DNA of 42,049 nt from Planctomycetota bacterium (GTDB lineage Bacteria > Planctomycetota > Planctomycetia > JALXBF01): contig JALXBF010000152.1 in NCBI GenBank assembly GCA_026991575.1, forward strand, positions 1-42,049, in the 5' to 3' direction. Below the pieces are notes generated by a model, which did not search any database, was not told the origin of the DNA, and was given only the letters and a program-made list of their open reading frames with translations. This document shows, piece by piece, positions 1-42,049 of the stretch; the first letter of the stretch is position 1; every line of letters starts with the position of its first letter. Position numbers and translations under genes: made by a program.

Positions 1-710
1 CAGAATCGTGGCACGGGCGTGCCTTTGCGGGGCGGTGTGGCGGTGACAGCAAGCGTCTGGAAAGCGGATCGCTTGAATGGTCGGGCTGGGAAAGCCAGGC
101 AGCTGTCACCGTCCAGTGCCATCAGGGCACGATCAGGGGGTAGCTGAATCATGGTCTTGGATCTAACGGCGGTCCAGGTAGCAGCACCCTGCCTCTAGGC
201 CGTCGACGGTCGGTGCGTTACGGGTGTTGCGCCCACTCTGGTGGTCGGCCCTCCCTGTGGGTGCTAGCGAGCCGGTAGCGGATGGCCTCAACGTGCCGGT
301 GCCGTACTTCGCGGACCGGGCGGATGGGGGCTTCACGCTTCCCACTTGCAAGGGCGATTGAATAGTGCGGCGGGTCGAAAGGATTTGCTTTGGGCCGTAC
401 CGCGGGCGGGTTCGCCCGTGCCACGGCGCTGGCCACTGCCCTGGCGCGGTGGTCCATGCCGGCGGCGGCAGGATAAGAGATTCGACTCAAGAGGCTACCG
501 TGGCCGTTGTTCCATCAGTGTCCGGCCGGGGGGGCGTAAAGTACCTCTCCCCGTTCGAGGTACGCTGCTGCTTCGGTTCGTGTCCCCCTTGCCTGCCACC
601 AGTCCACGCCGGGCACTAGCCCGACGGATGACACGACGCGACGGCCGATGCACCGCCTCGGCTGGCAGGGATGCCGCGAGAACTGAGATGCACCGTGGAA
701 CGCCGGCTGG
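1..710. other. Intergenic stretch without a recognisable gene
   Basis: No open frame here reads like a protein family that I know on either strand. The frames that stay open are rich in Arg, Pro and Gly, as expected of out-of-frame GC-rich DNA. One minus-strand stretch near 515-600 reads AAYLERGEVLYAPPAGH, which is more protein-like than its surroundings, but I could not place it. The stretch may hold the end of a decayed gene. No tRNA, tmRNA, RNase P or SRP RNA signature was seen. Confidence 0.5.
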
Positions 711-739
711 TTGACGGGAGGGGTTGGAAGTGCTAAGAT
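711..739 (+). promoter_or_regulatory. Sigma-70-like promoter TTGACG-17-TAAGAT
   Basis: The -35 box TTGACG lies at 711-716 and the -10 box TAAGAT at 734-739, with a 17-base spacer. Transcription would start near 746, ahead of an intrinsic terminator at 778-815 and the hydrolase start at 858. This is one of the closest matches to the consensus in the window. Confidence 0.65.
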
Positions 740-743
740 CGGC

Positions 744-816
744 GTTGCTTTGGGAGCACCAACCCCAGCCCCTTCTGGCCGGGCCCGGCCCACCCCCGTC
801 GGGTCCGGCTTTTTTG
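744..816 (+). ncRNA. Possible short terminated RNA or leader attenuator
   Basis: A strong promoter ends at 739 and a strong intrinsic terminator lies at 778-815, so the default transcript would be about 70 bases long. A small hairpin can form near its 5' end (TGCT at 746-749 with AGCA at 755-758). It is either an independent small RNA or an attenuated leader of the hydrolase gene that starts at 858. It matches no RNA family that I recognise. The call rests only on the promoter and terminator pair. Confidence 0.4.
778..815 (+). terminator. Intrinsic terminator in the leader of the hydrolase gene
   Basis: GCCGGGCCC at 778-786 pairs with GGGTCCGGC at 801-809 (one G-T pair) around a 14-base loop, followed directly by six T residues at 810-815. 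It stands between a promoter and the start codon at 858, so transcription of the downstream gene would need read-through or antitermination. Confidence 0.7.
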
Positions 817-857
817 CGGGTGGTCGTGGGGCACATGCCGACCAGGAGACCAATTCA

Positions 858-1922
858 ATGATCCTATGGCGTGCCGTAGCCATCGAGCTTGACGAACTTG
901 TCGCGTCGCTTGTAGCGCGTCAGTGCATCTGGCCGCGTGGCGGGCAGGTTCAGGACGACCAGCTGTTGGGCCTCGTGCCGTGGCCGCCTCCCGAGACGCT
1001 CGAGGCCTTCTACGGCCCGAGCCCCGCTCCCGTCAGTCTCACGGCGCTGAACGAACCACGCAGCGGCATCATCCCGGGGGTGCTCTACCGCGACTACTCC
1101 TTCCCGGGACAGATGGTCTCCTCCTTTGAAGAGGTGAATCGGGGAATTGTGCGCCGCTGGTATTCCCGACGGCCTGGAACCGGGCTCGTCGTGCTAATGC
1201 TGCCCGGCTTGGCCCAGTTCAACTTCTTCTGGTTTGATCGCATGGGCGAGACGCTGGCGGCTGCCGGGATCGAGGCCTGGATGATGGATGAACCGTACAA
1301 CTTCCGACGAACGCCGGCAGGAGCGCGGCCCAGCCAGTACATTGCCGGCGGGCCTCCCCGCCAACTCGTGGCAGCCTTTCGCTACGCCATCTGCGATGCC
1401 CGCGCCTTGATCGCAACGCTTCGACAGCACGCAGACCGGGTGATCGTGATAGGACAGAGCTACGGCGCGTGGCTCTCAACGATCCTTTGCCTGCTGGAGT
1501 CGGATATCTGTGTGTTTCCGGTAACGCCGATGGGTGACGTGGTGCGTTGGTACTACAGCCGCGGCAAGCTCGCGCGTTACGGCCGGCGTCGCGTAAAGCT
1601 ATCGGATCGCCGCGAACTCTGGCGGATTGCTCGACCGATCAATCCGGCCGCCTGGTCCGCACCGGCCCAGCCGGAGCGGATCCACTTTCACATCAGTCGC
1701 TACGACCGATTTCTCGATCCGCGCCTTGCCATCGATCTAGCCCACCGCTGGCACAGCCCGTACACGGAGCATCCCGACGGCCACGTTTCCATCTGGCTCG
1801 GCAAGCGGCTCAGGCAGCTGCTGCTTCGTCAGGTGCTGGAATGTTCTCGCCCGTTCCCCCCTGCGAGCGGCCAGCCCAGACCACAGCAGACCGCTGTCCA
1901 GGCAGATGCAGCGTATCGGTAG
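858..1922 (+). CDS. Alpha/beta hydrolase family protein
   Basis: The 354-residue protein has the layout of an alpha/beta hydrolase. A buried strand and loop (VVLMLPGLAQ) probably form the oxyanion region. The nucleophile elbow is G-Q-S-Y-G with Ser201, a likely acid is the Asp in SRYDRFLD, and the likely catalytic His lies in HPDGHVS near residue 298. There is no signal peptide, so it is probably cytoplasmic. The ATG at 858 was chosen because AGGAG stands about ten bases upstream and because the frame before it contains the terminator. Neighbours do not reveal the substrate. Regulation by attenuation is possible, because a promoter and an intrinsic terminator precede the gene. It converges on the radical SAM gene. 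Confidence 0.75.
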   Translation: MILWRAVAIELDELVASLVARQCIWPRGGQVQDDQLLGLVPWPPPETLEAFYGPSPAPVSLTALNEPRSGIIPGVLYRDYSFPGQMVSSFEEVNRGIVRRWYSRRPGTGLVVLMLPGLAQFNFFWFDRMGETLAAAGIEAWMMDEPYNFRRTPAGARPSQYIAGGPPRQLVAAFRYAICDARALIATLRQHADRVIVIGQSYGAWLSTILCLLESDICVFPVTPMGDVVRWYYSRGKLARYGRRRVKLSDRRELWRIARPINPAAWSAPAQPERIHFHISRYDRFLDPRLAIDLAHRWHSPYTEHPDGHVSIWLGKRLRQLLLRQVLECSRPFPPASGQPRPQQTAVQADAAYR

Positions 1923-2159
1923 CGCAGACTGGCGGTGGCAGAGCCGATCCGGACACCGTTAATTGGCGGTGCCGCCCCACAACTTGCCCCCGTCCGTACC
2001 GCTATCGTCCAGATCGGGCAACAGCTTTGTATGCTCGTTTGTGCCGATCGGCCACTTCGCACGCGATCGGGATGATCATGCGCGGGAGCCATTTGCCGCC
2101 GATTACGCCTTCCGCGGCGTGTTCGTCCACCGGTCCCACGTCGTGATCGGCTGGATCGA

Positions 2160-3953
2160 TCAACACGCGTGCGGAGCAAGCACCGTGAGCTGTGGCGGGC
2201 TTGCCGGTACCAGGCGGAACTTTGGTTTCGGCGGTTCGCTGTACTTCTCGATCGGCCCGTGCCACAGATCCCACAGCCAATCACGCGCTGCGATCGCAGA
2301 GCGGACCAGGGCAGCAAGACCGTAGACCTGGTACACCATCTTCTCGTAGTAGCACTTGTCCCAGACACGAATGGCCGTTCGGATCAGGTTCAGCGGGTTG
2401 TAGAAAGTCGCGTACGCGGCAAACAGGTTCAGCTGCTTGCGCAGCGGTGATCTCTCTCCCGTAGCAATGCATCGGTTGCCGTCGTACATGTAGTCCTGGA
2501 CCGGCTTGCCATTGACCGAGCGGAACACAACACCGCTGCGGAACACGTCCTCGTAGCTCTTGCTGCCGACGCTGGGGATGAGAATCGTGATCTGGGCCGA
2601 TGCGGCCCCGACCTTACGGAGAAAATTCACCTGGTTGACGATGCCATAGAGGCTACCGCGCGTGTAAAGCGGTTGGCCATCGTGGTGCATCATCATCGCC
2701 ATGGGCGCAATGCCAAGGCGGTTCATCTCGCGGAACAGTTCCACCGTCTTTTCCGGACTCTGTCCTTTCTTGACCAGTTCGGCCGTCATGTCCTCGATGC
2801 CAAACCAGATAGCTCTCAGGCCTGCGTCGCGTGCTAGCGGTAGCAGATCGCGGTTCTTGTAGACGTCGAACTCGGTTGCCTCCGTCCCGAACCAGATTGC
2901 GTCGCGAAACCGGCGCCGGCCCACTCGGCCTCGAGCCATTGCCGTGAAGATCTCTTCGACAGCCATCCGGTTGTTGAAGAAGTTGTCGTCCGTGCCGAAG
3001 AAGGTCTCCAACCCGGTACGCTCAGCGATCACTCGGATCTCATCCACCAGCCTTTCCGGGCTCTTATACCGGAACGTGTACTGGTTGTAGGCGGGAATGG
3101 GGCAATAGGGACAGCGGAACTTGCAGCCGTGTGTGGTGACCAGCGCAACGAAGCGGCCGAACCGACGGAGTCGATCGAGCGGAATTGGCTTGCGGGCAAG
3201 ACCCGTCCCCTTGTGCGGTCGTTCCAACAGTGCGAGGCCAATGATCGGATGGGGATGTTCATCCAGGTCCTGCACCAGGCGTTGGACACCCGTGTCGTAC
3301 AGGAACTCAGGAGGCTGGCGATCGTCCGGCGGGTAGACCAGGCCGGGGATATCGTTAAGCAGCCCGGCGGCCCGGACCCGGCGGAATGCCTCCAGCATCG
3401 TCTCGCCGGCGGCCCGATGTGCCAGGATCCGCTCAATGAGCTGCAACAACACGAATTCCTCGCCCGTAACGACGACGTCTGCCCCGTAGCGGCCGCAGGG
3501 GCCGAGTCCGAACAGATCCCACGGCTCGTAGATCGCCTTCGGCCCACCTGCGATGATCAGCGGCCGCTCACTACCGAGCTGCCAGGCGTCGATGATCAGC
3601 CGATACGCCTCGGCGCTGTGGATCTGCATGGAGGAGACCAACAGCATCTGGGGCCGCTCACCGTCCAGCAGCGCCCGCGACGGGCGGAAGTTCGGCGTCC
3701 ACTCACCCAGCACCACTCGGATCTTCTCGAACCCTGCCGCCCACAGAGCTGCCGCCACGGCGCGCGGCCCAGCCGGAATCAGCATCCGATCCGTGAAGAG
3801 AAACGGGCCGATGCGCGTGCGCCAATCAAACGCGTAGGCGACGACAACAGGGATGTCTGTTGGACGGTAGAGGCGGCGAATCCTCCGCTCGAGCTCGCGG
3901 TATTCGCCAGGCTTTGTGTACACGTCCCCCGCTGGACGTCGGCGCAACTGCAT
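2160..3953 (-). CDS. B12-binding-domain radical SAM protein
   Basis: This 597-residue protein has an N-terminal half that resembles a cobalamin-binding Rossmann domain (a segment near residues 95-130 reading QMLLVSSMQIHSAEAYRL, followed by IIAGGPKA), but the classical DxHxxG motif is not obvious. A radical SAM core follows, with Cys277, Cys281 and Cys284 in the CxxxCxxC arrangement that binds the 4Fe-4S cluster and S-adenosylmethionine. The C-terminal 150 residues are family-specific. Members of this superfamily perform methylations, ring contractions or other radical chemistry, often on lipids or antibiotics. The substrate cannot be read from the sequence. The start is well supported: GGGAGGTGG precedes the ATG. 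It stands alone on the minus strand, so no operon partner helps. It is not an anSME, because the extra SPASM cysteines are absent. Confidence 0.85.
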   Translation of the reverse strand: MQLRRRPAGDVYTKPGEYRELERRIRRLYRPTDIPVVVAYAFDWRTRIGPFLFTDRMLIPAGPRAVAAALWAAGFEKIRVVLGEWTPNFRPSRALLDGERPQMLLVSSMQIHSAEAYRLIIDAWQLGSERPLIIAGGPKAIYEPWDLFGLGPCGRYGADVVVTGEEFVLLQLIERILAHRAAGETMLEAFRRVRAAGLLNDIPGLVYPPDDRQPPEFLYDTGVQRLVQDLDEHPHPIIGLALLERPHKGTGLARKPIPLDRLRRFGRFVALVTTHGCKFRCPYCPIPAYNQYTFRYKSPERLVDEIRVIAERTGLETFFGTDDNFFNNRMAVEEIFTAMARGRVGRRRFRDAIWFGTEATEFDVYKNRDLLPLARDAGLRAIWFGIEDMTAELVKKGQSPEKTVELFREMNRLGIAPMAMMMHHDGQPLYTRGSLYGIVNQVNFLRKVGAASAQITILIPSVGSKSYEDVFRSGVVFRSVNGKPVQDYMYDGNRCIATGERSPLRKQLNLFAAYATFYNPLNLIRTAIRVWDKCYYEKMVYQVYGLAALVRSAIAARDWLWDLWHGPIEKYSEPPKPKFRLVPASPPQLTVLAPHAC

Positions 3954-4303
3954 GCTCCACCTCCCGAATTGGCAAATCGGTGGTCAACGCGTTAGTGCGC
4001 CCGTTGGTACGTCTAGGCCGGTGCGACGATGCCTTCCGTTGCATCCGGCCAGTGCCGCTGCGGTGGTGGATCCGTGTGGCGTGCTCACCGGGATATTAAC
4101 GCCACTAGCATAGCAGTCTTCCGCAACACTGTCCACACCCCATGCGAGCAGCCCCGCCGTCAGCACTGCTGCGGCCACCAGCCCGCCACACGGGTGCGCG
4201 GCACGAAAAGTCGGCTACAATCGCTCGAACGCGCCCCTAGCCGTGGATAGGGCCGGGTGTCCGTTCAACCACATTCCTTTCCTGGCAAGAAACAGGCGGT
4301 GTG
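3954..4303. promoter_or_regulatory. Divergent intergenic region with promoters for both flanking genes
   Basis: For the minus-strand radical SAM gene, -35 TGGACA (4130-4135) and -10 TATGCT (4107-4112) are 17 bases apart when read on the minus strand, giving a leader of roughly 145 bases. For the plus-strand DUF2339 gene, TACAAT at 4216-4221 is a good -10 box, though its -35 is weak. I looked for a cobalamin riboswitch in the minus-strand leader because of the B12-binding product and did not see its core. Confidence 0.55.
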
Positions 4304-6166
4304 ATGAGCTTCGAGGAATTGCTCCTGCTGTTGCTGTTCCTGTCCGGTTTGCTCGTCGCTCTGCTTGGCCCGGCAGCACTGATTCTTGCTGTGTGGACGC
4401 TGGTACGTGTGCGCCGCATCGAGCGGCAGCTTGCCCGCCTCGAAGCGGAACGTGTACCGCAAACAGGACAGCCTGTCCGGTCGGTCGCCGAATCAGGCCA
4501 GCCGCCTCAGCGTCTGGGCTGGTTCCGCCGGCGCTTACCGAAGCTGGGTTCCCTGCTGAACGTTTCCGAGCGCTACATCGGCCAGCGCATCTTGCCCTGG
4601 ATCGCTGTGCTCGCCCTACTCGTCGGCATTGCCTACTTGCTGCGACAAGCCATTCGGCTCGGGCTGCTCGGTCCCTTCGGCCAGTTTGCCATGGCCGTGG
4701 TCTTGGGAACGGCTCTATGGATCGCCGGCTGCATCGATCGGTGGCGCGGCCGCCGCCTGCGCGCTCAGTTTGTGCTGGCCGCCGGAGCTGTTGTCCTGTA
4801 CGTGGCCCTCTATGCGGGTTGCGGCTATTACCGGTTCTACCCAGTTCCTGTTGGGCTAGCGGCACTGACGGCCCTCTGGGCCCTCGCCCTGGCTCTAGCG
4901 GCGCTGATGAACAGCAGCTCCATGGCGTACCTGGCCACCGTCGGAGCGTTGCTCGTTCCGGTCCTGTTCCGATCGCCTGTTGACCAGTACAGCCTCTTCT
5001 TCTCGTACCTCGGTGTGATCGAAGCCGTGGTGGTCTTCACGGCAGTGTTTCGCCGCTGGCCGGGCCTGACAGTACTGGCCTTGGTCGGCGGCCATGTGGA
5101 CTACTGGTTGTGGCACACGGCGAACTACCATCCGGCAAAGGCCGGGGCGGTTCTTGTGTTGCACACCTTTCTGCTTTTCCTTTTCGCAGTGCGCAGTCTC
5201 GCCGGCGGTGTGGTCTGGTCCAGTCTGTTTGACGCCGAAGAGTATCCGCGTGCCGCCCTGGCGGTGGCTTTTTACTGCCTGGCAGTGCAAGATGCCATTG
5301 AGCCAACCGCTCTCCAGACAGCGGCGGTGTTAGTGCCGGGCTGCCTCTATGCTGGGGCCGGTTGGCTTGCGGCGCGGCTTCGCCCGAGATCGCCCGTACC
5401 CGCGGCGTGGCTGCCCGTCGTCCTCGGCTCGCTTGCCTGGGCGTGGGCGTTGCTGGCTCAAGCGCCCTGGCTTGCGCTGGGCTGGGCCGTTGTTGGTGCA
5501 ACCTCCTGGTGGCTCGGGGTAACTATCAGCGTTGGGCTGCTGCAGGCACTCGGCATCGGCTTCGCCGGAGCCGCCATCGTACGCCTCTTCGCAGTTGATA
5601 TCCACGCATCCCGGCCCTGGCCATACTGGCCACTGGTTCATCCCATCGATGCGGCCGGTTGGGCAGTGCCGGTTGTCTTGCTGGTGGGGGCGATCGCAGT
5701 CCGGCCGACCGTGGCCGAGCGCTCCCGGTACCAGCGGTTCCTGAATGGGCTTCTGGTTGCAATGGCGCTAGCGGCGCTGTGGGCGGGGTTGACAGCGGAG
5801 CTGCGCCGGTTTTTCTTCCGTTGGGCAGAGATGGCCGGCCGGGAAGACATCGAAGCCATTCATTGGGCCGCACAGGTCGCCACCTCGTCGCTGTGGGCCG
5901 CTTTCGCGACCGGCATGCTCTGGTCCGGATGGCGCTATCGCTCAGGCTCGCTTCGCTGGGCTGCGCTGGCACTGTATGCTGTGACGACAACGAAGGTATT
6001 CGTGTGGGACATGGCAGCGGTGGGGGAGCTGTACCGTGCGATGGCCGCCTTGGCTCTAGCCGCCCTGGTCGGGTGGGCGGCCTGGCGCTACCACATGCTG
6101 AGCAAGGGGTCCGCTCATCTGGACGCACCACGTACGGTGGAGGCTGCAAGAGCAGGTAATGGCTAG
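4304..6166 (+). CDS. DUF2339 polytopic membrane protein
   Basis: The 620-residue protein begins with a membrane helix, then has a short charged and coiled segment (RVRRIERQLARLEAER), and continues with many hydrophobic helices typical of DUF2339. The ERYIGQRILPWIAVLALLVG segment is the hallmark region near residue 90. The biochemical role of DUF2339 is unknown. Its gene is followed by a DUF3999 gene whose ATG overlaps its end by eight bases, and this pairing is found in other bacteria, so the two probably act together in the inner membrane. The start was taken at the ATG at 4304; a GTG three bases earlier is an equal alternative. A TACAAT -10 box lies about 85 bases upstream. Confidence 0.85.
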   Translation: MSFEELLLLLLFLSGLLVALLGPAALILAVWTLVRVRRIERQLARLEAERVPQTGQPVRSVAESGQPPQRLGWFRRRLPKLGSLLNVSERYIGQRILPWIAVLALLVGIAYLLRQAIRLGLLGPFGQFAMAVVLGTALWIAGCIDRWRGRRLRAQFVLAAGAVVLYVALYAGCGYYRFYPVPVGLAALTALWALALALAALMNSSSMAYLATVGALLVPVLFRSPVDQYSLFFSYLGVIEAVVVFTAVFRRWPGLTVLALVGGHVDYWLWHTANYHPAKAGAVLVLHTFLLFLFAVRSLAGGVVWSSLFDAEEYPRAALAVAFYCLAVQDAIEPTALQTAAVLVPGCLYAGAGWLAARLRPRSPVPAAWLPVVLGSLAWAWALLAQAPWLALGWAVVGATSWWLGVTISVGLLQALGIGFAGAAIVRLFAVDIHASRPWPYWPLVHPIDAAGWAVPVVLLVGAIAVRPTVAERSRYQRFLNGLLVAMALAALWAGLTAELRRFFFRWAEMAGREDIEAIHWAAQVATSSLWAAFATGMLWSGWRYRSGSLRWAALALYAVTTTKVFVWDMAAVGELYRAMAALALAALVGWAAWRYHMLSKGSAHLDAPRTVEAARAGNG

Positions 6167-7496
6167 GCAATTGTTCCATCGCGCAGTCGCTTGGCTGGCA
6201 CTGGCCGCCGCGCTGCTGGTTACGACCGGTGGCGCCGAACCGACCGCGCAACAGGCAAGCCCGCCGGCGGAGGCGCTATCCCGCTGGCGCTATGTGAAGC
6301 AGATTCACGTGCCGGCGGGCGCGAGTAGGTACGTGGCCTTTCTGGTCGACGAAGAGCTCTTCACTCATGCCCGCCCTGACCTGGGTGACCTCCGGATTTT
6401 TGCGGCCTCAGGTCGCGAGGTCCCCTACGCCTTGCGCGTGCTCCGAGAACGTAGGGACGTCATGCGGCTGCTCGGCGAAATCGTCAACCGAGGAACGACC
6501 GAAGAGGGTGCGCGTCGCGTGGATGTGCGTTTGTCTGATCCGGCCACGGTCCACAGCGAGCTTGCACTGGACCTTGGCGGTGGCACGTTTCGCCGCCGCG
6601 TGATCGTCTCCGGCAGCGATGACGGTACCGACTGGGTCAAACTGGCCGAAAGCTGGGTTTACCAGATACCCGACATAGGATTCACGCGGCTGACCGTGCG
6701 GTACCCACGTAGTACTTTTCGTTGGCTACGGGTTGAAGTCCATCCGGACCCGATTTTCGACAAAGAACCGCCTCCGATCCGGGGTGTCGCCGTGCGCTAT
6801 CGCCGGGAAGTACCGGGGCGCTATGTGGTCTACCGTGCGGAAGTGAGCGATCGGCAGCCGACCCGAGCGGAGGGGCAATTCGCCTCGGCCTGGGTGGTGC
6901 GTCTGAAAGGTAGGAACATCCCCGTCAACGGTGTGGAACTGGATGCGGCGGATCGTGACTTTGTGCGCGACGTGATCGTCTACGGCTCCAATGATCCTGA
7001 GCTGACTGACGGTTGGAAAACGTTGGCTTCCAGTCGGTGGCGACGGAAGCTCACACAGAAGCCTGCACCGCTACGAATCAGTTTGGGAGAAACCCGGTTG
7101 GCGTTGCTGCGCGTCGTCATCATCGACCATCGAAACCCGCCGTTGACGCTGACGAGGGTTCAAGTGCACGGCCCGGCCCACCAAGTCGTGATGCCGGCGG
7201 CAGATGTTGAACCGTCGATGCGGGTGTTCTTTGGCAATGCCTCGGCCCTGCCTCCCCGCTACGACTTCGCGTTTAATCTGCCCGACCGCCTTGATCCGCC
7301 TCCTCGTCACGCGAAGCTCGGGCCCCTCCAGCCCAACCCAACGTACACCCCCCCGCTGACCGAACTGCCCGAGCGCTATCCGTGGCTGCCCTATGCGGTG
7401 TTGGCCCTGCCCACCGTCGTGCTGCTCACCACGCTTATCGACACCGTGCGCCGATTGCTGGCTGCCGAACGCCGTAGAGCCCACGATAGAGAATGA
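6159..7496 (+). CDS. DUF3999 family exported membrane-anchored protein
   Basis: The 445-residue product has an N-terminal signal peptide (hydrophobic core ending near residue 25), a long beta-rich extracytoplasmic part, and one C-terminal membrane helix (PYAVLALPTVVLLTTLI) followed by a positively charged tail that would lie in the cytoplasm. Repeated phrases such as VIVSGSDDGTDWVKL and VIVYGSNDPELTDGWKTL suggest two discoidin-like beta sandwiches. The family has no known function, but it is commonly encoded next to DUF2339. The start codon lies inside the last codons of the DUF2339 gene, which implies translational coupling and a joint complex. Confidence 0.8.
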   Translation: MARQLFHRAVAWLALAAALLVTTGGAEPTAQQASPPAEALSRWRYVKQIHVPAGASRYVAFLVDEELFTHARPDLGDLRIFAASGREVPYALRVLRERRDVMRLLGEIVNRGTTEEGARRVDVRLSDPATVHSELALDLGGGTFRRRVIVSGSDDGTDWVKLAESWVYQIPDIGFTRLTVRYPRSTFRWLRVEVHPDPIFDKEPPPIRGVAVRYRREVPGRYVVYRAEVSDRQPTRAEGQFASAWVVRLKGRNIPVNGVELDAADRDFVRDVIVYGSNDPELTDGWKTLASSRWRRKLTQKPAPLRISLGETRLALLRVVIIDHRNPPLTLTRVQVHGPAHQVVMPAADVEPSMRVFFGNASALPPRYDFAFNLPDRLDPPPRHAKLGPLQPNPTYTPPLTELPERYPWLPYAVLALPTVVLLTTLIDTVRRLLAAERRRAHDRE

Positions 7497-7761
7497 CGCA
7501 ACCGCGGCCACTACGTGGTTTCCCGGCTAGACCGCCGCAGATTCCGGGGCTTGCCTTTCGTGTGTCCCGTGGTGATGCTTGCCCATCCTCACGCGTTTGT
7601 GTTTCGCTGTCGTCATCACTGCCAAGGGGCTGTTTCGGTGGGCAGGATCGGAAACGAAATGTACCCGAGGGGACATTCACGGTAGCAGCCCCCGTTGGTG
7701 GCGGGCCGATAGGACGCCCGTGTTAGGGGGGCCTGGCCAAAGACCTGCCTCCTTTCGTAAT

Positions 7762-8330
7762 CGCCCCCTTCGCCCGGAACCGTCACCGTGGCACCGCAAT
7801 ACGGCGGTACCGCTAGCTGCAGTGCGAAGCTGCCGTTTTCTGCCCGCCAGCCGAGATGGATCGGCCTACGGACGCTGCGGGACTCGGCTTCGATCCACTC
7901 GATCCGCGCACCGGGCGCCGGGACAACGCAGAAGTGCTGCCATCCTGGGCTGGGCGGATCCGGGTTCAGTCCAACCAACGTTCCCGGAACCCATTGGGGC
8001 ACCGAGCCGAATGCCCGGTGTGGTTGAATGGGTTTATGCGCGGACTCCGGATACCGCGCCTGGCGAGGTAACCGTTCCACTGTTCCCAGATGGTCGTTGC
8101 ATCTCGGGCAAGCATGGGGAACCAGGAGGGGGATGATGCCGCATGAGTGGCCACGAGGCCGGTTGATGTGTGCCTCGCCGGATCAATTCCAGCATCAGTC
8201 GATGAGTCGTCTGGCCCCCAGTGGACAGCCGGCCGCCGTGGCGCTCGATTGCGACCAGGAGGTGCTGGACGGCGTTCGGCTCAAGCACCGCGGGCAGCAG
8301 CTTGAACCGGAGCGCTAGGCATTGCCGGCC
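7762..8330 (-). pseudogene. Decayed C-terminal fragment of a GH78 alpha-L-rhamnosidase
   Basis: Three consecutive pieces in three different minus-strand frames read as one GH78 protein. Piece one (about 8315-8141) contains HGGRLSTG and a helix LMLELIRRGTH. Piece two (about 8133-8017) contains SWFPMLARDATTIWEQWNGY and ends FNH, matching the conserved SWxxMxxxGATTIWExW and NSFNH blocks. Piece three (about 8014-7765) continues with AFGSV, NPDPPSPGW and the C-terminal beta domain (GSFALQLAVPPYCGATVTVP). The N-terminal several hundred residues are absent, because the intact LptD-like gene ends at 8416. At least two frameshifts and the truncation make it non-functional. The family assignment rests on recalled motifs. 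The rest of the gap, 7497-7760 and 8331-8415, shows nothing further. Confidence 0.75.
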
Positions 8331-8415
8331 TGCGTGTGCCCCTTCAGTGCGCGAGGCCGTGACGCCTGGAGCGGTCACCAGGGCCCAAGCTGTGCGGCCC
8401 GGCAAACGGGCTAGC

Positions 8416-11370
8416 CTACTCGACGGGTGCCTCGGCCAGCGGTAGCCGGGGACCGCGGGTGCGACCGCCGAGCAGGTCGGGATCGATCCGCGGGAACAAT
8501 GCCACCGAGACCCCGAAGTCGTCACGCAGAGGGTCAACGTCCAGTTCCACCCGGAACAGGAAGTCGGCGCCAATACGGGTCAGCACTAGCGACTGTCCCA
8601 GGTTCTTGTCCTCTTCGAAGTCAAAGCGGGTGATGAACGACGACACCCACTTGGGGCTCATCCAGTAGCTGTACGCGAAGTGGATCGCCTCGGACCCTAT
8701 CGGCTCCATGCTAGTGTAGGCAACTAGGAGGCTGCCGCGCGGCGGGCGATCGAGGTAGAGCCCGATGCTCCAGAACCGCGGCCCCCCGTCGAAGGTCTCA
8801 AACCAGCCGTCTGCCAGAATGCTGGTCCGATCGCCAAGGTGATACGCGTTGCGGTACTCGATCAGCCCAACTGGTTCGCCGAAGTTGTCCCGGTCTTCCT
8901 GGGGGAAGATCGTGAAGGAGATCTCGCTAGTTACCCAGTCAACAATGTGCCGTGCTCCAGGCATACCTCGCTTCGTTTGCAGGCGGTTCCGCCACCCGAT
9001 GCGGATGGCGTGAAGGTCGTCGAGCGTTTCGGCGGACTCGAGCAGACCGAGGCGGATCGCATAGCGCTGCGGGTCAAGCTGTGGCGGCAGCGCGCCGGCG
9101 AACTCGCGCTGAATGAACCGCTGGCGGTTAACTTGTTCGGAGTCCTCGTCGAGTTCGTCATACAGCGGCAGTCGCGTGTATGGGACGTCAGACTGGGCCA
9201 GGTAGTAGTCGACCGTGATGGTCATCTTGTGGGCCAGTCCGTGAACGTTGAGCAGTTGGCTTTCCAGTTCGGGAAACGTCCGCCAGAGCGTCACGGCGCT
9301 GCGCACGCCGGTTGCGCCGTAGAGCCGAAACTCGTCGTCGCCCGTGTTGACTTCGGACCACCCGGTGGCTCGGCCCAGGGCAAATGGCACCACGCGAACG
9401 GGCCCAAGCCACAGCGGTAAGCTGACTTCGTGCAGTGTGTCGAAGCGGAAGCCGTCCCGTGCGATTCCGGCCGGGTCCGGCACGAAATCGCCGGGGCGTA
9501 GGTCCAGGTAACCGATGGACGAGTGAGTCCAATACGTCAGTCCCCCGAAGAAGGGCTGACCGTAGTAGTAGAGATCAGCCCTGGGCCAGTATTCTGTGGT
9601 GGTCAGGAAGTCCATGATTCGATGGCGGGCAATAACTGACCAGGCCCACGGACCGCGTTGTTGCTTCAGGTAGAGGAGTGTTTCCTGGTCCTTGTCCTCT
9701 TCCCACTCGCTCTCATAGTACTGTTCCAGGAAGTTGCGGTCGCTGAGGTAAGCGGCTTCGGCAATGACGGTGATATCTGAGCCGATGCGTTGGCGGTGGC
9801 GCCAGAGGGCACGGCCGCGTGTGTTCTTCTCCGGTTCGATGTTCTTGCGTCGTCGTGCGATGCGATCCTTCCCCTGATCCAGAATGCCCCATGCCTTGTA
9901 CTCCCCCTTGTATTGGCCGGGCAGTCCGAGCAGGCCGGCTCCCTGATAGTCGCCATAGGTACCGATGGCCGGGCCACGTTTGCTGAGGTAATCCAGGTTG
10001 AAGTACCAGTTCCAATCGCCTGGTGGCTGGTCCCAGCCAAGGACCTCCCAGGCATTCCAGGCGGTTAGTAGCTGTGTGCCAAAGGTACGGTCGCGCCGGA
10101 CGCGGATCCGCTTCAGCGGAGACTGGACATCCTCAAGGGGAGATTCGATGTACGGCCAGTAGAAGATCGGGATTTCGCCAAGGTAGAGGAAGTTGCCTCG
10201 GCCTGATAGTTTCCGGCGGAGCACCTGTCCGTCCATGACTTCCTCGGTGAGCTGAGCCTGGCGGACCTCAGCCCGGTAGCCTGGTCGACCGAAGCGCGAC
10301 GTTGTCACGCGGACGGTTTCGCCAGAGAATCGGTGTGCGGCGATCTGGCGGAGTTCCGTTGCGCGCACGATCAGTGGCACGGTGGCGCGGGGCAAGCTCA
10401 TCCGCAGCTCGGCATTCCGAATGAGCGCGACGTTGCTGCGCACGTCGTAATACATTGCGTCCGCTTCGATGCGACGCGCCCCTTGCCGGACTACTACGTT
10501 GCCTTCCAGGTACAGCTCCAGTGGCACATCCTGGGACTGTGTGCCGCCCTGTGTCGCCTTGTGCGCCTCAGCCGACAGCGTCCAGATCACCATGCGATCG
10601 GCCGCGATGTCCACCGTGCCGATGCCGGGGATGTTATCGAGGACGAGCTGGATGCCGCCGGAGATCACGACGGCCGTTGTCTCGGGCGACACCTGGCGGG
10701 TTTGCACGTCGAATGGACGTCCGTAGCGCTGGTAGGCACGCAGCCGCCGCTCGCCAGAACCATCCGTCAGCATCGGCTCAAAAACCACCTGCCGAATCCC
10801 GCGCGCCCGATTCTCGCTGGCTCCCCCCTGGTGGGGCCGGGCCGCGTGCGCACGCCGGTACAAAGCCAGCTCGCGACCGGTGTCGCTGATCCGCAGCGCG
10901 GCACGAAGCCTCACCGGACCGGACACTGAGTAGCGTGCGTAAAAGGAACGGTGCTCAGAGCGGCGACCGTTGCTGAAGACGGTCGCTCCCTCGGCATACA
11001 GCTCAATGTGAGTTTCCTGCGGCTCCGTCTGGTCAGGCGTCACATAGATCCAGGCCACGGCCCCTTGAGCGATGATCCGCTCCTTGGGGGTCTGGATGAT
11101 GACGTCGCCATCGAGCAGAACGACGTGCTCCCGAGCCTCGTCCCAGACGTACACCACGCGAGCCTGCATCTGCAGCGTGCGCGCCTGGCCCAACCGCGGC
11201 ACAAGCTGAACCTGAGCGATCGCGCGCTGGCCAACGATCTGGCTGAAGGTCAGCGCCAGACCGATCAGCCACGCGGTTACCGCCGCTGCGCCAGACGGCC
11301 GCAGACAGCGGGACGCAGACCACGGGACGGCCCGCTCAACGGCGCCAAGCCAGGATGAGACTCCCTTCAT
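8416..11370 (-). CDS. lptD: LptD-like LPS-assembly outer-membrane protein
   Basis: The 984-residue protein carries an N-terminal hydrophobic segment (LIGLALTFSQIVGQRAIA), an OstA/LptA-type beta-jellyroll region (about residues 60-330, with phrases such as LLDGDVIIQT and LYLEGNVVVRQGARRIEADAMYYD), a hinge typical of LptD (GEIPIFYWPYIESPL), and a long beta-strand-rich C-terminal part that would form the barrel. In Gram-negative bacteria LptD inserts lipopolysaccharide into the outer leaflet. Only one Cys was found, inside the signal region, so the disulfides of the enterobacterial protein cannot form. The Shine-Dalgarno before the ATG at 11370 is weak, but a strong promoter lies 84 bases upstream. 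Gene order places it downstream of the DgkA-like gene on the same strand, in a separate transcript. Confidence 0.8.
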   Translation of the reverse strand: MKGVSSWLGAVERAVPWSASRCLRPSGAAAVTAWLIGLALTFSQIVGQRAIAQVQLVPRLGQARTLQMQARVVYVWDEAREHVVLLDGDVIIQTPKERIIAQGAVAWIYVTPDQTEPQETHIELYAEGATVFSNGRRSEHRSFYARYSVSGPVRLRAALRISDTGRELALYRRAHAARPHQGGASENRARGIRQVVFEPMLTDGSGERRLRAYQRYGRPFDVQTRQVSPETTAVVISGGIQLVLDNIPGIGTVDIAADRMVIWTLSAEAHKATQGGTQSQDVPLELYLEGNVVVRQGARRIEADAMYYDVRSNVALIRNAELRMSLPRATVPLIVRATELRQIAAHRFSGETVRVTTSRFGRPGYRAEVRQAQLTEEVMDGQVLRRKLSGRGNFLYLGEIPIFYWPYIESPLEDVQSPLKRIRVRRDRTFGTQLLTAWNAWEVLGWDQPPGDWNWYFNLDYLSKRGPAIGTYGDYQGAGLLGLPGQYKGEYKAWGILDQGKDRIARRRKNIEPEKNTRGRALWRHRQRIGSDITVIAEAAYLSDRNFLEQYYESEWEEDKDQETLLYLKQQRGPWAWSVIARHRIMDFLTTTEYWPRADLYYYGQPFFGGLTYWTHSSIGYLDLRPGDFVPDPAGIARDGFRFDTLHEVSLPLWLGPVRVVPFALGRATGWSEVNTGDDEFRLYGATGVRSAVTLWRTFPELESQLLNVHGLAHKMTITVDYYLAQSDVPYTRLPLYDELDEDSEQVNRQRFIQREFAGALPPQLDPQRYAIRLGLLESAETLDDLHAIRIGWRNRLQTKRGMPGARHIVDWVTSEISFTIFPQEDRDNFGEPVGLIEYRNAYHLGDRTSILADGWFETFDGGPRFWSIGLYLDRPPRGSLLVAYTSMEPIGSEAIHFAYSYWMSPKWVSSFITRFDFEEDKNLGQSLVLTRIGADFLFRVELDVDPLRDDFGVSVALFPRIDPDLLGGRTRGPRLPLAEAPVE

Positions 11371-11453
11371 CGTCGCGGTTCTCTATGTCCTGCGTCCTGA
11401 GTTGCACGGGCGGTTGAACGGCAGGCGCTGAGTTGCTTGCCACGTGCGGGCCG

Positions 11454-11482
11454 ATTATGTGCGGCCCAGTGCTGGCTGTCAA
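11454..11482 (-). promoter_or_regulatory. Sigma-70-like promoter TTGACA-17-CATAAT for the LptD-like gene
   Basis: Read on the minus strand, a perfect -35 TTGACA (11477-11482) stands 17 bases from CATAAT (11454-11459). Transcription would begin near 11447 and give a leader of about 77 bases before the ATG at 11370. Confidence 0.65.
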
Positions 11483-11629
11483 CGCTGGACCGCCGCAAAC
11501 CGCCACGACACGCACCGCCTCGTCGATCTGCGCTGCGCGGCCGGCAGTACCACCAGGCCACGGCGTGGCCGGGCGCTGTGGGCAACCAGCGCGGAACGCA
11601 CCTGGCAACAGCGGGCGCGGGTGGCATGT

Positions 11630-12103
11630 TCAATCCAGCAGCGGCAGGAGATGGTGGGCAAGAATCACGGCGACGATGAGCGCAGAAGTAAGCATCAACA
11701 GCTGTACCGCGCCGGCACCCAGTTCGATCGCGGCACGAACATGCTCGGCCGAATCCGGCGGCAGCGCACGACCCAGCGCCCGCACCGAACCTAGCCAGAG
11801 TTCCCCCCCCATGCGGGCACCGACTCCGGCCAGCACAATGCACCATTCAATGTACGACAGTTCCAGGACCATAGCGATGGTGATGGTGACAACAGCAAGG
11901 AAGATGTGCAGCGCCAGGCGCGAGTCTTGCCGCATGGCCCGCTTCCACCCGCGCCAGCCCAGGCTCCAACCTGGCTCGCGCAGGAGCAACCGTACCTCGT
12001 TGGCCTCATCCGTGTCGTCGACCGGCCTGGGAGCCAGCCGCAGCGCCGCAACCTGCTCTGGCTCGGGTCGGTCGGCAGACCGCGCAACCTGGGCCTCACT
12101 CAT
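11630..12103 (-). CDS. DgkA-fold membrane protein with a degenerate active site
   Basis: The 157-residue protein ends with the three-helix layout of prokaryotic diacylglycerol/undecaprenol kinase: an amphipathic stretch (GWRGWKRAMRQDSRLALH), a helix ending in IEWCIVLAGVGA, the Glu-containing helix and a last helix after GAGAV. Aligned by eye to E. coli DgkA, Glu69 is kept, but the NSAIE block is replaced by LGSVR (Asn72 to Leu, Glu76 to Arg), Asp80 becomes Arg, and the KD pair before the last helix becomes IE. These residues bind Mg-ATP and act in catalysis, so kinase activity looks lost. The ATG at 12103 was chosen because AAGGAGAGGTGG precedes it; the frame stays open to 12190 without a better site. 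A hydrophilic N-terminal extension of about 50 residues is unusual for the family. Confidence 0.65.
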   Translation of the reverse strand: MSEAQVARSADRPEPEQVAALRLAPRPVDDTDEANEVRLLLREPGWSLGWRGWKRAMRQDSRLALHIFLAVVTITIAMVLELSYIEWCIVLAGVGARMGGELWLGSVRALGRALPPDSAEHVRAAIELGAGAVQLLMLTSALIVAVILAHHLLPLLD

Positions 12104-12195
12104 TGCCACCTCTCCTTCAGCTATAGCCCATCGACCGTTGGACTCCCAATACCTGATCCCCTCCTGCAGGTCTAGCCCTGTCTGGCCCATCGCTT

Positions 12196-12630
12196 GCCCA
12201 GTCGGCCCGTGACGGCGGCGGCGGCGAACGCGCCCGCGGCGGCCGGCCGGTCCGCAACCAGATCAGCCTCACGCGCATCGCCTGACCCGCAGAACGATCG
12301 GCGGAACGCCGGTGAGGTGGCCTTCGAGCGCACCGCCACATCCGGACGCCGCCGACCATGTCTTTGGGAACGCCACCGCCGAGAAAAGCGTCGGACTGAT
12401 GGTTCAGCTGCCGGGGCGGTGGTCCCGCCAGTCCGGCAGAGCCAGCTCAGCAGCGCAACGGGCAAGCACGCAGCGACAGGACCGTGCGGTACTGGTGCTT
12501 GCCGGGTTAGGACGGTCGAACCAGATCGGACCAGGCTGCCCCGAACCGCGGGCAGGTGCCGATCCGGCCAGTCTTCGGGCACGCACCACACCGGCCGCCT
12601 GGACGGGTAGCGAACACGGCGATCGCGCTC
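12196..12630. other. Intergenic stretch with nothing recognised
   Basis: Frames on both strands give only Arg/Ser/Pro-rich shadow translations. No repeat, RNA family or intact gene was seen between the DgkA-like gene and the tRNA promoter. Confidence 0.5.
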
Positions 12631-12658
12631 TTGATATCGGATCGGTGCCCCGTAATAC
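12631..12658 (+). promoter_or_regulatory. Promoter of tRNA-Lys, TTGATA-16-TAATAC
   Basis: The -35 box TTGATA (12631-12636) and the -10 box TAATAC (12653-12658) are 16 bases apart. The start site would lie near 12665, about 17 bases before the mature tRNA. Confidence 0.6.
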
Positions 12659-12681
12659 TTCTCATGGACGGACGCTTAGAT

Positions 12682-12755
12682 GCCCCCCTAGCTCAATTTG
12701 GCAGAGCAACTGACTCTTAATCAGTGGGTTCCAGGTTCGAGTCCTGGGGGGGGCA
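12682..12755 (+). tRNA. tRNA-Lys(CTT)
   Basis: All arms fold: acceptor GCCCCCC/GGGGGGC, D stem GCTC/GAGC, anticodon stem ACTGA/TCAGT around loop CTCTTAA with anticodon CTT, variable loop GGGTT, and T stem CCAGG/CCTGG around TTCGAGT. The discriminator base is A. The CCA end is not encoded. The gene has its own promoter and terminator and stands alone. Confidence 0.96.
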
Positions 12756-12769
12756 CTGTGTCGATGGCA

Positions 12770-12795
12770 GCCCGCCTGTCGGCGGGCTTTTTGTT
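12770..12795 (+). terminator. Intrinsic terminator after tRNA-Lys
   Basis: GCCCGCC (12770-12776) pairs with GGCGGGC (12781-12787) around a TGTC tetraloop, followed by TTTTTGTT. It closes the tRNA transcript and separates it from the sulfatase gene. Confidence 0.9.
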
Positions 12796-12840
12796 GCGCG
12801 CCCCGGCGCCGCAACGTGATCGGGCACGGAGCACTCTGAC

Positions 12841-14295
12841 ATGCGTCTAGCCCCTGCTTTGACGGCCGCCTTTCTGATCAGCTTGACTGCCTACGATGTA
12901 GCGCACGCCGGGGCCGACCGCCAGCCAAACGTGCTGTTCATCGCCATTGACGATCTCAACGACTGGACCGGCAAACTCGGCGGACACCCTCAGGCTCACA
13001 CACCGCACCTGGACCGGCTCGCCGAGCGAAGCGTCTGGTTCACGCGTGCCTACTGCGCCGCACCGGCTTGCAACCCGTCACGTACCGCACTGCTGACGGG
13101 CGTAGCCCCTTACCGCTCCGGTGTGTACCGCAACACGCACCCCTGGCGGCCTGCTTTACCGGATGTCACGACCCTGCCCGCTCTGTTCAAACAAGCCGGC
13201 TACACGGTGCTTGGTGCTGGCAAGATCTTCCACGGGCCCTACCCGGACCCGGAAGCCTGGCACGAGTACTACCCGTCGCCAACCAAGACTCGACCGTCTG
13301 ATCCGCTGCCTGCCAAGCGACCGCTGAACGGGATCCCCCGCGTCGGCCACTTCGATTGGGGCCCGCTGAACGTCCCAGACGAGGCAATGGGAGACTACAA
13401 GGTAGCCGAGTGGGTTTGTCGCCAGCTGGAGCGACAGCATGAGCGGCCGTTCTTCCTGGCCTGTGGCCTGTATCGGCCCCACCTGCCGTGGTACGTACCT
13501 GAAACGTACTTCGAGCTGTTCCCTGTCAACGGGATCCAGCTACCCAAGGTGCTGCCAGACGATCTGGCCGACATCCCTCCCGGCGGCCTGAAGATGGTTC
13601 GGCGCCGCGATCACCGACTGATCCTGAAGTACAACCAGTGGCGCCAAGCTGTGCAGGGCTATCTGGCCAGCGTCGCGTTTGCCGACAGGATGGTGGGCAA
13701 GGTGCTGGATACCTTGGCGCGGAGCCCGTATGCGGACAACACGATCGTTGTCTTGTGGAGCGACCACGGGTGGCACCACGGACAGAAGGAGCACTGGCGA
13801 AAGTTCGCGCTCTGGGAGCAGACCACGCGCGTGCCGTTGATGATCCTGGTACCCCCGGGCAACCGGGCCGTCCCATCAGGCACGCCGTCCGGTCGGCCAT
13901 GCAGCCGGACGGTCAGTCTGCTGGACATCTACCCCACGCTGATCGACCTCTGCGGGCTAGATCGTCCCGAGCACCGACTTGACGGCCGTAGCCTGGTGCC
14001 GCTGCTCCGCAACCCGGACGCTCCCTGGCACCGCCCGGCGATCATGACTTACGGTTTCCGGAACCACGCCGTGCGTACCGAACGCTGGCGGTACATTCGC
14101 TACGCGGACGGCTCCGAGGAACTATACGATCACGCGAACGACCCGCTGGAGTGGCGCAACCTGGCCGCCCGCGAGGAGTACTGGCGGATCAAAGAAGAGC
14201 TGGCCGCGTTCCTGCCAGAGCAGAACGTACCGCCTGCTCGGTCGGATCGCCGACGGGTGCCCGGGGCGAAGCAACGCACGACGCACTCGCGCTGA
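12841..14295 (+). CDS. Secreted type I sulfatase, iduronate-2-sulfatase-like
   Basis: The 484-residue protein has a cleavable signal peptide (about 24 residues ending AHA), then the sulfatase N-terminal block VLFIAIDDLNDW with the two metal-binding Asp residues. The catalytic signature CNPSRTALLTG follows, in which the Cys would be oxidised to formylglycine. WSDHGWHHGQKEHW supplies the further metal-ligand Asp and His. The general layout and the ELYDHANDPLEWRNLA tail resemble the iduronate-2-sulfatase branch common in planctomycetes. It probably acts outside the cytoplasm on sulfated polysaccharide. No maturase is encoded nearby. The ATG at 12841 is preceded by CGGAG at a normal distance. A linked role with the ceramidase-like gene downstream is not shown by spacing. 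Confidence 0.9.
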   Translation: MRLAPALTAAFLISLTAYDVAHAGADRQPNVLFIAIDDLNDWTGKLGGHPQAHTPHLDRLAERSVWFTRAYCAAPACNPSRTALLTGVAPYRSGVYRNTHPWRPALPDVTTLPALFKQAGYTVLGAGKIFHGPYPDPEAWHEYYPSPTKTRPSDPLPAKRPLNGIPRVGHFDWGPLNVPDEAMGDYKVAEWVCRQLERQHERPFFLACGLYRPHLPWYVPETYFELFPVNGIQLPKVLPDDLADIPPGGLKMVRRRDHRLILKYNQWRQAVQGYLASVAFADRMVGKVLDTLARSPYADNTIVVLWSDHGWHHGQKEHWRKFALWEQTTRVPLMILVPPGNRAVPSGTPSGRPCSRTVSLLDIYPTLIDLCGLDRPEHRLDGRSLVPLLRNPDAPWHRPAIMTYGFRNHAVRTERWRYIRYADGSEELYDHANDPLEWRNLAAREEYWRIKEELAAFLPEQNVPPARSDRRRVPGAKQRTTHSR

Positions 14296-15040
14296 GAGCC
14301 ATCCGCAGACATCTGCCCTCGTCGGCCGGTGCCGCGTAGCCTGGCCCGCCAGGCACCCGATCCACAACGTGCCGAGGAACAACTCCCAGAACGGGGATCC
14401 ATGCAACCGGCGCCGTAACCGCTAATCCGGCGCTGAGTGCCGTCGCATCGCGGAGGGACTGTGCTCCTGAAGTCGATTCCCAGCCTCGCTACGTCAACCC
14501 ACCGGCCGTCAACCCCACGGCCGCGAACGGATCCGCCCCAGACGGGCGGAGGTACATAGCCCGCCAGCTGCACGCGCAGCTCAGCTGCTGTAGCCCGGGC
14601 CCTGGGGCAGCACGTGGAGAAGAATGCTGCTGGACTCTGACGGGGGGTTGCCTCCGACGCTCTGCGCGTCCGGTTTGGTTCGGCGGCTGTCCGGGCGTGC
14701 GGCCGGGCGAACAAGCAAAGACCACATGGGCTATGGCCGGGACACGGCTCGCTGCGTGCCGCACCCGACGCACCGGGGGCAGCTGCGGCGTCGAGTGCGG
14801 GAAAGAGAAGCGAAAGAAACAATGCGGCGACACCGGCCCTGCTCTGAGAACGGCAAGTCCTACGTCGGGAACATGGACTACCCGGACACCCGTTCACCGA
14901 GGCCGTGCCGGCGCAATTCGCGGGGCGGAGCTTGCTCGGGGGCGGCCCATGGGCTGGCTGCACGCGACACTTGTCAGCGACCCACTCCCAGGTTCGTGTC
15001 CGCAGGAGCTGAATTGGACGGGCTGCTGTCAATGACGGTG
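14296..15040. other. Intergenic stretch with nothing recognised
   Basis: About 750 bases between the sulfatase and the ceramidase-like gene. Long open frames exist on both strands, but their translations are low-complexity and match nothing known to me. No terminator-like hairpin with a T run follows the sulfatase. It may be decayed coding DNA, because the similar gap at 7.5-8.4 kb holds a clear pseudogene. Confidence 0.45.
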
Positions 15041-15067
15041 AGAACTGTTCGCGACAGCGGCCTTGGC

Positions 15068-15073
15068 TATGAT
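15068..15073 (+). promoter_or_regulatory. -10 box TATGAT for the ceramidase-like gene
   Basis: TATGAT, 40 bases ahead of the start at 15113, matches the -10 consensus in five of six positions. No convincing -35 box stands at the expected distance. Confidence 0.4.
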
Positions 15074-15112
15074 AGCCGGCGATCCCCCATGCATCGTGGA
15101 GGCCACACCGCT

Positions 15113-16528
15113 ATGCGAAGTTCTTCGGTAGCCCTCACTGTTGCCGTCATCCTCGCCACGTGCTGCCCGGATTGGAGCGCTTCCGCCGACGAGTCAGCGC
15201 CGCTGGAAGCCGGGTGGGCAATCACGGACATCACTCCACCGCTTGGCTTTCGGCTGAGTGGCTACTTCCGCGAGCGTCGTGCCACGGGCATCAAGGATCC
15301 GTTGCACGCTAAGGCACTAGTCTTGCGTCAGGGCGAGATGCAGGTCGCGCTCGTCTTCTGCGACCTTGTGTGGGTTCCTCATGAGATTTCCGTCCGGGCG
15401 CGTCGTCAAAGCGCTGCTCGAACTGGTCTGTCCATCGACCGGATCTCCATCCTGGCCACTCACACCCACACTGGACCGCTTTACTACGGAGCCATGCGCG
15501 ACCTGCTCCACCGCCAGGCCGTAGATGCGTCCGGAACTGACCCGGGAGAGCCCATTGACTACGTTCCCTTCCTCATCGAGCGGATCGTGGCTGCCGTCGA
15601 CCAGGCTAACAATCGGCTACGTCCCGTGGGGCTGAAGGCTGCCAAGCTACGGCAGCGACCTCAGATCTCCTTCAATCGCCGCTATCACATGAAGGACGGG
15701 TCAGTTCGTTTCAATCCGGGCGTTGGCAATCCGAACATCATCCGGCCGGCGGGCCCCATCGATCCGTACGTTGACGTGCTGCTGTTCACGGATCCGGGGA
15801 CCGATCGGCCGCTGGCCTCCCTGACGGTCTTTGCCCTCCACCTGGACACCACCGGGGGCACGGAGTACTCCGCGGACTATCCGTACTACCTGGAAAAGCA
15901 CCTGAAGGCCGAGCTTGGGGAGGCGTTCGTCTCGTTCTTCGCTTCGGGCACCTGCGGCGATATCAACCACATCGATGTCCGAGCCCGTGACGGGGCGCGC
16001 CGGCGTGCTCCGGAACTGGGTAGGCTGCTGAGCCGGACCGTGCTGCGGGCCATTGCTCAGGCCAGGCCGCTGGACCCGTCGCTGAAGCTGGCGCACACAA
16101 CGCTCTATGCTCGCGCTCAGCAGTACAGCGACGAGCAGAAGCAGTGGGCTGAGGAGACGCTCCCACTGATTGTCACGCGCAAGCTCCCCTTTCTGGAGCG
16201 GGTGCGCGCGTACAAGATCGCCGATCTGGCTCGCTTTCCCAACGGTCGAATTCCGCTGGAGATTCATGCTGTGCGGCTCAGCAGGGAAACAGCCGCGGTG
16301 ACGTTGCCGGGCGAGGTGTTCGTGGAACTTGGCCTGGAGCTTAAGCGACGTTCCCCGTTCCCACACACGATCGTGATGGAGTTGGCCAACGGCGCGCCGG
16401 CTTACATCCCGACCCGCAAGGCGTTCCGCGAGGGCAGCTACGAGATTGTCAACTCGCGGATCGCACCGGGCGAGGGCGAACGGATGATCGACGAGGCGGT
16501 GGGCCTTCTGAAGCAGCTCGCTCCGTGA
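15113..16528 (+). CDS. Exported neutral-ceramidase-like protein
   Basis: The 471-residue protein has a signal peptide (hydrophobic core SVALTVAVILATCC). It then shows the start of the neutral/alkaline non-lysosomal ceramidase N-terminal domain (EAGWAITDITPPLGFRLSGY). The zinc-site motif ATHTHTGP lies near residue 115, and GTCGDINHID is the equivalent of the block that carries the active-site Ser in characterised ceramidases. It is shorter than full neutral ceramidases (about 670 residues) and lacks their C-terminal Ig-like domain, as many planctomycete members do. Ceramide hydrolysis is therefore only one possibility; other amide hydrolysis is conceivable. The ATG at 15113 was chosen for its TGGAGG at 15097-15102 and the signal peptide; the open frame extends upstream without support. 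Confidence 0.75.
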   Translation: MRSSSVALTVAVILATCCPDWSASADESAPLEAGWAITDITPPLGFRLSGYFRERRATGIKDPLHAKALVLRQGEMQVALVFCDLVWVPHEISVRARRQSAARTGLSIDRISILATHTHTGPLYYGAMRDLLHRQAVDASGTDPGEPIDYVPFLIERIVAAVDQANNRLRPVGLKAAKLRQRPQISFNRRYHMKDGSVRFNPGVGNPNIIRPAGPIDPYVDVLLFTDPGTDRPLASLTVFALHLDTTGGTEYSADYPYYLEKHLKAELGEAFVSFFASGTCGDINHIDVRARDGARRRAPELGRLLSRTVLRAIAQARPLDPSLKLAHTTLYARAQQYSDEQKQWAEETLPLIVTRKLPFLERVRAYKIADLARFPNGRIPLEIHAVRLSRETAAVTLPGEVFVELGLELKRRSPFPHTIVMELANGAPAYIPTRKAFREGSYEIVNSRIAPGEGERMIDEAVGLLKQLAP

Positions 16529-16965
16529 CGCCCGGACACCTGGCGAGCGGAGCGGTTCGTGCAGGCCGCTGCCGAGATTGCCGCGCCCACGTGCCCCATA
16601 GCACGGGAATCGGCCGCTGAGGAAATTGTGCCTCTCCGGCCGGCGTTTGAGGGGCATCCGCCGGAGAGACTGACCACGTCCGCGGTCCGGCGAATCGCGG
16701 ACACCACAGCTGTACCTCCGCGCCTGCAAGCCACCACTTCCGCTCGTGCGCCGACTGAACTCGGCGGTCTGCCTTGAGCCGGTAGCTCCCCCTTGGGATC
16801 TAGCATGAGGAAGGCACCGGCCGATCGAGCCCCCGCGTCGGATCACCGTAGGCGTGACCGTGTCGATCATGAGACGGTAGCTGATCGAGATGATCGGGTG
16901 TCTGGAATCGTGCTTGGTTGGGGTCACCGACCTCGTCGAGGACGGGCCGGACCCTGCACGAATCG
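16529..16965. other. Intergenic stretch with nothing recognised
   Basis: No gene, RNA or terminator is visible between the ceramidase-like gene and the formate dehydrogenase promoter. A long minus-strand frame crossing 15701-17122 is a shadow of the ceramidase-like gene. Confidence 0.5.
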
Positions 16966-16969
16966 GGCG

Positions 16970-16999
16970 TTGGACATCGTCCCCGGCGTTCGCTATGCT
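16970..16999 (+). promoter_or_regulatory. Promoter of the formate dehydrogenase operon, TTGGAC-18-TATGCT
   Basis: TTGGAC at 16970-16975 and TATGCT at 16994-16999 are 18 bases apart. The predicted start site, near 17006, leaves a short leader before the GTG start at 17033. Confidence 0.55.
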
Positions 17000-17032
17000 A
17001 GCGCCGTTGTTGTGCCCGAAGGGGAGGCCGAA

Positions 17033-18694
17033 GTGAAGGAGTTGATCGAACGGCTGCAATGGCTCCGGCTGGTGCACGGGGAATACGGTGAGCAACAGCT
17101 GCGTTCGCTCGCCGAACAGCATCGGATCCCGCTGTATCGAATTCAGGAGCTCATCTCTTACTACCCGCAGCTTCGGCCGCGGCCGGCCGGTGTTCGTCTG
17201 TTACGCGTTTGCCGTGACGTGGTGTGCGCCCTGCATGGCTGTGAGGAGCTTCGCCAACAACTGGCCGCGCAGCTGCGTGAGGCGGCGGTGGACGACACCG
17301 TCATCGAGAGCTGTTCCTGCCTGGGCCGCTGTGACACGGCGCCGGCTGCGCTACTGGACGATGAGCCGGTACGTCTGACGTCGCGACTGGGCCACGTGGT
17401 TCCGGCACCCGTCCCGGTGCCCGAGCCCTCCGATAACCGCCCCGACTGGCAGCTCTACCCGTACCCCAACCGAGCGCGCGCTTACTCGACGCTCGCCGAA
17501 CTGCGAGCGGCTGAGACTGAGGAAGCCGCCGGACGGATCCTGGCTGCGCTGGAGCGAGCGGAATTGCGTGGCATGGGGGGCGCCGGGTTCCCGACTCATC
17601 GCAAGTGGCGAGCGGTTGCTGCGGCAGCCGGTTCGCCCAAGTACGTCATCTGCAACGCAGACGAGAGCGAACCGGGAACGTTCAAGGATCGCATGATTCT
17701 GGCGACCATGCCGGAGCTGGTGCTGGAAGGCATGGTCCTGGCAGCTCTGGCCACTGGCGCCCGCCACGGCTACATCTTCATCCGACACGAGTACGGGCCG
17801 GAGGCGGCCGTGGTAGAGGAAGCAATCGAACGGGCTCGTGCTCGTGGCTGGCTTGGCCCTGCTGCCATTGGGCCGGGGCGGCCGTTTGATGTTGAGCTCG
17901 TACGTTCGCCTGGCGGATACATCCTGGGCGAAGAAACCGCGTTGCTGGAAGTGCTTGAGGGCCGTCGCGGCGAACCGCGGCTTCGCCCGCCTTACCCGGC
18001 CGAGTCTGGCCTATATGGCAAGCCTACGCTGATCAACAACGTGGAAACTTTCGCAGCCGCAGCGGCAATCGTTGCACGCGGTGCCGAATGGTGGCGCAGC
18101 TTTGGTCAGAACGGAGCTTGTGGCCTGAAGCTCGTGTCCGTATGCGGCGACGTGGCGCACCCGGGGGTCTATGAGGTCGAACTCGGAACGCCGATCCGGG
18201 CCATCATTGAGCTGGCCGGTGGTGTCCGCGACGGCCGACCGCTGAAGGCGTTCACGGCGGGCGGAGTCTCGGCAACATGGCTTGGCCCCGAACACGTGGA
18301 TACGCCTCTGTCTTTCGAATCGCTCCGCGCGGCCGGCTCCAGCCTCGGCACCGGTGCCATCATCGTGCTCGCAGACGACCGCTCTGCAGTTGCCACGGCA
18401 CGGTCGATTGTTGAGTTCTTCGCGGCCGAGAGCTGTGGTAAGTGTGTGCCGTGCCGGCTCGGCACTGCCCTGGCGGCTCGCCAGCTGCGCGCCACACTGG
18501 AGGATCCGAGCTGCAGCGGGCTGGATCTGGCGTTCCTCAGGCAGTTAGCCGACACACTACGTGAGACCTCAATCTGCGGTCTGGGCCAGGTTGCCCTGAG
18601 CGGTTTGCTGTCTCTGGTCGAGCGTTTTCCGGAAGAGTTCCCGCTACGTAGCTCAGCAGACAATGCCGATCCGGAGGGGAAGCGTGCCCGATGA
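17033..18694 (+). CDS. NAD-reducing formate dehydrogenase, NuoE-NuoF fusion subunit
   Basis: The 553-residue protein fuses two modules of complex I type. Residues about 1-125 form a NuoE-like thioredoxin-fold domain with four Cys for a 2Fe-2S cluster (CRDVVC, then CSCLGRC). The rest is NuoF-like. GMGGAGFPTHRKW is the NADH/FMN glycine-rich loop, NADESEPGTFKDR follows, and GEETALLE comes next. ESCGKCVPCRLGT plus the later Cys in ETSICGLG bind a 4Fe-4S cluster. It would pass electrons between the catalytic subunit and NAD. The GTG at 17033 was chosen because GGGGAGG stands five bases upstream and homology begins there; the frame is open from 16793 without support. The next gene starts inside its stop codon (ATGA), so the two are co-translated. 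Confidence 0.85.
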   Translation: MKELIERLQWLRLVHGEYGEQQLRSLAEQHRIPLYRIQELISYYPQLRPRPAGVRLLRVCRDVVCALHGCEELRQQLAAQLREAAVDDTVIESCSCLGRCDTAPAALLDDEPVRLTSRLGHVVPAPVPVPEPSDNRPDWQLYPYPNRARAYSTLAELRAAETEEAAGRILAALERAELRGMGGAGFPTHRKWRAVAAAAGSPKYVICNADESEPGTFKDRMILATMPELVLEGMVLAALATGARHGYIFIRHEYGPEAAVVEEAIERARARGWLGPAAIGPGRPFDVELVRSPGGYILGEETALLEVLEGRRGEPRLRPPYPAESGLYGKPTLINNVETFAAAAAIVARGAEWWRSFGQNGACGLKLVSVCGDVAHPGVYEVELGTPIRAIIELAGGVRDGRPLKAFTAGGVSATWLGPEHVDTPLSFESLRAAGSSLGTGAIIVLADDRSAVATARSIVEFFAAESCGKCVPCRLGTALAARQLRATLEDPSCSGLDLAFLRQLADTLRETSICGLGQVALSGLLSLVERFPEEFPLRSSADNADPEGKRAR

Positions 18695-21525
18695 TCACGG
18701 TGACGGTCGATGGAAAGCAGGTTGAACTTCAGCCGGGCGCAACTCTGTGGCAGGCGGCCGAGGCAGCCGGTGTTGGCATCCCGGTGCTATGCCACGATCC
18801 GCGCTTGCGCCCGGTCGGTGTTTGCCGGCTCTGCCTCGTCGAACTTGCCGACGGCACGCTGATCCCTTCCTGCTGCACCCCGGCAGCCAACGGGGTTTCG
18901 TTTCGGACCGCAACAGATCGGATTCGTGATCATCGCAGAATGCTGCTGAGGCTTCTGCTGGCCACGCACCGCATTCCGTGCCTGGCCCAGCAAAGCACGG
19001 GCTCCTGTCTGCTCGAACAGCTGGGTGTCGAGTACGGCCTGCTCGATGGCCATGGCCGACCAGCCGATCCGGCGCTCATCGAACTGCGCACGCTGGCTTT
19101 GAGCGAGGCCCCCGTTGACGACAGCTCACCGGCAATCCTCGTCGATCACGCGGCCTGTATCCTCTGTGACCGCTGCATCCGGGCTTGTGATGAAGTCCAA
19201 TGCAACGACGTCATCGGCCGCAGTGGCAAAGGATTCGAAACCAGAATCGCCTTCGACCTGGGTGCCCCCATGGGGCACAGTTCGTGCGTGACGTGCGGCG
19301 AGTGCGTGCAGGTCTGTCCCACCGGGGCCCTGGTCGAGCGTCGGATGGCTGAAACGGTCCGAAGGGATGAGCCATTGCGTGTGGTGGCCAGCGTCTGTCC
19401 GTACTGTGGTGTCGGCTGTACGACGGACTACATCAAGGCCGGCCCCAGGATTGTGGCAGTCCGTGGCCGTCCGTCTCCGGGTAGCGATGGCCGCCTATGT
19501 GTCAAGGGCCGCTATGGCTGGGACTATGCCCTGCACCCGCACCGCCTCACCACACCGCTGATCCGCCGGCCAGGGTACTACCCCAAAGGCCCGCTGACAG
19601 CGGACACCCGAGGTGACACGTGGGACGGCGGCCGCCGCAAGCCAGGATCGCCGGTTCCTGACTACGAACAGGCCCTGGAGGCGTTCCGCGAGGCGTCATG
19701 GCAGGAGGCCCTGGATCTGATTGCCGAACGGCTGCAGGAGATCCGTCGCCGCTACGGCACGCGGGCGCTGGCAGGCTTCGGCTCAGCCAAGTGTTCCAAC
19801 GAAGAGGCGTACCTGTTTCAGAAGCTGGTGCGTGCCGGCTTCGGCAACAACAATGTCGACCACTGCACCCGACTGTGCCACGCCTCGTCCGTGGCCGCTC
19901 TGCTGGAATGCATCGGATCGGGCGCCGTGACCAACTCCTTCCGCGACGTAGACCGCACCGATCTGATCCTGGTAACCGGTAGCAACACGGTGGAGAATCA
20001 TCCGGTTGCTGCAACGTTCTTCAAGCAGGCAGTTCGACGTGGGAAGCGGCTGCTGGTAGTTGATCCGCGACGGCCGCGGCTGGCCGACTACGCCACCTGG
20101 TATTGCCGCATCCAACCCGGCTCAGACGTGGCCTTCTACAACGCCCTGATGCACGTGCTGATACGGGACCGACTGTACGACGAGGAGTTCGTCCGCCGTC
20201 GCGTACGGGGTTTTGAGTCCTTCTGGGAAGTGGTTCAGCACTACGCGCCACAGCGTGCTGCTCCGCTATGCGGCATTCCGGCTGCTCAGCTTGAAGAGAT
20301 CGCCCACGCCATCGGTACGGCGCGCGCCATGATGGTCTTCTGGGGCATGGGCATCAGCCAGCACACCCATGGGACGGACAACGCCCGCTGCTTGATCGCC
20401 CTTTGCCTGTTGACCGGCAATGTCGGCCGCCCCGGCACCGGCTTGCACCCCCTGCGCGGCCAGAACAACGTCCAGGGCGCATCCGACGCCGGACTCATTC
20501 CGATGGTTTACCCGGACTACCAGCCGGTAGCCGACCCGGAGGTCCGCAGTCGTTTCGAAGAAGCCTGGGGTGTGTCACTGGACCCGAAGCCTGGGCTCAC
20601 CGTCGTCGAGACGATGAATGCAGCGCTGAGCGGAGAGGTAAAAGGGATGCTGATGATGGGCGAGAACCCGTTCCTCTCCGATCCAAACGTCAATAAGGTG
20701 CGTGCGGCCCTGGCAAAGCTTGAGTTCCTGGCCGTTCAGGACATCTTCCTGACGGAAACTGCCGAGTTCGCCGACGTCATCCTGCCGTCCGCTTCCTTCT
20801 TCGAAAAGCTCGGTACCTACACCAACACCGATCGACGTGTCCAACTGGGCCGTCCCGTGCTCGATCCGCCTGGGCAGGCGCGTCCCGATTGGATGATCCT
20901 CTCAGAGCTACTCGAACGCTTCGGCATCCCTGCCGACTACGAGTCTCCCGAGAAAATCTTCCGTGAGTTTGCCGATTTGACCCGCAGCTACCGCGGGTTG
21001 AACTACGACGTTCTCGGCCTGGACGGTAAGATCTGGCCTGTGGAACGACCCGACGCCCCCGAGCGCCCGATCCTGTTCGCCGACCGGTTCCCGACTGCTG
21101 ACGGCAAGGGCAAGCTGGTCGGGTGCCATTATGCGCCTCCGGCCGAGCTGCCCGACGCCGACTATCCGTTCGTGTTGAACACGGGCCGGATGCTTGAGCA
21201 TTGGCACACCGGCACGATGACCCGTCGGTCGGCGACGCTCGCTACGCTGGCCCCGACTCCGTACGTCGAGATCAACCGGGACGATGCCGAGGCTCTGGGT
21301 GTCGCGGAGGGTGATTTTGTCCGGGTCAGCTCACGGCGCGGTACCGTTGTCCTGGCCGTTCGGCCCACGGACCGCGTGGCCCAAGGCTGTGTGTTCATCC
21401 CGTTCCACTTCCGCGAGGCGGCCGCCAACTTGCTCACAATCGACGAGCTGGACCCGTACGGCAAGATTCCCGAGTACAAGTTCTGCGCCGTACGGATCGA
21501 GCCGGCGCCGCGGCCGGAAGGCTGA
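18691..21525 (+). CDS. fdhA: Formate dehydrogenase catalytic subunit (Mo/W-bisPGD, Cys type)
   Basis: The 944-residue protein starts with a NuoG-like region. It has a 2Fe-2S ferredoxin domain (LCHDPRLRPVGVCRLC), then a His93/Cys97/Cys106 segment, then two 4Fe-4S ferredoxin motifs (CILCDRCIRAC and CVTCGECVQVC). The molybdopterin enzyme core follows, with its own 4Fe-4S motif (CPYCGVGC...LCVKGR). The catalytic metal ligand is Cys396 in DHCTRLCHASSV, the place of selenocysteine in Sec enzymes, so no SECIS element is needed. It oxidises formate, or reduces CO2, in the cytoplasm together with the NuoE-NuoF partner. One feature is odd: at the His-Cys cluster the expected second Cys is Gln100, so that cluster may be missing. 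No fdhD or delta subunit is encoded here. Confidence 0.88.
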   Translation: MITVTVDGKQVELQPGATLWQAAEAAGVGIPVLCHDPRLRPVGVCRLCLVELADGTLIPSCCTPAANGVSFRTATDRIRDHRRMLLRLLLATHRIPCLAQQSTGSCLLEQLGVEYGLLDGHGRPADPALIELRTLALSEAPVDDSSPAILVDHAACILCDRCIRACDEVQCNDVIGRSGKGFETRIAFDLGAPMGHSSCVTCGECVQVCPTGALVERRMAETVRRDEPLRVVASVCPYCGVGCTTDYIKAGPRIVAVRGRPSPGSDGRLCVKGRYGWDYALHPHRLTTPLIRRPGYYPKGPLTADTRGDTWDGGRRKPGSPVPDYEQALEAFREASWQEALDLIAERLQEIRRRYGTRALAGFGSAKCSNEEAYLFQKLVRAGFGNNNVDHCTRLCHASSVAALLECIGSGAVTNSFRDVDRTDLILVTGSNTVENHPVAATFFKQAVRRGKRLLVVDPRRPRLADYATWYCRIQPGSDVAFYNALMHVLIRDRLYDEEFVRRRVRGFESFWEVVQHYAPQRAAPLCGIPAAQLEEIAHAIGTARAMMVFWGMGISQHTHGTDNARCLIALCLLTGNVGRPGTGLHPLRGQNNVQGASDAGLIPMVYPDYQPVADPEVRSRFEEAWGVSLDPKPGLTVVETMNAALSGEVKGMLMMGENPFLSDPNVNKVRAALAKLEFLAVQDIFLTETAEFADVILPSASFFEKLGTYTNTDRRVQLGRPVLDPPGQARPDWMILSELLERFGIPADYESPEKIFREFADLTRSYRGLNYDVLGLDGKIWPVERPDAPERPILFADRFPTADGKGKLVGCHYAPPAELPDADYPFVLNTGRMLEHWHTGTMTRRSATLATLAPTPYVEINRDDAEALGVAEGDFVRVSSRRGTVVLAVRPTDRVAQGCVFIPFHFREAAANLLTIDELDPYGKIPEYKFCAVRIEPAPRPEG

Positions 21526-21550
21526 CCGCTTGCCGCCTGGTCACCGCCTG

Positions 21551-23029
21551 CTACTGCCGATACTTCAGCCACGCATCCCAGCCGTGGCTCTTGCGGCCGA
21601 CGTACTCGTAGGTCTCGAATACGTCACCGTTGCCCAGGACGCGTGGGTCACCATCGCGACGGAGCAACTCCTCCATCTGTTCGCGCAGCTTCTGCTTGAC
21701 CGCTCGGTACCGTGGGTCGTAGGCGAGATTCCGCACGCAATCGGGGTCTTCGCTGACGCGGTACAGCTCGTGCCGAGGCCGCTTCCCGAAGTTCAGCCGG
21801 TAGAACTCATCGAATCGGGACAGCAACAGCCACTTCGTCGGGCTGGCATCGCAGTTGCGGTACCCGGTCTCCGGGTTGCCCACAGGCCAGCGTTCCGGGT
21901 GGTAGTTCAGGATGTACAGCCACTCCGGCGTTCGGATCGCGCGCACCGGATACCCCCAGTCGTGTGGCCGGCCGATGTCGTGCCGTTCCTTGCCGATCAG
22001 CACGACGTTACGGCTTCGGTCGATCCAGCCGGACTGTTCCGAGCGCAGCGCGTACACGAAGCTACGTCCGGTGACTGAAGGCGGCACCGGAACGCCGGCC
22101 AGCTCCAGGAACGTGGGTGCGAAGTCACGCACGTTGATGAAGTCCTCGACCACACGTCCTCCCTTCGTCCCCTGTCCCCAGCGGACATACAAGGGAATGT
22201 GGAAGCCATGCTCGTAGATTTGTCCCTTCATCCTCGGAAAAGGTGGGCCATGATCCGACGTAACGACGATGACGGTGTTGTCCAGTTCGCCTGCCTCTTC
22301 CAGCAGCTCAAGCACTCGGCCCACATGCTGGTCCACCCACTCGATCTCCGTGGCGTAATCCAGGAAGTCGCTCTTAATGATGCGTGCGTTGGGGTAATAG
22401 GCGGGCAGCTTGACCTGCTCGGGACGTTTGCCCCTGCGGATACCGATGCCTTGCTCATAGGGTTGATGAGGTTCGGTGGGACCGAGCCAGAAGCAGAACG
22501 GCTGGCCTGGCTTGCGTTGCTGGAGGAACTCGGCAAAGTTGGCCGCATAGTCGATGGCAGACACGCCCGCTTGAGGCGGCTTCAACCGATGTTGGTTGTA
22601 TGCTTTTCCCGCCGGGTTCTGCTTGAAGCCGCCGGCTTTGTAGTCGCCCGGCCCCCAGCCTTTGCCCGTGTAGCCCACCAGGTAGCCGGCCTCTTCGAGC
22701 AGCTCCGTGTACACGGGCCAGCGGTGGGGGAAGACCCCAAAGTGATTACACGCCTCGGCAAGCTGCCAGCTGTTGCGCCCGGTCAGGATGCTGGCACGGC
22801 ACGGGCTGCATTTGGGGTTGTTCGTAAAGCAGTTGGAAAAGATTACCCCCTCGCGGGCAATGCGGTCGATGTTGGGAGTGCTGATCCAGGGCACGCCGTG
22901 GATGCTGGCATGGCCGGCTCCCCAGTCATCGAGGATGATGAACAGGATGTTCGGCCGCTCGGATGCGACGGCGGTAGACCAAAGGCAAGTCAGGCACAGG
23001 GCAACCAGGGCACACAGCACTCGTCTCAT
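21551..23029 (-). CDS. Secreted type I sulfatase
   Basis: The 492-residue protein has a signal peptide ending near TAVAS, the N-terminal metal block NILFIILDDWGAG, the maturation signature CSPCRASILTG (the Cys converted to formylglycine), and TSDHGPPFPRMKGQIYEHGFHIP with the second group of metal ligands. It resembles the planctomycete branch often annotated as heparan N-sulfatase-like, but its specificity cannot be read off. Its gene lies 15 bases downstream of the DinB-like gene on the same strand and is probably co-transcribed. It converges on the formate dehydrogenase genes with a 25-base gap and no visible terminator. Confidence 0.9.
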   Translation of the reverse strand: MRRVLCALVALCLTCLWSTAVASERPNILFIILDDWGAGHASIHGVPWISTPNIDRIAREGVIFSNCFTNNPKCSPCRASILTGRNSWQLAEACNHFGVFPHRWPVYTELLEEAGYLVGYTGKGWGPGDYKAGGFKQNPAGKAYNQHRLKPPQAGVSAIDYAANFAEFLQQRKPGQPFCFWLGPTEPHQPYEQGIGIRRGKRPEQVKLPAYYPNARIIKSDFLDYATEIEWVDQHVGRVLELLEEAGELDNTVIVVTSDHGPPFPRMKGQIYEHGFHIPLYVRWGQGTKGGRVVEDFINVRDFAPTFLELAGVPVPPSVTGRSFVYALRSEQSGWIDRSRNVVLIGKERHDIGRPHDWGYPVRAIRTPEWLYILNYHPERWPVGNPETGYRNCDASPTKWLLLSRFDEFYRLNFGKRPRHELYRVSEDPDCVRNLAYDPRYRAVKQKLREQMEELLRRDGDPRVLGNGDVFETYEYVGRKSHGWDAWLKYRQ

Positions 23030-23044
23030 CGTTCGTCTTCCCCT

Positions 23045-23545
23045 TTAGCGCAGCGGATGCTTGCCAAGCATGCGGCGGATCAGGCCAATCTGGCCGTTAT
23101 GCAGCATCTCATGCAGCGCGCAGAAGCGGATGACTTCGCCGCGCGTTTTCATGCCCAGAAATGCCACGGCCGGCGGCCGCTGGAAGAATTCCTCGGGCTC
23201 GGCTTTCAGCTGCTCGAGCACGTGGTGGTTCACCCGGTTCATGGTTTCCCTCAGCTCAGCGGCGGCCGGATAACGTGCACGCTCGTTGGTGGGCGTCGAT
23301 CCCTTGCCAAAGAGCTCCGCATACGAGGGGGGCAGAAGCTGTTCGTCTTCCGGCGTCAGCCCCCTTGTCCGGCCCAATGCGACTGCCATCTGCGCGTAGG
23401 TAATGTGCCCGACCTGCCAGGCGATGTGCGTTGGACAGCCGGCCGGCATCCGGTACCAGTCGTCGTCACTCAGACCGTGCAGTAGCTCCAGCGTGTACCG
23501 TCGAACGCCGATCAGTACGCTCAAGCAATCATGCTTGCTTGGCAT
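23045..23545 (-). CDS. DinB-like four-helix-bundle protein
   Basis: The 166-residue protein has the DinB/YfiT layout: a first helix (LSVLIGVRRYTLELLHGL), a His in THIAWQVGHITYAQM and a C-terminal HEMLHNGQIGLIRRMLG. His residues in GHI and HEMLHNGQI would form the metal triad. These proteins are thiol- or metal-dependent enzymes of mostly unknown substrate. The ATG at 23545 was chosen because AAGGTG precedes it at a normal distance; an ATG at 23614 in the same frame is less likely since it would overlap the presumed transcription start. A -10-like TAAGAT (minus strand) lies at 23623-23628. It leads a two-gene operon with the sulfatase. Confidence 0.8.
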   Translation of the reverse strand: MPSKHDCLSVLIGVRRYTLELLHGLSDDDWYRMPAGCPTHIAWQVGHITYAQMAVALGRTRGLTPEDEQLLPPSYAELFGKGSTPTNERARYPAAAELRETMNRVNHHVLEQLKAEPEEFFQRPPAVAFLGMKTRGEVIRFCALHEMLHNGQIGLIRRMLGKHPLR

Positions 23546-23614
23546 GGGCGATGCACCTTGCTGCCAGTGTCTGATGAGCACTGTTTGGTCGGTGGGCATG
23601 CGTCGGCGGTCCAT

Positions 23615-23684
23615 CAGCCCGTATCTTAGCCGAGTAGGCCAACGAGGGGTAGAATGCGTCAGCAGCTCGTACGGGTGAGGCGAA
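23615..23684. promoter_or_regulatory. Divergent promoter region of the DinB-like and era genes
   Basis: The minus strand has TAAGAT at 23623-23628 for the DinB-like gene. The plus strand has TAGAAT at 23650-23655 for era, with the start codon 30 bases later. The -35 boxes are weak on both sides. The two promoters nearly overlap. Confidence 0.4.
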
Positions 23685-24641
23685 ATGGATACATCGCAGA
23701 TGAATCAGACACCGGGCGAACCGGAGGAACACCGTAACGGGCCCACAGAACGGCCGGCGTATCGGGCCGGTTACGTGGCCATTGTGGGCCGTCCCAACGT
23801 TGGCAAGTCAACTTTGTTGAATCAGTTGCTTCGCGAACGGCTGGCAGCCGTCTCGCCGAAGGCCCAAACCACGCGGCACCGGATCCTGGGCATCCTCAGT
23901 GGCCCGAATTACCAAGCCCTTTTCCTGGACACGCCGGGCTTCATGCGCCAGGCCGCCGACGAGCTAGACCGCCGCATGCTGAAGGCAGCTCAGCAGGCGA
24001 TCGAGGATGCCGACGTCGTCGTGCTGCTGGTAGAACCGCGTTCCCCCGGCGACATTGAAGAACAGTTGGTCGAAAAGCTCGGCAAGAAGCCTGCGATTGC
24101 CGCAATCAACAAGGTGGACACGGTCCAGCAGGCAGAACTGGCTGCAGTCATCGAGGCGTACCGCCAGCTTCACACGTTCGTTGACATCATCCCGATCAGT
24201 GCCCTCTACGGTGCCGGTCTGGACCATCTGCTGAACCGCATCGTCGAGCACCTACCTGAGGGTGAGCCGTTCTACCCGGAGGACCAGCTGACAGACCGTC
24301 CCGAACGGTTCATTGTCGCAGAGTTGATCCGAGAGCAGATCTATCACCTGTATGGCGACGAGATTCCGTACGACACGGCGGTGGAGATCGAAGAGTTTCG
24401 GGAAGCAGCCGACGATCCAGACCGGACGAAGGACTTTATCCGGGCGGTCATCTACGTGAACCGGGACTCACAGAAGAAAATCCTCATCGGCGCCGGCGGC
24501 GCAGCGATCAAGCGGCTTGGTCAGAACGCACGCAAGCAGATCGAGCAGTTCCTGCGCCGGCCCGTCTACCTGGAGCTCTGGGTCAAGGTCCGCAAGAAGT
24601 GGCGTAAGAATCCGCAACTGCTGCGACAACTGGGCTACTGA
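23685..24641 (+). CDS. era: GTPase Era
   Basis: The 318-residue protein has all the Era features: the G1 loop GRPNVGKST, the G2 region AQTTRHRILG, G3 DTPG, the G4 motif NKVD and the G5 SALYG. A C-terminal KH domain carries IGAGGAAIKRLGQNARKQIE. Era binds the 3' end of 16S rRNA during assembly of the small ribosomal subunit. The N-terminus has a hydrophilic extension of about 25 residues before the G domain, longer than in E. coli; the ATG at 23685 follows GGGTGAGG. The sialidase-like gene begins ten bases after its stop and is probably co-transcribed, though no functional link is known. Confidence 0.95.
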   Translation: MDTSQMNQTPGEPEEHRNGPTERPAYRAGYVAIVGRPNVGKSTLLNQLLRERLAAVSPKAQTTRHRILGILSGPNYQALFLDTPGFMRQAADELDRRMLKAAQQAIEDADVVVLLVEPRSPGDIEEQLVEKLGKKPAIAAINKVDTVQQAELAAVIEAYRQLHTFVDIIPISALYGAGLDHLLNRIVEHLPEGEPFYPEDQLTDRPERFIVAELIREQIYHLYGDEIPYDTAVEIEEFREAADDPDRTKDFIRAVIYVNRDSQKKILIGAGGAAIKRLGQNARKQIEQFLRRPVYLELWVKVRKKWRKNPQLLRQLGY

Positions 24642-24650
24642 GGCAACGAC

Positions 24651-25913
24651 ATGACTGATGGACCGCTGAGCAGGCTGGCGGTACGGCCTGGAGGTGTCTT
24701 CCCGAGCACCGTCTACCTGGCCTATTCTGTGGCCGGGATTCTGTACGTTTTCTTAGCACCGGGGAGCTATCCCGCGGAGGACAGCGAGCCGTTCTACCGG
24801 GCCGAGTTGATCTTTCCGTTGGAAGAGAAGCACAACCATGCTCCCGCCATCGTGGAGTGCCCCAATGGCAATCTGCTGGTTTCCTGGTATCGCGGATCAG
24901 GCGAACGTAGGGCCGACGATGTGGCGGTCTACGGTGCCAGGAAGCAGAAGGGCTCGGCCACCTGGAGCAAGCCGTTCGTGATGGCCGATCGCCCGGGTTT
25001 TCCCGACTGCAACACGGCCATGATGATTGATCGCCGCGGCCGGCTCTGGCTGTTCTGGCCGACGGTCGTGGCCAACAGCTGGGAATCCTGTCTGACGAAC
25101 TACCGCGTCTCGGACGACTACCTCCGGCCCGGGCCGCCGCGCTGGAGTTGGCAGGACGTCATCTTGTTGAAACCCGGCGACTTCAGCGAGCGTGCCCTGG
25201 CACTGTTGGATGAGATGGTCAAACGCTACGAGGGCAAGCTTACGCGGCGTGACCGGGAGGAGCTTGCCCTGATCCGTAAGCGGCTCAAGAGCAAGCTGTA
25301 CCGGCGGCTTGGCTGGCAGCCGCGGTGCAAGCCGACGATCTTGCCCAGCGGCCGCATTCTGTTGCCGCTTTACAGCGACACGTTCTCGATCTCGATCATG
25401 GCGATCAGTGATGACGGAGGGCGAACCTGGTACGCTAGCGAACCGTTGATCGGTTTCGGGAACATTCAACCCACGGTCCTGAGACGCTCCGACGGCACGC
25501 TGGTCGCGTACATGCGCGAGAACGGCCCGCGCGACCGGATCCGCGTTGCCGAGTCCCACGACGACGGGCTGACCTGGAGCCCCGTCAGCGAAACGTCCCT
25601 GCCCAATCCCGGCTCTGGCCTGGACGGGGTGCGGCTCGCCAACGGCAACTGGGTGCTCGTCTACAACGACACCACCTCCGGTCGGAACAGCCTGGCCATC
25701 TCACTGTCCGACGACGAGGGCCGGAGCTGGCGGTGGACTCGGCATCTGGAACGTCACCCGAGCGGCCGCTACCACTACCCGGCCGTGATACAGGGGGCCG
25801 ATGGCCGGATTCACGTGGTCTACAGCTACCACGTCAGCGCAGGCAAGAGCATAAAACACGTGGAGCTGAACGAGGCATGGATTCGTGCCGGGGACAGTGC
25901 TGGCCAGCAATAG
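24651..25913 (+). CDS. Sialidase-fold (BNR/Asp-box) protein, membrane-anchored or secreted
   Basis: The 420-residue protein shows an N-terminal hydrophobic segment (VYLAYSVAGILYVFLA, about residues 21-36) and then a beta-propeller with at least three Asp boxes: SDDGGRTW, SHDDGLTW and SDDEGRSW. It resembles the planctomycete sialidase-like family that begins HNHAPAIVECPNGNLLVSWY. Glycoside hydrolysis is likely, but sialic acid is not proven as substrate; the family also contains enzymes and binding proteins of unknown specificity. An inserted charged segment at about residues 178-215 (LLDEMVKRYEGKLTRRDREE) is unusual for the propeller. The gene follows era by nine bases. Confidence 0.8.
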   Translation: MTDGPLSRLAVRPGGVFPSTVYLAYSVAGILYVFLAPGSYPAEDSEPFYRAELIFPLEEKHNHAPAIVECPNGNLLVSWYRGSGERRADDVAVYGARKQKGSATWSKPFVMADRPGFPDCNTAMMIDRRGRLWLFWPTVVANSWESCLTNYRVSDDYLRPGPPRWSWQDVILLKPGDFSERALALLDEMVKRYEGKLTRRDREELALIRKRLKSKLYRRLGWQPRCKPTILPSGRILLPLYSDTFSISIMAISDDGGRTWYASEPLIGFGNIQPTVLRRSDGTLVAYMRENGPRDRIRVAESHDDGLTWSPVSETSLPNPGSGLDGVRLANGNWVLVYNDTTSGRNSLAISLSDDEGRSWRWTRHLERHPSGRYHYPAVIQGADGRIHVVYSYHVSAGKSIKHVELNEAWIRAGDSAGQQ

Positions 25914-26804
25914 CGGCCGTTCGTCGCGGCCGATCCCATGCCACCTGGCCGTTGGGCCACCTTGTCGTCGGAGGACGCAGACTACGAACGGGTTCCGGCG
26001 AAGAGTGGGATGCGGATCTTTGTTGTTATGTGTCCTGGTCCATGCGAGCGGTTGACCACACAGACGCCGCGGATTTCCGGATGCGTGGGCATCGCCCTGC
26101 CACGGTTCTGCGCGTAGATCCTACGGTCCGTCATCGTGCGGTGAGCCGGCGGGTGCTAGCCAGAGGGACGCGGATCGGATCGGGACTCATGGTGCGGTGA
26201 GCTTTCCCTGGTCGCGCAGGCGACGCCCGTGGCAGTGGCGATCAGGGCCGGCGGCTGGCCAGCGCGGAGAAGCTCGTCGGCCGTGTCAGACAATTCGGGT
26301 GTGTCAGGGACGCTAACCGGACTGGTCGGCTGCCATCAGGCCCATGTGCTTCGCATCGCTGCATGCCCATGTCCTGGAAGGCCTGAGCCGGGCGGAACGG
26401 ACACGTCCCGGCGTCGGAGCCACGTCGGTCCTGTGCTCAGGCTACCAGGGCGCGCTTGGCCCTCTGGCTTCCACGTCGCATGTCGCATTGACCGGTGGCG
26501 CCGCACGGCGTACATCGTGATGGTACACCGCCCAGGCCAGGCCGGCGATCGCGCCCCTGCCGGTCGCTGGGCAGCAGATGCGTCCGGGCAGCAGCCCGTA
26601 CGGACCTGCAGGCACGATGCGATCGGCGCCGGGGTTGTCGGCAAAGAGAACGATAGCGCTGGGCCGCACGCCGGAGGGCTTTTGCAACAAGCACCGAAGC
26701 ACGCTGACAGCAACCGCTGCGGGGCGGCGCGGCGCGAGTGGCTGGCGAACCAGGAAGTGGTGGCGTGTACAAGCAATGGACCGTTCTTGCAAGTCTGTAA
26801 GCCG
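25914..26804. other. Intergenic stretch, possibly with decayed gene remnants
   Basis: About 890 bases with no intact gene. A 35-codon frame at 26010-26117 starts MRIFVVMCPGPCER, which resembles the first strand of a glycosyltransferase but stops at once. On the minus strand, near 26450-26660, a frame reads with protein-like composition but is not recognised. No terminator after the sialidase-like gene and no convincing promoter for the glycan operon were found. Confidence 0.4.
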
Positions 26805-27653
26805 ATGCCGACCGTCGCGGCGAACTTGATTGTCCACAACGAGGAGCACGTACTGGCCGAGTGCTTGCGAAGCATCGAGTGGGTCGACCAGATTGTCGTC
26901 ATTGACGCCGGCAGCTCGGACCAGACCCGCGCCTTGGCCGCGTCGTACGGGGCCGAGGTGGCAGTGGTCCCCTTCCGCGACTTTGCCGCCCAGCGAAACG
27001 AAGCGTTACAGCGGTCCCGGTGCGATTGGATTTTGTCGATCGACGCAGACGAACGTGTCTCCCCTGCGCTGCGCGATGAGATCCTCGAGATCGTTCGCTC
27101 TCACCGTTGCCGCTACGCCGGTTACCGCGTTCCTATCCACAGCTGGATCTTCGGACGGCGCTTCCGCTGGTCAGGAACGGAGAACGAAGTTAAGCTTCGG
27201 CTGTTTCGGCGGCAGCAGGCGCGGTGGGTCGGCGCGGTGCATGAACGGGTGGAGGTGGCCGGGCCGATCGGGACGCTGTCCGGACCGATCTGGCACGAGA
27301 GCACTCGCGACGTGGAACACTGGCTGCGCAAGGCCATCCGCTACCGTCGCTATGCTGTGGGAGACTCGGATGGGGCCATGCTGGCGGCCTTCGGCATGTT
27401 GGCGCGTCGCCTGTTGCTGCATGCCGGTTTCCTGGATGGTCCTCAAGGGGTTGCTTTCGCGTTGCTGTCGGCCTGGGAAGCGTGGGCACGAAGGCTGGAT
27501 CGGGCAGAAGCGTTCACGGAAGTAACCAATGGCTGGCACGGTCTTCTACTTCGCGTCGCCCGCTTCCTTGCAGGCGCCGGGCGGCGGAGAAGTTCAGCTG
27601 TTCGAATCGGCCAGGCATGCTCGGCGGGCCGGTGCCCCGGTCGTGCTGCTTGA
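26805..27653 (+). CDS. Glycosyltransferase family 2, WaaE/KdtX-like
   Basis: The first 240 residues form a GT2 enzyme: LIVHNEEHVLAECLRSI, VIDAGSSDQT, and the metal-binding SIDADER. VKLRLFRRQQARWVGAVHERVEV is typical of the lipopolysaccharide-core glucosyltransferases of the WaaE type. It would transfer a sugar from a nucleotide donor to a growing lipid-linked glycan at the inner face of the cytoplasmic membrane. The ATG at 26805 was chosen because homology begins there; the frame is open far upstream. The Shine-Dalgarno is weak. The last 41 codons (from 27529) overlap the next gene in another frame and look like a run-on tail with no family resemblance, probably after loss of the original stop. 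Confidence 0.85.
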   Translation: MPTVAANLIVHNEEHVLAECLRSIEWVDQIVVIDAGSSDQTRALAASYGAEVAVVPFRDFAAQRNEALQRSRCDWILSIDADERVSPALRDEILEIVRSHRCRYAGYRVPIHSWIFGRRFRWSGTENEVKLRLFRRQQARWVGAVHERVEVAGPIGTLSGPIWHESTRDVEHWLRKAIRYRRYAVGDSDGAMLAAFGMLARRLLLHAGFLDGPQGVAFALLSAWEAWARRLDRAEAFTEVTNGWHGLLLRVARFLAGAGRRRSSAVRIGQACSAGRCPGRAA

Positions 27654-28602
27654 TTGCTGGGGCGATCGGATTCAGCACGGTGACTGTGTCCATGTGTTCG
27701 GCCTCAGTCACGCGGCGTTGGAGCTGGCTCGGATCGCGCGCTGCCGCGGAGCCGTCCTTGTTGTCTCGCCGATTCTTTGGTATCACCTCCGCAGCCTCTG
27801 GGGAACGGAGCGGAGCTGGGCCGGGCGGTGGAAACTCCTGGCCGGGTTTGCCGCGCGTTACTGTCGGCTCCATCCGGCCGACTGGAAGCGCGAGCTGCTC
27901 AGCCTGGCCGACATCGTCCTGCCCAACTCGGCCGCCGAAGCCGAGCAGCTCGTTCGCTGGTTCGGCGTGCCGCGGGACCGAATCCGTGTGATCCCCAATG
28001 GGGTTGACCCAAGCTGGCTGGACCGAGAGCGAACGTCCTCACCCGGGGACCGCGACCTGATGCTCTGCGTCGGGCGGATTGAACCGCGCAAGAATCAGCT
28101 AGCCGTGATTCAGGCGGCCAACGCGTTGGGCGTGCCGCTGGTGATCGTCGGCGGTGAGCATCCGGTGTACGCCGACTATGCCGAGACGTGCCGGCAACTG
28201 GCAGGTCCGAACGTGCGGTTCGCAGGGCCGCTGACGCACCGGGGGCCGGCCTTGGCGCGGCTCTTTTGGCGCGCACGGGCTGTGGTCCTTGCCAGCTGGT
28301 TTGAAACACCCGGCCTGGCTGCTCTCGAAGGGGCGGCTGCGGGAGCTAACGTCGTCATAACCTGCTACGGCAGCACGCGCGAGTATTTCGCTGAGCTGGC
28401 TTACTACGTGCGCCCCCAGTCGCTGAGATCGATTTGCGATGCGCTCTGGCAGGCGTGGCATGTACAACCGCCAGCCGAGCTCATGGTGCGGGTGCGGACC
28501 CGTTATCGGTGGGCGCGGATCGGCCGCCAGCTGGCGGATCTCTATGACGAACTGCTTCTGGAACGAGCCGGCGTGAGGCTGGACCGAACCCGGGCAGCTT
28601 GA
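27529..28602 (+). CDS. Glycosyltransferase family 4 (GT-B fold)
   Basis: The 357-residue protein has a GT-B architecture. The N-terminal domain starts with a glycine-rich loop (ASLQAPGGGEVQL). The central part has ADIVLPNSAAEAEQL and VIPNGVDPSW. The C-terminal nucleotide-sugar domain shows LMLCVGRIEPRKNQ and the E-x7-E motif in SWFETPGLAALEGAAAG. It probably adds a hexose or related sugar to a surface glycan. The start at 27529 lies inside the end of the GT2 frame; the amino-terminal homology begins directly after this ATG, so the start is sound and the overlap is more likely a run-on of the upstream gene. The next gene follows 16 bases after its stop. Confidence 0.88.
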   Translation: MAGTVFYFASPASLQAPGGGEVQLFESARHARRAGAPVVLLDCWGDRIQHGDCVHVFGLSHAALELARIARCRGAVLVVSPILWYHLRSLWGTERSWAGRWKLLAGFAARYCRLHPADWKRELLSLADIVLPNSAAEAEQLVRWFGVPRDRIRVIPNGVDPSWLDRERTSSPGDRDLMLCVGRIEPRKNQLAVIQAANALGVPLVIVGGEHPVYADYAETCRQLAGPNVRFAGPLTHRGPALARLFWRARAVVLASWFETPGLAALEGAAAGANVVITCYGSTREYFAELAYYVRPQSLRSICDALWQAWHVQPPAELMVRVRTRYRWARIGRQLADLYDELLLERAGVRLDRTRAA

Positions 28603-28618
28603 GCAAGGACGTGCGACG

Positions 28619-29848
28619 ATGGCAACACAACAGAGGCAAACTCAGCGGCGTTATCGCTACGTCAAGCTGCGGTGGAAGCTACTGTTTCAGACATTCGACT
28701 GGGTCACGCATCTGCTGCCGTCCCGACTCCGCGCTTTGCCCGTGACCCGCTTCGCCGCGTGGCCCCCCGAACGACTGTTGCTCGTGCAGCTGGACCACAT
28801 CGGTGATGCCGTGCTGAGCACCGGGATTCCTGCGGCAATCAAGCAGAAGTTCCCCAACTGTCAGATCGACGTGCTCTGCAGTCACTGGACGGCCGAGCTG
28901 TTCGAGGCCCTGCCGGAGGTGGCTGAATGCCTTGTGTCGCGCCGCAACTGGCAAGGACGAACGCGGCAAGAGTTCGTGGTTTGGTCCGAGCTGGCTCGGA
29001 TCGTGCGCTTGATCCGCGATCGACGCTACGACGTGGCCATCGACATCCGGGGCGACTTCCCGGCACTGCTGGCCCTCTGGCTGGCGGGCGTGCCGTGGCG
29101 GATTGGATGGGATTGTGCAGGGGGAGCCGCACTTCTGACCACCGTCGCTCGCTGGCAACCGGGCCGTCACGAACTGCAAAGCCGCCGCGAACTGCTCAGG
29201 AAACTCGACATCGAAGCCCAGATCCTGCCGCGGATCCGTCCCCAGCCAGAGCACCATCGCCGGGTCCAGCAATGGTTGCGGGTGATCAACGCCATGCGAC
29301 CGCTGATCGCCGTGCACGTCGGTGCCGGTACGCCTGCCAAACGCTGGCCCACGGTCTATTTCCACGAACTCATCTGCCAGCTGCGCGATCGCGAGGCTGC
29401 TACGTGCATCCTCGTCGGTGGTCAGGAGGATCGGCACACGGCACACAGCCTGGACCGGCTGGGCACGCCCGCCTGCAACTGGGTGGGCCGACTGTCACTG
29501 CTGGAACTTGCAGCCCTGTGTCAGCAGGTCGACGTGTTCATCGGACCGGACTCCGGGCCTGCCCACATTGCTGCTGCCTGTGGCGCGCGAACCATTGTGC
29601 TCTTCAGCGGCACCAACCAACCATCGCAGTGGGCACCCGTGGGCCCATATGTCGTCCCCCTGCGATACCAGACGCCGTGTGCCCCATGCTGCCTGAAGAC
29701 ATGCTGCCAGCCTGGCCATCCCTGCATGGCGGGCATCACACCGGACACTGTCGTCCGGATCGTCAGCCGAGCACTTCATCGCCAGCGCCGATCGCAGCAC
29801 CCAGAACTGGTGACCGTCACAGCCAAGCTCAGAGGCGTCGCAGCATGA
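28619..29848 (+). CDS. Glycosyltransferase family 9 (heptosyltransferase-like)
   Basis: The 409-residue protein carries the GT9 marks. LLLVQLDHIGDAVLST is the N-terminal acceptor loop with the Asp of the active site. VHVGAGTPAKRWP and GGQEDR follow. FIGPDSGPAHIAAACGARTIVLFSGT is the nucleotide-sugar binding segment. Heptosyltransferases of this family build the inner core of lipopolysaccharide; whether the donor here is ADP-heptose is not known. A Cys-rich tail (TPCAPCCLKTCCQPGHPC) is conserved in many GT9 members, which often end CxxPC. A charged extension of about 45 residues precedes the domain. The stop overlaps the start of the 70-residue gene by four bases (ATGA). Confidence 0.88.
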   Translation: MATQQRQTQRRYRYVKLRWKLLFQTFDWVTHLLPSRLRALPVTRFAAWPPERLLLVQLDHIGDAVLSTGIPAAIKQKFPNCQIDVLCSHWTAELFEALPEVAECLVSRRNWQGRTRQEFVVWSELARIVRLIRDRRYDVAIDIRGDFPALLALWLAGVPWRIGWDCAGGAALLTTVARWQPGRHELQSRRELLRKLDIEAQILPRIRPQPEHHRRVQQWLRVINAMRPLIAVHVGAGTPAKRWPTVYFHELICQLRDREAATCILVGGQEDRHTAHSLDRLGTPACNWVGRLSLLELAALCQQVDVFIGPDSGPAHIAAACGARTIVLFSGTNQPSQWAPVGPYVVPLRYQTPCAPCCLKTCCQPGHPCMAGITPDTVVRIVSRALHRQRRSQHPELVTVTAKLRGVAA

Positions 29849-30057
29849 CCGGACCGCTCATCACCCGTCCGCGCGACAGGTATTCAGCGGACGATCTGGC
29901 CTTCACGCACCGTCACCGACACCAGGGTCGATCGCGGTGGGTCAACGGCAAGCCAGCTGGCGCAACGGTGTGCCGGTACTTGCTGGCAACCTGGGTCCTG
30001 GTCGTCTCGGCTGCCTACGCCGCCCGTCTCTGCTGGAAGTATCTGCTCAGCCACTAG
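29845..30057 (+). CDS. Small single-pass membrane protein, 70 residues, family unknown
   Basis: The frame starts at the ATG of an ATGA overlap with the GT9 stop and ends 11 bases before the next gene. The product is hydrophilic and basic for 40 residues (RHRHQGRSRW) and then has one hydrophobic helix (residues about 43-66, core YLLATWVLVVSAAYAA), ending KYLLSH. There is no signal-peptidase site, so it is probably a tail-anchored or N-in protein. I do not recognise the family. The tight coupling on both sides supports a real gene and suggests a partner of the neighbouring glycosyltransferases. Confidence 0.7.
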   Translation: MTGPLITRPRDRYSADDLAFTHRHRHQGRSRWVNGKPAGATVCRYLLATWVLVVSAAYAARLCWKYLLSH

Positions 30058-30068
30058 GGTCGGCTGCC

Positions 30069-32267
30069 ATGGAATCACTGGCCCAAGCCGCACTTGTCTG
30101 GGCAATTACAACGGCGGCCGCATTCGGCGCGGGCGCTGTCACAGCTGCTGTGCTGAAGTCGCGTACGGCGACTGTGGCGGGTGCGCTCAGCCAGCGGCTG
30201 GCGCTGGGCTACGGCGCGCTTGGGACGGCGCTTTTCTGGCTGGGGGTCGCGCACCGCCTGGGACCGGAGCCCATTGGGTGTCTGCTTGGGGCTGGCGTCG
30301 TGGCTGCGGCGATCACGGCCGGGTCAACAATTTGGCGGTGGCACCGCGCCGGCCTTCGCTTGCCTGCCCCCCGCTGCCGCCAACGGCGACCGGCTGCCAT
30401 CGCCGCCTGGGGTGGCGTGGCTGTGATACTTGTCGCCGCCCTGCCACGGGCGCTTGGCCCTGAAACCGAAGGCGATGCCCTCTGTTACCATATCGAACTG
30501 CCCAAGCAGTTCGTCCGGCTCGGTCGGCTGGCCTTCATGCCCTGGACCGATCAGTCGCTCTTCCCGGCGCTGACAGACCTCTGCTTCTCGGTGCCATTGG
30601 CTTTGTTGGATGGCTCTCCGCTGCTTCGGCTGTTCCCCTTCACTTGGGGGGTTGCCCTGGTGCTGGCCGTCGCTGAGTTGGCCGCTACTACCGGTTACCG
30701 ACCGCACGCGGCACTGGCAGCGCTGCTGATCGCCTCGGCCCCAATTGTCACCAACCACGCAACTGTGGCGTACAACGACCTGCCCGTCGCGCTGTTCGGA
30801 ACCTGGGCTCTCATATGGCTCATACGGTGGATGCATTGTCCCACGGTCTGCCATGCTGTCCTAGCCGGTTTGTTTCTCGGTTTCGCAGCGGCGACGAAGC
30901 TTACCGGGTTGGCCTGGGCACTGTGCCTGTGCGCGACGGCCATCGCCGTCACTGCCGCATCTCGGCAGCTCGCGTGCCGACGGCGTGCCCTTGGGCTGGT
31001 AGCCGCCCTGACCGTTGCTCTGCTCGTAGCAGGGCCGTGGTACGCAAGGGCCTGGTACCACACCGGCAACCCGTTCCATCCCTACTTTGCTTCCCTGTTT
31101 CCCTCCGCAGCGAACATCCACGATTGGCGACCCGTCAAGCCGCTACCCGTGTCGCTAACCAACCCTCAGATCCTGGCCCTGCCCCTGCTGGCGACTCTCT
31201 TCCCGGAGCGCTTTGGAGGCGCCGGCCAGCAATGGGGCGTGGTGTTCCTGGCGTTCTTGCCCGCTGCACTGCTGATTGCCGCCCGCCGGCGTGGAGGCCG
31301 CCTCGCGCTGGCAGCCGCCGTGCTGTACACCATCTTGTGGCTCGCAGCAAAGCAGAATCTACGATTCCTGCTACCGGTGCTTCCTATCGCAGTGCTCTGG
31401 TGCGTGGCCGGTCTGGATTGGTTGAGAAGCACGAATCACCCGCTCGCGCGCGCCGCGATCACGGGCGTGCTTGTCGTGCAGTTGGCTGCCGGGCTGGCCG
31501 CCCCGCTCCGTCGGTCGCTTCCGTACTGTGCCTTCCTGCTGGGCAGGCAATCGTTGGAGGAATTCCTCGCTACCCACGAGCCCACGTACCGCGTGGCCAC
31601 GTGGCTAGCGGCTCGTGTGCCGCCTGGCATGCCGGTCCTGACACAGGAGCACCGCTTGTTCTACTTTGACCGACCGCTCGTGCGGGAAGATGCGCTAAGG
31701 CGTTGGCTGGGGTACGACTCGAGCAGTCCGGCATTGCTGGCTGCCCTTGAGTCGCTGGGCTTTCGTTACATTCTGCTTGCGCGCTCGCTGAACCACGAGG
31801 TGGCCCGGTACGACCAGTCGCTGAGGGAACGGCTGAGAAGAGCCGTTGACAGCTTCGAACCCATCGGCACAATGGCGTTTTGCAGTCCGGGGGGTGACCG
31901 GCGCGTCTACGAACTGTTCCGGTTCCGCGCTTCAATGGACGGGCGGCGGTCGTTTCTTCTGCGCCATCCCCGATGGCAACTGGTCAAGGACGGCTTGAGG
32001 TGGTTTGCTCATGGCTACGGTGGCCGGGCCGGCAGCGGTTCAGCAACGGCGTGCAGTCGATTGGCTGCAGCAGCGGAAGACACTTTACGCCAAGCTGGCG
32101 GCACCGCTTGTGAGGCGGTTGCTGACGCTGGTCGATCGCAATCCGAGCCATGCCACCTACGGGTGTTGCGACCGCCAGTACTGGCATTACCGCACGGCCG
32201 ACTTCGCCTGCGGCATGTACCAGGAAGCAGCCCTGGCTTTCGCGATGGCAGCGGAACAACTCGATGA
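30069..32267 (+). CDS. GT-C-like polytopic membrane glycosyltransferase
   Basis: The 732-residue protein has about ten to twelve membrane helices and an early loop reading ETEGDALCYHIELPKQ, which resembles the acidic, substrate-binding first loop of GT-C enzymes (ArnT/PMT/STT3-type, lipid-phosphate sugar donor). Its probable role is to transfer a sugar from a polyprenyl phosphate on the outer face of the membrane. The ATG at 30069 was chosen because membrane helices start there. From about 32005 onward the frame overlaps the next gene by 257 bases, and its last 85 residues become Ala/Gly/Arg-rich without homology. The original stop was probably near 31995, where a one-base shift gives TGA just inside the Shine-Dalgarno of the next gene. 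Confidence 0.75.
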   Translation: MESLAQAALVWAITTAAAFGAGAVTAAVLKSRTATVAGALSQRLALGYGALGTALFWLGVAHRLGPEPIGCLLGAGVVAAAITAGSTIWRWHRAGLRLPAPRCRQRRPAAIAAWGGVAVILVAALPRALGPETEGDALCYHIELPKQFVRLGRLAFMPWTDQSLFPALTDLCFSVPLALLDGSPLLRLFPFTWGVALVLAVAELAATTGYRPHAALAALLIASAPIVTNHATVAYNDLPVALFGTWALIWLIRWMHCPTVCHAVLAGLFLGFAAATKLTGLAWALCLCATAIAVTAASRQLACRRRALGLVAALTVALLVAGPWYARAWYHTGNPFHPYFASLFPSAANIHDWRPVKPLPVSLTNPQILALPLLATLFPERFGGAGQQWGVVFLAFLPAALLIAARRRGGRLALAAAVLYTILWLAAKQNLRFLLPVLPIAVLWCVAGLDWLRSTNHPLARAAITGVLVVQLAAGLAAPLRRSLPYCAFLLGRQSLEEFLATHEPTYRVATWLAARVPPGMPVLTQEHRLFYFDRPLVREDALRRWLGYDSSSPALLAALESLGFRYILLARSLNHEVARYDQSLRERLRRAVDSFEPIGTMAFCSPGGDRRVYELFRFRASMDGRRSFLLRHPRWQLVKDGLRWFAHGYGGRAGSGSATACSRLAAAAEDTLRQAGGTACEAVADAGRSQSEPCHLRVLRPPVLALPHGRLRLRHVPGSSPGFRDGSGTTR

Positions 32268-33660
32268 GTTGGCCCTGCCAGCGACGTTTGGCAACGCTCG
32301 CCTCAAGCAACTGGCGGTCGCCGCTGCGCGCTTCGCCGCCCGGTGCGCGCACCGCAACGGCGCCCTGGACGACTACTACCCCTATGAGCAGGCGGTGGGC
32401 GCAACTGCCTTCGCGCTGCGAGCGGCCATCGAGACGGCTAAAGCACTCAAGCTGACCGATCCAGAGCTTCGCGACTGGGTTCGCCGCGCTGCTCTGTGGC
32501 TGGGGCATTTCGACGAGAGCGGCCGGCTGGCAAACCACCAGGCGCTCGTGGCGCTAACGCTGTTCCGAGCCGGCCGCTGGCTGACGCAGCACGCTCTGAT
32601 CGAGCAGGCACGCCGGCGTCTGCACCGGCTGCTGTCCTGGCAAACGCCGGAGGGGTGGTTCCCCGAGTACGATGGTTGCGACCCGGGCTATCACACGGTG
32701 CTGATTGCCTTCCTGGCAGAGCTGTGGCGAAGCAGCGGCTGGACCGAACTGGCAGAGCCGCTCAGGCGGGCCGTCGAGTTCGCGGTCGCGATTCAGCATC
32801 CGGACGGGACGATAGGCGGTGAGCACGGCAGCCGAAACACGTACCACTGCTACGTTCATGGGTTCGAGCTACTGGCATCGTGTTGGCCTGCCGCTCGATT
32901 GTTCCTGGCACGTGCCGGTCACGCACTGGCTACCGAGATCCAGCCTCCTTTGGACGACGACCGCATGGTGGCACATTACGGCGTTGACCTGTTGCTGGCC
33001 CGCCGCGATGCGTCAGCCGTGCCCCCACCGGACGAGCCGCCAAGCACGGCGAAGGTGTGGTTTCCGCTTGCTGGGATCGCCATCCGGCGACTCGGCGGCT
33101 GTTGCTGGATCGTCGGCACGCTGAAGGGGGGTAGCTTTCGCCTGTATCAGAACGCGGAGCTTCGTGCGGTGGATACCGGTCTGGTCGCCGAACTGCCCGA
33201 CGGAACCCTGGCAGCAACGGCCGCCGTCCCGCCCGAACGGATTGCCGTAACGGAGGATGGCATTGAGCTCAGCGGCCGCTTCGGGCTGGTCAGGCACGAG
33301 GTCCTGACACCGGGCAAACAGGTCCTGTTCCGGGCCGTCACGTTCAGCGTGGGCCGGTTCTGGCCGAACGTGGTCCGACGTTTCCTTCAGCGGAAGGCCA
33401 TCACCGGCAGTCGCCCCGTTGGTCTCCGTTACGTTCGCCGAATCCGCTGGGAGCCGGAAGCCACGGTCTGCGATGAGGTGTGGCTGGACGGGGGGCCGGT
33501 CCCGCGGCGACTGTGGCTGGCCACGGACGCGACCTTTCGCTATGTCGCGGCGAGCAACACGTTTCAACCCGGGGCGATGGCTCCGTGGACCGAGTTGGCG
33601 CAGGCGGCAGAGAAGCTAAGGACTGGTAGCACGGTCGTGGTATCGAGGGCCTACACATGA
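32011..33660 (+). CDS. Alpha/alpha-toroid-like protein of unknown function
   Basis: The 549-residue protein has no signal peptide. Its first 330 residues consist of paired helices with repeated motifs containing aromatic and acidic residues (RQYWHYRTADFACGMYQEAAL, DDYYPYEQAVGATAFALRAA, ANHQALVALTLFRAGRW and TPEGWFPEYDGCDPGYHTVLIAFLAEL), as expected of an alpha/alpha toroid glycoside hydrolase, lyase or epimerase. The C-terminal part is beta-rich. Its position among glycosyltransferases suggests action on a sugar polymer, perhaps as an epimerase or lyase of the cytoplasmic intermediate; this is inference. The ATG at 32011 follows TTGAGGTGG at a normal distance. Its stop overlaps the next ATG (ATGA). 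I recognise no family with certainty. Confidence 0.7.
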   Translation: MATVAGPAAVQQRRAVDWLQQRKTLYAKLAAPLVRRLLTLVDRNPSHATYGCCDRQYWHYRTADFACGMYQEAALAFAMAAEQLDELALPATFGNARLKQLAVAAARFAARCAHRNGALDDYYPYEQAVGATAFALRAAIETAKALKLTDPELRDWVRRAALWLGHFDESGRLANHQALVALTLFRAGRWLTQHALIEQARRRLHRLLSWQTPEGWFPEYDGCDPGYHTVLIAFLAELWRSSGWTELAEPLRRAVEFAVAIQHPDGTIGGEHGSRNTYHCYVHGFELLASCWPAARLFLARAGHALATEIQPPLDDDRMVAHYGVDLLLARRDASAVPPPDEPPSTAKVWFPLAGIAIRRLGGCCWIVGTLKGGSFRLYQNAELRAVDTGLVAELPDGTLAATAAVPPERIAVTEDGIELSGRFGLVRHEVLTPGKQVLFRAVTFSVGRFWPNVVRRFLQRKAITGSRPVGLRYVRRIRWEPEATVCDEVWLDGGPVPRRLWLATDATFRYVAASNTFQPGAMAPWTELAQAAEKLRTGSTVVVSRAYT

Positions 33661-34574
33661 CGCGAACGATCGTGCGCTGGGGTGTGGCCGCGGGGCTACT
33701 GGTCTGGTTCTGGCACCATGTCGACTGGCCAGCCCTCGCCGACGTGGTCGCATCGAGCCGGCACGCCTGGTTCCTGGTCGCTCTGGCTCTGTTCGTTCCC
33801 CAGTGGCTGATCGCAGCCGCGAGGTGGCACGCGATCGTGGCCGGATATGTGGACACTAGCTATCGGCGTGCACTCGATTCGGTCATGGCCGCCAACGCGG
33901 CAAACCTGCTTCTGCCAGCCAAGCTGGGCGACCTGATCAAAGCGGCCTACTGCGGAGTACGGTCCGGTGCAACGGCCGTGAGCTTACCGATCGCCGAGCG
34001 CCTCTTTGACGTTGGGCTGCTTGGTGCCGTTGCGGCAGCGGCCGCCTGCTGGCGGCTGGCCGACCATGCACCGGTGCTGGCAGCCGTGGCCGGCAGCGCC
34101 GGGCCGATCGCGGCAGCGGTGTGTTGGCTCCGGTGGCGGCGACCATTGGCGGAGCAGTTGGTGCGAGTGGCAGGCCCCAAAGCTGGGCAAGCGCTGCGAC
34201 CTGTAATCGATGGCTCAAGCCGCGTGTTGCTCTGGACGACTGCGCTCTGGACCCTGCACGGCGTGCAGGTCTGGTGTTTCTTTCGGGCCGCAGGCGCTGC
34301 CCCTGGCTTGGCCGAGAGTCTGACCGGGATTCCGCTCCTCTTTCTGGCTGCCGCCGTACCGCTGGCACCGTGGGGACTGGGTAGCCGCGAGGTGGTGCTG
34401 GCACTACTATTCGGCCGAACGGCGACACAGGAACAGCTTGCGATTGTCGCGGTGATGTTCCTGCTGCGCTATCTCGTCCCCGGCTTGGTAGGTATTCCGG
34501 CCATTGGGCGGTACCAGGGCTGGCCGCGTCCGGCCAGGGGGTGGCCGGAGCGTCTGGCTCACGGTGCCGGCTAA
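33657..34574 (+). CDS. Flippase-like integral membrane protein (LPG synthase TM region family)
   Basis: The 305-residue protein has about eight helices and the motif pattern of the lysylphosphatidylglycerol-synthase TM region/UPF0104/AglD family: AARWHAIVAGYV, then AANAANLLLPAKLGDLIKAAYCG, and PIAERLFDVGLLG. Relatives appear in polyprenyl-sugar and lipid-glycan loci, where a flippase or glycosyltransferase-partner role is supposed. Its place at the end of the glycosyltransferase genes fits the export of a lipid-linked glycan. The ATG overlaps the preceding stop (ATGA). Confidence 0.8.
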   Translation: MTRTIVRWGVAAGLLVWFWHHVDWPALADVVASSRHAWFLVALALFVPQWLIAAARWHAIVAGYVDTSYRRALDSVMAANAANLLLPAKLGDLIKAAYCGVRSGATAVSLPIAERLFDVGLLGAVAAAAACWRLADHAPVLAAVAGSAGPIAAAVCWLRWRRPLAEQLVRVAGPKAGQALRPVIDGSSRVLLWTTALWTLHGVQVWCFFRAAGAAPGLAESLTGIPLLFLAAAVPLAPWGLGSREVVLALLFGRTATQEQLAIVAVMFLLRYLVPGLVGIPAIGRYQGWPRPARGWPERLAHGAG

Positions 34575-34576
34575 CC

Positions 34577-37513
34577 ATGCAGCCCATGATCATCCAACGG
34601 ACCGACTCGCACCCGCGAATGCCCCACCAGTTGACCTTGCTGTATTGGCTGTGCGCGGGCGCGGTGATGCTGGCCGGCTCACTTCTGGCTGCGGACGAAC
34701 CACAGTTGCGTGTGGTGCCGGGCCTGACGATACGGCAGTTCTCCGGCCCTGAGCTCGCAACCAACATCTACACGCTCGCCCTGGATCCGCACGGCCATCC
34801 CACGGTTTCTGGGCCCGGCTACATCGCCATCCTTGTGGACCGTGACGGCGATGGCCGAGCGGATCTTGCCGAGCTCTTCGCATCGGCACCGCGAGAAGGA
34901 GCGCAGGGTCTGTACTGGGATGGCACCGACCTCTACGTCACCGGCGACGGCGCCGTCCTCCGGTACCAGGATCGCGATGGGGATCATCGACCCGACGACG
35001 AACCTGCTGTGTTGCTGCGCATCAAGACCGGTAGCGAACACGATGCCCATGCCATCCGGCGTGGCCCGGACGGATACTTTTATCTGGTTTGCGGCAACAT
35101 GACCGGGATCTCCTCGGACGTCGTCACCGATCCGGCATCGCCAGTGCGAGAACCGATCGCTGGAACCGTGCTGCGCATCAGCCCGGACTGGTCGCGCGTT
35201 TCGGTATACGCGCACGGATTCCGCAACGCTTATGACTTTGCGTTCAACTCCGACGGAGAACTGTTCACATACGACTCGGACAACGAACGTTGCCAGGCAC
35301 TGCCGTGGTACGAACCGACTCGGCTGTATCACGTTCTGCCTGGTGGCTTCTACGGCTGGCTCAGTCCGCAGCGCGCCGCATGGTGGCGTTATCCACCCTG
35401 GTTCCCGGACGTGGTGCCGCCGCTTCTTTATCTGGGCCGCGGCTCACCCACTGGCGTGGAAGCAGCGACGGTGCTGAGGTTGCCCGGCATCGGGCGACGC
35501 GACCTGATCGTTGCCGACTGGACGTTCGGTCGAATCATCCACGTTTCGCTGGAACCCGGCTCGGTGACCTACCGTGCCCGCAGTCGCGTACTGGTGCAAG
35601 CAACCGGCGGAGCCGGCTTCGCCCCGACGGACCTAGCCGCCGATCCGACCGATGGCAGCCTGTGGATCTGCATAGGCGGCCGAGGAACGCGGGGGGCGGT
35701 CTACCGGTTGAGTGCCGCGGCGCGCGCGACCGGTCACGAGCCGCGTACTCGGCAACCGGAAGCTCTGGCACCACACGATGTGGCGCTCTACCGGCGCCTG
35801 GCTACGGCGGTCCCGGGGACTGCCGCGCGCGCCGACTTGGACAGGGCACTTCGCAAGGGCGATCGTTTGCTGCTAGGAGCTGCCCTGCGGCACGCAGCTC
35901 AGGTGGCACACGACAGCGGGCTCAAGCGGCTGGTGGCCGGGCAGATCGTAGCCCTGTTTGCCACGGCCCGGAGCCGTCCGGACGAAACGCTGGACGCCGC
36001 ACAGCGGCTGCTAGCGAGCGACCTGCTGCCATGGCAGCAGCTCTGGGTCCTGCGGGCCGCTCAGCTTGCAAGCGGCGGCGTGGGGGGTGGAAGGTACCGC
36101 GGGCACGTCTGGTCCGGTTACAGCCCGTCCGAACCGCGCACGGTGCCGCCGGGCGCCGGACGGCTGGTTCATCGGATCGCAACGTTGGTGACAAGTCGTC
36201 ACCGCGCTGTGCGTTGGGAGGCGGCCAGGTGGTTGGCGATCGTTGGCGGGGGGAATGCTCCGCAGCAAGCTGCCCGGCAGCTGGTCCGCGCAGCGGCCAA
36301 CGCGGCCGACGCGTTGGAGCTGGAGCACATGCTCATCGCTTTTTCCCGGCTGCCTGCAACGGCTCGTGCGTCGCACACGGACTCGGTCGCCAGACTGCTG
36401 GTCGCCCTGCCGTACCGACTGGACAAAGCCAAAGTAGCGCGCGATCGGAACTGGCCGTACCGCATACGCGAGCTGTACGAGGCCCTGGCGCGGGGAGTAC
36501 CTTCGCTGCACGAAGCACTCCTGCGAGACGATCGCTTCGGGCATGCTAGCCACACCGCTTATCTGCTCGCGCCGAATTTTCCCACACGCGCAGGCATCCA
36601 ACGTTGCTACGAACTCTGGCGCCAGGGTCGTTTTTCGGCTTGGAACGAGCCGCTGGTGCGGTTGGCTCGCGAGCTTGAGCCGACACAGCGTCGCGTGCTG
36701 ATCGAACGCCTCTGGGCCGATGCTCCCGAGCTGCGTCCTGAGCTCCTGCTGCTGGTTGCCACGGCCCCCCGAACCGAGGATCGACCGCGACTGATCGAAG
36801 GCCTGACAGGTTATCGAGCCGACGTGGCAGCTGCGTGTCTTGATGCCTTGCGGATGCTGGGCGGCGCGGAGCGCGAAGGAGAGGCTGTGCTCCTGGCAGC
36901 ACGTTGGTGGCAGCGACTTGCACGAGAGAAGAAACCGGCTGAGGCCGCGCCGTTCGCAGCCTACGTACGAGCAGCGTTAGGGCAGGACCTCACCCGACCG
37001 GAAGAGGCGCTGGCCATAGTGCGACGGCGCTGGCCTACGGACGCAGCGTTGGACCGGACAGAGGGAGACTGGCTTAGCTGGGCGAACCGCCTCGAACGGG
37101 TCCGGTGGCGGGAGGGCAATGCCGAGCGCGGCCGGATGCTCTTCAAGAAGCTCGGATGCATCCATTGCCATAACGGCACGTCGTTCGTCGGGCCTGACCT
37201 GAGGGGGGTGACGCGACGCTTCTCGCGTCTGGATCTATTCCGCGCCATCGTGCTGCCCGACGAAATCGTACCAGAGCGTTACCGGGCAACGCGCTTCCTA
37301 CTGGCCGATGGTCGGGTGGTTGAAGGGATCGTTGTCTACGAGAGTGCACGGGTCGTGCTTGTCCACACGGCCGATGGCCTTGACGTGCGGCTGGATCCTC
37401 TCCAGGTGGAGCGGCGGGTGCAGACAGGCGGTTCTATAATGCCGAGGGGTCTGCTGCGGGGCCTGTCGGACCGAGAGATTGCGGATCTTTACGCCTACCT
37501 TCGGTCACTATGA
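34577..37513 (+). CDS. PVC-type haem-binding CxxCH protein
   Basis: The 979-residue protein is exported (hydrophobic core AGAVMLAGSLLA). A beta-propeller of the NHL/PQQ-glucose-dehydrogenase-like class follows (residues about 45-400: TIRQFSGPELATN, DRDGDGRADLAELF). Then comes an alpha-helical repeat region (residues about 400-840) and a C-terminal cytochrome-c-like module with C861-I-H-C-H865. RFLLADGRVVEGIVV and SDREIADLYAYLRSL are typical of the planctomycete membrane-bound dehydrogenase family. The family is found in large numbers in PVC bacteria and its substrates are mostly unknown. It follows the flippase-like gene by two bases, so it may belong to the glycan operon. The ATG at 34577 was chosen; ATG at 34619 gives a cleaner signal peptide but has no Shine-Dalgarno. 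Confidence 0.85.
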   Translation: MQPMIIQRTDSHPRMPHQLTLLYWLCAGAVMLAGSLLAADEPQLRVVPGLTIRQFSGPELATNIYTLALDPHGHPTVSGPGYIAILVDRDGDGRADLAELFASAPREGAQGLYWDGTDLYVTGDGAVLRYQDRDGDHRPDDEPAVLLRIKTGSEHDAHAIRRGPDGYFYLVCGNMTGISSDVVTDPASPVREPIAGTVLRISPDWSRVSVYAHGFRNAYDFAFNSDGELFTYDSDNERCQALPWYEPTRLYHVLPGGFYGWLSPQRAAWWRYPPWFPDVVPPLLYLGRGSPTGVEAATVLRLPGIGRRDLIVADWTFGRIIHVSLEPGSVTYRARSRVLVQATGGAGFAPTDLAADPTDGSLWICIGGRGTRGAVYRLSAAARATGHEPRTRQPEALAPHDVALYRRLATAVPGTAARADLDRALRKGDRLLLGAALRHAAQVAHDSGLKRLVAGQIVALFATARSRPDETLDAAQRLLASDLLPWQQLWVLRAAQLASGGVGGGRYRGHVWSGYSPSEPRTVPPGAGRLVHRIATLVTSRHRAVRWEAARWLAIVGGGNAPQQAARQLVRAAANAADALELEHMLIAFSRLPATARASHTDSVARLLVALPYRLDKAKVARDRNWPYRIRELYEALARGVPSLHEALLRDDRFGHASHTAYLLAPNFPTRAGIQRCYELWRQGRFSAWNEPLVRLARELEPTQRRVLIERLWADAPELRPELLLLVATAPRTEDRPRLIEGLTGYRADVAAACLDALRMLGGAEREGEAVLLAARWWQRLAREKKPAEAAPFAAYVRAALGQDLTRPEEALAIVRRRWPTDAALDRTEGDWLSWANRLERVRWREGNAERGRMLFKKLGCIHCHNGTSFVGPDLRGVTRRFSRLDLFRAIVLPDEIVPERYRATRFLLADGRVVEGIVVYESARVVLVHTADGLDVRLDPLQVERRVQTGGSIMPRGLLRGLSDREIADLYAYLRSL

Positions 37514-37798
37514 CGAGCGCCGGCTGCAGGATACCTTTCGCGCAGCAGGTACCGTAACTCATTACCAGGCCGGCCTCAAACAGCCTCAGGCACAAGCAGC
37601 CTGTGCCGTTCCGTGATGGCGTGTGCCAGCCACGTTGCGGGGATCGGCCGGCGTGCGACGATCTGTTGGACATGGTCGCGACAACGAGATGAGCGTTACC
37701 GTCGGCAGCGCGGTGGTAGCGAGCTCTTCGTCGCCGGTTGGGCCGCGGTACGGATTGCCCGCCGACTGCTCCGCGCAGCAGAGGAGGATTAACTCACG
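37514..37798. other. Intergenic stretch before the inositol-phosphate synthase gene
   Basis: About 285 bases. A TTGGAC occurs at 37666-37671, but there is no good -10 box at the right distance. GGAGGATT lies close before the ATG at 37799 and is a strong Shine-Dalgarno. No terminator after the haem protein was seen. Confidence 0.35.
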
Positions 37799-39055
37799 AT
37801 GCCACACCCGGACCTAGGGATCTGGTTTGTGGGCGCGTTCGGCTCGGTAGCTTCCACCACGGCACTGGGACTGGCCGCACTGCAGCGGTCCCTGGTAGCA
37901 ACCACGGGGCTGGTCACCGCGACACCGGAACTGGCTGCTTTGCCCCTGCCAAAGTTTGACCGTTTCGTAGTCGGCGGGCACGACATTCGTGCCGGCAGCA
38001 TGGAGCAATCGGTCCGCGAGCTGCACGAACGTGCCAATGTGCTCAACGAGGGGCTGATCAAGCAGTGCAGCGACGTGCTAGCGCAATGGGACCGGAACGT
38101 CCGGCCCGGGACGGTGTACCGGTGCGGTCAGGCAATCGAGCAGCTGGTCGATCGCGGCGACCTGAAGGAAGCACGCACGCCGCTGGTTCTCGTGGAGCAG
38201 ATCGCTGACGACATCCTTGAGTTCCGTAGCGACCACGGGCTGGATCATGTCATCGTGGTCAATTTGGCATCGACGGAACCACCCGTCGATTCCGAACAGC
38301 TACCCAAGCACTGGGACGAATTGGAACAGGCGCTGGCTAAAGGTACGGCCTCGCTACCTGCTTCATGCCTGTACGCGCTGGCTGCGATCCGCACGCACAG
38401 CTCGTACATCAACTTCACCCCCTCTGCGGGCATTTCGTTGGCGGCACTCCGCGAGCTGGCCGACCGGGAGGGTATCTTGTATGCAGGGCAAGACGGCAAG
38501 ACGGGCGAGACGTTGCTGAAGACGGTGCTTGCGCCGCTTTTCAAGCACCGTAACCTTCGAGTGCTAAGTTGGGTCGGCCACAACATCTTCGGCAACCGCG
38601 ACGGCCTGGTGCTCGACGATCCGCGGCACAAGGCGTCGAAGGTGAGGACGAAGGACCGTGTGCTTGGCGACATCCTCGGGTACACACCGCAGACGCTCGT
38701 GACCATCGAGTACATCGAGTCGCTCGCTGACTGGAAAACTGCCTGGGACCATGTCCACTTCGAAGGCTTCCTGGGAACCAAGATGGTGCTACAGTTCACC
38801 TGGCAAGGCTGCGACTCGCTGCTGGCGGCCCCACTCGTGCTCGATCTAGTTCGCCTTACGGCCTTTGAGTGGCAGCGGGGCGGCCGTGGATTGCAACGGC
38901 ACCTTGCGTCGTTCTTCAAGCGTCCGCTGGGCGTGGAGTGTCACGACTTCTTCGAGCAGTGGCAGCTACTGATCGAGTATGCCCGGCGTGCTGGTGAGCA
39001 GAGCCGTTGCGGACCGGATGGTGTGACGCACTCCAGGCACGTCCACGAGAACTGA
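37799..39055 (+). CDS. ino1: Inositol-3-phosphate synthase family protein
   Basis: The 418-residue protein has the NAD-binding N-terminal loop (WFVGAFGSVASTTALGL), the conserved VNLASTEPP and the NFTPSAG block. GQDGKTGETLLKTVLAPLF is the catalytic lysine segment. The product would convert glucose-6-phosphate to 1L-myo-inositol-3-phosphate in the cytoplasm. Inositol could feed an inositol-containing lipid or a glycan headgroup; the UbiA-like gene downstream would fit a prenyl or lipid connection but this is inference. The ATG follows GAGGAGG. Confidence 0.88.
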   Translation: MPHPDLGIWFVGAFGSVASTTALGLAALQRSLVATTGLVTATPELAALPLPKFDRFVVGGHDIRAGSMEQSVRELHERANVLNEGLIKQCSDVLAQWDRNVRPGTVYRCGQAIEQLVDRGDLKEARTPLVLVEQIADDILEFRSDHGLDHVIVVNLASTEPPVDSEQLPKHWDELEQALAKGTASLPASCLYALAAIRTHSSYINFTPSAGISLAALRELADREGILYAGQDGKTGETLLKTVLAPLFKHRNLRVLSWVGHNIFGNRDGLVLDDPRHKASKVRTKDRVLGDILGYTPQTLVTIEYIESLADWKTAWDHVHFEGFLGTKMVLQFTWQGCDSLLAAPLVLDLVRLTAFEWQRGGRGLQRHLASFFKRPLGVECHDFFEQWQLLIEYARRAGEQSRCGPDGVTHSRHVHEN

Positions 39056-39561
39056 ACGCACAATAGCTCCCCAAACTCCGGCAATAGCCACTGCAGCTAC
39101 CGTACGTAAGCCAACGAATGGTAGTGGCAGCGGTGTGACTTCCGCTCACAGCCGCGCTGCAACAGGCCCAGCCCTTCGATGCACGCCGGCCGGGAGCGTC
39201 CCCTCACCCTGTGCGGCTCCGGCAGGGACGGTAGTCACCGGCTCGCTTGGGGGTTCGTAGCGTCATGGGCACCTGCGGATGCTGGGGGCGGCAGCAGGCA
39301 CCGTGGCGTGCCTGCGGGGGGGCATGGTAGCGGAAGCTCACAAGCCTTGCGCCTCGGCAAGCCCCGCCGAGGTGGACGGCGCCGTGGTGGTGCTCACCAG
39401 TGGGCGAGTCCCGCACCGAAATGCGTCTGCCGCTGCCGGCCAGCACCATGGACAGCTATTGCGCGGGACGGCCTGGTAGCGGGTCCTTTACCTGCGAACG
39501 AGTGGCGGCTGCCGAAGGGGGATAAGCTTTCCGTACCAATGCCGGTGTGGCGCCGTCGTGA
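39056..39561. other. Intergenic stretch with nothing recognised
   Basis: About 500 bases between the two convergent genes. Frames are short or low-complexity on both strands. No RNA family or terminator is visible. Confidence 0.5.
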
Positions 39562-39909
39562 TCACACCGCCTCCGGGCCGCGCTCCCCGGTGCGGATACG
39601 CACGCAGTCCTCCAGTGGCAGAATGAAGATCTTGCCATCGCCGACTGCGCCTTCCGGACCGGTTCGACCGGCCTCCTGGATGGCACGCACCGTTGGTTCG
39701 ACGAAGTCTTCGTTGACAGCGATTTGCAGTTCGAGCTTCTGCGTCAGCTTCAGCGCCACTTCACGGCCTCGGTGTAACTCGGTCTGGCCCTTCTGACGAC
39801 CGAACCCCTGGCAATGCACCACGGTGAGTCGGAACACCTCCACCGCGGCCAGCGCCTCCTTGACGGCCTCGAGCCGTTCTGGTCGAATCGTGGCAATGAT
39901 CAGTTTCAT
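39562..39909 (-). CDS. PII signal-transduction protein (GlnB/GlnK family), tyrosine-less T loop
   Basis: The 115-residue protein matches PII throughout: the N-terminal MKLIIATIRPERLEAVKEAL, the T-loop base GFGRQKGQTEL with Gln39, and the C-terminal GDGKIFILPLEDCVRIRTGERG that binds ATP and 2-oxoglutarate. The T loop reads TELHRGREV, where enterobacterial proteins have TELYRGAEY, so Tyr46 is His and Tyr51, the uridylylation site, is Val. Control by effector binding is therefore probable and control by uridylylation is not. No amtB or glnA lies next to it; its nearest neighbour is the divergent EboE-like gene. Confidence 0.92.
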   Translation of the reverse strand: MKLIIATIRPERLEAVKEALAAVEVFRLTVVHCQGFGRQKGQTELHRGREVALKLTQKLELQIAVNEDFVEPTVRAIQEAGRTGPEGAVGDGKIFILPLEDCVRIRTGERGPEAV

Positions 39910-40121
39910 CGCTGCGCTGTTTCTCCGGTCGTGACCATTGGCCCGGCAGTCTCAGCCGTGCGGCCGGCACCCGCGGCAGTAGCCCGTCTGCCGCGGCACC
40001 GACGCGCTGCCGAGTTACACAATGGTACAATTCGGGCGTTGACGCCGCGCCGCGGAGCCAGAGAGCAGCCGTATCGCAACGCCTTTCGAGTCACCGGTAG
40101 GACAGCGAGGAAGGAAAGGGG
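39910..40121. promoter_or_regulatory. Divergent region between the PII and EboE-like genes
   Basis: On the plus strand TACAAT at 40026-40031 is a good -10 box for the EboE-like gene, preceded by GG. The -35 box is weak. GAGGAAGGAAAGGGG precedes the ATG at 40122. No clear promoter is visible for the PII gene. Confidence 0.4.
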
Positions 40122-40973
40122 ATGAAGCTGGCCTTCAGCACGAATGCGTACATGCGCATGCCGCTAGAGCAGGCGATCGAGCGCATCGCGTCGATTGGCT
40201 ATGAGGGCGTTGAGCTGATGGCTGACGTCCCTCATCTATGGCCCGCCGGCCTGCTGGAGAGCCAGAAGCTGGCGTGCCGCCAAGCACTGCATCGATACGG
40301 CTTGGAAATTGCCAACATCAACGCGTTCATGATGAACGCAGTCGCTGATCCGCGCCAGCCCTACTGGTACCCGTCCTGGATCGAACCCTACGCGCCGTAC
40401 CGCCGAATTCGAATCGAGCACACGAAGCGAGCGCTGACGCTGGCTCGGGAGCTGGGCGCAGCGAATATCACCACCGAGCCAGGCGGACCGGTGCCTCCGC
40501 AGATGACCTTTGAAGTGGCCATGCGCACGTTCGTCGAGGTGCTGAAGCCAGTGGTCGAGCACGCCGAGCGTGAGGGCGTGCTGCTGTTGGTCGAACCGGA
40601 GCCTGGCTTGTTGATCGAACACTCCGATCAATTCCTGGACCTGGCTGAACGGATTCCCTCACCGGCACTGGGCGTGAACCTGGACATCGGGCACATGTTC
40701 TGCGTCGGCGAGGACCCGGCAGAGGCCATCCGGAAGCTGGCCGGCCATATCCGACACGTCCATCTGGAAGACATTGCCGCCAGCCGAGAGCACCGGCACC
40801 TGATCCCGGGCCATGGCGCGATCGACTTCCGCAGTTGCCTCGCAGCGCTCAGGGAAATCGGCTACAACGGCTGGATCACCATCGAGCTGTACCCGTACGT
40901 GGACGACCCGGACGCAGCGGCCAAGGAGGCATTCAGCGTCATCAAGCCGCTGCTCGATGAGATAGCACGCTAG
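40122..40973 (+). CDS. Xylose-isomerase-like TIM-barrel protein, EboE-like
   Basis: The 283-residue protein is an AP-endonuclease-2/sugar-phosphate-isomerase type TIM barrel. Metal-binding residues are visible at the expected strands: Glu in LVEPEPG, Asp and His in NLDIGHMF, His in HVHLEDI and Glu in TIELYPY. It would act as a cytoplasmic isomerase, epimerase or hydrolase on a sugar or cyclitol. The gene stands 11 bases before the EboC-like prenyltransferase gene, and such a pair occurs in ebo clusters, which are thought to move a metabolite precursor to the periplasm. That role is by neighbourhood and family, not by a unique motif. The Shine-Dalgarno is strong. Confidence 0.75.
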   Translation: MKLAFSTNAYMRMPLEQAIERIASIGYEGVELMADVPHLWPAGLLESQKLACRQALHRYGLEIANINAFMMNAVADPRQPYWYPSWIEPYAPYRRIRIEHTKRALTLARELGAANITTEPGGPVPPQMTFEVAMRTFVEVLKPVVEHAEREGVLLLVEPEPGLLIEHSDQFLDLAERIPSPALGVNLDIGHMFCVGEDPAEAIRKLAGHIRHVHLEDIAASREHRHLIPGHGAIDFRSCLAALREIGYNGWITIELYPYVDDPDAAAKEAFSVIKPLLDEIAR

Positions 40974-40984
40974 GGGGCCGGGCC

Positions 40985-41983
40985 ATGGCCTCCACCACCT
41001 GGCAACGCGCCCTTCCATACCTGCGCCTGGCCCGTGCGGCTAACGTCTTCACCGCGTGGTCCGACGTCCTGGCTGCCGCCCTGATCTGCGGCCTCGGATG
41101 GCAAGGCGATTGGTCTGCCGTGTTGCTGCTGGTGCTGGCCAGCTCCGGGCTGTATCTGGGCGGCATGGTGCTGAATGACGTTGCAGACTACGCCCGCGAC
41201 TGTGTAGAGCGGCCCGAGCGGCCACTGCCGTCGGGTGCGGTCGGCCGACGCGCGGCCGTCTGGCTTGCCATCGGGCTTCTGGCCGTCGGCGTAAGTGCCG
41301 CGTTTGCCGCCGGCATGCGATCCGGGGTGGTGGCCGTGCTGCTGGTAGCGGCCATTGCTCTGTACGACCTGCTGTTGAAGGACACCGGGTTTGGACCGGT
41401 GGCCATGGGCCTGTGTCGCTGTCTGAACTTTTGCCTTGGCCTGTCGGCGTTCGAACACGCGCTGTGGCTCCCGACAGACTTGACCGTGCCGCTGGTCGGG
41501 CGGGTGGGCACGATGGCCGCCGTTGGGCTTGGGTTGTACACGATGTCGGTGACTCGGTTTGCACGACGTGAGGTGGCCGGCGGCGGTCGGATCGAGCTGG
41601 CCACGGCAGTCCTGGGTATGAATCTGGCTGTTTTGATGGGGGGCTTCGCGGGCCTGGCGCTCCGCTCTAGCGAAATGGGACTTCCTGTGCCCGGTCCCTG
41701 GCCCTGGGCATCCTACCATGTGCACGCCGTGCAGAACGATGACTGGCTGCTACGGTTCGCCTGGTGGGGCGTGCTACTGGTCTGGGTAAACGCCGTCCCA
41801 TTGCGTGCGTTGCTGTTTGCCACGCCCGAGCATATCCGCACCAGCGTGCGCTGGCTGCTGATAGGTATCGTGCTGTACGACATGGCAGTCGTCGGCATGG
41901 TCCGGGGACCACTTGTGGCATTGCTGTTACTGCCGCTGGCTGTGTTACCAGGTTGGCTCAGCCGGTTCGTGCCGGCCACGTGA
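40985..41983 (+). CDS. UbiA-superfamily prenyltransferase, EboC-like
   Basis: The 332-residue membrane protein has about eight to nine helices and both UbiA motifs: NDVADYARDCVERPERPLPSG as the first Asp-rich site, and YDLLLKD as the second. It transfers a prenyl group, with Mg and diphosphate, to an aromatic or alcohol acceptor in the membrane. The resemblance to EboC of the ebo cluster is in motif pattern and in pairing with the TIM-barrel gene. Its stop overlaps a GTG at 41980 that begins an open frame to the window end. Confidence 0.8.
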   Translation: MASTTWQRALPYLRLARAANVFTAWSDVLAAALICGLGWQGDWSAVLLLVLASSGLYLGGMVLNDVADYARDCVERPERPLPSGAVGRRAAVWLAIGLLAVGVSAAFAAGMRSGVVAVLLVAAIALYDLLLKDTGFGPVAMGLCRCLNFCLGLSAFEHALWLPTDLTVPLVGRVGTMAAVGLGLYTMSVTRFARREVAGGGRIELATAVLGMNLAVLMGGFAGLALRSSEMGLPVPGPWPWASYHVHAVQNDDWLLRFAWWGVLLVWVNAVPLRALLFATPEHIRTSVRWLLIGIVLYDMAVVGMVRGPLVALLLLPLAVLPGWLSRFVPAT

Positions 41984-42049
41984 TCGGTTGGCGGCGGCAA
42001 CGTGTCGCTGGCCCTGGCAGCGTGCTCCGCGGTGCCAGGTCGCACAGCG
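41980..42049 (+). CDS. Possible start of a further coupled gene, cut by the window end
   Basis: A GTG overlapping the stop codon of the UbiA-like gene (GTGA) opens a frame to the last base. Only 23 residues are visible (VIGWRRQRVAGPG...) and they carry no recognisable family signature, so this is a guess from the overlap pattern alone. Confidence 0.2.
   Translation, partial: MIGWRRQRVAGPGSVLRGARSHS

Follow-up and report, generated by a model that had tools for sequence, protein, structure and literature searches.

The window (all 42,049 nt of a Planctomycetota contig) carries a real, partly conserved gene cluster that builds a cell-surface glycolipid, probably of the LPS type. One of its genes encodes a predicted toroid protein from a widespread family that has no name; this family shares its predicted fold and main active-site residues with uronic-acid lyases and epimerases. 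That the genes form a glycan locus is well supported. Our best explanation of the whole, in which the toroid protein edits a lipid-linked sugar that then crosses the membrane and is added to a surface glycan by a GT-C enzyme, is put forward tentatively.

Gene organization of the cluster

Eight open reading frames with coding-type GC by codon position lie on the forward strand between 26805 and 37513 (Table 1), in agreement with the first-pass annotation. That annotation also described all joins as overlaps or gaps of 2–16 bases. Short joins do separate GT4 from GT9 (16 bp gap), GT9 from the small gene (4 bp overlap), the small gene from GT-C (11 bp gap), the toroid gene from the flippase gene (4 bp overlap), and the flippase gene from the PVC haem gene (2 bp gap with a start at ATG 34577, or a 34 bp overlap). 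The remaining two joins are long: GT2 and GT4 overlap by 125 bp, and GT-C and the toroid gene by as much as 263 bp if the toroid gene starts at TTG 32005. In both, the tail of the upstream gene (GT2 or GT-C) is without coding-type GC in its own frame while the downstream gene has it, so these tails look like read-through. At both sites, too, relatives have additional genes, a deacetylase and a DPM1-type GT2, and neither has a close copy in this genome; the two long overlaps thus look, from sequence, like deletion scars. A sequencing frameshift was considered as their origin and dropped, because the downstream frames are intact and the relatives' extra genes at both sites are missing from this genome.

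Table 1. Genes of the cluster and the neighboring PVC haem gene, with positions in the window
Feature	Coordinates	Strand	Assignment
GT2 (WaaE-like)	26805..27653	+	PF00535 56.9 bits; family homology stops ~27530-27550, then apparent read-through tail into GT4
GT4 glycosyltransferase	27529..28602	+	PF13439/PF00534, above cut-offs
GT9 heptosyltransferase-family protein, N-terminal extension	28619..29848	+	PF01075 113.1 vs cut-off 22 bits
70-aa protein, one C-terminal TM helix	29845..30057	+	slot between GT9 and GT-C
GT-C type multi-TM glycosyltransferase	30069..32267	+	family homology stops ~31934, then apparent read-through tail into toroid gene
(alpha/alpha)6 toroid + beta-domain protein, predicted lyase/epimerase fold	32005..33660	+	homology from ~32068; AF2 and Foldseek
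UPF0104/AglD2-type flippase-like membrane protein	33657..34574	+	PF03706 112.8 vs cut-off 33.4 bits
PVC-type haem-binding CxxCH protein	34577..37513	+	TIGR02603 78.3 vs cut-off 68.15 bits

GT9 scores below every heptosyltransferase equivalog cut-off, including that of LPS heptosyltransferase II (TIGR02195, 110.3 bits vs 134.6); the GT-C protein has ~10 hydrophobic segments and reaches 20.3 bits against PF09594 (GT87; cut-off 25); and the flippase-like protein is slightly below the TIGR00374 cut-off (42.1 vs 43.2). The PVC haem protein is under the cut-off of the N-terminal model TIGR02604. Its gene was missing from the corresponding slot in all relatives examined, and we have dropped it from the cluster in which it had been placed. 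Directly downstream in the window is a myo-inositol phosphate synthase gene.

Conservation of the cluster among relatives

The order GT4–GT9–small–GT-C–(extra GT2)–toroid(–flippase) was found again in a further two families within the class, and GT2–GT4–GT9 in a third. The order is therefore not unique to one genome, the outcome that the first-pass annotation had named as a refutation. In G462 and G720 the run GT4–GT9–small–GT-C–GT2–toroid–flippase is complete; G612 has the same order up to the toroid gene, after which a flippase gene was not found. Family f6 carries GT2–GT4–GT9 without the toroid gene, which indicates that two modules are separable.

Orthologues in relatives match the window's GT2 at 38–41% (residues 2–247, in relatives of the class), GT4 at 38–47% (immediately before GT9) and GT-C at 32–34% (in G462), and GT9 orthologues that include the N-terminal extension occur in families f6 and f109. 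For the small protein, the slot before GT-C is kept in relatives with matching size and TM helix, while the sequence homology of the window's own copy is weak. It scored 10.6 bits against a model of nine relatives built without it, a score that 1 of 1000 shuffles reached; it was outside the top matches of a six-frame search of the window with the family (MIAP[IL]R) model; and family-model searches gave no match at a meaningful level. A match at E 1.8e-13 was discarded as circular, since the model contained that very sequence and a repeat without it was much weaker.

Of 34 loci with the toroid gene, 19 have a GT2, mostly of DPM1 type, immediately upstream of it and 12 a UPF0104 gene immediately downstream; loci with such neighbors include a megaplasmid from an alphaproteobacterium and a MAG of the Rhodospirillaceae. 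The best DPM1-type match in this genome is at 33%, vs 55–63% for the orthologue in seven relatives.

A toroid protein with the predicted fold of uronic-acid lyases and epimerases

The AF2 model of the toroid protein (pTM 0.81) has a two-domain toroid plus beta fold, and the nearest solved folds found by Foldseek are polysaccharide lyases PL33, PL35 and PL17. The PL33 match has E 5e-7 and TM 0.47, within a modest range of TM-scores (0.41–0.49) obtained from an alignment of 4 sequences; human dermatan sulfate epimerase (DS-epi1) is lower in the list (rank 24, E 2.6e-4). The protein had been called a member of an unknown family. It indeed has no Pfam membership, its sole match being PF09492 (E 0.054, 13.2 bits vs cut-off 22), yet its fold places it with uronic-acid lyases and epimerases. 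PF09492 is also the best Pfam match among 22 family members (E 1.9e-6); Pec_lyase and DUF6288 matches to members are weak. A PDB profile search with the family alignment returned only insignificant matches, and in a tree the window protein is outside the clade of members marked as its class.

The candidate active site is strongly conserved. Ten residues (W60, E128, N177, E216, E221, D226, Y229, D318, R478 and D490) are invariant in all 32 members across phyla, and H178 is kept in 30. Asn177 and Tyr229 are spaced by 52, matching the 53 of PL33 N238/Y291 (PMC11848413), and His178–Tyr229 parallels His205/Tyr261 of DS-epi1 (PMC8006597). Profile alignment to a heparinase III-like protein that this genome also encodes places the Asn-His and Tyr in register, with a score above 135 controls. 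We found no conserved counterpart of the beta-domain catalytic His (PL33 H444), as no beta-domain column has His in at least 8 of 22 members. Both the missing His and the strong divergence from all known lyases would suit a protein that is catalytically dead or acts differently and serves as a glycan-binding scaffold or chain sensor. We consider this improbable, given that the invariant residues and H178 form the pattern of an active enzyme.

Hydropathy analysis revealed neither a signal peptide nor an N-terminal TM segment in 22 members. The toroid protein is thus apparently cytoplasmic, on the side of glycan building rather than breakdown. This location bears on a rival reading, in which a lyase or hydrolase with a housekeeping role removes lipid-linked uronic-acid oligosaccharides that were wrongly assembled, or ended up on the wrong side, while the glycan is being made. 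Alginate lyases (AlgL) occur within alginate synthesis operons and provide a precedent, the nearest solved structures are lyases, and the lyase-site Asn and Tyr are conserved; but without a signal peptide the protein would be cytoplasmic, family members do not retain the beta-domain His of the lyases, and the gene pairs tightly with a one-sugar DPM1-type GT2, not a polymerase. A clearing role is therefore unlikely.

The probable product of the cluster

Genes for LpxC, WaaA and an HldE-like protein lie elsewhere in the genome, which favors an LPS-type glycan; the HldE domain I score of 320.7 is below the curated cut-off of 345. The sole examined genome without GT9 is also without a strong HldE match. 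Together with the order kept in other planctomycete families, these genes support the proposal that a tightly packed operon assembles a glycan of the LPS or lipid-linked kind. This lipid-linked surface glycan most likely forms the core, or an outer part, of an LPS-type molecule.

The cluster might instead make a modified phospholipid, a glycosyl-phosphatidyl lipid: the relatives' run holds CDP-OH_P_transf and polysaccharide deacetylase-type genes, the layout resembles gpgSDF, where a UPF0104 protein accompanies GlcN-phosphatidylglycerol synthesis, and the window has the downstream myo-inositol phosphate synthase gene. However, this genome has no such deacetylase, the window has no CDP-alcohol phosphotransferase, GT9 points to heptose-type cores, and LpxC and WaaA are present. 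We give a phospholipid product little probability.

Proposed pathway and closest known systems

For an LPS-type glycan, cytoplasmic GT2, GT4 and GT9 would extend a membrane acceptor, GT9 probably using ADP-heptose or a related sugar, as its family suggests. A second module would handle a separate lipid-linked sugar. In relatives, the DPM1-type GT2 would load a sugar, in our proposal a uronic acid, onto polyprenyl phosphate; the cytoplasmic toroid protein would alter the loaded sugar through its lyase/epimerase-type Tyr/Asn-His site, most simply by C5 epimerization, although substrate and reaction direction are inferences; the UPF0104 protein may aid the crossing of the modified lipid-linked sugar; and GT-C, perhaps with the small one-helix protein as partner, would attach it to the glycan at the outer side of the membrane. 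The window's genome has apparently lost its dedicated DPM1-type GT2, for which a paralogue would need to stand in. The toroid and cassette chemistry is rather doubtful.

LPS core heptosyltransferase operons of the waaF/waaE type share GT9, a WaaE-like GT2 and GT4, whereas the window's GT9 is under their equivalog cut-offs and GT-C, toroid and UPF0104 genes are extra. Polyprenyl-phosphate sugar pathways of the AglD/AepG/ArnC type, in which the acceptor enzyme is a GT-C, resemble the relatives' DPM1-type GT2, UPF0104 and GT-C set; in contrast, this genome is without the DPM1-type gene, and the cluster has a lyase-fold partner, for which we know of no example in those pathways. AepG is an archaeal DPM1-type GT2 that makes dolichyl-P-GlcA (PMC9943897). 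The synthase–modifier–UPF0104 layout of gpgSDF, in which flipping itself is unproven (PMC12713373), and that of hexSDF (glycolipid synthase, deacetylase, UPF0104 flippase) follow the same three-gene logic of cytoplasmic synthase, cytoplasmic modifier and UPF0104 protein; the cassette differs in having a DPM1-type GT2 for the GT4 synthase, a toroid protein for the deacetylase, and a linkage to LPS-type glycosyltransferases in this class.

The toroid protein shares the (alpha/alpha)6 toroid and antiparallel beta domain with PL33 (BT4410/BtPL33HA) and the PL12/15/17/21/35/39 fold group, and the near-equal Asn/Tyr spacing with PL33. It differs from that group in matching none of the solved members by sequence and in lacking both the beta-domain His and a signal peptide, and is encoded in biosynthetic operons adjoining GT2 and UPF0104 genes. 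DS-epi1 has the same two-domain fold, a His then a Tyr in the toroid, and a role in glycan synthesis, but acts on a polymer in the secretory pathway and has a metal site and His450/Tyr473; a counterpart of His450 was not found in the toroid protein.

The first-pass annotation took the operon as its best candidate for an undescribed system; the kind of system is not wholly undescribed, and what is new is the GT2–toroid(–UPF0104) cassette. In the open-access literature on planctomycete LPS core genes and on heparinase-like proteins in synthesis operons, we found no description of it. That the DPM1-type GT2, toroid and UPF0104 genes make up a previously undescribed cassette, spread among planctomycetes and alphaproteobacteria, in which a cytoplasmic toroid protein C5-epimerizes, or modifies in some other way, a uronic acid linked to polyprenyl phosphate ahead of flipping and GT-C transfer, is a distinctly doubtful proposition at present.

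To our knowledge, the C5-epimerases known to have this fold work on polymers and do so outside the cytoplasm. A toroid family that is cytoplasmic and biosynthetic, encoded in glycan operons, would if real be a new way of setting uronic acid stereochemistry, and could account for acidic sugars in envelopes, planctomycete and other, for which LPS genetics has had little study. Because the family spans several phyla and is unnamed, an assay of one enzyme would annotate many genes.

Gene content and long overlaps

The window genome (4.96 Mb, 97.8% complete, a draft of 191 contigs that include the window, C152) is the sole representative of its order in the comparison set. All eight genes listed by the first-pass annotation were found as ORFs on a single strand.

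Genes of the cluster and their Pfam/NCBIfam status
Gene	Coordinates	Strand	Pfam/NCBIfam
GT2	26805-27653	+	confirmed
GT4	27529-28602	+	confirmed
GT9	28619-29848	+	confirmed
Small protein	29845-30057	+	no match
GT-C	30069-32267	+	score below cut-off of its model
Toroid	32005-33660	+	no match
UPF0104	33657-34574	+	confirmed
PVC haem protein	34577-37513	+	haem domain confirmed

Upstream (23685-25913, +) lie an Era GTPase gene and, ~10 bp on, a BNR_2 (sialidase-like) protein gene. The genes directly downstream (37799-41983, +) form an ebo-like cluster that includes INO1: besides the myo-inositol-phosphate synthase, they encode two unknown short proteins, a TIM barrel resembling sugar-phosphate isomerases and a UbiA protein of EboC-like type, whose 180 bits against NF035940 fall below the cut-off of 250.

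The joins had been described as 2-16 bases, which is accurate for those of 16, 4, 11 and 4 bp and for the 2 bp flippase-PVC gap, but not for GT2/GT4 and GT-C/toroid, which overlap by 125 bp and up to 263 bp. Homology to relatives ends near residue 247 in GT2 and near 31934 in GT-C, in each case ahead of the overlap or close to where it begins. Within these two long overlaps, codon-position GC is of coding type in the frame of the downstream gene but not in that of the upstream gene's tail. Relatives carry a deacetylase-type gene between GT2 and GT4, to which family f6 adds a methyltransferase gene, and a DPM1-type GT2 between GT-C and the toroid. The relatives' deacetylase has no match in the window genome, and the best matches there to the DPM1-type GT2 reach only 33%, versus 55-63% in seven relatives. 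Since the overlaps fall where relatives carry genes without a close counterpart here, two deletions leaving fused ends would be the simplest account of both.

Two modules in relatives

Neighbouring genes in relatives were read by tblastn and simple ORF rules, and absences are therefore weaker than presences. GT9 orthologues that share the N-terminal extension are found throughout f6, where the run is GT2(A)-CDP-alcohol phosphotransferase-GT2-methyltransferase-deacetylase-GT4-GT9, and in f109. In G462 (f109), an f6-type run, its methyltransferase not detected by these rules, is followed by small-GT-C-DPM1-type GT2-toroid-UPF0104. Both G612 (f109) and G720 (f5) carry GT4-GT9-small-GT-C-DPM1-type GT2-toroid; UPF0104 follows in G720 and was not found after the toroid in G612 by the same rules. 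An L-2-hydroxyglutarate oxidase-like gene, an extra oxidoreductase, lies between GT-C and the DPM1-type GT2 in G720 (L108, 4223-5595). In four other genomes (G567, G650, G591 and G653), the DPM1-type GT2-toroid-UPF0104 cassette lies apart from the GT9 genes. Because the cassette adjoins the GT9 run in some genomes and sits apart in others, we conclude that there are two modules, GT run and cassette, which are linked in some lineages but not in others. Gene order is kept in part: stretches of it recur in other families (f6, f109 and f5), but not the PVC haem protein, which follows none of the relatives' runs or cassettes and is not retained as a member.

Of the 34 loci examined, 19 have a GT2, in most cases DPM1-type, immediately upstream of the toroid, and 12 have UPF0104 immediately downstream of it. 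In an Auribacterota MAG (L041:7902-9623), the GT2 gene comes after the toroid gene, with a short overlap, rather than before.

The small protein matches its relatives in slot, size and helix: these are 65-75-aa proteins with an MIAP start and a C-terminal TM helix, immediately upstream of GT-C in nearly all readable cases (families f4, f5, f109 and f118). Against a model built without it, the window protein scores weakly (10.6 bits, equalled by 1 of 1000 shuffles). From its position, we propose a putative GT-C accessory subunit. In three class relatives (L130, L132 and L133), an MIAP-type small protein adjoins a GT-C or deacetylase gene and GT9 was not detected; the small-GT-C pair may for this reason be the basic unit.

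The toroid family

The toroid belongs to an unnamed family with members in several classes of planctomycetes, on a megaplasmid of Phyllobacterium and in MAGs labelled Rhodospirillaceae, Nanoarchaeota and Auribacterota. Its AlphaFold2 model (4-sequence alignment, pTM 0.81) has a helical toroid at residues ~9-335 plus a beta domain, and Foldseek against the PDB matched it to PL33, PL35-type GAGases, PL17, PL8, heparinase III and human DS-epi1. All 32 members share ten residues (W60, E128, N177, E216, E221, D226, Y229, D318, R478 and D490), and 30 of them keep H178. The N177-Y229 spacing is 52, compared with 53 for N238-Y291 of PL33, both shown to be catalytic (PMC11848413); DS-epi1 uses His205 and Tyr261 (PMC8006597). 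An hhalign comparison of the family with a heparinase III-like protein encoded in the window genome places both sites in register. Its score of 38.2 exceeds that of every one of the 135 controls (34.2 at most); the low probability (27%) reflects a target of only one sequence. This heparinase III-like protein in turn aligns with 5jmd, a heparinase III, at these motifs. No conserved His was found in the beta domain among the 22 members aligned, which leaves the role of PL33 H444 vacant, and hydropathy gave no signal peptide or N-terminal TM in any of 22 members. On C104 of the window genome (L137:100-3632), a heparinase III-like protein without an obvious signal peptide is encoded directly before a polysaccharide deacetylase-like gene, perhaps an exopolysaccharide locus.

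In the tree, the window toroid falls outside the starred class clade and groups weakly with G162. Given that the window lineage is a separate order, its position would fit deep vertical descent and transfer alike.

Glycan type and parallels

The window genome encodes LpxC (C138) and WaaA (C191), and C190 carries a gene for an HldE domain I protein that scores just below its cut-off. Strong HldE matches occur in 11 of 12 genomes; the sole exception, G105, also gave no GT9 match. An LPS-type planctomycete outer membrane was proposed earlier from genomes (PMC3422733). A parallel to the proposed cassette GT2 step is AepG: this GT2, which resembles DPM synthases, produces the dolichyl-phosphate-GlcA used for an acidic exopolysaccharide (PMC9943897). 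The combination of synthase, modifier and UPF0104 protein is paralleled by gpgSDF of GlcN-PG synthesis, in which the modifier is a deacetylase and flipping is unproven (PMC12713373). For the present cluster, we put forward the substrates, reaction and flipping as proposals.
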